DNA of 64,000 nucleotides, from the NCBI GenBank assembly GCA_030062745.1, contig CP099840.1:2108001-2172000 (forward strand). The letters are read 5' to 3'. Origin of the DNA: Capitulum mitella. Its lineage: Eukaryota; Arthropoda; Thecostraca; Pollicipedomorpha; Pollicipedidae. Each line of letters opens with the position of its first letter. The first letter of the stretch is position 1. A model generated the notes under the pieces. The model was not told the origin of the DNA and ran no database searches. It saw only the letters and a list, made by a program, of their open reading frames with translations. Position numbers and translations under genes: made by a program. This document shows positions 1 through 64,000 of this stretch, piece by piece.

Positions 1-1217
1 GAGACAGGCCGTTTGGACGGGACTGGGCGGCTGTCGCGCCGCTGTCAGCTCGTGTTCGGTGGGATTTGGCGTCGTTTCGACCACGTCACACGGGGATGCG
101 TGGCTGGCTGGGGGCCGCGGGTCGGGCGGCGGTCTTGTGGTGCCAGACAATGCAGCGGGGCCTAACAGACGTGCTCTCCAGTCCGATTGGAGTCGGCCAA
201 CAACGGACCGAGGACCGAACCGTTTCGGCGAAATCACTATTGTTCTTCGGAATTATGCTGATAGCATGTCAACAAGATTGACGGTGAACCATTCAATGAT
301 TCACAACCATGCCACTGTCACTTACGATGTTAGTCAAACGAACTATTGACAAATGCACTGTCGCGAGCATTTTGCAAACGAAGCATACTTCATTCATTGA
401 AGTATGCTTCCACTGGCGACATGGCTATAACATATATGCTATAGCCATGCCCCCAGTGAAAGCCACTTGGCACTACTGCGAGAGCAGTTTTCTGGAAACG
501 CACCGAATTTCAACAGCGCTGCATTCTGCGTACGAGCGAATTGTGTATGCCAACGATCAATGCGCCGATGTCCCACGCCATGGCTTGGCCATTGATCGTC
601 CCTAGCCTTGCAATTGGCGAAAAGGGGTGTTCACAGTGCAGACGGTCAGGTGCACGGGCTGCACCTGACACTGCTGATGGGGTGGGTCACTGTTCGCTGC
701 CGTTCTGTCAGCTGACTGACACCTGCTGCTGTTGACTGCCTGCCACTGTTCCGCTTGTGACTGCGCTCTGTGACGCGAAGACTTGCTCTGGCGCCGACGG
801 CGGACGACTGGGTTGGCTCTGTTAGCGGACTGGCCTGGAGACTGTATGTCTCTGGACCGCTTTTTAGCCGACAGGCTCGTCTTCGATTACTAGAGACTGT
901 TTAAATGCTATATGGCGACGACTGTGTGCCTTTGGGCTTGTGCACGTGAGCTCTGGTGGGTTACGTGGCGAGCTCATGAGCTTGTTAGCCGTCAAGACTG
1001 GCTGCAGTCGCTGGCTGCGTGGTGAAGTTTTAAACTGTGCCAGGTGTGCTGGTGTGTCGTCAGTGTTGAGGCCGTGTTAGCTGACAGCTCTGCTGCTTGG
1101 TCGCTGATCAGGCTTGGCGCGCTGACTGACTGTCGTACCGGTGATGACCGAGTGTGGCGGCGCTTGCTGCCCCAATGGACCGCCTCGTCAGCGTCAGACC
1201 TTTCTGTTCTCCGGCAG
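1..1217 (+). other. KCNQ: KCNQ intron (3' part) with palindromes
   Basis: No S1-S2 coding exon is found here, so the window opens inside an intron. It contains two adjacent palindromic structures at 380-458 (listed separately). It ends in a good pyrimidine-rich acceptor (CTTTCTGTTCTCCGGCAG) just before the S2-S3 linker exon. Short open frames here have no recognisable content. Confidence 0.75.
380..458. repeat. Two consecutive palindromes (hairpin-forming)
   Basis: The first has perfect 13-bp arms (380-392 GAAGCATACTTCA and 398-410 TGAAGTATGCTTC) around a 5-base loop. The second follows at once: CACTGG and ATGGCTATA on the left are mirrored by TATAGCCAT and CCAGTG on the right (about 411-458), with small unpaired internal segments. 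This looks like a remnant of a palindromic mobile element; no coding content or family is recognised. Confidence 0.7.
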
Positions 1218-1300
1218 GCTGTGGTCGTCGGGCTGCCGGTCGCGCTACCAGGGCTGGTGGGGACGACTCAAGTTCATCCGGCGCCCGTTCTGCATCATAG
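1218..1300 (+). CDS. KCNQ: KCNQ exon: S2-S3 linker and start of S3
   Basis: The exon encodes [19 protein letters not shown] followed by IRRPFCII, matching the vertebrate KCNQ signature [23 protein letters not shown] after S2. The RYxGWxGRLKF stretch is the cytosolic basic S2-S3 linker, which contacts PIP2 in this family. The acceptor is CTCCGGCAG at 1217. One base completes a preceding arginine codon (incoming phase 2). The exon ends in ATC ATA G (phase 1), completed by AC from the exon at 7075 to give the conserved Asp of S3. The donor is GCAAGT instead of GTAAGT, so this is a GC-AG intron. The length of 83 bp fits 1+27 codons+1. Confidence 0.92.
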
Positions 1301-4300
1301 GCAAGTGGACGCGAGTGCTAGAGCCACGATGGCAATAATGTGTGGTCTGATGGTTTTGCGCCATTCTGGAAGTGCAAATCGCTGGCCACTGGTTTCCGGC
1401 GTCTTCGCTCTTTCGTGTGGACGTTGACGTCAGGACAGCTATTCCGAGCTGGGGTTCGTCGCTAAGTCTTACGCTCTGGGGCTTCACTGAGAAAGATCTC
1501 TTTCAGCTTAATTGAATGCCCCGCGCATCAATGAAAATCCAGGCTTTGTTATACGAGAGCTTTTCGTCACGAAGAGGGACGTAAATCCTTTCGTATAATC
1601 GAGTTGGATAATGAATGAGACACTTAGTGGAGTGGAAACTTGAAAAAAGGGACGCTGAGGAATTAAAACATTGTTTCGGTGTTGATATGATTTGTTGCTA
1701 CACCATTAATATTTGTTGTTCGAAATTTGGCATAACTTGTTTCAGTCATGTGAGTTTGCAGATGGTCTTTTTTATTTCTTTAACCCTATTCCCAGAGGGC
1801 TAGACAGTATGGTCGATTCCCGGCAGAGGGCGGACTCGGCCCCCCCTGAGATCTCGAAAACTACACATCCGATTTCATCGCAACAAACGGCAATCGATTG
1901 GCCATAACGTGAACTACATTTTTTAGAAAAAAATCAAAATTTTGAAAGATGTGGATGCAGGGGGCAAAAATATCAAAATGGGCGTATTTTTGGACTTCTT
2001 ATAACTCCGTTGTTTATGGACCGATTTTGATGGAACTGGCATGAATCGAGAAATTATGGATAGGACTTTTGGCATTGGTACACACGTCTGAAATTTTGGG
2101 AAAATTCATGGGCGTTCACAGGGTTTCAAAAATAGGAGGATTAGTTCTCTAACAACTAAATGAACAAAAAAGGCAAAAACACTTTCGGCTTCTGCTAGTC
2201 ATGTTATGCTAAAGAAGTACAAATCACATTACAATGTTTGTATAATGTTAGCATAGGCGGTGCCAGGGACATGGAAAGGGGGGAACTGTCATGGTCACAC
2301 GTTCTTCAGATCAATTTGTGACCTTTGACCTTAAATGACCTCCAGTGACCTTGGAACCACTTGGAATAACCTCGTGTGCATTTAATATTATCTGTTAACG
2401 TTTTCAATCATTTGAATTCACTCTATTTCAAAAAGTTCATTTTACCGCTATCGCGATATAGGGTACGTACGCGCACTGACATTTTAGGTCATAGCTCCGT
2501 GACCCGACCTGATATCAAGCTGAAACTTGAAACACAAGTAGTGGGCGCCTTGTTACGTCATATATATTCCGGGTTTGGCTTTGGAAAAAAACAGCGCCAA
2601 AATTATTGCAAAAAAACAAAGTTTGACTTTTGACCTTTACCTGACCGTGTAAAGTGACCTCAGACAAATAAAATTACATCTGCAAATTGCCCAGTTATTT
2701 GGCTATTCATCCATATAAAGTTTTAAGTTCTATCTTAAAAACACTGTTTTGGGCAGACATTTTCATTTTCCCCTCAACATGGCCAAAACGGCCTGAGGTG
2801 CCTCCCAAAAACGTTGCCTGGCTCCGCCCCTGAGAAAAATGGAATTTTGAAATTTTGTCACGGCTTGTATAAAGAATAACTAGGAAAAGTCACCAACTTT
2901 CGTAAAGCTGCGTCAAAAAGCCTGGAATTGGCAAGCAAAAAGCCCGAGGGAGGGCGAATTCAGCCCCCCCTGCCGGGAATAGGGTTAAACAATACCGACC
3001 TGAAGGCATTATGAAATGTTTCATCAAAACGACATCTCCTTAACAAATTGCTGACCTTCAACAAACGCTGCATACTATTGAGGGTGTTTGTTTGTCGGCT
3101 AGCAGCAAATTACCGACGTCGTAACTTGAGATTTGGTCCCCATTACGCACCGTGTTCCCCGTGCTGCTCGATTGCATTTTGATACGCCCATTAAAACCCT
3201 GGCTTCCATGTGTCCATCGGTATATGCAATATTTTTGTCGTCCTATTTTAGATGCCTGGACCCGGTTCCGTCATTGCAGTTGCAACTAACGTTTACATTT
3301 ATTTTATTCCTGCACCATTTGATGAAGATTTATCTATTATCAACAAGAAACGAATAGCCATGATCCGGATCCACTAAGCGAAGAAACGTTGCTTTTGTCC
3401 CCGCCTTCGTAAGATGGCCTGGTGGCCGCCGGATCCCACTCAGGCTGCTCGAGCCTCCTCCAGTCGCTGAAATCTAACCGCGTCATTTTGACGGCCCCTC
3501 TCCGGAAGATGACTCCCATTGTTTCTGGGGCGATCTGCATAGCTGCCCGCGCTAACGCTATTTTGCAAAGGAGGTCTCGGTCGTGCCTGAAGCAATTAGT
3601 GGTGGGATCGGTTGGTCGCCCCGCTCCGCCGGTTCGCTGTCAGCTCCGGTCGATGACGCGCCGCTGGGCGCGCGCGGCTCACTGGGACCATTCGGGACCG
3701 TCTGGCTTCGTAGCGACCGCCACTCGACTCTGGCTGCGAGGGCCTCGATTACGAGCCGCGTTTTCGTAGCGAAAGCAGAGTCCGTTTTTACGAGCGTTAT
3801 TTAGCTGACGGGGTGCCGGTCGGCCCGCTTTGGAGAGCTTGTCGGTACAGCCATGCTCGGTACCGTCAGCGGGATTGCTTCGTTTCCAACATCCCCAGAC
3901 AGTAAACGGGGATTTTCTTTGGTCGCCAGGAATACGTTTTTCTTGCATCAGCCGCGTTTCCAAACGTGGAATTCCGATTGCGTCTAGGTGTGTGACGATC
4001 ATTGAAGTCCAGTAATCTGTATGTATCAGACAAACGTCTGTCGGTACTCATTGCTGTCACTAATGTATTACCGAAACTCATTAAGTACGGCATATGCTTG
4101 TATGTTATAGGTTATTTGAATTTGGCCAGGAGACAACCAAAATTTATGGTCGGCGTCACTAATTCATGCTCTAGTAAAGGTCACCAGTTTGAACCGCCGC
4201 CAGATGGCCCACGGATCCATTCACGTCTTCAGCAAAGGCCACCATCTTAACAGAAATTGCCCTCACTTTACATCATTTATGGGGTCAAGATTACGAAAGT

Positions 4301-7300
4301 TATTTTCTGAGCGGCACATTCAGAATCAATAGGACTCAGAGGTTTTCTTTGGAGTCATGAGATGCTTGAGTAGAGACGAATGTTGAGCTGCAGTCAATGG
4401 AATGATCAGGCGATCAAACAATAAATGATAAGAACCATCGTATATATTTCCGGGTAATCGTTAATTTAAGAAATGCGTGTTTTATCGTGGATAAAGTGGC
4501 GTATCAAGTTGGGATGGCGTTAATACCATATGATTATAAATGTGTGACCTGGAATTTGTGACCTGTGATGACCCAATAGGCTGTCAAAAGGGTCACATGT
4601 TAATCTGTATTGCTATTGTAGCATGCCATACCATGTAGCATGCAACATACCAACCTCTTGCAACACATTTGCAGAAATGGATTCCATTAACGTGAAAAGA
4701 AAACAATCGCAGTCGTTATCTTTGTGACGTCATTGTTACATGAGCGTCAGTTTTTTGCTGCCAGTTTTTATATTTCACACGTTCCCGACTGTTAAGTGTA
4801 AAAAACAGAAAAACCTCAGACAGAAAAACCTCAGGGGAGGGGCAGGGGGCTGACTGCCCCCCTGAGGTTTTTCTGGGATTACGAGACAACCAACAAACAC
4901 AGAGTCACGAAACTTTGTGTACCTTTTGCTTCCTCAATTTTACATTTCATGTCAAAATTTTGGCCTCAGGTCAGGTCAGGTGCCTGACCTAAGTCAGGTC
5001 AAACGGACCTATGTCCACAAAAGTTTAGCCCTCTCTAACTTTTTTGCAAAACAAGATATCTCAATAATACTTTCCGGGATTAGTGATCGTGATAGATGTA
5101 ACAAATCTGCTATCCCAGATTTTTCGGAATTTTCCAGATCATTGACCTAAGATCAAGCCCATTTTTAAGACATGTCGCCGTTTTTTTCGGAAATTGACGG
5201 AATATTTTATAACATTTTTAGTGTGGAGTCAATCAAACATCTAGTTACCGTCATTGGGCAAAGTATCAGTGACTTCCAGCCATTGACCTGAGGTCAGGTC
5301 ACGAATAACTGTAGTGAACCAAAATGTACCACCGTCAAAATCGACGATGAATTACTCAGAATGGGTAGAAAATGGCAGAAGTAGCTTGCACAGACGTAAA
5401 TGATATCAGGAACCTCAAAAGATTTGAAAAAGTAGCATATTTTGGAAATAAACAGGCTCTTGCGAATAAAGTTCCGCCAACTTTGCAGACTGGTAACTAA
5501 TCAATTTTTCCAAAATTTAACCATGAGAAACCATCACAAGAACCACAGAGATCAATAAAATTTACATAGATTGTCTTTTTTGCGAAAATAAAGGAACGCT
5601 AAAATTAGTTCCCGTCAATTTGCTACCGCATGCAGCAGTGCAACACCGACAGCTGGCGGGAGAATTGTCGTGTCTTTAACTCAACGTTTCGGCGTATATA
5701 TTGGACAAATCTGAGAAATTAGATGTGTATCGGCATCCGCGGACCTGTACTTGTGCGCTGGTGCCTTTACCTATGCGTTATTAGTCACAGCCCTTGAGAT
5801 CCAGGCCATTCAGTCTCATGCAGTCGGGTATGAGAAAACATATATAGGACGTAAATTGGCTTATATATTATCTAAAACTAAAATGAGACCACTTTCGATC
5901 TCTACTCGTCACAAGCTTTCCAGCGGTGTGCTTATTTTTATCGTGCGACCAACCGTTCGTGAGTTAGAGGGGGACAGCCAACTGCCCCCCCCCCCCAGTC
6001 GCCCATGTTCGAAACGGACCGACGGTCGTGCGCGGGTTAAGCGTGCAGACAGGATACAGGAAAAGGCACGAAAATTCCAGGTCATTGCGTTTGTTTGTTT
6101 TTGAGCTATAACGAGAATTTCGCGAGGGACAGTATTTGCATCCCCCACTTAATGACGGGTGAATGTTTAATCCCCGCCGGAGGAAATGAGCTCAACTTCC
6201 GGCTTTGGAGTATGTATTTTTCAGCGTAAAATTGATCTTGCGGAAATTGAGACTCTGCTTTTTCTAAGAGCAGAACAATGGTGTTTAAACATACAGCAAC
6301 GGTGCGAGTCCGATCTCAAATTCCTAGAAATGAGTGACCATTCTATACACAAACAAGCGCTTTAAGAGTGGTTTGTGTATGGCCTCGTGTTCGGCGTTGT
6401 GGTGTGTCTACGTGACCGCTCGCGTGCCGCTCTACGACATTCCACACGGTCTCAGCCGGAACTGTACGCCGCGGGTCGGTCTGGCGCCGCTGCTGCCGGT
6501 TTACTGGGTCAGAAAATAGCCCGCCTCCTGGTGCGCTGGCTCAGAAAATAGCCCGGCCCCGCCGGCGGATCGTAAACTCGGGGAAAAATCCAAAATACCC
6601 TGACCATCGAGGCCAGCTTAATGTCACTATCTAATGACGGTTGTGCGTCACTGTTCATGTTCCTGTCCAGCGCTGTGATGCTGGTATTTTCGCACCCGGA
6701 TGCCCGCCATCCGAGTCTGTGATTCCTTACGATAATCGCCTCTGATTGGATCCCAGTCGTCCCATGTGGATAGTCAGTAGATCGTCATTGAAAGCATGTT
6801 ATCGGCATTCATGTGCGCGGACTTTGTACATGGTACCGATTTGAAACACTTTCCTTGCGAGCAGTGCCCGTCTTGCTTCCTGCTTGTAACTTTCGTCTCT
6901 CGCCATGATCCGTATCAGATAACCCAGTAAAACATTTATTCGGTTTCTTGAAAGGCGGCGCACAACTCGCAACGGAAACACGAGTGAATAAAGTTTGTTC
7001 GCACTAAGGCAGCAGCCTTACGTACGGCCGAGACGCCTGAACGCGACGTTCACGCCGTCCCGGGCCCATTTCAGACATGGTGACAATCCTGGCGTCGCTG
7101 GTCGTGCTGGGCCTGGGTTCCGGCGTGCTGGGCCTGGGCACCGGCGGGCAGGTGTTCGCCACATCAGCGCTGCGCGTGCTGCGCTTCTTCCAGATCCTGC
7201 GCATGGTGCGCATGGACCGGCGCGGCGGCACGTGGAAACTGCTCGGCTCCGTGGTGTACGCGCACAGACAGGTGAGGCGCCGTGGTGTCGCCTCGTGCGG

Positions 7301-10300
7301 GAATGCTCTCCGTTTGCCACGTGGGCCGTGCGTCAGGCCCAGCAAAGCGGTGCCCATAGGTCTGGGGGTCAATGCGGTGGCTTTGCCGCCAACTGCTTGG
7401 CGCTGGGGAAGTCTCCAAGGAAGTAAAAGATGCAGGAATACGTGAGGTGGTTCCTGCGAGAGATCCAAGTTAGTTTTCAAGATGACTTTTGAAACCAGCC
7501 GGCAATTCTCATACTTTCCCTCATAACTCTGAGTGGTTCGGAGAGCGCTAGAATGGCTAATGCCTTTGAGGCTGTTTTTCAAGCTGGTTCAACTTTTCGG
7601 CTTTCATTTACCTGTAGAAATAATGCCCTCTGATGCACCGGATTCTGATCTTTTCATCTGTGAGATGTCCATTGTACTTAGCTTTACACCAATATGAGCA
7701 CCCACTGTATGCTGGCAACACTGTGTCCATGCTCATACCTCGCTGCTTTTTTCAGGAGCTCATCACAACATATTACATTGGGTTTTTAGGTCTCATCGTC
7801 GCCTCATTTCTTGTCTACCTAGCTGAGAAGGACCTGAATGGGAATCAGTTTTCTTCATTCGCCGACGCTTTATGGTGGGGCGTTGTAAGTGCAAAGTTTG
7901 CTGCTTTAATCTGATTCCTCGGTTTCGTCATATTGGTTGCGAACGATTTCATGGTTTGTGTGCAGTGTGCTGAAGTATGTAATGGCCTCCAAAAATGCCT
8001 TGATTGAATGCTATGTTCAGCGCTTATCAAACGTGCCTCACGATTTGATGCCATTTACTTATACCAGAAATTAAGGATAACCAGGGTTTTTCACAGGCTG
8101 TTAAATTTAAACATTCATTAATCTTATATTTGCGCAAGAGGCCAGCGTAGTTTAAGAATTATGGAACGATTTTGATTTCTTTGATTATTCTTAGACGTGT
8201 TCCCATCTGTTGTTAGCTGTACCATAAAATGTCAAGCAATGCTCACCAGCTTATCGTTGTGCTGAATGGTCGTTCCATGCAACACCAGTATATTTAAGCA
8301 TAATGTTTTGTTCCCAGGTGACGCTTTGTACTGTTGGTTACGGTGATGTCGTCCCCAAAACATGGAAGGGAAAACTCACCTCATCAGCATGTGCCTTACT
8401 AGGAATATCGTTTTTCGCCCTTCCAGCGGTGAGTAGACCATCCCCACGAGGAAGCAGAGAACGCCGTCCGATGATAGGGATGACAGGATGGCGGGTGAGA
8501 TGAAGGATAGGTTTCTGAGGGAAGGAAGTTACAGCGGAATCGACAAAACGATTTCCGTAATCGACCACCGGCCATTTTTTTGGGGAAATGCCGGGAAAGG
8601 AAAGAGCAAAGAGCTGTAGTCATCTACGTTTTTCATGATCACGGTCTTTGATCAACGGCTGACGTCCTCCGCCATTGCGCCATCCTTTTTTTGATGTGTT
8701 AATTCTTCTTCCGAAGGTATTAGGCGATAAGGACAGTGGTCAGTGCTGTTATTGGATTTCATTTCGTTAACCTGTCGATCATTAGCAGATCAGTTCCTGG
8801 AGATATGGACATTGGACATGACAACATGCAATACTCATGAATCAGAGTCAGTCGTAAAGGTTGTCTGGTATTGCTGATACTTATCCGGTTGGAACATATT
8901 CGCGATAATTGCTATTGACGTTACATAAAGGAACTGCACTACCATCTCATGGAGGCGAGGTTATTGTAGCGTGCAAATGATCTAGCAGTGTTGTTGTGTT
9001 CACTTTAGGACTTGATGAAATAGCCTTCAGTTCTAGCCGTTGAGTTTGTGTCTGCGTGCACGCGTGCGTGTGCGTGCGTGCGTGCGTGTGCGTGTGCGTA
9101 TGCGTGTGCGTATACGTGTGCGTGCGCGGTCGCAGGTGCGTGTGCATGTGCGTGTGCGCGCGAGCGTCCGTGCGTGCGGGCGGGCGGGCGCGCGCGCGAG
9201 TGCGCACCTTTTTAGCGTACTGAAAGTAGAGTGATTACGAGCTTAGTCGGTTAGAGCGTTGGTCTCCCCGTTGGGTTCGAACGGTCTCGGCGCTTCATAT
9301 TTCGACCGCGGGTGATCTGGCAACTGGTCATCGTAGGGTCAAGCTGACTACCGTTTACCTGCCTTCTGCCAACCATGGAGTGACTGCCGTTACTAGATCG
9401 TGTCACACCCTTGGCGGCGCGTTGAACTTTCGCCCAAAATCAGCTGTTACCTGGAACTGATCGATGGGGTTTGTAGGGGTCGGAATCTGTGCACATGCTT
9501 ATGTTGGGTTTCATGTTGTGGTTCAGGCTTAGCCTTGAACCCCGACATCACCCCAGCAACCGATCCTACCAAGTCTATAAAACAGTAATGTCCCACGATG
9601 TGATGTGGTAAATATAGATATTTCATTCGTTTCTTCGTTTGCTCTATGCAACTGGAATGGATATGCCAATACCTTCCTAGCCTAATGACATACCATTCCA
9701 CGTTTTTGTCGTTCCGGACACATTTCATCATATCATTTCCTAAAATTCCTCGCCGTTCGCGAACAGCTACAGAACGGCACATTCCACCGGTCCAGAAATA
9801 GGCGTCCGCAGTGAGGCGCGTCATGTTCCGGCGCCCGAGCCGGGTGATTTCGGCGCCGTCTGCGGCCTTAATCACGCGGCCCCGCCGCCGCCGCCGCCGC
9901 GGGCGGTCGCCGGGCGACGCGGCCTGCCGCCGCCGACGGCGGCCGCTGATCACCTGTCTGCGGTCTGGCCGCGGCCGAATCCGAGCCGTCGGCGACGGTC
10001 CGGCCCGCCGCGGCCGGCCATCAATCATGCCCTGTCACCGGCCGGCCCGGGCCTCGTTAACTGGGCCCGGCGTCGCCGGCGGCGTGGGCCGACTTACTGA
10101 ACCGCCGCGTGAAATCAATACGCCGGCAATGCGGCTGCCCCGTCGATGGGGACCGAGCTGTCACAGGCTCATCGGTCGCCCGGAGGGCGGCGATGCTTTT
10201 GCGTCGGCAGCGACGTCTTTTCAAGCGCCGCCGGCTTGCCTCGACGATTTGTTGCGTCAGGCTACCAGCCATAGGCGTCGGCAGAAGGCAGATCGAAGCA

Positions 10301-13300
10301 CAAGAGATTTTTTGTGGCAAAAACATGACCATGCTTTTTAAGACTTAGGTGCCTGCGAGATAGATTTATGAAAAGTTTCTGATGCAGAGCTCGCAAGTTT
10401 CCAGGTGGTTCCACATTTCGGCGCCCCAATTCGGACATGAATCGGGCGCCGAAAGGTCATTTCGTTTGCTAAGTTAATTCTTGGGTAGTGCGCGTGTTTC
10501 GAAGCTGAAAGAAAACCCAAGCGTCGTGGGCCTTAAGTACACAAAATTCAGTTTCCTACTTTCCCGAGACATAGTTCTAGAGCAAGCTTGGAAAAAGCTT
10601 CCTTTCCATTAATCATTTTGCGCCTTTCTTGTACTGTAAAGTGTGTATCGTGAGCTTGGTAGCGCGAATACAAATGAATAAGTCATTTACCGAGTGGGCG
10701 AGCACGTAAGTACTCTAACGCTTATGTCCCTTCAGAAAACGATGTCGTGAGTATGCGATTTCTTTGTGACGTAAAAAGGCTAATGTGGATGCTACCAGTT
10801 ACGCAGATACCACGGATGTTTGTTTCATTGCTTCCAGAGGTCGACGAGGGATCGGTGTATATCACGACAAGGAATTAAGCGTAGGCTCAACGTGGTCCTC
10901 CCCCCAGTCCACGTCATTCGGGAAACTGAACTTTGTCTTAGTTTGCACATATGACTGGGCCAAAGAAATACGAGCATGGCCTTTCTGTGGCTCTAACTGC
11001 ACAAGGACAGGGCAGAATGACACGCGAGTCAACGTATTTTCCCCCAGGGAAATGCCTACCTTTCCTCGTTATTGTGTCAGAAACGTTACCAATGTGATGT
11101 TGATTTGTTGCCAAAAAATTGGAACAACTGCCCCAGTTGTTACGTCACGCTGGTGTATCGTGGAACAGATTCAGGTCCGGTTACCACCCAGACGACTGTG
11201 ACTCTAAAAGCAGACGGCCTTCACATATGAGTGAAGAGCAGTGTTAGGCAGCCAGGCTATGCCATAACTTTCACCTCTCGAACTCGACCGCACACCACGT
11301 CCGCTATTCAGATCATACATTCCAAGCATATTGATCGGAAAAGGATGTCACAGTCCATCAGGGACGGATGGTTGTTCGCGGATAACGGGTCAGGCTGCAG
11401 CTCCTACGGTTTTGCGGCACATTGCGCAGAGTCATCGGACCGGATTTTAAGACCTTGAACAGTCGCTTTACGTCTGCACGAAGTAAAATGGTTTGATGAA
11501 ATGTGGCCGTATCTTGTAAGTTTGCTGGAGACCAGCAAGCTGTGAGTTTGACCAGTCTGGTAAACTTTATTGGAGCTGAGAACTCGTAATTCTGTCGTCA
11601 TCAAAAGCCATGGTATGCCATTGCTATCCTATTTTTGTGTTGCTTTCTGAGAGGGTGACCAAGTCGTTGTCAAAGGCTTCCAAAACAGGTGGTTTTGAAA
11701 TTATAGTAAACCTTATTTTAAACTATGTCTAGGTTTTTTCGTGTGGCTTTTCTTCGGAGCACGTCATAATTAGCCCCTAGTCGGTTTGAACAAATCGTCA
11801 TCGTAAATCAGTGCATTTCCAGGGATGTTTAGTGCAGCTTACTAGCTTACGAAGAAGCCTGCAATCCAAGGAGGCGCTTCGAGAGCGGCATCAGGCTAAA
11901 CTTTCGCTGGCCGACACACGATGTCATCGCCTGGTCGACGACAGGGCCCGGAGGACAACGCGTTTGGCCTCGCTAAAGCAGTGGTCGTCCACAGTGTGAA
12001 ACCGTTCTCGGAATATTGACTAGAAACACCACTGACCCGCCTCGGTCCCCGTGAATGGCATTCCTAACGTCGCCCCCACGTGCGCACCCACCTGACGTAT
12101 TCTCGCGCGCCGGCAGGGCATCCTGGGCTCGGGCCTGGCGCTGAAGGTGCAGCAGCAGCAGAGGCAGAAGCACATGATCCGGCGCCGGCACCCTGCCGCC
12201 ATCCTCATCCAGTGTCTGTGGCGCTGTTACGCGGCTGACGAGCACTCGCTCTCGGTGGCCACCTGGCGGATACACCAGGTGCCCTACCCCAGTCCGCCCA
12301 CGTGAGTTGTCCGGTCGGCGGGAGCCAGCGGCGGCCGGCGGGAGGGCCATAGCTGCTGTCAGAGCACCGCAGGTCTCTGGGTGGTGTCATGAACGTGTGC
12401 GTACCGGAGCAGGTCGCTATCGTTTGTGGGGTGTACATGTATGGTGTTCTGTGCTTTTGCCTTGATTGTTGCATAGTATTCCGTTCATTTGCGCTCTTCG
12501 TTTTTTTTGCACTTGTCGCCACGTGCACCGCAGTGTTTAATGGTGGTTTCGGTTGCTGGTCTCTTATGGTTTTGACAGTACATTACATATTTCATTTGCA
12601 CACATTGACACGCACACAATGACCCTGGCACACGAACCACATTTCTCACCGAAGAAAAAAACAGCGGTGAGAAAGATGGTTTTTCAGGTGCGCTGTGGTA
12701 CACTTATGGCATCAAATACTCATCGGAATACTCATCGGTCAGAAAACAACCAAAGTGTAGAGCCTGATGTGGTAAAAGTCTGCACGGCACCAGCCCTAAA
12801 AACGTCTGCATGTAGCTAAGGAATCAAAAGCGTTCAGTCCTAAAGCGAAGACGGTGCTACCTTCACGTGGTTTATTTCGTTATGTGCGTTTATGTAGCTG
12901 CATTGTGATGTTTTTTATTTATGAGAGGCGAGAGACAAAGACGGTCAGAATTTTGGTTTAAAACTGAGGTCCGTAATGCTCCAAAAAATGGGCTATTTTC
13001 AGGCTTTGGTCTGATTTTCCGCAATTGTTTGCTTTCAATCAGTGTCTGTTTTTACCTTTTTCTTGATTTTCATGCTACAATAGATGTGAAGCGAAGCAGA
13101 TATTTAACCTGTTGTACCAAAGTACATTCCATTCTCCCGGAATCGAACTTCTTCCCTCTTTTCTTCTGAGAACACTCACCAGCCACACCAAAGGCAGATC
13201 CGCACAAAAACGTTTGCTAGTGAGCTGATATCCAATGCGCATAGTAACATGCATAATAATGGAACATGCTTCGCTTTCTGTTTGTTTTCGTTTGCAGACG

Positions 13301-16300
13301 CACCGCCACTTTGTGTAACGCGCTTGTTAACCTGCTACTTTTTTCATTTTCAAATAAACCCTGCAACTAGGCATAATTTACCTAAGTTGTCTGGCTTTTC
13401 TCGCACCCTGTACTGACGTGTACTCTGTCTCTGTCTCTTTCGCTGTGCGCCGGTCCCGTGTGATGTTCGTTCTTGTCGTCTGCCAAGGGCCAAGGCGGAG
13501 GAGCAGTTCCCCCTCCACCTGCGGCCGCTGCTACCCCCCTCGGGCTCGGGCTTGTAAGTACGGCGCGGCGCGCGTCGGGCGCCGGCAGGCGCCGTCGCCG
13601 CCGAATCGGGCCGGAGACCGGCCACCCCGTCCAGGCCCCGTGGTCCGAGCATGACGTGCGAGAGGCCGGGCCCGCGCCGACTGCGCACTGGCGCACCCAG
13701 GGAGCTGGCTGCCCGGGCGGCGTGCCGCGGACGACCCGTCCGACCGCCGCTCGCTCGCCCTGTCCCGGAAAATGGCCGCCAGGAGCGTCGGTGACGGCCC
13801 GAACTTCGGCTTGTCGTAGTGGATGCCTGTCGGAAAGACACAGTCGTCTCGCTGGGTGTGTGTGCAGCTCAGGAGGAGCACGTTTCCTGAATCCCGTCGG
13901 GATATCTTTCCGGCCGTCACATCCGGGCGCCGCTCAATCTCCTGGGTGCAGCCATGCTTATAGGCGTTACAAGATATTGACAGTAGTGTACGTCAGGCAA
14001 TGAGAGGACGAAAAGTTAGCTTCTGCATGGATGGTAATAGATCAGATAATCAGTCTCCCTTGTCCTCCTTTTCCACCCCCGCCCCGCCTTTCTTTCAGCC
14101 GTGCATTTTCCGGCCACCTCCCTCCGCCATCCCCCCCCCCGTTTTTTGCGGTTCCACCGTCTTCTTTGCATCTTTTTGCTCCCTTTCAGCATGGATTCCT
14201 TTTAGTGTGCAGAGTGCGCTGTCAGGGCTTGCCGCACAAGACGATGATAAACAGCTGATATCTCAGTTACCGTTTTATTAGCCATAGCTTGTGCGGCATG
14301 TCTGCATAGAGGTTACGTTTTTTCCACGGTGATACCCATTTTCAAATTTGAAACATCTCCGGTACATTCCTCGGTCGGTAAACGCAGACGGGTCCACGGT
14401 GGAAACAGCCGACTTGCCGACGTATAATTCCTCTGTCTGAGGACAGCTCAGTAACTTCTGACGGCGGCGCACTGGGGCTATCACACTTCGGCGGCCGGCG
14501 TCCCCTTTGCCCTTTGCTCAAGCCATTTGGGTCGAGCCCAACTTCAAAATCCTACCGCGAGTCTCGGACGGAATTCCTGACCGGACTGCGATGTTGCCCC
14601 AAAGTCTGGGGTGCTCTCTGGTGCTGGGCACGTGTGTCCCTGCATTGCAAGTAATGCGATGGCCTGGACAATTCTCTACCGGAATCACTGCACTATGATG
14701 AACCGTAGGTATGAAATGGGCCTCTGTCCATGTTATTTTGACGCTAGAATACAGGCTGTGGTTTGATGAAGAATTCAGGCAGACGTATTTGGAATGATTC
14801 AGCCGCGCCCATCCCGAACAATCTGGGGATTTGACCGGAATAGTTGGAGGTGTCAGACTAATTGCCAGCATTTTGCCACCACACCACAGCATGTGCCGGG
14901 CTCTGACATTTCCGAAACAAAATTATTGCGACAGCTGCTACCCTGACCAGGGAAATCGGTTGCCTTTCAGTGCTAATGCGCTGGTGACGTTCGATATTCC
15001 AGTTTGATCGCAAGCCTAACACGGCTTCATTGGCAAAAGGCCCCATTTAAACATGTGCCGCATCTCATGCATGAAGTTTATCTAGCTTAACATGGTGCGG
15101 CAGAGCAAGCACAGTCTTAATATAACCGATAAGATTATAGGGCGTGCCGCATTATCAAAGATGTTGAAAAGTGAGCGCTTTTCGCCTGCGTAGGAGAAAT
15201 CCATCAGTAAAACAAGCAGGTAAGCAGGATTTCGATTTCCATCTCCTGTATGGCTTCAGCTGCCTGCTGCACTGAGTCCTCCCATCTGAACAGGTGGTGC
15301 GTTTTTATGATCTGCCAGACAGCTTTACACAACCGAGCGTAGAGCATGAACGCAGTCAATTAAGCAATTTCACTGTATCGTTCCGGACACATTATGGTCC
15401 TGTCAATGAAAGCTTGGATTGTATTTGAACAGCACTCAGTAAAGCTGGAATAAAATAAGACGCAGTCGAGTGCTTCAACATTTTCAGGTGCATTACATGG
15501 TGTGAACGCACAAAATGCCACTTGTTTGCAAACGTGCTATGCCGATGTGTTGCAAAAGCGCCGTTTAAACGTGTCACGCTTTTTCTAAAGAGTCAACCCC
15601 GAGGTGTCGCACTGTGTCTTTAAGTCCTAGCGAGGTGTTTTGGCGCTGCCCTTGTGTTGCAGTTAGATCATCCAGATCCGAAATCCCTCCCAAATTCATC
15701 AAACCAAGCCGCTTTTGTCGGAAAGCGGTTAAAACGCATCAGGTCGCGCAGTGCTTTGGGAACATCTCCTCACCAATCTGTGGACGGGTACTCCCCCTGC
15801 GTCAGAGAACCAGGAACACGCCCTGACAAGCTCCTGACCGCCGCCCATAAGCCCCAACCGCGGCGCCGGAGCGCACCACTCAGGCCACTGCGACCTGGAA
15901 CCGGCCGCGCGCGACAAACGCGGCGGCGAACCGCGCCGCGCGCGCCGCCTGACGCCGTGCGCCGCTTTCAGCTTCAAACACAACGCGTCGTTCGTGTCCC
16001 GACTGCCGACGATCCGGCGGAGTCGGCCGCTCAACACGTCGGCGCAGCTGGCGGCGGCGCGGGCCCGGCACGGCGACATCAACTCCTCCATGGAGAACAT
16101 GGGCGCTGTCAGGTGAGGCGCGCTCCGCCGCCGCGCCGGGCGGCCCGCTCTCGGGGGGGCGAACCGCCCCCCCCCCCCACGCGGTGCGGTCTGACCGGCG
16201 ATCGCCGCCTGCGTGGCGGGGGTCGGGCCATTGCGGCGTTGTTGTGCGCAGTGTGCACGTGCACTCGTGCGGCCACTTGTGTTACTGTCGGACATCAGTG

Positions 16301-19300
16301 TTGCATTTGTTGGCGGGTCGCCGTGGGTTTTTTGCAGGCCATCAGGAACATGCGCCTGAGTGCACACGATCTTAACCCTTCAGGGGTTAGCTCCGTTCAC
16401 GTATTCCAGTTACTGGCTTTTGATGGGCTCTACCATGTTTACTCCAATTTTTCCTGGTTTCCTTTCACCATCTGTTCCATTTTTATCCATGGCGTCAGCG
16501 ACAAACAGCGTATGTTCGGCGTTTGTTTTGCACATGAAAAACGACACTTTTGTTATGTTACCTTCGTCTTTTGATCCCGTGTGTTTGAAGTTATTTAGAG
16601 AGCCAGTTTAGATAAGAACGTCAAAGAAATTTTCGAAAACTCCCACGGCGGCTATGGCACTGTTTTCTTTTCGCGGAAACCACGTCTGCCGGATGTACTC
16701 ATGGTTCAATCACAACCCAGCCACTGGCGAGTATGGCTACCCTATTTGAGGCGGGGAATGAGTCTTGAGCTTGAAATGGGTGCGCTCAAAAACCAAAGTT
16801 AAAGAAATTTGACAAGCGAGTCCTTTGCATTCCTGCTGATAAAGTGCGTCCTAAAACTGCTCGATGAGGGTGTTTTGTCATCAGATATAATGGTTCGAGA
16901 GCCCTGGGTCGTTCGCCCTCCACCCTCTGGATTTGACTGTGACTCTAGACCGTTCTAAACGGTTGTCACGTTTGTTTATACGCAAAATATTACAGAGGAT
17001 GATGAAAATTGGTTACGTGAGGCGTCGCTAACATGTTGCAGGTTTGCGTTCGGATGATGTTTCCGTGCTAGGGACGTTTCCCCGCGTAATCAGACTCTTG
17101 ATTTCCCTACAGTGGCGCAGTGCATGTAGAATGTGTCGAGACGAGATGGAAGAAGGGCGAGTCGTTTTGTGCACCATTTTGCTCGTTCATAAACATGACG
17201 AAGACAGTTCATTGTCTTTTCCCTGAAGACCACCGTCGTGGAGAGGCAGCTTATGAACACTAGTTGTCTATGGAAACGCCACAGCTAACTCACCACCAAA
17301 TTGTTTCATTTGCCGCCGTGGATATTACCGTTTGTAGCGCATGGAAATGAGAAATGCACGCGATAAACGCGACAGCAGCCTGCACACTAACCACACAGAG
17401 TCCACCCCGCAACCCTCCGGACTCGGGGGTCACGGGGCCCGCCTACCGGCAGGGACCCGCCTACCGGCCGAGGCGCGATTTATGGCACGCGCTTGGTGTC
17501 GACCTCGGGCGGCGCGTCCAGGCCCGGGGGACCCAATTTAGTGGGCCAGCGCTGTCGGTTGACATATTTATCTTCCGCCGGTCCGCTGGGGGTTGGCCGA
17601 TGGGCCACCCCGCCGGTGACACTACGACACGAAAGGTCACGTAAGGTCACCGTGCCAACGTCTCTGGAGCACTGCCAGTCCTCGTGCGGCCTTGCCCAGA
17701 CCTGCGGAGGGTGTAGGGGGACGGGGAGGAGGGGCGAGCGCCCCGTGTGGGAAACGATGGTACAGACGATGGTTGCTGGGTCGTTTTGCGAGTGGTAAGC
17801 ATCCTTGACGTCATCCGGCCCATTGATAGCATGAATTATGCGTCCCACCAGACGTGCCGGATCTGTATCGAGCCGGCCAGCAGAGATTAATGGCGGCTCT
17901 TGCCGATGAGTCTCCGCGCCTCGGCGTCGGATGAGGAGGGTTTGAATAATGGATCACTTTTATCCTAATGTGTGGTCGGCGCCGCTCCTTATGTGCCCTG
18001 GGTTTACGACCTTTCCGGTGCGTTTGGACATGCCCCCAGCTGACCAGGTCTCTGTCATTCGAACCCGCCCACGTATGCTCGCTGCCCAGATACAGGACTG
18101 GTTATACGAGTCTTGGTTATATGAGCGAGCCGATTTACTGCCTCGTTGACATTTCCCATGGCCTGATATAGCAGTTTAATGTTCATAATGAGCCCATCCA
18201 CTAGTGTCTGCGCAGAGAGATACCTATCCCCGGGCCCATATTGGGCCGGCCGTGCTGGCCTCCGAGCTCCACAGCGCGGCGATTTCAGCAGCAGGGCGGA
18301 TCCCGCTTAACGTCTCCTCTCGGCACGTTGGCAGCCCTCGCGCGCGGCACCGGGGCGTGGCAGGAGAGCGGCTGCGCTGCTGCAAAATCGTCGCCCGGCG
18401 TCGTCGGCGGCGGTGGACGACGGCCGTCGGCACGGCTTCCCCCTAACGAGTTGCCTCTGTTCAAGCGGCGACGCGCGGCCGGCCGCGCACTGCCCGGCGC
18501 CCGCCATCCTGGGGAGGCTGCCGAGCCGGCGGGTATTGCGCTAGCCGGGTCACCGGAGTGCATGCCCGGTCCGAGCCGCGGCGCAGACGTGCTGGCGCGG
18601 ACGGTGCGCCCTGTCCGGGGTCGCCGGCTACGGCCACAGACCGCGCCGCCGCCTCCCGCCGTCGGCCCTGGCGGGCGGCCCGGCCAGACTAACGCCCCCG
18701 CCCTCTCTAGGTTGCACCCCAGCCATAGCGAGGACTCGGTGACGCGAGAGAGCTCCGACCTGTCGCTCGGGGTCAAAAAGAACTCGGACGGTGCGTATGG
18801 CGAGGCGCGAGGCCGCCGCGAGCGAGCGCGCCGTGCACGCGGCCGCTGCACGCGGCTGTGCATCGCTTGTGGGGCTGTGCATGCGTTCCAACCTCGCGCC
18901 GCATGCTGGGGTGCTGACGTGCCAACTGATCAGAACCTAATTAATGGGGACCTGGCTCTGTTCATGCAGATGCCGACCCGTTCCGTACTTTTCATATCGT
19001 TCGTGGCAATACCCTTTTTTACTGGCTTGTTTGGCTGTTCTCTCCAGTGCTTTGGTGGTGGAGGATGACTGAGTTACACCAAGAGATTAAGTTCGGGTGG
19101 AAGTCCTTTTGCCTACATCTGTCGGCTTTGGTTTCACGCTGCTGTCGTCAACAGGATGTGGCGATTCTTTTTTTCCGTGATTTGAAATTCCCTTGGACAT
19201 GACCACTTGGCTTTTTATATTGCTTTCCGCATCAAAGAATGCAGTGATCGTTACCATCAACTGATACGGGCGCCTTCGTAAACTAAAAATGGTGTTGAGC

Positions 19301-22300
19301 GTCTTCGGTTGCTTTTTTGCATGTCACTTGTACGAAGAAGCACGCATTGTAGCCTCGTGATCAGTTTTTAACGTCTGTTTCGGGACGTTTGGAACATTGG
19401 TGTTTTTGCACTGCCCTTGCATCATTTGTAATTCACGAAGTGCTTGATGTGTGCCGAATCCTTTTTTTCTTGGAAACATTGGGACAATGATTTAGGTAAC
19501 TTATGTTGTTGCCATGGCAAGAGCCTGAAGACCAACGATGTGCTGGAATTGCTCGTATTTCATCCTGAACACTACAGCTGCTACGCATCATATTGACGGA
19601 TCGGTAATATGAAAATTTGACGCACGAGTATGCAAACATAGAAATATGATGAAGGTTTTCGTTGAAAAACGAACATGCACTTTTTTTACATTTCTGGCAA
19701 TGGTCAACGAGGATGGAGCTATGTACTTCCCTAGGGGAAATTGGCACGTTCCTTTCGAAAAACATAGCGTGGTAGGTTTGTACACAACTATTTATTCGAA
19801 TTCGTCATACCAGGACATGTCGTGTTATAGCATGCCATGACATGGCATACCCTCATGACATGTTACATGTCATATCATATGATAACGTGTCGTGATATGA
19901 CATGCTCTTTTTTCATTTCGTCATCAGACCATTCCAACTAACAAGAGCTGCCGTCTCGCACATAGCCGTCATCTAATTTCTGTGAAAGCAGAATCGCATT
20001 TTCTCAGAGAAAATGGCGGGCTCAGAAAAGCCTGTTTGTGAAATGGCTAGAAACTGCGACGTTGCCTCGCTCTGGAAATTATAAGGCCTTTGCTTGCAGT
20101 TTCAATGCAAAAAACACTGCAGCTGCGTCAGATGCATAAATTAGTACGCTGTGACTTGGCTTCAGAAATCGAGGGCCGTTTCGTGGTTATGACAAATGCA
20201 CTCCATGAGCCGACAACAAAACATTGCGACCAAAGGAATCGTCCTGTCGCGAGGCGGACGCAGACCGGTGGAAATGGACACGATGAATGTCTTGTCCATA
20301 CTCATAGTCATTAAGCTGCACACCGCCAGGACGGCTGGAAATGGTGACCATGAAACTGCAAACCTGGGTTGCAATCTTTCGCCGGAGCAGCAAGTTAACC
20401 AGCGAAGTGGGCCACTATGTTATTAGAAGTCCAAATTGCATCTTTCTGGTGAAATGTAGTGGATTGCTCTTATTTCACTATAAAAATGGTCCCGCAACCA
20501 AGCGAGGGCCGGGGGGCCCGGTCCCCCCTTGGCCCGCGTTTTTGTGAAAAGTATTGCACATCTTCTTCCCAGCAGACGGTTCTCGAATGATTTCAATTCA
20601 CACTGAGCTGCACCCCCCCCCCCCAGAAAATCCTTGCTGTGTTCCTGAAAGTAGTAACTTTTTCTGTTTACGTCCGTGGTGTTTGTAAACCATGAGATAC
20701 GTTTGTCAAACGTGAGTAGTACTAACAGAAAAGAAAAAGACTTAAATTCTGGAATATATAACCCTGTAACCTTTACATGATGAACATTCCTCAAACCATC
20801 ACTGTTATGGCCTCGTTGTCTACCCTTTGTCCTACATCTACCCCATTTCCCTTTCTCTTCCGTCTCTCCCTTTCTTTTTCCCCTGTTCCCATCTTTTGCA
20901 TTATCCAGTCCATCGCCCTGGATATCCCCATCGGTCTGCTAGCTCCTCTTTAAACGGTTTCATCTCAATCTAACTTTCAGTTAGTGTCACAGCGTCAGAC
21001 CATTCCAACTAAGTTACGTTTATCTTAATGGAATTATTCCAGACTGTTTCGGTGGAGATGAAGCAGGCGGCACTCGGGAGCGCTGCACATGGAATCGAAT
21101 GCAGTTCTATGGTTTTATGTGGCGTAAATTACAAATTTACATCACCGGTTCCGAAGGAAAACATGACATTGGCCCGAAATTGCTGATTGTGAAGGGCCAA
21201 AGTAAACTCAAGAAGTCAGGCCGGTTTGCACATGGAGCCAAAATGAACGGAGCGTAGGCGATATTCAACGGCGCTTGATGTCATTGTTTAGTGGGAGGGC
21301 GTACTGGAAATTCAGGCATCATATTAGGTGACTCCCACCAGCCAGCGTGACGTAATCATCGTTGCAAATCTAGGAAGATGAAGTTGCTTGGGAGTTTAAA
21401 AGAAATTTATGCGTGATTCAAACCCCGTTCGGTATTAAACGCCTCTGTCCTCCAGATTTTTATAACAACTTTGTTTTCGAGTCAGACGAAGCTTTGGTGG
21501 ACCAGGCTTCCTACGTTTTAAGTAAAGCCAGTACGCAAATGATCTTCTGTAGCCTATCATTACCATTTGGCATTTGCCACTTGTCGTTTGCCATCACACT
21601 TTCTGTTTAGTTGGTGGCAAGACGGGGTGTTTGCGAGACGCCCGTGTCGCCGTTTCTTGGCAGCATGCCACCACGGCGCTACCCGTGCATGCTATCCGTG
21701 CATGCATGCTGAGCTCCTGGCTGCTGTTCGTCCTCCCTAGGGTAATCCGTCAGATGGCCCAAGAAGACCCGAAATGACACGAGAAGCAGCGAGGTTACAG
21801 ACCTCCATTTGAAGGCTTGCCAAGCTGTAAATACGATAAATGGCGGGTGTGAATTGTAATTAGGCATGGAATATGATGCGAATTTAATGAATTAAGATGT
21901 TACGAAGAAGAAATGGGTCATGTTCAAGGTTTACTCAGGTAATGGGTTTGTGCGCCAGAAATTTTAACCCGAACTTTTAGTTTCAGGGGGTAGGTATACG
22001 TTTTCTTACCAGAGCAAACAGCGAAAATGGAATGCTGCCCTATGTTTACTTTACTATAGAATATTTTCTTTTTGTCTTTTGGATCACTTCCCGTACTTGG
22101 AGCTCTATCATTATTCGTTAGGTTCTTTGAACGGCGTCGTCGCATTCGTGGATTCGTGATCAGCCTTAACCAGTGGGAGTGCAACTGCGTCCGACTCTTA
22201 CTGAAGCCCGTCAAACAGCTCCAGCTGAGCGCACCAGTTGTCCAGCGCTCCTGACTGCCGCCCAGCCGCCTTCAGGTCCCTCGGGCCTCCAGCCGGCGCC

Positions 22301-25300
22301 CGGTAACGCTGTCGTCCTGTGACCTCAGTCCGCGCGCTGGCCAGCTGTCCGCTGGTGGCGCTGGCCGGGTTCGACCCGCCGCCAGCTCCGCCGCCGTCGG
22401 CGGCCCCGGCCGGCCCGGCGGCGGCCGACGCGGCGGCGGCCGGGGCCGTCTCGGTGCCGGCCAGCCCGTCGCGCGAGGTGCCGGCGCTGTGCGCGCTGCT
22501 GCAGCAGACGGCCGCCGGGCTCGAGCAGCGCTTCCAGTCGAGCGGCTCCGGCTCGCGGCGCGGCTCCCGGCGCGCCTCGTTCTTCTCCTGCAAAGGTGAC
22601 CGCCGGCGCGCGCGCGCCGCTGCAGACCGGCTTCCGTCGCGCACGGCCGTGGACGGCTCACGCTCGGTGTGTGCACCGCGCCGACCTCGGCGCTTCGGCC
22701 GGCGGCGGCCGGCTCCGGCGACTACCTCGGTGGCCGCGCGACGGCCGGCGCGCCCGGCGGCGCCGTCACCGGCGGCCGCCCGCCGCACCGCCCGACGAGC
22801 ACGGGCGCCGCGCTCGCCGGAACGGAGTGCAGCACGACCGGCGCTTCGCAGCTTGCTTCGCGAGACCGCCCGGCGAACCTGGGCGCGGCACCGCACCGCT
22901 TCGCCGTCCGGACCGGGGCTGAGGCCCGCATGGACTCGGCCAGTGCACGCGTACTGTTCCGCACGCCAGTCGGCTTCTGTGTCTGTGTCGCGTCGGCAGG
23001 ACGTGCCGACGGGGCCGCACCGTCCGTGGGACTCTTGTTTTGCCCGACGCGCGTTCTGTGGCTCCGTTCGACTGATGCAAGCTATTGCCTTTTTAGACCT
23101 GGCAATCGTTGCGAACAGGTTTTACAACGCACCAAATTGCTCTCCATCGGAAGCAGAAGCGCCGACAGCGCCAGCCGGCCGCAAAAACGCGTCGACGCGT
23201 CGACGCCGTCGGCGCCGTTGGGAGCGCTCCAGCCGCGGTCGTCGCCGGTGCCGGCGCGGCGCCGCCCCCTCCGTCGGCGCTCCTCGGCTGTTGTCGCGCG
23301 GCCGTGGCCGTCGGTGATCACTTCATTAAGCGCGATGGCCGGCTGAACGGGTCGCAGCCGCTGCTGATCTCTATGCCGCGGCCGTTAATGTCGCCCCGGG
23401 GCCGGCGACCGTCTGAATTACGCCGGCACCGAGGCCGGCCCGCGAATAACCGGCGGCGACGGCCGACGTTCCGGCCTGCGGCGCGGCCGACACGGCGGCG
23501 CCGCCACCGCCCGGCCGCGGACGGCGAGCGACGGCGACCGTCCGCGAGCGGCGCCTGCCGGGCAAGTGGAGTCTGCTGATTTTACTGCGGGACGTCGTCT
23601 TCAAGTGCAGTCTCATGCGTTACGTCTATGTAACTCACCATGTATGAACGTGAGTAAATTGTGTATCGCGGCCTGAATTCATATCCGTACACCAATGTTA
23701 AAAGCTCGCGTGATCAGCGCACATTGTTGGAGACTACTGTCGCTTGTTCTGTGTGTGAGCCATCTATTCGTCAATCGAAGGACATCGTGCTATTTTGCAT
23801 TCTCTTTGCGATATCTCCCAGCGTCGCTTGCATTATTCAGCATAAGCGAGAGCCATTTGTCATGCTTGCAGGCATTGTCCATTTTTAATGTTGCGGATAG
23901 TGGATTTTATTTCCATGAAGAAAAATGTGCCAAGCTGTTGAAAACCGTCCCATTTCCGTATTCATTTCGTAAACCTCTTGGTTTCCGTAGAATGTCTGAC
24001 TGTTGGAGCAAAGTCTTGCATGTCAAAACCGGAAACGAAATATTTTGGGCATTGCTATGCAAGTTTCACATCAGAAGCAGAAACGCTCCTTTTAGAACGA
24101 ATTCCTTTCCAAAAACTCGGAACTGGCGCGATTCGATTCGGCGTCAGACCTCCCTGCTTGACGGTTCCGAAGGCTAGTTCCGAAAGAAACGACTGTGTGT
24201 GGCAATGCGGACTCAGCAGCGTTGCACCAGCCAGACAGCATCTCTGCGGTCACTCTGCCTCTGTCACTCTGCCACGGTCACTCTGCCTCTGTCACTCTGC
24301 CACGGCCGCTCTGCCGCCTCACGCGCTGCGGCCGCTCGCTCAGCCGCGCCGGGCCGACCCGTCAGCCTGGCGTCACTGGACGGACTGAACGGATGGCGGC
24401 CGCTGGAGAGACAGGCGCCCAGTGTCGCCGCCGACGGCCGCCCACGGCGGCGCGGCGGCGGCCTCGCGGCACGAAAGGCGGCGACGGCGCCGGGCGGCGA
24501 GCCGGCCGTCCTTTGTTCCGGCTCTCCTGCCGGTGTTGACCGGGCGCCGCGTTATTGGGTCGCGGCGCGCTCAAACTCGAGGGCCGCGCCGCGAAAGGTG
24601 AGCGGCGGTGTTGACAGTGTAGCCGGCCGCCGTTAACAATTCAGCACGCTTTCGACTCTGCCGAGGGTCCCGCTGGGCGGCGCAGCTGGCGCGCCGGAGG
24701 CTGGGAGCCGCAGGCCCCATTTAGACGGCGACGGGAAAAACTTCGGCCGAAAGCGGGTCGGAAATCCTCTGGGGCTCGCTCTTGCCTCACTGTCCTGCGT
24801 TGGGTTTACGGTGCCGACGTACGCGAAAACAGAATGGTGGAGTGTGAATGTCAAAGTTTTACGACAGCTGCGTGGAAATTTCCGGGTTAAGAATGGTGCT
24901 GTCCGTGACAGGGTTCGTTGTTTTGCCACGCTTGAAACTCATCAGTGGAATGGTTTAGACTAGGTCCCTTACTGCGATACATAGTAATTTCTAAACGCGT
25001 TCTTTGCATTGCTTTATTTTATTTCATTTGCTTATGCATCTGTCTCCCGTTTTTTCACTTACGGTTGTCTGAAAGTTCGCCTAAACCTTTTAAATTTTAA
25101 ATGTGTCCTAATTTTCTTGTCTTCTGTGATGAGCTAACGGGAAAATCGATGCTGGAGTAAAGGGAATGCGTACAGATTGTTTTTAGTAATGTTTTGTCCT
25201 TAATGCATGACAGCTGTATTAAACATGCATTCATTTCCCTTGTCTAACCACGCACTGCACATCGTGTTTCCTTTTTGCATGCGGATTGGTTGGAAAATTT

Positions 25301-28300
25301 CTGGGGTGTATCGGCATGCCGTTGGAAAAAATATGTCGATCCAGGTTGTGGTTTGGATATCCAGAATTGGTGTTGTGTAAACAGCATCAGGCGGTACTCG
25401 CCATCAGTATGGCAGTATTTGCGAAGTTGGTGAGGTCAGAACTATTTTTGGTCGGTTTCTTTCCATGCAACATCATAAGCGTAGGAGTAGAAATGGGTTT
25501 TATTCTCTCCCGGGTTTTTGGTATGATTGCGGAAACAGCTTTCCTTGCGTCAGGAGAGGCTGGGTTTCAGATGTATAATATATGTATTAATATATGACTC
25601 AAAGTTTCTGTTCCAGGACCTCTCACTGTATGGATCCGAAACGATGAGTCAAATTGCAATGCACATGTTTCACGTGGAAAGCTAGGAATTCTTGACAAAA
25701 GCAATGCCCTTTTCTTCGTAATCATGGCAACACCGTAGACATAATGTTAGAGTTATCCGAAGTTGGTAGGATCGTCACTTTACCTGACCCAGGGGGTGCT
25801 ACGCATGCACCCAGCAAAGAAACATTTGAAGTATTTCAGCTGACGCACTATCAAACGTATCAGCAGACATCACACAGGTGACGTCACTACTGTGACCCCT
25901 GCGGTGATCTTGGGTGACCTCTGCGACGTCACCTGTTGCAGACGAGGAGGAGGAGGTGCAGCCGCGGGTGACTCAGCTCACCACGCAGCACAAGAACGCC
26001 ATCCGCGCCCTCAGGAAGGTCAGTGGACGAGTGGGCTCACGAACGAAGCTCCCGTCGGTATTTCGCCCATTCCGTGGCCCAAATCACTGCATAGAAGTGT
26101 CTGTACACACCATCTTCATGGAACACTGATTGGTTGGAATGGATGTCTAGGTGACTGGATTTACGAAGACATCACAACGTAATACGTCTTGTTACAATAC
26201 TACTACAATACTACTACAATTACTACACGTAATACGACGTCTTGATAGTATCAGATGGTTAAGAAAAAAACGGATTTCATTGTTTTTGGCAAGGATTGAG
26301 CCCTAAGTGGCGCAACCAGTCGGGATTTAAGACCCGAAGGCCAGAGATATTTGATGTGCTCGATGCTTCTCCCCGGACAAAATCATACCGCCTACGTTTC
26401 TCGTCCGTTGCTGCGCGCACAACGGGTAACGCAGCCACGAGATATTTGGGTACGTGTGTTCCACAGCCGTTGTTGTTCAGATGCCGCATATGTCTAGCAC
26501 ATCATAATAATCATAGCTCACGAGACCCTATTTAGTTTACTGCATTCCTAACTTTTAATAATGGTGATTTGCACGTGCTCAGTAAATTTCCACTTACGCG
26601 CGCGTTTTCACAAACGTTGCATTGTGCATAGCTCGGAGCGGACCGTGAAACAGAGGCGGAACAATCCACCGAAATATCATTACATAGTGCTTTTCTTAAT
26701 GGTGTGGGGGCAAGACGTCCTCTGTCCCGCACTGTGCGGCAATGACTGCTAGTGTTGTCAGTTAAACGAAAATAATTATACGAAAGATGACTTGGCCTAA
26801 GAGCTTAATCCCGGCGCCCTTGCCGCTGGACTGCAAGTGGGGATGCTCACTGTGCGTAGCATGAATATCAGGCAAATCCTTCAAATGCCGTACCGTTTAA
26901 CTATACTTCGCACTGGATTAAAACTTCTTCCATATTTAGTGTTGCGTCTCCTTATTTGTTTCTTTTTTAAATGAATCTGGCCCGAACTATCGTTCTGCAA
27001 GGGTGATTTTAGGGATTGGACGAGATGCTACGCAGAGCTTATTTGTTGCTCAAATGCAGTGAATCACTCGTGTGGTTTGCTGTCCGTCAGTCATCGTCCT
27101 AGGTTCAACAGCGTGTCGGCCATTTTCTTCGGTAGTCGCCCCCTGGTCTGCCTGAATTTATAGACGCTCTGGCCGTGTCCATCCGCTTATCGACCTCCCG
27201 TTCTTCAAAAGCTTTTAATTTCAGAATTTGGGTACGAGTATTTAACCGGAGTATCAGAATTTGTATTGTCCTGGGTACCATTAGGGGCTCTCAAATGGTC
27301 CGTTCCCGAGTTTCATCCATGTAACGGCTCCATGGCGGCTTTCTGAGTTTATGGAGGTCTCGAGCTTCCTCGGAGTGACTGCCCGTGATGAACAGTTTCA
27401 CAGTTCGTAATGTTGTTACTGTAGGGGAAATGGGACGGCTTCTGCGAACGCCAGAACCAAGTTTTCTTCTCACGCCATGACAGCTATTGCATCTGACTCT
27501 GCTTATCCGAATTTTATATTATCACACCAAGGGAAGGCCCACGGAGCAAACGTTTCCGTTTCCATCGAGTCCTGTTAAAAATGGTATTGATCGCTTAGCC
27601 TTTGACGCAATGTCTCAGAAATGGGCGTTTTTTCGTGCAAAGGCTTGCCACCCATCCTCAGTTGCCGCACCACTGCGTATGGCCCATCTTTTTCAGAAGT
27701 CATAAATAGACTTGTGGTTGAGCGTGAAGTAAGTAAGCTGAGAACCCGTCTTAAGTAATTATGGCAACGTCCTTTTGTGGTATATTATATCATAAACAGC
27801 GTAACGCTCGTCGAAAGTGACACAGGGTTTATGAAACGATGATCTGATGTGGTTCCTCAGCCTTACATTTACGCTTCGTTAACGCCGATTTTACCCTTTC
27901 ATCCGTTAGATAAAGTTTTTCGTAGCACGACGGAAGTTTCGTGAGGCTCTTAAGCCTTACGACGTTAAGGACGTTATTGAGCAGTACAGCGTCGGCCACG
28001 TGGACCTTATCAGCAGGGTCAAGGCTCTCCACTCCAGGTAGCGACCTCACTGCATGCGCGGGTGTATTTTGGTGTCGTTGCACGCTGCCGTAGGCGTCGC
28101 TCTAACTCTCCTGTCTTTTTCAGTCAGAGCTGGGTCTGTCTGCTCGTGTGTCGTGCTGTGCTGCTGGATCTGTCGCGCCTCTGTGCCGTAACCCCTCCGG
28201 AGCTATTCACACGCATCCTTTCCTGCCACGGGTCAGGTCCTGTGGTCTTTGACGTCGTGCCACGTCTATGTTTGCAGATAAAATTCCTAGTGGCTAAAAA

Positions 28301-31282
28301 GAAGTTTAAGGAGGCTCTGAAGCCTTACGATGTCAAGGATGTGATTGAGCAGTACTCCCAGGGACACACTGATCTGCTGGCGAGAGTGCGAGCGCTGCAT
28401 TCAAGGTAATCGCTGGGAGCCAACAGGAAACACCGCAAAACAGCCAGCCCGGCCATGGCAGGTCGCCCTCCTCGTGACGGTTATCAGGCCACGCATCAGG
28501 AGCAGAAAAAAACAGTTATGGGAATATTGGACAGCTTATTGTTTTAAATATTTTTGGCTTTGACCGTTATTTCGGAGGTTAAAACCAAAATTGTCCTGAT
28601 TAGCCTCGCTGAAGTAAATGGGCCAACACAACATGCTCTGGGGCCGTCCACAAATTATGTAATGCTGGGATGAAGGGGCGGGGGAGGAGGCGGGGAGCTG
28701 GCCAAGGCGTGACAAATCGTCACGACGAGGAGAGGGGGGGGGGGCTTTGGCACAGCGTTAAATAACCCTGCCACATCAAGGGAGAAAAGAACCTTGCAGC
28801 GTAAAAAGACATAAAGAGTCCTTTATGGCAAATCTTGCGATTCCAGTTTCTGTTTATGGACGATAGTAAACTAAAATAAGTGGTGCGCGATTCAGAATGT
28901 CAGGACTGACAAGCTGTGGTGTCTGCTGAGTGTCACGTAATTTTGGGAGTCGGGGTTTTGGCTGCCCGTTTCGTAGCGTTACAGGGGGTGGGAACGTTAA
29001 AAAGGAAAATGCGGCACATAATTTATGGACGGCCCTCGTTTGATAACAAACGCTACATTTTGTCATATTTTGTAGACAGTAATCCGTGGGAAAATCTGAA
29101 ACTGATTTATCCTAGACGACATTGGCAGGTTGATCGCTCTTCAACTCTTCCTACCGGAAATCAAAAGAAGGATTAGTTCTCAAAGAATTTCATCAAATCG
29201 CGTGTTGCTTCTACGCGACCTGACCTTAGAGCTGGATTCGGCGATTGGACAAAAACTGGGGAGCATCAGCGCTTTGAGGAATTTTCCCCACGCCAAGCTA
29301 TAGGCGTAAGGTCTAATCCGGTGAAAAATGAAAAAGGTGACGTGTTTCTGCGGCCCGAATCTGGCGGTGTCCATGCCTTTAACTGCAGCCTTTGCTTATG
29401 GAACTGCGGCAGAGGGTTTCATTTGACTCTCCGAAGAGTGGCGGACAGTGGGAATTACCACCACCAATCGCCAAGTCCGAACCAATGAAGCAATTTTAGA
29501 CATTCTCATGACCCGTGATGGAATGCTTTACCAGTTATCGTTTTCCCGTCTCTGCCATGGTCCACATGATTACTTTTGGTTGTTACGATCTGAAATGTGG
29601 TCATTCACGTACCTCCTTCGATAACTTAGGTGGCACTATCCTAAGGAGGTTTCTTGGTAAAACCACGGGGGCTTTAAAGTTGTACAGGTTAATCGCTGAC
29701 ACTCAAACGAAGCGACGCCTGACCTACAGTTTGTAAGAAGTAAAAAGAGAAGAGCATGCCCCACTTTCGAAAGGAAATAAAATATTCAAGAGTCAGGCAA
29801 CCCATTTGCGAGAGAAAAGGTATAGCGGGAGCGATAAAAAACAATGGCAACTTTCGAGCGGTGGCCTTTTACCACATACCTCATAAGGAACACGACACCC
29901 ACATTCCTAGCATCGTTCTTTCATGTGTGAAAAGCACTAATGTTTATCACACCACTGAAAACAACCAGGCTGTTGTTAACTATTTGTCTACTAGAATTAT
30001 GGGCGCACCGATTCCACGGCCACATGGCGCCCAAAACAACCAGGCTAGCAAATTATGTGTGTAGAAAGGCAGTGTTACCGCGCATTTAGACCCTAATGTT
30101 CGAGTACTGGAGTGCTGTTTTGGTAAGTGGTCAAGCTGTTACCGTAAGCGAACGACGAGCCTCGGCTGCTCGTGGCGGTCACTCTCCCAAAACAGGTTAG
30201 TCCCGCGGACCCCGCTTTTGCAGGGTTTCGGAATGGTTAACGCCTGTCGCCTTGTAAGCTAATACGAGCCGTGCATGTGGGAAGGGCCGAACTCTGACCG
30301 GTGGCTTGCGATGTTGTAGGGCTTACATCGATCGTGCATGCATATGCTGAAGAAACGTCCAGTGTATTTGTGTGCATGCATATGTGTGGAAGTGAGGCGG
30401 TGGATGTGGCCTAATTTCTCTGTCCTGTGTTTGGCCACTATGGCAGACGCTGTTTGGTTAGTATTTTAAACTGACGAGAAACGTTTCCATTAAACGAGCT
30501 GTCTTTAGGAAACATGATGCAGTGCAATTTCAAGTATTTACGCAGGGTGACGGTATTATCAGAATGGCAGTGTAAATTTCGCCATTGATCAGTCGCTAGA
30601 AAAGACCAATGTGTTAAGTTACCTCGCGAGCATCATTTTACGTTGTGACGTATAGATCAGTAGTTAACGATAGAACTGCGTCGCATCCTACAATGTTGTC
30701 AGCAGAGTAACTGTGTTCCGCCAGACGGTGCCGATTGTTATTCCGTGCCTCGCCCCGTTAGCCTAGGCTCTGTGTTATGATATGCGCCGTGGCCGTTTTC
30801 AGCATCGCACCTTGCCCCGCAGGGTGGACGTCATACTGGGAAAGCAGGGCTCGAAGGCTCGGGACGTGTACGACTCAAAAATCAGCCTCGCTTCCAGAGT
30901 GGTGAAAGTGGAGCGGCAGGTAAATGGACCGGGCGCCAGCGGGACGGGCTGGCCACGAGGCGCACCGTTGCTTCGCGCGATCGACAGGGGTGGAAATCGC
31001 GCCACCGCCTTTCGTCGCGTAACGCGAGGGATTAGACTGAGATCCGAGGCTGCCGTCCGCCGCCCGCGCTGGCGGCGTTGCGCAAGAGGTCCTGCTCGCG
31101 GCTGGCGCCGCACAGATGGTGATCGCAGTGGGAGCCAGGTGCTCAGGTCGGGTCGATGACGGGAATACGGGCGACCGAGGCCGGCGGGGGGTTAATATCT
31201 AGACGGCCGCCGGGCACGTGCGGCACTCGTCTTCTGTGAGCAGCACACGAGGCGTCCGGTGCATATTGCAGGCGTTGAGGTC

Positions 31283-31373
<91 letters not shown>

Positions 31374-31392
31374 AGGGAGGGAGGGAGGGAGG

Positions 31393-31488
<96 letters not shown>

Positions 31489-34400
31489 AAGAGAGAGAGA
31501 GAGAGGAGGGAAAAGGAGAGGGGGACTGAGGGCAATGGAGGCAAAAAGAGGAGCGAGAGTAACTGAGTTCACCATTCCATATAGACCTGTTTAGTAAAAA
31601 GACATCTCTGGGATGATTTTTTCCGAGTTTTTGCAAGCCAGTATTTGCCATCGCAAAACACTTCGTTGCTTCTAAAGCTGTTTAGCTTTTGCATTTAAGG
31701 ATTTATCCATTTCCTAACTGATGCATTCTGAGTGCGTTTCCAGAGTGTTTGCGGTTGAGATTCAACGTTAATTCATGAAAAGGGAAACAACGTTCCACCG
31801 CCTCACGGCACTGTGGTCCGCCGGCAGGTGGAGGACATCGAGACGAAGCTGGACCAGCTGCTGGAGATGTACGTGGAGGACCGGCGGCGGCTGCAGGCGG
31901 TGCTGCCGCCGTCGCCGCCGCCGCAGCCGCCGCCGGGCCGCGCCGAGCCGGCGCCGTCGCCTTCGCCGGCGGACAGTCCGCCGGTGCAGCCGCCCGGCTG
32001 CTTCCCGCTGCCCGGGCCCATGCCCAAGTCGATCCTGGTCGACAAGCAAGCGTCCGAGCCGACCACGCCCATCTACAAGCAGCAGCGGCTGCCGTTCATC
32101 GCGCGCGGCAACAGCGACGTGGCGCAGCGGGTCAAGAAGAAGGTCACGCTCAGGTCAGCCGCTCGCTCGCCGCCGCCGCCGGCCGCCGGCCGCGCTGGCG
32201 GCGATCTTTTCACAAAGGGTTTGGCGTTTTGTTGGAGGGACAGCAAGAGTTGGAATTGCCATCTACGTCAAATGCCCATTTTGTTTTTGTTTTTGTGGGA
32301 ATGAGGATGCGATCGACTGGGTGGCGCCGACTGGCAGCCGGTCTCAGACGGGAGTTTAATAAGACGATCTTTCTTTGCTTCAGAACATTATTGACTCCTA
32401 GCATGCGTGAAATGGCAGCTGAGTGGATTCGTTTTTCATCGCCACAGTGTGATTGAGAATAAGAAGCTGGCCTTAAATTTCCACGGATTCCTCATCGATG
32501 TAAAATCGCATGTAGAATCTGAAGCATGGCGTTTAGTATTTCCAGGTCTGTTTAGGTACGGTTTCGACCACATTTTAAGCATCTTGAGTCTGCTCGACTC
32601 TCGGCCCCTTGACAAACTCAGCCTTGGAATTTGTCAGTCAATAACAATTAACCACCTGCATTCATCGCAGGCCATCGCCACATTGCTTCTTAAAAGCAAC
32701 ATCCTAGTGCGCTTGAAGAGAAACGAAACACGAGGACGCATTTCCATGCCTAAAAGCGAACCTCGTCTGGGAATGGGTACGTTTCGTGAAAATGGCGTTT
32801 GCAGGATCATATTTCAGTACCCATTCAAGACCGCTTTGTTGCATTCCTACTTAAACCCAGTATCCAGCACCGCGTGCGTTTTATTTGTAATGGCCTCCGC
32901 TGTCAGCAAGATAACACGGACACACCAGCCCGTTAAGTTCGCGTACAAGATATTCACAGGCTGTCATTTTCAACAGGAAGAGGTACGACTCTTTCTAGTC
33001 AAATGATTGTTTGCATCACACCAACGACCTGCCTTGCTTATTTTATCCAGCAGTCAGTTTAAATGAGTATATTGGCTTTGTACCATGGTTGTCAGGGTCA
33101 CGAAAAGAGGAGGAATGAGGTTTTGGCAGAATTTGAAACGATTTTTCCAAGCAATGCTGTACGACTAATGCCAAAAACGAGCGAAAAATGGGGTATCGTT
33201 CCCCGACTCACTCGTTGCTCGTCCTCTGTAATTGACATGTCGGCACTGTAAAAACAACAGTATGGTAGCAGGTTTATTTCACGTTTTTGCGAAACCCCTT
33301 TTTAACATCTCATTTGGATATCAGTCACATCTGTTGACTTCCACAGATGTGAAAATATTGAGGTTATGTGCCAAGTTATTCCATGCGAACCACCGTTGCG
33401 AATGAATATAACAAGCGAGGCTGTTTCTCCACGCACTTTCTCCGGCAACGACCAGCGTTGGTTTATCAGAAAACCTCGGCAAATCTGTAACTCTCAGTGA
33501 GTCCATGCATTCGCTTCTGTCACATGCCGCATTGGGAATGCCATATAGTCTCCGAAAGGTCAATTCCTGTTTCAATAAGCTGCCATAAGAACAGACACGC
33601 CCCGAACCATGAATTCCTGTTTCAGCAAGCTGCCGCAAAAACAGACACATTTCCGGCGCCTCGAGGCATTGATCTAATTAGTTTGCATTCAGCGAGAACT
33701 CGATACACTGAGGAAGAAAAAGGATCTATGACGCCGGCTCCATTGAGTCATGAGCACGGGCCCCGGATTCAGGTCACCATAACCGCGCCTGCGAGACGCC
33801 CAGCAGGAACCCCTGAACGGAGAAAGCCAGCACCGGAGGCTCTCCGATGTCGCCGCTCACGGCGCATTCGATATCCGGCGAGTCTCTGGTCCAGGCAGAC
33901 CTCAAAGCAGCCTTCCGAGAAGCGCCGGGCTTGCGGCGAGCTGCATTTAGCCCGCTGCGAATCGGCGTCAGGCGAAGAGGGGGCGTTTATTCGCTTTGAT
34001 AAGTCCTGGAACGCTTCAGTACGGGTCTGGAGCGCCAGCCTGCGAACTTCGGCGACAGTCCGGAATGCGAGCGTTTCCCTTTCCGTCCGCTGCTGCGATT
34101 CGGTGAACCGCCTGATCAGCGCGTTGTGGGCGAATCCTTCCCAGGGTTCAAAGCGCTCAACTTTCCATGAAACGTTCACGTCAGGTTTAAGCGTTGCCTT
34201 GATCCACGTAATTGGTTTGGACCGTTCATAAGCAGATTTTCAGGGCTTGCAACTCATGTCAACCGCTACAAAAGTTGTAAACTGAGCCGTGCAAGCAGCT
34301 CATTAGAGATCTGCGAAAGTTTTTTTTCGGACAGCAGACCGGGTACCAGAGAACCGTATGCGCCCCGTGACTAATCTAGACACAACTATCACCGCCTTGA

Positions 34401-37400
34401 TCATTCATATAGCCACAAATAATAATCCGACGGCCTGTTTCGTCACGTGGGAACCTCGCATCCCGGAGAACGGCCGCGTCAAAAGGCCTGTCGGACGCGG
34501 CTTCGTCCGCTGACAGTCGGCGCCGGCCCGAGACGGGGCGCGACGCCGCGGAAAGTGCGTCCGGGCAGCCGGGCCGGCCGGCGGCGAGGATCCCATGTCT
34601 GGCGGTGCGCCGGCGGAGCGGTGATGGCCCGGCCCCGGGGAGGAGGCCGGACCACGGGCAGTGAACGGCGGGACGTGGGGCGGCCGCGGTCCGGACGTGG
34701 GGTAGAGGACGGTGAAACACGCGGCCAGGTCAGGAGCCTGTCGGGGCGGTGAGGAGCCGGCTATGGCTGAGAGAATCCGAATGTGTGTCAAGGAGCACGT
34801 CCAGACGCAGTCAGTGGACGGCGAGGGGCACCGCGGTGACGAGACGTCCGGACGGAGTAGGGGCGACTGGACGGGGGTCAGACGACACAAACATTACTCA
34901 AAGCCCAGAGGGCGCCGTGTCGTGGGTCAGAAGACGATCGTTTGTGGATTAGGGACAGTGGGATTTTGGCTAGAAATTTCCGAACCCGTTGTCGTGGTCA
35001 AAAGATTCACTGATGTGAGCAGGGAGCAGTCAAACGCAGAAAGACGGCTGGCTGGAGGTTGGAAAACGCACGTATGTCATCAGGGAATACTCGGCAGAAT
35101 ACATGGCTCTCGGATGTGAATCAGGCGTTGGTCGGCAATGCCGTCCGAGCCACTGCGGCTGCGCGTGACGGCGTTTTGACATCCGAGGCCTCGGCGTCGG
35201 CCGAGTCCGGACCTCCACGCGTGAGTCGCGGGCCGCCCAGGCACAATGCTGCCGCCTCCTGAAAATGCTCGCCTCGCTGTCTGAGCCCTGAATGGGCGGC
35301 AGAATTACGAGAGGGAAGTCGACGTCGCTAGAAACAAAATCGTCGACTCCGACGATTTTGCCTGCGTGCCTGTTAGGGCTTTTCGTTCGCAGGCCTCTTG
35401 AGGAAGAGAATGAATGGGCGAGTTTGAAGTCCACCTCGTTATTGGTGGCCCGACAGAAAACCATTGGAAAGCGATGTGGTGGAATTGGCTCCCCGTTTTT
35501 TCAGATTATCAAAAGATATGACCAATCGTGCTTCTTGCTGTTGGTTCGTATCTATAGAATTTGAACAATGGCTTGCGATGACGAAAGCAGCGCTCAAAGC
35601 CCTTAGTCTTAGTCTAAGGTTTTGATTTTTCATTACGTACTTGTGGTGACTTTGATTAGACAGTCATGGAAGGGCCATGGTAGGGCTCACTTTTTGAGCT
35701 TTGGCAGACATTTCCATGATATTCAGTACGATAACTGCAAACAAACGACGTTCACGCTGACGATACGTCAAACCATCAACTCCAGTCATTGTTAATGGAA
35801 GTGCCTACATAAGGGACCATTCAGTTGTGAAGTTTGTAACTAGACTTCAAGACTGGTTTGCTCTTGATCAGGTTCTTTCGCTGGCGTCATAAGTGAGCGA
35901 ACGTTGGCTGCTCTTAGCATCAGTTGTGAGTAAAAACCCATTCCGCTTCCTGTTGTCTACACAGAATGTTTTGTTGTAACAGGAAAGGTATTCTCGCTTT
36001 GAGATAAAAACGGCAATAACGTGCGTGCGATGCCTAACTCGCTTAATCAGTTCCTTATATTGCACTTATCGTGCACTTGCTATATTAAAAGTGGAAATAT
36101 GGAAACTGTACGCGCAGGTCAAGTCTGCATCAGCTGCCATCTCATGCAGTTCAGTAGCCAACGTAAAGAAAACGGACAGCGAAACCTCCGACCCCTCGCA
36201 AAGCCGCCGCGATGTCGGCGCTCAGCGCTCAGTGGCTGTGTCGTGGCGTGCGTGTGCCGCTGACTCCGCTGCTCACAGTTCTGCGTCCGCCGCAGGCACT
36301 CACTGCCCGGGGAGACGGAGCCTCTGCTGACGGTGCCGTCCAGCTTCCTGGAGGCGCCTGAGGGCTTCCAGTCGCCACCCCAGGTCACCGTCGAGAACGA
36401 GCTCACCTTCCCGGACTCGGTGATGGACTCGGACTCGGGTGAGTCAGCTGATGGTGTTCGAGTTGCGCGGAAGCTTGAACAGCGAACGGGGTTCCTCCTG
36501 AGACAACCGAGATTTGGTTTGCTGGGGGATATTGGCGTATTAATTTTTGTATTTCTGTGTAGGGGCCAATGGCTACGCTCTAAATGAGCTTGGAAGTCAT
36601 CAGTGAGTTGTGATGCCTGGCGCAGTTGTGTGAAAAGAAACAGGAACACTGTTCAATGGGTCTTTTGTTTACGAAAATTAAGAACGATTTCCAAAAATTC
36701 CCCGTCCGTATACAAAAACTGGGAGTCGCACACCTGCTTACCGATGCGCACCGACCCGCGAGGAGCGCTCAAGTGCAAAAATAGTTCCAAAAACACTCGT
36801 TCACCTGTTCGTCAGAACAACTTTATTTTGCTCTTCTTGTTTACGTGTCGACCTCCGTCTCACAAACACTCAGCCTACCCTGTTTGCCTTTCGGACTGCA
36901 ACAGGCGGCCCTCATTTTTGGCGTGCTTCAAGCCAATTTCCTCGCTGGAGGATGCGTCAAGTGGTTTTAATTTTGACATCTGTTTTCCTCGTTTACCAGG
37001 TCCTTCCCACCGAAATGAAGCACACAGTTACCATGCTGGCAGAAACAAAGCTTTTGTGATGCTAGAAAACGCCGTGGGTTAGTTGATGAAGCCGAAATGT
37101 GGCCGCGCTCGATAAATTACGCAGCATGATGCAGAGTCTTGCTTTTCCAGTGTGGTCTGTAAGCAAACTTTCACAAAGCGCTAGCAGTGCAGGCTACAGG
37201 CCCCCAAAAATACAACTAATAGGCTTTTTAAGGTTTTGGTAGCCACTAGCCTCCTTCAAAGCTTTTTTGCGGTGTACTGGGAGCAGATATACGCAGTGTA
37301 ATGGACGTAACGTACGCGCAATCTTCTGCGCGATCATTTGTAGTCGCGTTTGCATTCGGAGCCCAGCTGATTTCTGGCTGTCTTACGTTCCTTTCATGTT

Positions 37401-40400
37401 TGCGGCATGACTGCGGCGATGTTGATTTCGTTTTGCTTAAAATCTGCTGACGGCCTCATGCGTATCGTGCTTCAGGGCAAGCCGTTTCAAAACTTGGTAA
37501 CGTACTCTTTGACGCAAACTAGGCTGTGTAGGCGTGTGATAGTTTGCATGGGTGACAACTGAAGAAGTTGAGAAAAAAACACATTGTCACTGGTTCAAAA
37601 GCACATCAACGTATGCAAAGATCAAAGCTTGGCACCGTCTGGGCACCAAAGCTGAATCATGTACGTCTTTGGAATGTAAACATTAACCTAGTTACGCTCA
37701 CAACCCCTCACCGCTACATACAGCTCACGTCAACATTGCATTAGATGCACCAATGCCTCCGGGACCCCGAACCAAAACTACGCTTCTCCACAGTTAACCT
37801 AACGCCAGCAAACTAGTAACTTGCAGAGGACAGCTAGCTTGTGTCATCACATGGTTACGTTCTTCAGTTGCGGGAAGTCCAAGCACCCATAAGTGGGAAA
37901 TAGTATCTGTGTATAATGCTTGATCTTTCACAAGTAGCAAAAACTGCGATTTGACCTTTGTACCTTTTTCGAATATTTAAAATTTAATATCTTCACGATG
38001 TTTCTACACTAGTCACTGTGCTCTTCGGTATGCATTTCTATAAGGTAACATGGTGGCCTTGCTGATTGTCTACAATAATTCTAAAAACATTTATGCCTGT
38101 ATCGCATTGGCATTTGCTGAAAACAGCATAGCCAACGGCCGACCATTTTGGAGGCTGTTGTAAGGTCATGCTTCCGATCTGACCCGTCTAGTGAACTCAG
38201 ATTGTTTAACCACTATTTGGACCAACCAACGCTATACAAAGACCGTGGACGAAGGGAAAATCGAGCCCAATGGACACGGAAATATATAAAGGGTTATGCC
38301 TAATAAATAAAAAATAAGACTCCGTTCTACCTTTCGTACTTAGTATTTAAGTAGTAACTTGTTGGGGTGACCAAAACATGTATTACTTTTATCGCTGATT
38401 ACCGGATCACGTTCATTTGTACCTCTGAACACTTAATCATGTCTTACCTACATTCCATGTGGTTTGCTGTTGCCCGTTTTCCTGGTTTTATATCCTGTGT
38501 TATCTAGGTGGCTGAACTTTCCAACATGTTACAGTCATTATTCATTTTTCCCCTTGTGTTTCCGTGTCATTTTCAGTTGTTTCAGATTCTTCGAAGTTCT
38601 TTAATCAACCTCATCCAGTGTGCATTTTCAGTAACTTGTTTAAGTAGAATTACCGTGACCATGTAAGACACCTGTTTCATAGACCAAGGTCCACATGTTG
38701 TAGACATCTTACAAAAGAGCTTGTCTGAGGCGTATTAGAACATGCTGTCTCCTTGTCACACTCCTTAAGAACATCTTCCACCCTTAACACAGCTCGTATC
38801 AATATATACATGGTTAATAATGTACAGCGCTCCATATAAGACTTTTGTTAAAGACGATATGTCTTGAATGGCAGCAGCTGACACCATTCAGTTTCTGACA
38901 AATCACCTCACCACAAAAAGACGGTATGTCTTGAATGGTGCCATTTGGCAACTATTCAGTTTCTGATGAATCACCCCACCACGTCCCACTTCCGGCAACA
39001 GTGCGATCTCTGAAGCGTCACAGTCACTTCTCAACACCAATCAGATCCTGGAGTACTGCACTCGCCGTTCGGCACCAATCAGATCTCGACTTGTCGATTT
39101 AATCACATCGCACCACTCGCACTCCGCACGAGTCATATCCTGATAGTCACACCACTTCGCCACTCAGCACCGCCCAGAATTTGGCGTAACGAGCTCAGCT
39201 CTCAGCACCATTCAGACCTCGATGTTTCAAGTCACCGTATGGCACCTGTCGGGTCCTGGAGCACCGCGTCCACCATGTGATGAGCCGGCTACGCTGCCGC
39301 GCACGGCCGTCGGCGCGGCGCCGCCCCACGCGCGACCTCTGAGACTGTGCACGTGTCGTCAGCTTGCACGCCACCACTAGAAGCCACGGAACTTATGCTG
39401 GGTGCTGTAAATAAGGGCACGCTGTGGAGCGAATGGCAGCTGCAAGTTTGACGCAGGTATTCCGGCCGTGTCGGTGTTGTGTGGTGGCGGCGTAGACGGT
39501 AGACTCACGCGCTGGCTGCATTCGTCCGAGTGTTCTGTGTGGCGTCCTCGGCGGGCGGTAGACTCACAAGGTAGCTGCACTCACCCGCCCGACCCGCCTT
39601 CCTCTGCTGTCGCTCGCTCGCGACGCGTGCCGTCTGATCACTGTCACCCTGTCTCGCCCGCCTCTGGTCTCTGTCTGCGTGCGTGTGTTCATCTGGGCTG
39701 GCGGTGGGGATGGGAGTGGCACGCGTGGGATTGCTGTGTTGTCCAGTACTGCCGTGCTCACGTTGTGGTCGGGGCTGCTGTGTCACCTATCATCACCTAT
39801 ACTATGCATTCACCTATCTCGTCATTGATCGGAAGTGGAAATTCTTAAGCCTATGGCTATGGCGCCTTGGCATTGGAACGTGCCTTTCGGATATTTTGAT
39901 GGCACTTCGCCAGCGTTCTGCTCGTATTTATGTGCTGTTTGTATAACTTCAGCACCACCGAGGAAACGAACAATGCTGTCTCTAGAACAACTGACTCTCT
40001 TAGCTACCACAAAATTGTCGTTTGCGTCGTAACTACAGTCACGATGACAACCCCATAGAGAATACTGAAATGAATTGGTAGTTATGTTGTGTAGACTGAT
40101 GAAACTTAACGAGCTCGCCAATTTTACAACAATACTTAACTTAGGTAAGCTTTTTCTTCATCGTTTGCTGTTTGCTCTGTGATAACTGTGCAATGTTCAG
40201 GCCACCTATGAAAATTTACCCTTTAAAATATTAATTCTGTGGCATAAATAGTGCGCTGCTGTGCATCGCAAAGAACGCTAGTTTACCCGTCGAAAAGTAG
40301 ATAAATTATTTCACCTCATTTCCTGCTCAACCAATTACGTTCCGACCCTTTCTTGAAGCTTCGCCTGCGATCATCGGTGGAAAGTGCCATCTCCCACGCC

Positions 40401-43400
40401 CCCCGACCTCTGCCGCTCGCTAAAAACGCGCCGCTCGAGGGCGACCGGCGAGCGCGGGCGAGCGTCGGTCGCGGCGGCGCGGCTTCCTGATGGCCGGCGA
40501 CGCCGCTCGGGACGGACGGCGGCCGCGGCGGCCTCGTTAGGCGCGGCGCGGCTTTGATTAACCGGACGCAGTTTATCTCCATTAGGTTCGGCTAATAATG
40601 ATTCAGACCCGCGCCGCGCCCCATCTCGGTGCGCCTGTTATGCAGAGTCACCGAGCCGCACCCAGTGTCCGGCCGTCGGGGTCGCCCGCCGCCACGTTCA
40701 TGAGCACACCGCGTCACTCGGCTGGAATTGGGTGTCGTTCCTCGCGGCGTGTGGGGTAGCGTTCCTCTCTGAAAGCCGCATTCCTTTAGCAATTCCCGGA
40801 AATTAGGCCCAGTTTTAGCGCGGGCAGTTCAAGTGAGTTTTATTAGGACCTTCTGAAAAGGCTCATTCGGAGTTTTGGGGCTGCATACGTTCCCTTTTGT
40901 CACGAGACGTAGAGCAGACGCGGAGACATTATTCATCCATTGTACTGAAACTCTCGCCAGACTGGCCCCGGATTCACTTTCTCCGGGCCGCAGAGTTCTT
41001 GAGAACCCCCAAGATCTCGAGAACTGCAAGTGCCATAGAGAAGGGAAAGCAAAGAGACCTTGATTAGACTAACGAAAGCACTTTTTACTTTTTTGCAAGG
41101 TCAGTATTATCGTCACTAGTGGCCATCTTAGGCTACATTTCATTGATATATCTGTGGCAGAAAAACCGGTAGTCAAACCTTATGTGCACATCCAAATGTC
41201 TTAGCAGTCAATAGCGTGTGCCGAAAAGCATTTTTAATGTTCGTAAAGCCAGATCCATTCCGAGACCATTTTGTTCCAAGGCAAATCACAGGGCCAATGT
41301 TAAAATTTTCTAAAGTTGGTTGGGCCGCCTCCCTACCTGGTCTGTGGGCTGCTACGTACATGGTAAATAGAAGGTCTGCCATTCAGAACTTTTCTTTTCT
41401 GACAAATTCATTCCTGAACATGAATGGCACGAATATCAAGACCACATACATTACATTAGGATCAATCAGGCTCAACCTAGATTAAAGCTTAGACGCCCAG
41501 AAGTCGGGTGTTCCAGGCGTATGCCGGATCATCGGCTGCATTACCTCTGATCAGACACAAAACGAAATGATATCCTATCAAATGGATTCAAGTAGTCTCT
41601 ACCATCTCATGGCATTCACACCACACAGCACCTTTTTTGCGCAAGTCACTTGCGCACGGAGTGGCGGGCGCAACCCCATGCTTAAAGCCTGGTATTCGGT
41701 GGCAAGTTTCTTCTCGTAATGGAAAAGGTTTTCGTTTAGCAACAGAAAATAAGATGCTAAATGAGCATCAGCTATGTGCAAAGTGTGGACGAAGTTCTTA
41801 TCATTTCTGGTTACACAAGATGTGTTCGCACGCAGAACAAGCCGCATATTCGAAACGGTCAAACTAGTCAGTGTGGGCCAAATGAGTTCGTATCAGTATG
41901 GGCTAACACCGTTGTTACCAAACATTTGGACCTCTAAAACAGATTATACTACAGATAAACATCCGAAGGCTGTTAGCCAATTAGTTACGCTGGATTGCGA
42001 GCCTGAAAATCGGTGTGGAATGTGACCTGACCACAGGTCACGGGCTCGCAGTTAAAAATACCTAGTCGGAGATCATGAGAATCAATGCGTATATTAAAAC
42101 ACTGAATCCGCCGAGCCAGACCCACAACCTCAACAGTGAATGTAAAAAAGGCGGAGTATTTGCATGACCCATAAGGCCATTTATTTTCAGATTTCTGGAT
42201 AATTCGAGATAGCAGAATTGTTAGAACTGTAACGCTCTATCAATGTGTAAGTTTCATACCAGTCGATGTATTTCGCAGTGTTTTGCCATTTGATTTTTCT
42301 GGAGCATAGTTCTCCTTGACTTGTCCTAGGCCGGTGACCTGAGGTGACACCAAGTTCAAAGATGTGCAAGAGGTGGGAAAAAAAACGGTGCATAAAAATG
42401 TGCCTCAGTTTCTGTGCTAATGCGTCCCTTTACTGTTTGATGATGGTAAAAACTCGGAGCAGTTTTCACAACCCCTGGCTAGCGAGAATTTAAACCGCGC
42501 TCATTACCATACATTTTTCGCACCAGGAAACTTTCTGACTCAGCCGTCAGCCGGGAGGACTACGGCATAATCCACCATAGCCATAGATTGCATCGAATGA
42601 TCGTGATTCCCAAATGCGAGCGGAGTTTCGATGTCTCCAGCGCTCCAGAGACAGCGACTTTGAAGGCATTTGTGGTCGAAGCAGTCAGGCACTCCACTGC
42701 GGGCCGACAGCGCCTCATAAATTCGCCGCCGCCGCGTGAAGAGACCAACACCGCCAACTTTTAATCGTCGCCGAGGCCTCATCACCATGCGAATGCGCCT
42801 CGCTGCGATGGACAAAACGGCGGCCGCCTAATGCGCCAAGTTTGTCGCGGCGCCGCGCCGAGTGCTTTTGCTAACTTCGACCGGCCGACTGATGCGTCGG
42901 ACGGCCCGGCCGCCCGAGGCGGGGCCGCCCAGCGTGCGGCGACCTCGGCCGGCCAGAAGGACGCCTGGGCGCCGGACGCCGGGGCGCCCGATCAGGCGGT
43001 GCCCCCAAAAACGGGCCGACCGTGGAGGGATGATGGCCGCCGATCCGGGGCGGAAAATCGCCCGATGAAGCAGAATTGTGATGGATGGCCGTGGCGAAAA
43101 CGGGTCGCCCGCAGTCGTCCATCACGGGCGCGGTGCGCGGCGTTGCACGCTCGCGTGACCTCTCGTTGCCAGTTGCCTTTCTCAGCACTTTTTTGTGATT
43201 CCAGTAGTGGCTGCCGCTTTCGTGGCAAACTCGGACCAAGGCCAAGTCCTTGGGGAGTACGAACGAGTACTGGGGGAGATGCTTGCCGAATAAAACGTCG
43301 TTGGGTTGGCTGCATTTGCACCGCGTCGCTGCTGCCGAGCTCTGCGGCGCGCTTACATCCCCCGGCCTTATCTGGGTCAGCAGGTATCTGGCTACGACTG

Positions 43401-45279
43401 CTCAGTGTTTAAGACCACCGGAGTGAGACATCTGGGTTGGCGTGACGAAGTCTGCCTATCGCTGACTCTGAAGAGAATACAAAGTTTTAGCGTATCTGGC
43501 TAAAATGCCAGCGAAGTTATTGCCCCTGTTCCCTATTCTTTAAGAAATTATTAACGACGTGATCAACGCTGTGGCCATAAAGACAGCATCAAAGGCATCA
43601 CAGCCATATGTTTGCTGGCAAGCGACTGGGGCCACAAGAGGATGCCAGAGCTGTCGGTGGCAGCCTTTTCCGCTGTCTCCGCCTTCCATCGCGCGCCATT
43701 ACCTTTCGGCGAGGCCTACGTCACGCTGGCGACGGGAGAACGCTATTGGATCGCTGGGACAGGAGGACGGAAACAAAGGAGCGAACCATATTTCACCGCG
43801 ATCCATATCCGAGGCACGTTCACCACCTCTGACTTCCTTCCGTGCGAAGGCCTTTTGCAGCCTCGAATGACAAACAGTAGTTATGGTGAACGTTGCAAGC
43901 GGTTTCAGGGCTGACAACTGACGTGACGGCATGCATGCCCACCAGTCATTTCGCAACAAAATAATTTCAGCGTACCTGCAGGAAAGTAAAGCAGATCCCT
44001 GATTTCGTCAGGCTCACACGTAGCCAAGTTAACCAGGCTTGACGAAAGAGCTCAAAGACCTGTTATGAATATGATCTTGTCGGTTTTAACGGCCGTTCTT
44101 CATGCTGCCGACGAATAACAATTAAAAAAAAACGTTATGGGGCATGGACGGGGTAAGTAGTGTAGCCATTATTTTCCTTAGTAAGAGTCAAGGCTAAAGT
44201 AATAAGGCTTTGTACCGTTCTTCGATTGTATTGCTGACATGGGGAAATTGACCCTGTCAGGTGGCACACCTGGAGATTTTGGAGACAAGAATGCATTACT
44301 TTTGCTTTTCTCTTCGGAACAAACTGTGATCATAGCCGACTTTGGAAGCCTCTGGCCACATGGGACGTTATTTGACCCCTCTGACCCCATCCCTGGCTGC
44401 GCTTCTGAGTGGGGTGCTAAAGTGTGACCTGATGTGACCCTCGTGGCGGATGCATGCTTGATCGGCACAGCAATGCTTACCAAATGTAACCATTGTGTGC
44501 GCAATCGGTGTACCCCGCAGCAAGTAACCATAACAGAAAGCTTGGTGTGAACCCGTCCGCCGCTGCTGCGAGTACCTATTTGACTTGCAGTGACTGCACA
44601 CGTGACCATGGGCCTGACCTGGGCGCTAATTTCAGGCCGTTCAACCCGGGAAGTGCCGTTTTCGTCTGCGCCCTTGCCCCAACTGTCAATGGAAGAGTGT
44701 GGTTGTGCCTATGCCGCAACATGTTCCGTTTGTCTGGGTGCGCGTGACTGCGCTGATCTCGTAGCGTCAAACGATGCAAATGGAAGCGTGAGGTCGTGCG
44801 TATGCCCTAACATGCTCCAGTTGTCCGGGTACGCAAGACTGCGCCGAGCTTGTAACGTCAAACACTGGATTTCTGTATTGTGAATTCTTACGTCGTCACC
44901 AAGACCTCATGTACCACGGACTCTGTGGACGTTGACCCTAATCTCGTGCTGTCACAGTGGTTACGTGTCTGTGGTCCTGATCTGGTGTGACGTCCAGCGT
45001 TGTCTGGACCCTGTCTCTGACGCCGACCGGCGTTCCGCTTCTGTGACCCTGTGCAGCGCCCCCTCCCGTGTACGGTAACCCGACGCAGCGCCGCTGCCCT
45101 CAGGCGACCGCGGCAGTGACAGCGATGCCAGCGTGCGCGTGCCGAGCCCGTCTCAGGCGTTCGTCGAGGACGACTCGCTGCCGGAGCCGCGCGGCGCCGG
45201 CCAGTCCGGCCTCGTGCTGGTCGTGCCCACGCTCATCAACGGGTACGGCGCGGCGCCGCCCGGCTTCGGGCCCGCCTGA
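1218..45279 (+). CDS. KCNQ: KCNQ (Kv7) voltage-gated potassium channel gene, spliced, 5' part outside window
   Basis: This entry spans the whole recognisable transcription unit; exons are listed separately. The product is the pore-forming subunit of a tetrameric, slowly gating, non-inactivating K+ channel of the plasma membrane (M-current type), regulated by PIP2 and calmodulin. The exons encode, in order, the S2-S3 linker, S3, an arginine-rich S4 ([18 protein letters not shown]), S5, the pore helix, a TVGYGD filter, S6, helix A with an IQ motif, a long A-B linker, helix B, helices C and D (coiled-coil assembly domain) and an acidic C-tail ending in TGA. With all listed exons the frame runs 805 residues to the stop. 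S4 and the post-IQ region are like KCNQ2-5, while HRQELITT before S5 is like KCNQ1, as expected of an invertebrate family member. The N-terminus, S1 and S2 are not in the window. Confidence 0.96.
1784..2984. mobile_element. piggyBac-like non-autonomous element (MITE), TTAA target sites
   Basis: The element starts CCCTATTCCC and ends GGGAATAGGG, a perfect 10-bp terminal inverted repeat. It is flanked on both sides by TTAA (1780-1783 and 2985-2988), the target duplication typical of piggyBac transposons. Near each end lies a similar GAGGGCG...GCCCCCCCTG sub-terminal block (about 1826-1849 and 2950-2972). The 1.2-kb interior has no transposase-length frame, so it would be non-autonomous. The family assignment rests only on TTAA and the CCCT terminus; another TTAA-targeting family is possible. 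Confidence 0.65.
4806..4875. repeat. Hairpin with duplicated arm, probable transposon end
   Basis: CAGAAAAACCTCA occurs twice in direct tandem (4806-4818 and 4821-4833). The second copy extends to a 17-bp arm (4821-4837) whose exact inverse complement is 4859-4875. A competing inner stem, GGGGCAG/CTGCCCC, lies in the loop. The structure is characteristic of transposon termini, but no matching far end was identified. Confidence 0.6.
7075..7271 (+). CDS. KCNQ: KCNQ exon: S3 and voltage sensor S4
   Basis: The exon completes Asp of S3 and encodes [16 protein letters not shown], then a second VLGLGTG unit, then QVFATSALR and the S4 helix with [16 protein letters not shown] and [30 protein letters not shown]-like and [14 protein letters not shown] are diagnostic of KCNQ. 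The S4 charge pattern, with R at both positions around M-V and DRR, is that of KCNQ2-5 and not KCNQ1. The linker between S3 and S4 is seven residues longer than in KCNQ2 because of an in-frame 21-bp tandem duplication (7104-7124, 7125-7145). It runs from AC (phase 1 in) to CAG (phase 0 out) with donor GTGAGG; 197 bp. Confidence 0.96.
7272..7755 (+). other. KCNQ: KCNQ intron
   Basis: A short intron with donor GTGAGG and a strong acceptor (GCTTTTTTCAG at 7755). No other feature is seen in it. Confidence 0.9.
7756..7884 (+). CDS. KCNQ: KCNQ exon: S5 and pore helix
   Basis: This exon encodes 43 residues, phase 0 in and out: [29 protein letters not shown], then [22 protein letters not shown] and VYLAEK are the S5 signature; ADALWWGV is the start of the pore helix. 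ELITT and FLGLI are the KCNQ1 form. The residue that is Trp236 in KCNQ2 (retigabine site) is Tyr here, while KCNQ1 has Leu. The turret between S5 and the pore helix is short. The donor is the perfect GTAAGT and the acceptor TTTTTTCAG. Codons here are less G/C-ended than in the 3' exons. Confidence 0.96.
7885..8317 (+). other. KCNQ: KCNQ intron
   Basis: The intron has donor GTAAGT and acceptor TTTTGTTCCCAG. I see no alternative pore exon or other element in it. Confidence 0.9.
8318..8428 (+). CDS. KCNQ: KCNQ exon: selectivity filter and S6 (first part)
   Basis: The exon encodes 37 residues, phase 0 in and out: [20 protein letters not shown], then [23 protein letters not shown] is the K+ filter and ISFFALPA is the KCNQ form of S6, including the PAG gating hinge completed by GIL in the next exon. 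The residue two before the filter Val is Cys, where KCNQ and Shaker channels usually have Thr (position 311 in KCNQ1, 441 in Shaker). The filter has Val in place of the usual KCNQ Ile. The acceptor is TTCCCAG and the donor GTGAGT. Confidence 0.95.
9046..9204. repeat. GTGCGT/GTGTGC alternating purine-pyrimidine microsatellite
   Basis: About 160 bases of nearly perfect alternating purine-pyrimidine built from TGCG and TGTG units, ending in a CGCGCGCG run. Such tracts can adopt Z-DNA. The open frames across it on both strands (arginine/valine or histidine/threonine repeats) are shadows of the repeat. Confidence 0.9.
9238..9300 (+). mobile_element. tRNA-like head, probable SINE fragment or tRNA pseudogene
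   Basis: AGCTTAGTCGGTTAGAGCG at 9240-9258 matches the polymerase III A box and D-arm of tRNAs, and GGGTTCGAAC at 9273-9282 matches the B box and T-loop. The spacing between them is too short for an anticodon arm and no acceptor stem closes. This is the usual state of a decayed tRNA-derived SINE head. No tail or target duplication was found. Confidence 0.5.
12117..12301 (+). CDS. KCNQ: KCNQ exon: end of S6 and helix A with IQ motif
   Basis: The exon begins [20 protein letters not shown], the conserved end of S6 running into the proximal C-terminus. [20 protein letters not shown] follows, containing the IQ motif (IQCLWR) of helix A, one half of the calmodulin-binding site. Then come [14 protein letters not shown] and a proline-rich VPYPSPP. 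GSGF of vertebrates is GSGL here. Basic residues at KHMIRRR lie where PIP2-sensitive residues sit in the family. It enters in phase 0 and ends with AC (phase 2) before GTGAGT. Reading on hits TGA, so the donor is needed. Confidence 0.95.
12302..12578 (+). other. KCNQ: KCNQ intron (if the 12579 exon is real)
   Basis: The donor GTGAGT at 12302 is strong. The proposed acceptor is TTTTGACAG at 12578. Nothing else is seen in this segment. Confidence 0.4.
12579..12666 (+). CDS. KCNQ: Tentative KCNQ exon in the A-B linker
   Basis: The exon at 12117 ends in phase 2 but the secure exon at 15663 starts in phase 0, so at least one exon must lie between them. This segment starts after GGTTTTGACAG, supplies one base plus 29 codons and ends in phase 0 before GTGAGA, which is exactly the phase required. 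The peptide ends [11 protein letters not shown], loosely like CSPTKKEQ at the same place in human KCNQ5. Against it, part of the peptide comes from a CA-rich stretch (HIDTHT) and there is no strong homology. An RNA-seq read across the junction would decide. Confidence 0.35.
12667..13487 (+). other. KCNQ: KCNQ intron segment
   Basis: The segment holds no recognisable feature apart from a pyrimidine-rich stretch (13390-13487) leading into the tentative exon at 13488. Confidence 0.5.
13488..13553 (+). CDS. KCNQ: Tentative KCNQ cassette exon, 22 residues, in the A-B linker
   Basis: The segment is bounded by CTGCCAAG and the perfect donor GTAAGT. It reads [20 protein letters not shown] followed by GL. 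At 66 bp with phase 0 at both ends it could be included or skipped without changing frame, as expected of a cassette exon in a disordered linker. The first AG after a long pyrimidine tract is at 13486-13487, which fixes the start. The low-complexity composition means homology cannot confirm it. Confidence 0.4.
13554..15662 (+). other. KCNQ: KCNQ intron
   Basis: About 2.1 kb between donor GTAAGT and acceptor CTTGTGTTGCAG. It has a GC-rich 5' part (to about 13800) and a C-rich pyrimidine stretch near 14060-14170. No coding exon or named repeat is seen in it. Confidence 0.7.
15663..15787 (+). CDS. KCNQ: KCNQ exon: A-B linker, basic/serine-rich
   Basis: The exon encodes [20 protein letters not shown], then [20 protein letters not shown] and DG. 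It enters in phase 0 after TTGTGTTGCAG and leaves in phase 2 (GAC GG) before GTACTC, a weak donor. The phase fits the next exon, which supplies C to complete Gly. The region corresponds to the cytosolic, variable A-B linker of KCNQ2-5. [12 protein letters not shown] carries several candidate kinase sites. The splice sites and phase support it more than homology does. Confidence 0.75.
15972..16112 (+). CDS. KCNQ: KCNQ exon: A-B linker, [11 protein letters not shown] segment
   Basis: After acceptor GCCGCTTTCAG one base completes Gly, and the exon reads [46 protein letters not shown] plus AG of Arg (phase 2), with donor GTGAGG. FxxxxSFxxRL resembles the WSFNDRTRFRPSLRL segment of KCNQ5 in the A-B linker. 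The rest is basic and alanine/arginine rich. The long open frame that runs from 15654 to 16574 in a single reading frame is not the mRNA. The 184-bp intron before this exon interrupts it and shifts the frame used. Confidence 0.85.
16113..18710 (+). other. KCNQ: KCNQ intron
   Basis: 2.6 kb between GTGAGG and CCCTCTCTAG. There is a run of C at 16168-16179 and GC-rich islands near 17400-17770 and 18230-18700. No recognisable exon, RNA gene or transposon was seen. Confidence 0.8.
18711..18790 (+). CDS. KCNQ: KCNQ exon: A-B linker, acidic/serine-rich
   Basis: The exon supplies G to complete Arg and encodes [20 protein letters not shown] followed by VKKNSD, leaving in phase 1. The acceptor is CCGCCCTCTCTAG and the donor GTGCGT. 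The length of 80 bp fits 1+26 codons+1 and its phases lock to both neighbours. The serine/acidic clusters (HSEDS, RESSDLS) are plausible casein-kinase-type sites; that is inference only. Confidence 0.85.
18791..22328 (+). other. KCNQ: KCNQ intron with palindrome-rich tract
   Basis: 3.5 kb between GTGCGT and GTGACCTCAG. It includes a cluster of CATG/ATATG palindromes at 19813-19905 and GC palindromes around 20503-20530. No coding exon is recognised. Confidence 0.8.
19813..19905. repeat. Cluster of short palindromes built on GACATGT/CATATG
   Basis: Within about 90 bases there are several perfect inverted repeats. TGCCATG-A-CATGGCA lies at 19833-19847. ACATGTtACATGT, ATCATATGAT and repeated GACATG words read on both strands. 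It is a degenerate self-complementary repeat, possibly derived from slippage at a hairpin. Confidence 0.7.
22329..22595 (+). CDS. KCNQ: KCNQ exon: A-B linker, Ala/Pro-rich with RRxS sites
   Basis: After GTGACCTCAG, TC completes Val and the exon encodes [20 protein letters not shown] followed by an Ala/Pro-rich run. Then come [40 protein letters not shown] and SCK. It leaves in phase 1 before [24 protein letters not shown] can form an amphipathic helix. SRRGSRRAS contains two overlapping RRxS motifs of the protein kinase A type, directly before the acidic exon that precedes helix B. G/C-ended codons dominate strongly. The frame stays open for about 720 bases past the donor, but that is GC-rich intron. 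Confidence 0.85.
22596..25941 (+). other. KCNQ: KCNQ intron, GC-rich 5' part
   Basis: The first kilobase (22600-23580) is extremely GC-rich with long spurious open frames on both strands. A perfect 28-bp tandem repeat lies at 24248-24303 and a second GC island at 24290-24720. The remainder is A/T-richer and unremarkable. The acceptor is GTCACCTGTTGCAG. Confidence 0.8.
24248..24303 (+). repeat. Perfect 28-bp direct repeat, two copies
   Basis: GGTCACTCTGCCTCTGTCAC plus TCTGCCAC occurs at 24248-24275 and again at 24276-24303 without mismatch. A diverged third start follows (GGCCGCTCTGCCGCC). Each unit is itself a near-duplication of CACTCTGCC(T/A)C. Confidence 0.9.
25942..26018 (+). CDS. KCNQ: KCNQ exon: lead-in to helix B
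   Basis: After CACCTGTTGCAG, AC completes Asp and the exon encodes [20 protein letters not shown] then RALRK. It leaves in phase 0 before GTCAGT. [13 protein letters not shown] matches the conserved T/SxxHRAAIRVIRR or LKTVIRAIR segment just before helix B in KCNQ1 and KCNQ5. The acidic EEEE run at the start is specific to this gene. It can splice to either of the two helix B exons downstream, which both begin in phase 0 with ATA AA. Confidence 0.94.
26019..27909 (+). other. KCNQ: KCNQ intron
   Basis: 1.9 kb between GTCAGT and CTTTCATCCGTTAG. It contains a short TACTACAA-type simple repeat at about 26195-26235. No third copy of the helix B exon was found by reading both strands for the [12 protein letters not shown] signature. 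Confidence 0.8.
27910..28037 (+). CDS. KCNQ: KCNQ alternative exon A: helix B (calmodulin-binding)
   Basis: This 128-bp exon encodes [40 protein letters not shown] and HS plus AG of Arg (phase 0 in, phase 2 out). It is the invariant KCNQ helix B, the second half of the calmodulin site, and the start of helix C. The acceptor is TTTCATCCGTTAG and the donor GTAGCG (weaker than that of exon B). Exon B, 240 bp downstream, has the same length, phases and 34 of 43 identical residues. Joining A to B would read AGA TAA, an immediate stop, so a transcript can use only one of them. Confidence 0.93.
28038..28277 (+). other. KCNQ: Short intron between the alternative helix B exons
   Basis: The 240-bp spacer has a donor GTAGCG and acceptor CTATGTTTGCAG. 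It is long enough to be spliced, so exclusion is most simply enforced by the frame and possibly by regulatory structure. No conserved docking sequence could be identified by eye. Confidence 0.85.
28278..28405 (+). CDS. KCNQ: KCNQ alternative exon B: helix B (calmodulin-binding)
   Basis: The exon encodes [40 protein letters not shown] and HS plus AG, the same 128 bp and phases as exon A. It is closer than exon A to the vertebrate form (KFLVSKRKFKE; YSxGHxDLL). Differences from exon A are at residues 4 (L for F), 7, 8 and 11 (K for R), 28 (Q for V), 31 (T for V), 34 (L for I), 35 (A for S) and 38 (R for K). The acceptor TGTTTGCAG and donor GTAATC are both usable. Silent sites differ widely between A and B while [12 protein letters not shown] is kept, so both copies appear to be under purifying selection. 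Confidence 0.95.
28406..30822 (+). other. KCNQ: KCNQ intron
   Basis: 2.4 kb between GTAATC and CACCTTGCCCCGCAG. It includes a G-rich run at 28673-28744. No exon, RNA gene or transposon is recognised. Confidence 0.8.
30823..30919 (+). CDS. KCNQ: KCNQ exon: helix C end and linker to helix D
   Basis: G completes Arg and the exon encodes [20 protein letters not shown] then [12 protein letters not shown], leaving in phase 0 before GTAAAT. RVDxILGK after helix C and the LGRVVKVEKQV-like SRVVKVERQ are KCNQ2-5 hallmarks. SRVVKVERQ is the start of helix D, the tetramerisation coiled coil. The acceptor is CTTGCCCCGCAG. It accepts the phase-2 end of either helix B exon. Confidence 0.95.
30920..31827 (+). 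other. KCNQ: KCNQ intron containing a long GA tract
   Basis: A 0.9-kb intron with donor GTAAAT and acceptor GTGGTCCGCCGGCAG. A GC-rich part (to about 31230) is followed by the purine tract listed separately and then A/T-rich sequence. Confidence 0.85.
31286..31530. repeat. (GA)n microsatellite with internal (GGGA)n block
   Basis: About 245 bases of homopurine on the plus strand: (GA)n, then a GGGA-repeat block at about 31366-31400, then (GA)n and interrupted GA/GGA units. Mirror symmetry around the GGGA block makes triplex (H-DNA) formation possible. All long open frames over it (Arg-Glu or Ser-Leu repeats) are artefacts. Confidence 0.95.
31828..32153 (+). CDS. KCNQ: KCNQ exon: helix D coiled coil and proline-rich tail
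   Basis: The exon opens with [20 protein letters not shown], continuing the heptads of helix D that set subunit assembly (compare VQSIESKLDCLLDIYQQ in KCNQ5). It then has a proline-rich segment ([11 protein letters not shown] onwards), [37 protein letters not shown] and [13 protein letters not shown] plus AG of Arg. Phase 0 in and phase 2 out; 326 bp; donor GTCAGC. The proline-rich linker with several SP/TP sites is likely disordered. Confidence 0.95.
32154..36295 (+). other. KCNQ: KCNQ intron
   Basis: 4.1 kb between GTCAGC and GCGTCCGCCGCAG. It holds a 600-bp open frame on plus (32407-33006), a 411-bp open frame on minus (33769-34179) and a GC island at about 34440-34870. None of these has recognisable protein content. 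33601-33640 repeats GAATTCCTGTTTCA(G/A)(C/T)AAGCTGCC from 33560-33582, a partial duplication. Confidence 0.7.
36296..36438 (+). CDS. KCNQ: KCNQ exon: distal C-terminus
   Basis: G completes Arg and the exon encodes [40 protein letters not shown] and SVMDSDS, leaving in phase 1 before GTGAGT. The acceptor is GCGTCCGCCGCAG. The region is the variable tail after helix D and is acidic and proline-containing. The DSDSG end continues into DRGSDSDAS of the last exon across an 8.7-kb intron. Confidence 0.88.
38851..38984 (+). repeat. 67-bp tandem duplication
   Basis: AAGACG(A/G)TATGTCTTGAATGG at 38851 recurs at 38918 with the same following words (ATTCAGTTTCTGA and AATCACC(T/C)CACCAC). Scattered substitutions indicate an old duplication. 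Confidence 0.85.
38985..39280 (+). repeat. Degenerate minisatellite with CACCAATCAGATC words
   Basis: Words such as CACCAATCAGATC, CACCATTCAGACC, CTGGAGTACTGCACTC/CTGGAGCACCGCGTCC and CACTTCGCCACTCAGCACC recur at 40-60 base intervals in the same orientation. The unit is too diverged to give a firm consensus by eye. Confidence 0.5.
44688..44870 (+). repeat. 91-bp tandem duplication
   Basis: The unit beginning AATGGAAG(A/C)GTG(T/A)GGT at 44688 is repeated at 44779. It keeps CTATGCC/GTATGCC, AACATG(T/C)TCC, TTGTC(T/C)GGGT, GACTGCGC and GTCAAAC in order. It lies just upstream of the last KCNQ exon. Confidence 0.85.
45104..45279 (+). CDS. KCNQ: KCNQ last coding exon with stop codon
   Basis: After GCTGCCCTCAG, GC completes Gly and the exon encodes [40 protein letters not shown] and [17 protein letters not shown], then TGA at 45277-45279. 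The incoming phase 1 matches the exon at 36296. The acidic/serine start and hydrophobic VLVVPTLI patch are not assigned to a known motif. No AATAAA was found on the plus strand between 45280 and about 48800, so the mRNA end is not located. Confidence 0.87.
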
Positions 45280-45716
45280 CCGGCGGCCGGCCCCGCCCGC
45301 CCGCCTCCCGTGCAATACTCACCGCTGTGAACGGCCGGCGTCGGCCGCCATTCCACGTCGGACGCCGCCGCGTCGGCGGCGCGCGCGCGACGACGGCGCG
45401 CGCGGCCGAACAAACGCACACACCTCCAGTTAGCATCACCAGTGATATCGCCACCACATATTTTCTCCAGATGTTTTGCAAGTGATCCTCTTCATATACT
45501 GGCCGTCGCGCGGCGGCCCCGCCCGCGGCAGCGGCGGCCGGCGCCGCGGCCCGCCGCGCGGAGACCGTTGTTTTTTATACCGCGTGACGGCCGTTCGGCC
45601 GACGCCGCGCCCACCGCGAGCGGTTGTTACATAATCAAAACTAGACGCTAGTACAATCTCGCGGCGGCCGGTGCGGAGACTGCATTGTGATATTTCTCTA
45701 GTGGAGTGTCCTGATG

Positions 45717-45722
45717 TTTATT
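45717..45722 (-). promoter_or_regulatory. DDA1: Candidate DDA1 poly(A) signal
   Basis: AATAAA on the minus strand, the only exact hexamer seen in the first 1.9 kb after the DDA1 stop. A real signal would give DDA1 a 1.5-kb GC-rich 3' untranslated region and could overlap the KCNQ one. Confidence 0.3.
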
Positions 45723-47081
45723 TGGCCGGCGGCGGCGTCGGAGCGTCCGCCGCGGTCGCGACTGTTACGCCGTCGCTGTCCGTAGGCCCCTCCCGTCTCG
45801 GGGACAGGCACCTCCCTTTCGGCAGCCGTCTGGCCCCGGCCGGGGACCCCCTCGAGCCCCGGGGGTCCGGTCGAGCCGGGACCAGTCGGCGCCGTCCCGC
45901 CAGGCCACTCCGCCTAGCCTAGGACGCGGCCGTCCGGCGGCCGGCCGGACACCGCTCGCCCACGCGCCGCCCCACCTCTAGCTGCGCCGACTCCGGCGAG
46001 CCCACGCCCTAGCAGCGGCGCTTCCCGCAGCAGCGCTCGCGTTTAGCCGCGCTCCGGCGGCATTTTATCACAGTCTTCAATATACGGTACAGGAGGAGCG
46101 GCGTCTGCGGAGGCGGCTGATTGATCCCCCAGGGTCGCGGTCGGCGCCGCGGCGCGGTTCGCGATCGACCGTCCGGCGGCGGCCGGCCGCTGACGGACCG
46201 CCGGCCGGGCGGCCGCGCCGGCTCCGGGTCAGCACGCCCCGGCCGCTCGCGCTGACCCGGACTGAAAGCCGGCTCCGGCGGCCGGAGCGCACGCGGCGCC
46301 GACGACCGGGCCGCGGCGGCTGGACGTCCCGTCGGTGTCGGCCGAGTCCGACCGCCGTCGGCACGAGCGGCGCCGGCGGCCGCTCCGACGCGGCTCCAGC
46401 GCCAGCTGCGGCAACGGTCGGCATTCTCACCGCCACAGCGAAGAAGTCCACACCAGACGCGTCCGCAACAGCGTCCTCTGCCGGGACCGGCAGCGCACCT
46501 GCGGCAGGGCGTTCCCGCTCCACACACGCCAACCAGTGGACACGCGCCTCCGAATAACGACATATATTGACACGAAGCCGTTACACAGGGCGGCGCGGGA
46601 CACGGCACGACGCGATCACGCACGCTGTTCGGGGCGGCCTGCGGCGTTCAGCGGCAGCGGGTGAGAACACCGGGAGCTACCGTAACACCCCGGCCAGGGT
46701 TCTTCACCGGCCCGGCGGCGCTGGGGCGGGGAGCGACGGCCTGGTCCGCGTCACACAGAGAAAAGCGGCGCAGAACAAGCGCGGCAGATGACCGGTCGCC
46801 GGCGCAGACAGCCGTAGCAGTTAGGTGGCCAAAAACAGCGTCAAACGAGCTTCGTCAATCCGATTAACACGCCCGAGACAGCGCAGCAACCCTGTGTACG
46901 CGACATCTTCCGAGAAACAACCAAGCCAGCCGGCGAGTCGCCCGCCCGCCAGGGTGCAGGACCGTCCGTGGCGTCATCCGAGCGCATCGGTTCCGTCCCC
47001 CGCCTGAGGCGGTCTGAACTAGGCCCGTCAGCGCAAACCAGCCGCCACCCGCCGCCGCCCGCCGGCCGGCTCCGTCCGCTG

Positions 47082-47192
47082 CGGTCCGTTCCGTTCCGGC
47101 CTGGTCCGTTCCACTCGCCACTGGCCCGATCCGGCCCAACCCAGTCCGGCCCGGCCCGGTCCGGTCCGGTCCGGTCAGGCCCGGCTCGGCCC
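47082..47192. repeat. CCGGT/CCGTT pentanucleotide-type repeat
   Basis: Runs of GGTCCGTTCCGTTCC and CCGGTCCGGTCCGGTCCGGTC with interspersed CCGGCC make a degenerate 5-bp repeat. It sits 55 bases past the DDA1 stop codon on the minus strand, so in its 3' untranslated region. Confidence 0.8.
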
Positions 47193-47246
47193 AGGCGGCG
47201 GGGGCAGGCCGCTCTCACAGCCGTCACGCGCCGGCGCGCGGACCGC

Positions 47247-47342
47247 CTACGGCGACGGGTCGGAGCGGTCGGCGCGGGGCCGCTTGCGGGCCGAGGCGCT
47301 CTCCTCGCCCTCGGCGCCGGCGCTGCGCTTCTTCGACTGGTC
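47247..47342 (-). CDS. DDA1: DDA1 last coding exon
   Basis: The exon encodes DQSKKRSAGAEGEESASARK then RPRADRSDPSP and TAG, phase 0 in. It follows GCGACCGCAG on the minus strand. It aligns with [25 protein letters not shown] of human DDA1: DQ start, acidic GE(E)S centre and a basic RKxxRxDxSxP end. RKRPR is a likely nuclear targeting or basic patch. Length is 96 bp, 31 codons plus stop. Confidence 0.88.
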   Translation of the reverse strand, partial: DQSKKRSAGAEGEESASARKRPRADRSDPSP

Positions 47343-50300
47343 CTGCGGTCGCCCGCAGTCGCACGGGCGTGAGGCGAGTGACGTCAGCAGGCAGGAGTAC
47401 GGCGTCAGCGGACGGCGGGAAGGCGGCAGACAGAAGGGCGGTGACATTCGAGAGCCGAACAGCGTTGGATGAACGGGAGGGCGGTGGAATGGACAGACAG
47501 AGAGGCGATACAAACGGTGCAGCGTGATAAGGCGAAACGCGGACCTGTTGCAATGGTGGGGCGTACATTTTGCCGAGATACCACAGGCAAGCGAGTACGT
47601 AACGGAAAACAACTGTAACGCCGAAGTAACGGCACAACAATGTAGTTCAGGGCTTCAAAACATGGAGAAAAACACTCTACGACAGCAACTGCAACGAAAA
47701 AATACATCTCAGTGAGCCAAAAAGATCAAAATGACGACTGCTCTCGGGACCGTAAAGGAATTCTCACCTTTTTCTCCCACCGCCAGTGGAGGTACCGCAG
47801 TAAAATGTTGGTCTTCTCCGTCACGATTACTGCAAAGGACGAGAACGCGTGTCAGAGACAAGCGCAGCACGCAGACCAACATGGTGGAAATGCCGCAGCC
47901 ACGCCTGCCTCATCATAAGACGTCTGCCTGGTATGACGCCAATCGAGATACCAGCACCCCGCCGAGAATACGCTTTTGCGGACCATCAGATTCATCGCAT
48001 TTTCTCCAAGTGACAGCAGGGCGCACAAAGGACGCCAGCGGGCGGAATGCACCAGTCGATGAGTCCATCCCACATGCAATGCGATCGCCAAGCTAAAAAC
48101 GATTGAACGTGCTGTGTATGGTCGAGGCTCTCGCGTCGCGAACCGTTTAATTTTGCGGCTTCATTTAACCCGGCCATTGTCAGATGACTCATGCAACCTG
48201 CATACCAGGCGCAGGACTTTTAACGACAATGACGGCGGTAACTGTGCCGCACGGCGAGGAGTCGCCTTTATGACGGATACACCATCCGGCCAAATGATTC
48301 ACAACCGCAGCCTATCCAACGCCTGGCCCGCCGTTACGGCTGACATAAAGCGTGACTGAATCAGTCGCGTCCTTCGACACGTCACCCGCAATTCGGCACG
48401 ACACGCCACGAACATGGTCCGGCTCGCGGCGTGGGTCAGTGAGACGCGCTCCGAGCACGTGTCGCATGCCCATGCCGTCGTCACCGACTCCTGCACTGCA
48501 ACACTGTCTCACAGTGTTGCGGAGAGGAACAAACGGGGCGCGTTCGTCGCCCGAGGCGCCGTCATTTTCGTCCGACGGCGCCGGGCCCGCCGACCGGCGA
48601 CAGACGGCGCGCCGCCGGGGCAGCAGCTCGCAGCCCGGCGCGCTCCATCACGCCGCGACACGGCGGCGCCCGGCCAAACAGGCTCAATCAGGCCGGCTTA
48701 TTCCGCCGGCTTGTTAATGGCGACCTCCAGAGGCCGCCTCCACAATGGCCGCTAATTGCAAAAGGGATTCTCATCGGTAACGCGTCGGCTTTGCCGGCGC
48801 TATCTCACTGGAAAAGACGTGAGGTCTCTTGCACCACATTTACGCCACTGGAGACGTAGAAAAAAGCACGTCAAGGATTCTAAGACAATATTTATTTCGT
48901 CTTTCATTCCGCCTCGTTAACTGTACCGTACATTTAAAGAAACTACGCCGCCCCCGCAGAATGCCAAAGTGAAGGATTTTTCGACAATTACGAGTGTGCC
49001 GTATGACATTCATGATCTTTTTCGGTAGTGAATTGCTGAGCAGATCCCTTAGTGAAATAGTCGAAAATGTTTTCAAGCAGAAACGTTAGATGACCAAATC
49101 AAATTTGGAAAGATGCAGAAATATGGTTGCTTACAAACACCAGGCGGGTTGGCGTTGCCATGGTGACATCGTGCTGCCATGGCGCAAGGGATCCAGGATT
49201 TCGCCAAAGGGGGGATGGTCAGCGTGGCCCCCATTTCTGGGCCATCAGATATGAAAAAAACGTTGATCTACTCGAGTCCACGGGAAATGTCTGATGCAGT
49301 TCTGAATTTTTTACCACATTAAATTGCCATAAAAACTCAAGCGCGTAACCTTATTTGAGAAAATTTTGCGATGAGTTTCCCTACAAAGCGGCTGAAATAT
49401 GACAACAAAGACGATGTTTTAGGCGGCTGCGTCCCTCCCTCTATCGGAAGTGTTGTGTCTGCATCTCACCCAGGAGCCTCACTACACCTCGCGGTTTTGG
49501 GGACTTTGCTGCAACCATAGGTTAGGTACCCTCTTGCACGTACAGGGGTACTTCTGATCTGGTCTCGGGCCGTCTGCCGTGTCAGGACTCTCTAGTGGTC
49601 TCAGGTTCGTTTTACAGTCTTACGTGTCCCTCGGGACGTCTCAGATGCTCCTTTGGCAGTTTCAGGGGCACTTCGGACAGTTTCATGTACCCATCTGGCA
49701 GTTTCAGGGACACTTCAGTCATTTCGGGTTCCCTCCTGTCGTCCCTAGGGAATTATTAACGCCCAAGGAGCTCCTCAAGGAGTCACAACGACCCTCCATA
49801 GCCTCTCTCTGTCGTGACGGAGGCGTCTCTGGCAATGCTCTATGTCCTTTGGCCATTTCACGGGTTATTTCAGGGGCTTCTCTGGTCGTCTCAGAGGTCC
49901 GTGTTGCCGGAGACTGCTAGTTAACAGTCTCAAAGGCCCCTCTCCAGCAGTGTCAGTGGATCTTTTGTTGTCTCAGGTGTCCCTCTTGTCGTCTCTGGGG
50001 AATCTAAGAAACTACACCGTGAATCTGATTCAATGTGATCAAAGTATATATGTAATGCGGGTGATAAAACAGCATGACAATATGGCTGTAAAGGGTACCT
50101 CCAGGTAATAATCCACCAAACCAAATTACATAAAAGAGGATGCCAAGTGAGCCAGACAACCAACTCCCACAACCCCACAAGGTTTAAACTTCCAGCTATT
50201 TGTAATATACCTCCTAGAACTAAGCCTACACCAATGAGGAACAATAAGATCAAAGGCGTTCATGAAGTACGTGGTCCTTCTTCGCAAAATGAACACTGAA

Positions 50301-50987
50301 ATCCCCTAGGTACTTATAATGATGTCAAATACCAACCACCATGTACTGTGCAGGTAACTAGTAGGCTATTAATAGGTATCCATATCTGCGTAAGTCGACA
50401 GACAGCTGCCCTCGGGGCACCTGCGCGATTCGTTAGTCATCACGCGTTGTTTTGCGTTATTCAATCGTCATCACGTCACTGGTTCCATTTATCTTTGGCC
50501 ATATAGCCCCTGGGTGCCTGCCTATATCGACTTCTGTATGCAGCGCAAAGCATTCGCAATTACTGCCACTAGCGCGCCTCAATCGGGGAAATAGTGACAG
50601 ATGAATATCAAGGGCAATCAGCGTTAAATCCAGTAACCAGGAGTTAAAGCTAAGTATGGACATACGGAGCTGTGACTGCCGCGGTAATGTTCTAACTTCA
50701 TGTACAAGTACTTTGCTACATTCCTGCCTGTCACCTTAGTTAAGTACTCGGAAGGAAGTGCCTAACTAATGGTATGCAATTTTTCGTACAGTACATTTAT
50801 ATACATATATATGATGTGTATGAGACCATCTTCCATAGTTATATATAAACACAGTTTTTGTCATTTTTCAAGTATTTTATACACTTAGGTTCCATATTAT
50901 AAGGCAATAAATAGTAATGGCGTATATATACATTTATATACACATATATACGTATACATACATATATATATCATCACATTTTTAAGT

Positions 50988-51029
<42 letters not shown>

Positions 51030-54000
51030 ACTTGATAACGTGATCATGCTGATATATAAATGTATTTTGGATCAATGGCTGATCGAAATGAACAAAAAAC
51101 TCGTGAACTAACGTTTGATCAGGATCAATTTTTCGGACATTGGTGTCATTCACATTTGATTTGGATCAGTTCTAAAAATAGCTTGCGTAAATCGAATTTC
51201 GTTCAGATCAAAGTAAAAAAAATCGTCGTGATTCAAATACTGCTCCGGATCAAGTCACTGCGGTTCCGGTCCCGATCCGGACCATCCAAAAAATGTCAAG
51301 CACAAGTCTGCTGTACCGCTCTACCCCACCCCGCTCATGTCACTCTGTTTTCTCAACATCCTTGCGCGGATGATTACATCTAGCGGCACTACGCTCTTGA
51401 TGACGAGTTCAAAATCGCGGGGACCACATACTTCATGAACGCCTTGAATCTTATTGTTCCTGGCACTCGACGATCAAAGATTTCGTTAGCACCAATTCCA
51501 ATGAGGACTTTTCAGTTTCCATGCGTATTTTCAACAGCGTAACGCAAAAATGTCGTCAAACGCCAGCCCCAACATGTACGGCTAGTGATCCTGGGGGCAT
51601 GAGAGGGTCTGGACTATCCGGACCATCCAACATTCGAAGACTTTAACATTAAGTCCATGGCAATGACCAGAAAGAAACGGTCCAAATTCCCATATGGACT
51701 CCCAAATGATGTCCGAAATCTCCATGTGTAACCAGCGCATGGGTATTCGCACTCACACACAATTCCTATGTCATTTCACGTATATCAACGTCATGTTGAC
51801 TGTTAAAGGCACATGGCAAGATAAACAAATCCTAGTACGTATGCAGTAACTTTCATGGGCGGACGAACCGTGGGGCAAGGGATCATCGGCGCCCCTTCCC
51901 TTCAGGGGAAATTCAACATTATCTCATGGGGAAAAAACGCCTCCGTACTCCCTCAACTTTTCTGGATACTCCTATGTTCCTGTAACTTCCCAAACATCCC
52001 AAACGAAAAACCCAGGCCCCTGCCGCTCAATAATTTATCTTGGGTCGATAAGTTCTTCGTCTCCAGCGTTCACGGTCTCGTCTTCGCAACAAATCCTCCT
52101 CAAGGTTATCATCAGAAAGTAAACAAGTCCTCGTCAAAGAAAATATCACACATTCCAACGTATTAACTCTCAAGACCTCTGAATGCAAGGACAAGAGAAG
52201 AATCTACGACGGCCTCGACTGTCTTAAGGAATGGGCTGAAATTTTACGCCACAGATACAAATAACGCGCGGTCACCGCGCCTCAAACTGCCACGTTTCTG
52301 CCGCGGTAAAAGAGAAACCTCGCAAAGGGACGTAGATTCCTAACGTACATTTTCCGAATTGCGTAAAAAATTACGACGCTGATGAAAGATGATCAAATAC
52401 CAGGGGAAAAAGCACGAAAGTAACGCTCGATTTTTTCGGCGCAAGAAACCTCAATAAAAAACCTCAAAACCTTTGTTATTCGTCATTTGCTTTGTGCGCT
52501 CTCCCTCGTACATGCGACGAAATGCATTTTTGCCTAGCGATCGGCGGTCTTCAGGACGGCGTCTCCACGGGACGTCAAGCCGACGCCTCCGGCGCCAGAC
52601 TGCGCCGCAAACCGGTCGCGCTTTATTGTGCCAATCCAGTCAGCGCCACTCGCCAGTCGTCACTGTTTTCATCAGTGGAGCAGAGCGGCCATTAAGGTTG
52701 ATAACTCTGTCTCCCGGCGGAGCCGGAACGCCCTTCCCGCCGGCCGAAACGGCTCGTCACCGCCCGAAAACACGGCAAAGGCAGAAACGAGCGTGCCACC
52801 ACCGAACAGGATCTCCACGCTGCGAGGTACCGGTCCCGCGCAGTGCTGTCGTCAGTCCGACTTCTTGACCGCTTGGGCACTTAGTGTGAATACAAAGCAC
52901 CCATGAAAGGCTAATCGTGGACCATGGGACCGGCAACGGAACATAACGTCCCGATATCTTTGAAACGCAGCCCCGAAGTCTCGTTCCGGTGCCGCATGAC
53001 TAGTGGGCTACATCACCGCGACTTACGACGCAAGTTCGTTCATCACGCGCCAGACGGCTCCAGTCTGAAGGCCCCGGCGACCCAGTTTCGACAGCGCGCC
53101 CCGGTGACAGCCCGATCCGATCTGGCGGCCGTCCGCTCGGCGCTGCACGCAGCGGCCGAAGTCGGGCAGGCCGCGCCGCGCCACCTGTTTGTCACCGCCC
53201 GTCCGCCTCTTCCCCTGCAGCCACGCCAAAACGGCACGGCCATTGACATGATATTGAGAACCTGACGGCCGGCCGCGCGCTGTCCCGTCGCCGGCGGGCG
53301 GCGCGTGACGGGGGGTCACCGGCGGACCGACGTCGGCGTCTCGTCGCCCCCGACGGCCGCCGGCGACGACGCGACGGTCCCCTCGAAAACCGGCCGGTCG
53401 TGAGGGACGCCGAGCGGTGACGACCGCGTGCGGATGATGGTTTACGGCCGACCCGGGATGGCACGTGGCTGGCGGGTTTATGGCGTGTAAAACACAGCCG
53501 GGCGGCACCGCCAGTCGCAACAGTGTCGTGAACAGAACGCGCCAGGGTAATGCCGTGCAGACGTCCGTCCATGGGACACGGCGGGGCGGTGTCAAAAACG
53601 GCACGGGGAGTTCCCCCGGTATGGCCAGAGTCGTGTATTTTCATTATGCCAAGTACTCCGATGGGTTAAAAAATGGGCGCGTTAATGCTAAGTAATACGG
53701 CGCGGAGAACCCCAAGTGCAAAATGTGGGACAAGTAGTACACCCGATCCAGGGGGACAAAGCGGACCAATATCACACAAAGTCTCGTGACCCATCACAGC
53801 GGGGAACCGCTGTATACTGGTCTCACACGCATCGTGGCATAACGCAAACGTAATGCCACGCCGCGCGTATAAAACACAGTGGTGCGATGTCGTGTTCGGA
53901 ACCCTTGTGCACCGTGCAACGGTGGGCGATTTAACACAGCGGCTTTTCCTGCATCAAATGTGACAGTATAATGAAACACAGATGCGGCTTTGAACTGAAT

Positions 54001-57000
54001 AAAACGCCGTGCATACAGCACGACCTTTAATGTCATACAGCGAGCTACGGTTTAATTACAGGGAAAGGCAATATCATCGCGGAGACTCCGGTGAGCAGAA
54101 CATGGCGGCGAAGTAGTTCAAGGTCGGCTGTCGACCTTGCAGCGTGGTGGAGCCGGCAGGTCGGGAAGTTCGAGAGCGCGTATCGACGGACTGGAAACAT
54201 TATCGGCCTCACCCGCACATCCCACGCGGCGCGCTCGCCGCAAACAAAATCTACGGACTATCTCCCGAGGAATAAAAGGGCGTGGCACCCTGATCCATCT
54301 CACTCCGTCTGGACGTCCGGTACCTGACGGCCAACCGAAAAAAAAACACGCCGTGTCGCTGGCTGACACCAGCAAGTTCATCTGACCACGCAGCGTAATT
54401 GGTACTGTCAAGGGCGCCGTTCCCTCCCGCTGGTCGGAGCACAAACGTCGTATCGCCGGTTTGTTTGCCGCAAATGCTGCTTTTGTTCACCACTGTTGCC
54501 GATGTTCGCTGTGACGTTGTCCCCCGACACGGATGCTGAGAAACAATTCCCCCCCACCCCCATTGCGGCTTCGAGCCGACACAAGCCAACCTCGACGAAA
54601 CCTTCTGACAGTGCCTCAGGAAGCAAACACTAGCGGATTCCATGGCGAGATTTGTGTGATACACCTCAGCTTCTTGCACCAGACAGTTAAGTCAATGACC
54701 GAAGTTGTTCAGGGGAGCGTGACAAATCTGCGCTGGCCATTCTTCGGCAGATTCTGACGTCATGATGACGTCAAGGCTTTTGCGTTATTGGTGCTGCTTT
54801 CAGGCAATAACAAGCACTTTTCAGCCTTCGCCCGGCGACACGTGCCTGGCATGGAAATCATACTCCGCGAATGAGCGCTGATCACTGACGAAATGACGTT
54901 GAGCGCAGACCACACATCGCAAAAAAGTTCGGAGAATTACGTCTATTAAATAGGCCATGGATACGATGAAGGAAGCTGCACGTCACAAGACAGACGGTGA
55001 TACTGTGGGCATGGGTCCCTATACTCGTATATCGTGGGCATATAGGGGCCATCCTTATTTCCTAGTAGCTAGAGATAAAGACATGAAGAAGCTCATGATC
55101 ACGATGTCGCAAGGCCAAGCGATGCCAAGAACACTGAAACGCCGTCTTCACGGCACGACAATTCGAGCAGACTGCATCCATTAGTCTGGGCACACATTGC
55201 TGTCCGTTCGCGGAATCGAAGCAACCGACGCCGGCCTCACACCAGATTCTTACAGCTGAGGATCCGGTCGGCCCAGCAACAGCGGCGGCCCAAACTTCTC
55301 TGCCGCCGCCGGAAGCTCTCGCAAGAAACCACGAGCCAACTCGCCGCGCGCGGCGTTAATCGCCAGCGACCTTTGTGCCTTGATTCGCCATAGATCCGGC
55401 CAATATCGGCCTAGCACCAGCCAGTGTCCTAGGATGCACTAACGAGCTCCCGAATGAGCGGCCGGGCCGACGCAATTTCCGAACGCGAGCTCATCAGACC
55501 ACTCCACTCCGGGGGACAATCATGGCGTAACTCATCAGCGCTCCTCTTGTGTCCGGCAGCGCGCGCGGCGCGGCCGAGCGCACAATTAACCGGCCAACGG
55601 CGGTGTCACTGCGACCCGCGGCAAGTGGATTCACCGCCGTCACGCACGGTGTGACGGCTGGAGGACGGCGACACGCCGATCCTGCGCCGACTACGGCCCG
55701 ACCACACGCACCGGCAGGCTTCAAACGGTCCGGCATTGATTAAGAGCGCGTTCACCAGTGCAAATGACAGGCCCCGAGCACCCGTGCAATCTGCGCGGTT
55801 AATGAAGCCCTCACTGCCAGCCGACTGCGGACCAGATGGCACGCTTTTCCCCAAAGCGAAAGCTGCCAGGTATTTCGCTGCGCGCTTTTTGGGAACATTT
55901 TATTGCTTCTTGAACGGGTATTAACGTCGAAGCCGATTGATGGCAAAGGTCGCCTTCCATCAGGCCAAATTTAGGGGCCCTGACAACGAGTCCCAGTGCG
56001 TCAAATAGATTGTTCGCGTTGAAAACCTGAAACGTCTACAAGAAAACTCAGCGAAGAGCACGCAAATTAAATGGATGCATCCGCGCCTTTTACTCGCCCC
56101 GGTTTTACGAAAACTCGGTAACTGAAGATTAACAACCCAATACTTGGCTGACTGAACATTTCATCAATTCCATCCTTGCACTTAAAGTGGTTGGCATTAG
56201 GATTTGGACCAACATTACGCATGGCAAGTCGTGCATATCTTGATTCTATTGCCTAAGTGAACTAGAAATGGGGTATTCGTCTTTTAGATACCGAGCCACG
56301 AGGGAATGAAAGGTCTTTTACGTGATGCGAATGCGACAATACGGTCATACTATGCTCCCTTTCAGCTGGGATCTAACTGTGTTGCTCTCTTCTGTGAATC
56401 AACGCACGGCGCCCGTCCCATGTCAAGCAGGAGTCAGGCATGTTATCCCAGACCCACGGGGCCCTGGATGAATACCACATCCATAATGAAACAGCCAATG
56501 CCGAACCCAGACTTCACTGTCTAGGTTCAATCTCTTCCATTCTGGCACATGACGGCTATCAAAATTCCCATTCAACGCTATGACTTACGTAATCAAAACC
56601 GCAGCGAGCCCTTGACCATTCCGGCAAATTGTGTTCCTAAATCCCCGCACGACACGTGACCTCGCCCTGACGACATATGCCCGCCGGCGGTCGGTCGGGC
56701 CGCCCGTCGGGCGCGGTCAGCGGCGCCTCCTGAGCACGGTCAGGGCCGGGCCCCAGCTGCCGCCGTCGCCGGCAACTCAATAAACCCGCCCCCGGCGTCG
56801 GCGGTGGCGCGCCGGCCCGCTGCCCCGGCGGTCAAATGTCAGCGGCGGGACTGGCAGCCGGCACAGCTGGAGCCGGGCCGGAGCCGGCCGCCGCTCGGGG
56901 CCGGTCCGGCCGCGGCGGCCCGGCTGCAGCGCGGCCACGGACGCCACGTGCTCCGGCCGCACGATCTGATGAACCGCGGCGGCTAAAAGTCCATGTAAAA

Positions 57001-60000
57001 CACCACAAAGGTGTGTAAAACAGCACAAACATCAACAACGCAGACGTCTGCATAATAAGTGTATGACCTTCAGAAAGACGGCTAGAGGATATATTACTAC
57101 GCTCTTATCCAATTAATTTGCCTCTCGCGCTGTCCTGGGTAGTCTCCGGACTCCCCTATGAAATGAAGTCTGTCGGAAAAGGAGAACGAAAAAACGGCTT
57201 CGAAACCCGTTTTGCCCGTGCGATTTGCCGAGAAGCGGCAGTGTCACTTCTCGGCAAATCGCACGCTCGAGGCGGATCCCAACTGCGCCTCAATTCCACG
57301 AACTCCTACAAGATGGCGCCGAACTTCAGTAAGATCTGAACTGCACCAAACAGAGCGCTGAAGTGTTCGGGGCCTTCCGGCGCGGCGCGGCCGCAGCCGA
57401 CCGGCCTGACCTTGCTCGGACGGGTGGTCCGTGGTCGGCATGTAGATGGGCGTCTTCTTGCCGGACGCTCTAGGCCCGCTGTCGGCCGAAAACTTGGAGA
57501 AGTTCTTCGAGTCGCGGCACGGCAGGCCGCGCAGGAAGTCGGGAATATTCTGGTTCTGGAACGGCGCGCAGCTCGTGACAATGACACGCCCTGCGCCCAG
57601 CGATACGCGTCAATGGACAAGTGTCGTGGTCTCGACAGGTTATAATGCGTGGCAACGTCAGATCAGCCGCTGCAGAAGACAGGATAGGCAGTCTCCGAAC
57701 TCGATAATTCGCCCTATGATTCAGACAAACTGATCTCACGATCCTGGGCCATGGGGAAAGGAACAATCAGGACATCCTGAAAGGTCCATATGTTTTCAAG
57801 GCTATTCCATCCTCTTCCCCCTCCCCCTACCCCCAAAACGGAACGTATACATTCAAAAGAACATCACAGATTTGATCATCAGAATACACAGTAATCGGAG
57901 GAACGAACCTTTTGTGGGCTGTCATACCCTATTTATTCGCGTACTAGAAATCCGTACGCAATTTTTAATACGTGTTAGGTCAACTCCAAGTATCAATTGC
58001 GCAATACTGGTGCAATGTTGCAGATTTTCGTGCCAAGACGTTAAACGGAGGCCCCAGTGCGTTCGCAGGGCTTGACTGACCACAAAACACCCTTATCACA
58101 TCATATCACACATATCAAAATAATTCCATAAAAAAAACAAGGTTCGAGCAATCAGAATGAATCAGAATCAATAACCTCGTCATCCTGTGGCTGAAAGCTA
58201 ACGCGGAATCCAGTGCACGAAACGGCAGTCGCCTGAAGCCAACGCAAAACCCATGGAGAGCCGCTCAACATAGCACAACTTATGGTGGACTGTTTCGTAC
58301 TCTTGCCCTCATATGACCTTCAGAGAAACTTCCGATTTTCGCATGAAAAACAAATAAGGCCATTGTGGGAAAGTTACAGCGTATTGCGTAACCAGGACCG
58401 TTGACGTTTTTGATCACCCACAAATGAACAAATTCACCTGACTGTCGTAGTTCATCATGTAAAAGATGCTAACTGTAATTACCTCAGTCGGGCAAAAGAG
58501 AACCGCTAAAAATGTCTTTGAACCAAAGACAGGGCTAAGACCACATCCGACGATCTGAATGCCACCAAAACATGAACAAAAAACTCAAAATCGTCTCCGA
58601 CCAATGGAACCAGGGCTTCCACAATCAGTGAGCGCTAACGCTGCCAAATGTTGTCAATGCAAGGCGTTTTGTTTCTTCAGCTTTCGAGCAAATGCAGCCA
58701 CCGTAGATGGGTTGGAATGTCCAACTTCAGAGACCATGGAAAAAAAACAGAAACAGTTTCTATAAATTGTCACCAGCACTCCATTACTGCATCAGGTAAC
58801 GGACATTCGCTAATCCTCAGTGGCGCCACTGCCTGTTTTCCGTGAAGACTCGCATCACTCCAGTGACTTTAATGCAGTGGTCACAACGGGGATGCTGGTA
58901 TACATCTCCCATAAAAAGGATACAACTTCTAACCAGTGCGGTGCGGATACAACTCATGTTGGTCAGGGCATCAGCACAAACAAGGATCTACCTAAGAAGG
59001 ACGTGCTGCGCTCACTACGCGCGCTATAGGTGGCGCCCCCAGTCCGCAGAGTCATACGAATCTCTCGCCCTCTTACACTCTCATGCTTAACTGCGCATCT
59101 TCAGTTATCATACGCAGGCTGTCTGAATAATATTTTAGAAGCACTAATTTTCCGCGCGTTGATATAAGTGCAAAAGCAAAGCAACAACCAACGTTGAGTA
59201 TAAATCACACATTGAGCCAACGCGGGTACGTTTCAAATTTAAGTACCGCAATGTCACAGGCAATCCAATTTTGTCAAATGAGTTGTAAAAACCACCGAGT
59301 ACACTGCACCAAAGCACCTACGTTAAAAAGAGACTTAAGCGGTCACTTATTTGTGTTAAAAGCTATTACATCTTCGAGTGAGAACAAAAAAGTAAGATGC
59401 ATGCTTAGTCACAGTCAAGGAGCAGACGACTGGCTGATGCCTGACGAGACATAGAATTGACTCAAAGGCACCGAAGCCTGAGCCCAAGAGGCTGTGCGTC
59501 TAACTCACAAACAAACAATTTAAGAAGCACTCAAATATGTCAGTCAGCCCTCATACAGACATAACTGGGCATAGCGATATCACATAATGGTCACAACACA
59601 GAATCAGTTGGAGAAGTGACTCAAGCTTACCGCGGATCCAAAAACTGAACAGTAAGTAGTTTCAGTAGTCTGACTTTTGGCTGTGTAATGATTTACAGTT
59701 GGATAATTGTAAAAACAAGGCACCACTATGAATGTGATGTATCACCTTCCTAACGTGCAACCAAATTAATTTAAAACTGGTGCTTTCGATTTTACTTCCT
59801 AAATCTTATTCACAAAGGCCAGGTATCCTGGCCTGGGACAAATTCCATTCAAATCATGTTTTTTTTTATGAAAGCCATCAACGAGTGTGCGCATGTATGA
59901 TTTCACTGCCTACTCTTGCTACAGGATGGTTTTAGAATTAAGACACAGTGCAAGCAGATAATTCAAATGGCCCATGCATCCTTGATGATGAAAAACATGG

Positions 60001-62895
60001 CTACTGATAACATGAACGTGCTCTCACGTCACAACAGATTGTAGTCTAGCATGCATTTCAAAGGCAGTCAGGAAATGCACGTGAACATGCTACCAAAAGA
60101 ACGAGGAGGAAACTCAGCACATGGCACATCTACAAACTACCACCAGACATTCCAAGTACTTCAACACATCACTGCTTTAACAGCTTATAAAAGGCAAAAG
60201 TCAGTGGAAAGTACACTTTCAGATAACGTAAACGAAAATCAACAGCCCAGATTCACAACACCTGACCTGCTGAAACTGCTTCGCAGCTTTTTGTAATACT
60301 TCTATGCACATGTTGCCAGGTATTTCTCGGAATTGACTTTGTGCAATGGTGAAGCATTAAATGCTGTGGTAATACAGAACTGCTGCTTCCCAAGCCAGTT
60401 GATGGTGGAACAACCAAAGCCTGTTACACTGGGACATGAACCTGTGTCATAAGGTAGGCTTCATCTGCCAGTCCTCATTCCCACACCCAAGTGTTCTGAA
60501 ATCTTAAGTTTTTGCCACTACCAGTCACTGAATCTCATGGCACTGGTTGAAGCATGATGAAGATAACCTGTAATCCAGTGATCCTGTGACCAGCTTATTC
60601 CTTTAGTTTCAAGTTGGTTGTCTACATCTCTTTCAGGACTCTGGTTTGTTGCTTGCCACACATCTCATTCTTTGTCCATATCATGATCCAACGGTTAAGG
60701 TGACAGAACTTAACACTGCTAGCACATCATTGTTTCTTTCTTTCTTTTCACATGATCACAATTTGCTTGTTTCTCTCACACAATTGGCAGTCTCAGCCAT
60801 CCAGCACTGCTGTTACCATGTCTCCAAAAATTATCTTTTTCACAGGAAAGCAGGAATGAATTACAGACTACTGCTTACTTATGACATTTCTGATGAATGA
60901 ATGGCTAAAAATGAAATGTTTTACATGTGTTAATGGAGCAACTGCTCACTAAATTTTTGGTGGTGTGCAAAATAATTGGATGTTTGTGTTACAAAATCAG
61001 AAATGGTGAATTTGACATATACAGCTATTCATCATTGCAACACTACCAATCAAACTGTATGCAAATAAGAAGTCTGGAGAAAAAATGCTTAGGCATCATG
61101 CAATTATTATAGTATCATAATATCTGTCCTTTGTTTCATATGCTTCCCAAATAGATACACAGGATAATGAGATTTTGAATAGATAAGAAAACTTGGGAGT
61201 AACTTTCCCTTTGAAGTGCAGTGTAGGATTTCCTCTTGAAGAGTACATCATTCTTGAGGTTAGGCAGGTAATTTTGATATTTCCTTAAGGGAATGCTTCA
61301 TGGACCAATTTCTACCTCTAAATGTGATCATTTCAATCAAAGGCATTTAAACATGTGCATGTGATTATTTCAAACATTCTGGATGTCTGCTTCTATTAAT
61401 GATACCATTCTCTATTTCCCTCCACACTGATACATGCTGTATTCTCAACACTTAATTCTGGTATCCACTGTGCTTGCTATTTGCTTTTTGGTTGTGTTAC
61501 TTCTCTTATTTTCATCTCATTTCAAATTCACCATGACCCACTTACAACACTAAATATGTCAAGGGTTTGATCTAATTACCAGGCACCAATTATCTACCAA
61601 AGCTCCATAATATGTGCACTCCATATTAGCAAATAGTTTACAACCTCAGGCTATGTGAACTGATCATTTTAGGAACATGTCCCAGTGACTGTGACACAGA
61701 TGTTTGCAACTTCACCCAGAAAAAAAATCATCAGCTCCAAAAACATTCCTTAAAATGTGAGCTTTCAAGTTCCTCCAAGATGGGAGGGCATTCTTAAATT
61801 CCCCAGAAGCCCACTGCATCAAAACCAAAGACAAACAGACCTGGGGATGGTTAGCAGCAGAGGTGGATGTAACAATATTCCCAATAGAGAATATGTACCA
61901 TTGAGCAAATATTTTCCTAATTTCAGGACAACAGAAATCTGAAATGGCCCTCTGCTTTTAAAAGCCTGTAGAAATAAAAAGGCATGTTGTTTCAATCCAG
62001 GAATGAACAGTTTGCATGTCTCTTGCAATTCACTTTCTTACTTTTTCTGACAATCAACCCATTGTCTTCCACATGTCCATGTACATGAATGTCTGCACCT
62101 ATGCATGAAAACCAGGAGCCACATCCATAAACAAAGATGGTGAGATGATCCTTTTCTCATAGTTGTGCTGACAAAAAAGTCCCATGGGACACAGGCACTG
62201 TTAGTACTTTTAGCAACTATTTTCCTTTCCTCTTGGTGATAAAGAGAAAAAGGACCACATTTTCTCAAAAGCTTACATTACTCATGGAAGTGTGATATTA
62301 TGAGCCATGTTTGCCATCTTCAATAATGAGCAATTACCTGGTGTTCCAAGGAAGTAACACAGTTATATAGTTGCAATTCAGTAGCATGCTCAACACAACA
62401 CACAACATTTCAATTTTCACAAAGCGAATTGATTGCCCAGCCTTAAAATAAAGTGGCTGAAATTCAGGAACTCCTTTTGGAAGGGGTCATGGTTACCCTG
62501 AGCTGAAGACTTCCTTTAAGATGGTACATTTTGAGAACAGCTCTGGTTTTTGTTTATTACAGCCACCAATGGTAAAATTTTTGGTCCTCCAAAACACGCA
62601 AGATTTAAAATGTTTTAAAACTGCAGTCCTTCTGGGTAACAGGTCATTAATTTTAACATGAAAAACATGGAAGGGAACTAATACAAGACACCTGGAGAAA
62701 ATTCACCAAAACATCTGGTTTCAAAGCAATCTCCCACAAGTATGACTCATAGCATGCATCCAATCGCACTAGATTTTGAAATCACCAAAAATGATACATT
62801 CCTTGAAGAAATATCCAATAAACGTAAAAGCTTACCGAGCTCGGTCCACTTGAACTGCTTGGACTAGAATTAACTTCTGAACTCTTGCCAGTCAT
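47247..62895 (-). CDS. DDA1: DDA1, DET1- and DDB1-associated protein 1 (spliced gene)
   Basis: This entry spans the gene. DDA1 is a small nuclear subunit of CUL4-DDB1 (CRL4) ubiquitin ligases. Its N-terminal segment binds the DDB1 propeller and its following helix stabilises substrate receptors such as DET1 or DCAF15. The minus-strand exons give [56 protein letters not shown] and an acidic-then-basic tail ending RKRPRADRSDPSP. Human DDA1 (102 residues) has the same order: [69 protein letters not shown]. With the candidate first exon the product is about 120 residues, with an extended N-terminus. Introns are 9.6 kb and 425 bp, plus about 5.3 kb if the first exon is right. Confidence 0.9.
47343..47767 (-). 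other. DDA1: DDA1 intron
   Basis: A 425-bp intron on the minus strand with donor GTGAGA and acceptor GGGCGACCGCAG. Nothing else is seen in it. Confidence 0.85.
47768..47829 (-). CDS. DDA1: DDA1 exon: receptor-contacting helix
   Basis: After TCGTCCTTTGCAG on the minus strand, TA completes Val and the exon encodes [20 protein letters not shown], leaving in phase 0 before GTGAGA. It differs from human [20 protein letters not shown] at only three residues (W for Q, R for Q, E for D). This is the amphipathic helix that packs against the CRL4 substrate receptor in known structures. At 62 bp it is too small to stand out as an open frame. Its phases lock to both neighbouring exons. Confidence 0.95.
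49560..50005 (+). repeat. Degenerate ~21-bp minisatellite
   Basis: The sequence is made of variants of TCTGGCAGTTTCAGGGACACT, for example CTTTGGCAGTTTCAGGGGCA, TCGGACAGTTTCATGTACCC, TCTGGCAGTTTCAGGGACAC, TCTGGTCGTCTCAGAGGTCC and TTGTTGTCTCAGGTGTCCCT. The period is about 20-22 bases. Copies in the middle (49740-49830) are most diverged. Open frames across it are repeat artefacts. Confidence 0.75.
49993..50280 (-). pseudogene. Frameshifted membrane-protein-like coding remnant
   Basis: On the minus strand the three frames in turn give protein-like text. They are MNAFDLIVP; then LFLIGVGLVLGGILQIAGSL and NLVGLWELVVWLTW; then GSLGILFYVIWFGGLLPGGT, LYSHIVMLFYHPHYIY and TLITLNQIHGVV before a stop. 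The hydrophobic stretches look like two or three membrane spans broken by frameshifts. I do not recognise the family. It may be a decayed retrocopy or transposon-borne gene. A 41-bp part of it recurs in inverse orientation at 51421-51461. Confidence 0.35.
50237..50277 (-). repeat. 41-bp inverted repeat, copy 1
   Basis: Read on the minus strand this is GGACCACGTACTTCATGAAC onward to TTATTGTTCCT. It matches 51421-51461 on the plus strand at 38 of 41 positions. The two copies are 1.14 kb apart in opposite orientation. Confidence 0.85.
50921..51030. repeat. (TA)n microsatellite region
   Basis: Interrupted TATATACA/CATATATA units lead into an uninterrupted run of about 18 TA units near 50990-51027. 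The flanks from 50790 are also A/T-rich. Confidence 0.9.
51421..51461 (+). repeat. 41-bp inverted repeat, copy 2
   Basis: This is the plus-strand partner of 50237-50277, reading GGACCACATACTTCATGAAC onward. Both copies can encode YFMNA(F/L)(D/N)LIVP, so they may share a coding ancestor. Confidence 0.85.
57217..57265. repeat. Perfect hairpin, 19-bp stem and 11-base loop
   Basis: CGTGCGATTTGCCGAGAAG at 57217-57235 is followed after 11 bases by its exact inverse complement at 57247-57265. It lies in the DDA1 intron, 146 bases past the donor of the 57411 exon. The stem ends abruptly on both sides, which is more like an insertion footprint or transposon end than a microRNA precursor. Confidence 0.85.
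57411..57555 (-). CDS. DDA1: DDA1 exon: DDB1-binding N-terminal region
   Basis: On the minus strand the exon encodes [40 protein letters not shown] and TTDHPSEQ plus G (phase 1), before donor GTCAGG. DFLRGLP, NFSKF.ADS, P.IYMPT and HPSEQ correspond to [23 protein letters not shown] and YPSEQ of human DDA1. The start is set at CGTTCCAG|AAC; the alternative AACCAG|AAT, six bases on, keeps the same frame. No ATG is available in the exon before DFL, so an upstream exon must supply the start codon. Confidence 0.92.
57556..62835 (-). other. DDA1: Putative first DDA1 intron with CpG-free core
   Basis: On the minus strand it lies between donor GTAAGC at 62835 and acceptor CGTTCCAG at 57556. It is A/T-richer than the rest of the window and is increasingly CpG-poor from about 59.6 kb. 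There is no CpG at all at 60694-62424. No exon, RNA gene or transposon is recognised, and the short open frames on both strands have no known content. Confidence 0.5.
60694..62424. other. CpG-free segment, 1.73 kb
   Basis: Direct reading finds no CG dinucleotide between the one at 60692-60693 and the next at 62425-62426, although CpG is frequent elsewhere in the window. Complete loss of CpG with TpG and CpA abundant is the mark of long-term germline methylation in a gene body. Confidence 0.9.
62836..62895 (-). CDS. DDA1: Candidate first coding exon of DDA1
   Basis: On the minus strand ATG at 62895 opens MTGKSSEVNSSPSSSSGPSS, ending in phase 0 at the donor GTAAGC. The 57411-57555 exon needs an upstream ATG-bearing exon ending in phase 0, and this is the only one I found. 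The serine-rich extension has no counterpart in human DDA1, which starts MADFL. It could instead be the first exon of an unrelated gene. CpG frequency recovers sharply here, as at a promoter. Confidence 0.4.
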
Positions 62896-64000
62896 GTTGA
62901 CGTAAGTGGTAAGGAAACTCCCGAAGAACGCAGCTAAGACAGGTTTTCTCTCAAACACAACACAGCTCTAGAAAAGCCTCACAAACTGTTACTACCCACA
63001 TCCGAGTTACATGAAGAAGAAATATGAGGCGAACACACACAACTAACCAATTTAAAACGTGAAATGATAGAAATCTATGCGCATCAGCGACCGTCGTCGC
63101 CTATCATCCACCAGTTTCGACGCAGTAGCGCAGTAAGTGAATAAGCTATCGCGATTACCGTGTAAGTAAAAACTACGACGGAGACAAAATCTTCTGACAC
63201 TTTTACAAAAAAAGCCTTGCCCAAAGGTGCCAAAAAGGAAGATACACGTACAGATCATGACCTTGGAGGATCCATATTCATTACTCAAACCTCACTCTCC
63301 GCAACCAAACGGTCTATATTCTGCCCCACTTTTGTTTTGGTCCTAACGGAAGAATGTTATACGCAAGGACTATCATTTTTCAGCGGACCTATCAGAAAAA
63401 CACAGTAAGATACGTTTTTTGGAATGATGGCTTATCATGCCATTATAGCTTCCATCATGATCATATCATCGAAATCTAAGTTATACGATATTTTAGGCGA
63501 CGTTCGTACTCTAATTTCCGCCAGTTCTCTGCGATTGGCTTGCACGAGTCTCATCATGGATGTAGCAAACTTCTTAGCTCATAGTCATGTGTAAACAGCT
63601 AGTACAATCCGCAGCGAACCCAGGATCTTCTTAAGGGGGGGGGGAGCCCGGATCAGGGTAATTATGGCCCCCTCTTAGATAACAAACCTCCACGGATTTC
63701 GGCCATTTTATCTTCAGGTCGGGGTGATCATTTTTGTCGTGAAAACTGGAATGTCATGCATCGTGTGAAGCATGCTACCAATTATATTTCCGTGGAAATA
63801 TGGCTGTCTTAAACGTCACAGATGACAAACCAGTATTCGTTTAAGGAAAATGACAAACGTGCATCACAAAATGACAACTCTGAAAAATCCAAACCTCTGA
63901 AAAGTCCGGCCCGTTTTCTTTCTTCTTCGCTGAAAAAACAAACAACAAAAAATAATTACTACAACCGCTACGACGGGCACGTGCCCCTGCTCCCCCCCCC
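62896..64000. other. Upstream region of the putative DDA1 first exon
   Basis: CpG content returns to the window average, which would fit a promoter on the minus strand. No TATA box or firm start site is identified. A run of G at 63637-63646 followed by GAGCCCGGATCAGGGTAATT resembles the end of a repeat. Plus-strand frames here have no recognisable content. Confidence 0.35.

What the first reader, a model, noticed from the sequence alone, without database searches (positions are those of the whole stretch)
27910..28405. Two tandem, mutually exclusive helix B exons in KCNQ
Two 128-bp exons with identical phases (0 in, 2 out), 240 bp apart, encode alternative versions of the calmodulin-binding helix B. 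They share 34 of 43 residues and keep the [12 protein letters not shown] core. Splicing A to B creates an immediate TAA, and skipping both shifts the frame, so exactly one must be used. The changes (RRK-FR versus KKK-FK; V/Q, V/T, I/L, S/A) fall in helix B and the start of helix C and could tune calmodulin, PIP2 or assembly behaviour. I know of no description of this arrangement.
Basis: partly seen in the sequence, partly recalled or inferred. Interest (0 to 1): 0.88.

Follow-up and report, generated by a model that had tools for sequence, protein, structure and literature searches.

The report
Swappable calmodulin-binding exons in KCNQ channel
A potassium-channel gene in what looks like a barnacle carries two side-by-side versions of the exon for its calmodulin-binding helix, apparently built so that only one can be used at a time; it is a plausible new case of a splicing trick known from other channels, but no RNA data were available to prove it.

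Summary
A KCNQ2-5-type (Kv7) gene carries two adjacent 128-nt exons, A (27910-28037) and B (28278-28405), with the same phases. Both encode helix B and the start of helix C. They share 33 of 42 residues but only 85 of 128 bases; silent change far exceeds amino-acid change (pS 0.85, pN 0.19), so both copies have long been under constraint. Splicing A to B gives an immediate TAA; skipping both shifts the frame. Best reading: mutually exclusive exons giving two channel isoforms. No transcripts could be examined, so exclusivity is inferred. The genome (477 Mb, 16 contigs) fits a stalked barnacle such as Capitulum mitella. Two KCNQ1-like paralogues show no second copy. Two of three residues of the basic PIP2/calmodulin cluster known in Kv7.1/Kv7.2 differ (Arg against Lys), but charge is kept. 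The less conservative changes come after the unchanged core, probably in the B-C turn and helix C, so altered coupling or assembly is at least as likely as altered calmodulin binding. Mutually exclusive exons are well known in other voltage-gated channels; my searches found none described for KCNQ.

The parts
27910..28037 (+). Exon A: helix B and start of helix C, version [42 protein letters not shown]; acceptor ...CGTTAG, donor CAG|GTAGCG
   Evidence: PF03520 hit; PDB KCNQ hits of the joined exons
28278..28405 (+). Exon B: version [42 protein letters not shown]; acceptor ...TTGCAG, donor AAG|GTAATC
   Evidence: PF03520 hit; PDB KCNQ hits of the joined exons
28038..28277 (+). 240-nt intron between A and B; TTGAC branch-point-like site 26 nt before exon B
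25942..26018 (+). Upstream constant exon (...[15 protein letters not shown]), ends in phase 0
30823..30919 (+). Downstream constant exon, helix C ([32 protein letters not shown])
31825..31881 (+). Helix D-like stretch ([16 protein letters not shown]...); exon borders not determined
   Evidence: pattern match; helix D assignment recalled
12108..12275 (+). Exon with end of S6 and helix A ([41 protein letters not shown]...); borders approximate
8306..8428 (+). Pore exon ([15 protein letters not shown]...FFALPA); borders approximate
7753..7890 (+). S5 and turret exon ([28 protein letters not shown]...); borders approximate
7146..7271 (+). S4 exon ([42 protein letters not shown]); KCNQ2-5 type by its S4 residues (recalled criterion)

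Best explanation
This is a KCNQ2-5-type potassium channel gene, probably of a thoracican barnacle, in which the exon for helix B (calmodulin and PIP2 site) and the start of helix C was duplicated in tandem long ago. Both copies have been kept by selection. Each mRNA uses A or B; transcripts with both carry an immediate stop and transcripts with neither are out of frame, so only single-choice mRNAs make channels. Shown here: sequence, frames, splice dinucleotides, constraint on both copies, no second copy found at the two paralogues. Inferred: exclusive use, regulated choice (tissue or stage) and functional difference. The likeliest effect is fine tuning of how the calmodulin/PIP2 fork couples to helix C and subunit packing, with calmodulin binding retained in both isoforms.
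For: Same length, phase and framing. A+B splice yields AGA-TAA, skipping shifts the frame. pS 24.5/28.8 = 0.85 against pN 18.5/97.2 = 0.19; Fisher on rounded counts about 4e-10: both copies constrained. The 100-nt intron flanks are not alike (0.23 and 0.26 identity), so the pair is not a recent or assembly duplicate. By a simple home-made score both acceptors lie at the 98.1 and 93.7 percentile of AGs, and by a recalled matrix both donors at the 95.0 and 98.5 percentile of GTs, in 26019-30822. A and B agree with each other against both the PDB KCNQ4 and KCNQ5 chains at 8 of 42 positions (A alone matches one of those chains at 2, B alone at 4), pointing to duplication after the split from the vertebrate line. 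Codons 7-9 correspond to Kv7.1 526KKK528 / Kv7.2 524KRK526, a PIP2-binding basic cluster (PMC6161613, passages; alignment by motif). A sharp turn follows helix B and helix C forms a loose four-subunit bundle (PMC7072864, passages).
Against: No RNA evidence of either exon. No second species could be examined. Donor A is the weakest of the four donors scored (1.29 against 3.59, 4.42 and 5.17). Net charge is +4 for both exons. The Kv7.2 mutation shown to lower calmodulin binding and PIP2 affinity (K526N) is at the third cluster residue, which is Lys in both A and B, so that result does not bear directly on the A/B difference. No intronic pairing stood out from shuffles, and a 240-nt intron should be long enough to splice (recalled), so the mechanism of exclusion is open.
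Confidence: 0.83

Rival explanations
1. One exon is the working one and the other is a decaying relic or a poison exon whose inclusion lowers expression.
For: Including both gives an immediate stop, which could be used for down-regulation; donor A is weak; no transcripts to show either exon in use.
Against: Both copies keep reading frame, splice dinucleotides and 33 of 42 residues despite heavy silent change; a long-standing relic would be expected to lose these. A poison role alone would not preserve the helix B protein sequence.
Confidence: 0.1
2. The two exons belong to transcripts with different ends, or are not strictly exclusive, rather than being a regulated either/or pair.
For: Splicing order and exclusivity were not observed; no RNA structure that would force exclusivity was found.
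Against: Equal length and phase and constant exons on both sides fit an internal either/or pair best.
Confidence: 0.06
3. Assembly artefact or allelic duplication.
For: Tandem copies can arise from misassembly in general.
Against: Only 85 of 128 bases and 17 of 42 third positions identical, unlike intron flanks.
Confidence: 0.01

Closest known systems
Mutually exclusive tandem-duplicated exons in voltage-gated channels (cacophony, Ca-alpha1D, Ca-alpha1T, para, slowpoke, NALCN, human CACNA1 genes)
   Same: Tandem homologous exons substituting a short conserved region of an ion channel; one cacophony case also swaps a conserved interaction helix while keeping contact residues (PMC9741552 section 16, read in full).
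   Different: Different gene family (KCNQ) and region (calmodulin/PIP2 helix B). 'KCNQ' has 0 occurrences in that survey's main text; its supplements were not available.
Vertebrate KCNQ2 and KCNQ4 splice variants (KCNQ4 v1-v4, exon 9)
   Same: Alternative splicing of KCNQ genes; KCNQ4 variants differ in electrophysiology (PMC10018040 passages), KCNQ2 variants differ in the C-terminus (PMC8209339 passages).
   Different: No pair of homologous helix B exons is described in the passages seen.
Solved KCNQ helix B chains (4GOW, KCNQ4; cryo-EM chains of KCNQ2, 4, 5 and others)
   Same: Both versions align without gaps to the 4GOW chain over 55 residues (alignment shown).
   Different: Each deposited chain has a single version of helix B; none equals A or B in the alignments shown.

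Membership tests
Tandem-duplicated mutually exclusive exons | Adjacent homologous internal exons of equal length and phase | tested here: met
   128 nt each, phase 0/2, 33 of 42 aa
Tandem-duplicated mutually exclusive exons | Double inclusion or double skipping is non-productive | tested here: met
   A+B gives TAA; skipping shifts the frame (by translation only)
Tandem-duplicated mutually exclusive exons | Both copies under purifying selection | tested here: met
   pS 0.85, pN 0.19 between copies in one genome; not tested across species
Tandem-duplicated mutually exclusive exons | Transcripts contain one or the other, not both | not testable with these tools
   No RNA data
Tandem-duplicated mutually exclusive exons | Conserved pair in related species | not testable with these tools
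   No other animal genomes held
RNA-structure (docking/selector) class of exclusive splicing | Competing long-range intronic pairings stronger than chance | tested here: inconclusive
   28 of 30, 13 of 30 and 2 of 12 shuffles were as strong or stronger; only about 600 nt of each flanking intron, one species
KCNQ (Kv7) channel, KCNQ2-5 type | S4, GYGD pore, helix A, PF03520 helix B region and helix C in order on one strand | tested here: met
KCNQ (Kv7) channel, KCNQ2-5 type | Closer to KCNQ2-5 than KCNQ1 | tested here: met
   Best PDB chains are KCNQ4/KCNQ5 (2-3e-20), then KCNQ2 (about 2-3e-17); KCNQ3 and KCNQ1 lower
Thoracican barnacle genome | About 460-510 Mb in 16 chromosomes (Capitulum mitella) | tested here: inconclusive
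   477,042,490 bases in 16 contigs; C. mitella 463-483 Mb, 16 chromosomes, 512 Mb; P. pollicipes, 770 Mb with 17 large scaffolds, fits less well; no species marker compared

The most novel reading that the evidence does not exclude
An arthropod lineage has turned the KCNQ calmodulin/PIP2 helix B and B-C turn into a splice-selected module: one M-type channel gene makes two channel kinds that integrate calcium, PIP2 and assembly differently, by tissue or by larval versus sessile adult life, in a genome where the KCNQ1-like gene instead exists as two separate genes.
Probability: 0.3. Interest if true: 0.6.

Novelty: new member of a known kind. Interest (0 to 1): 0.4.

Why it matters
KCNQ channels set excitability, and helix B is where calmodulin and PIP2 meet; human mutations in or beside it cause epilepsy (PMC6161613) and, from recall, long QT syndrome. 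A natural pair of helix B versions, kept for a long time in one gene, shows which positions can change while the channel presumably still works, and offers two ready-made variants for testing how the B-C turn couples calmodulin and PIP2 to gating. It would also add KCNQ to the channel families with exon-swap diversity.

Tried and rejected
Assembly or allelic artefact: rejected on divergence and unlike intron flanks. A third helix B copy: none seen between 26019 and 30822 at E up to 50, and four matches in the whole genome, two of them A and B (only best candidates are scored). Other tandem coding duplications in the window: in a self-comparison of 1685 open frames of 25 aa or more at E up to 1e-3, eight rows came back: the A/B pair, its antisense, and six others, of which one is a same-strand pair (44584-44880 and 44792-44932, 24 aa) that also matches on the other strand, so repeat-like. 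Exons shorter than 25 aa could not show.

Dating A/B against the barnacle genome duplication: abandoned. Four-fold sites differ at 11 of 13 for A/B, 33 of 104 for C4/C5 over five exon pieces, but 24 of 55 for the window gene against C4 over four pieces, although that split should be far older (recalled); silent sites are near a ceiling, so only 'old' can be said. Fisher p: A/B against C4/C5 0.0004, A/B against window-C4 0.012, C4/C5 against window-C4 0.16.

RNA-structure control of exclusivity: no signal. Pfam scan of ten long open frames out of 138 listed: 0 of 10 with a hit. PDB search with the upstream exon gave no hit, but I gave it one base out of frame, so it says nothing. The acceptor row for the upstream exon used a wrong coordinate (25931 instead of 25942) and is disregarded. 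The donor matrix is recalled and approximate; the acceptor score is home-made. One search timed out with nothing printed. One search stopped on an error after printing the exons used here. The output was cut in its C4/C5 part. Structure prediction was not run: without calmodulin it would not separate the isoforms.

Papers: ten searches. Seven bore on KCNQ exon pairs or invertebrate KCNQ (17, 19, 20, 39, 49, 50, 54); no listed title or abstract start described such a pair. Listings were partial for (25 of 161 papers; 15 of 66). Only open-licence papers are searched and supplements were not available, so Drosophila and RefSeq isoform lists were not checked.

Full report
What is there. Between constant exons at 25942-26018 and 30823-30919 lie two 128-nt exons, A at 27910-28037 and B at 28278-28405, separated by 240 nt. 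Both start in phase 0 and end in phase 2. They encode [42 protein letters not shown] and [42 protein letters not shown], identical at 33 of 42 residues, differing at codons 4, 7, 8, 11, 28, 31, 34, 35 and 38. In a script, A or B alone gives a continuous frame into helix C; A plus B gives ...ALHSR followed by TAA; skipping both shifts the frame.

Which gene. The same strand carries S4, S5, a TVGYGD pore, S6 end with helix A, helix B and helix C in order, and a helix D-like stretch near 31825 (assignment recalled). The joined helix B-C region matches PDB chains of KCNQ4 and KCNQ5 best (2-3e-20), then KCNQ2, with KCNQ3 and KCNQ1 chains lower. The genome search found two other KCNQ helix B regions, on C4 and C5. 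I call these genes KCNQ1-like from their S4 residues (recalled criterion; sequences). Each has one helix B match and no tandem partner in the 60 kb (C4) and 50 kb (C5) read around them. There the boundary that begins exons A and B is not an intron: RAIRK-IKYF is read continuously.

Which organism. 477,042,490 bases in 16 contigs fits the stalked barnacle Capitulum mitella (463 Mb of contigs, 483 Mb of scaffolds, 16 chromosomes, PMC8416341 passages; 512 Mb and an ancient genome duplication, PMC11331182 passages) better than Pollicipes pollicipes (770 Mb, PMC8917513 passages). The C4/C5 pair could be one of those retained duplicates; synteny was not tested. Two crabs also have a KCNQ1 and a KCNQ2 transcript (PMC5096308 passages). 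The species is an inference from size, contig number and gene content only.

More than chance, and old. Between A and B, 24.5 of 28.8 silent sites but only 18.5 of 97.2 amino-acid-changing sites differ (Fisher on rounded counts about 4e-10). Third positions agree at 17 of 42, first and second at 32 and 34 of 42; intron flanks show no similarity. So both copies have been held by selection for a long time. A and B agree with each other against both PDB KCNQ4 and KCNQ5 chains at 8 positions, while A alone matches one of those chains at 2 and B alone at 4; the duplication therefore probably post-dates the split from the vertebrate line. It cannot be dated further: silent sites are near a ceiling even between the window gene and C4 (24 of 55 four-fold sites differ), and the C4/C5 pair (33 of 104) is not clearly below that (p 0.16). 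As a protein yardstick over the same 38 codons, C4 and C5 are identical at 38, A and B at 29, so A and B differ a lot for this helix.

Splicing. Both exons have acceptors near the top of the local AGs by a home-made score, with branch-point-like sites, and donors at the 95.0 and 98.5 percentile of local GTs by a recalled matrix; donor A is the weakest of four. The 240-nt intron should leave room for splicing A to B (recalled), so steric exclusion is unlikely. Intronic pairings did not stand out from shuffled sequence (28 of 30, 13 of 30 and 2 of 12 shuffles as strong or stronger; about 600 nt of each flanking intron and the whole middle intron). I therefore take exclusivity to come from regulators not visible here, backed by loss of double-inclusion transcripts through the early stop. 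This step is inference.

What the swap would do. Codons 7-9 correspond by motif to the Kv7.1 526KKK528 / Kv7.2 524KRK526 basic cluster, where a PIP2 site has been placed (PMC6161613 passages); PIP2 and the calmodulin N-lobe compete at helix B (PMC7072864 passages). A has RRK-FR and B has KKK-FK, so charge is kept (net +4 for both whole exons). The Kv7.2 K526N change that lowered calmodulin binding and PIP2 affinity in PMC6161613 is at the third cluster residue, Lys in both A and B; it shows that the site matters, not that A and B differ there. The core [12 protein letters not shown] is unchanged. The changes V/Q, V/T, I/L, S/A and K/R come after it, which I place in the B-C turn and the start of helix C (not tested on a structure here), where the chain turns sharply and the four subunits bundle (PMC7072864). 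My reading is that both isoforms bind calmodulin and differ mainly in how that complex couples to helix C and assembly, with a possible smaller effect on PIP2 through the Arg/Lys exchange.

Known or new. Tandem exon swaps are frequent in voltage-gated channels: a survey counts them in 4 of 14 human and 5 of 13 Drosophila families and discusses CaV, NaV, Slo and NALCN cases (PMC9741552 section 16). 'KCNQ' does not occur in its main text, nor in that of the human mutually exclusive exon survey (PMC5740500). KCNQ4 and KCNQ2 have other splice variants. In searches no listed title or abstract start described a KCNQ helix B pair; two of these listings showed only part of the papers found. So this is, as far as I could see, a new member of a well-known kind, at a well-studied regulatory site. 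Genome databases may already carry it unremarked as predicted isoforms; that could not be checked.

Noticed in passing
window 1710-3040; C4 about 7172954-7174281; several places in the C5 stretch: A dispersed DNA element, probably inside a KCNQ intron, matching the C4 and C5 stretches in several reading frames, often at 65-95%; looks like a repeat or degenerate mobile element.
   Followed up: no
G000:C4 near 7166472 and G000:C5 near 27836480 (L001, L003): Two KCNQ1-like genes identical over 50 of 50 helix B residues and 42 of 42 S4 residues, possibly retained copies from the barnacle genome duplication; synteny not tested.
   Followed up: partly
window 27910-28035 against 28278-28403: Silent divergence between the tandem exons (11 of 13 four-fold sites) exceeds that between the window gene and its C4 paralogue (24 of 55), Fisher p 0.012; small numbers, could reflect splicing signals or avoidance of gene conversion.
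   Followed up: partly
window 44579-44932: Short self-similar stretch, seen on both strands in the window self-comparison (24 aa at 67% on +, 43 aa at 42% on -); probably a local DNA repeat.
   Followed up: no
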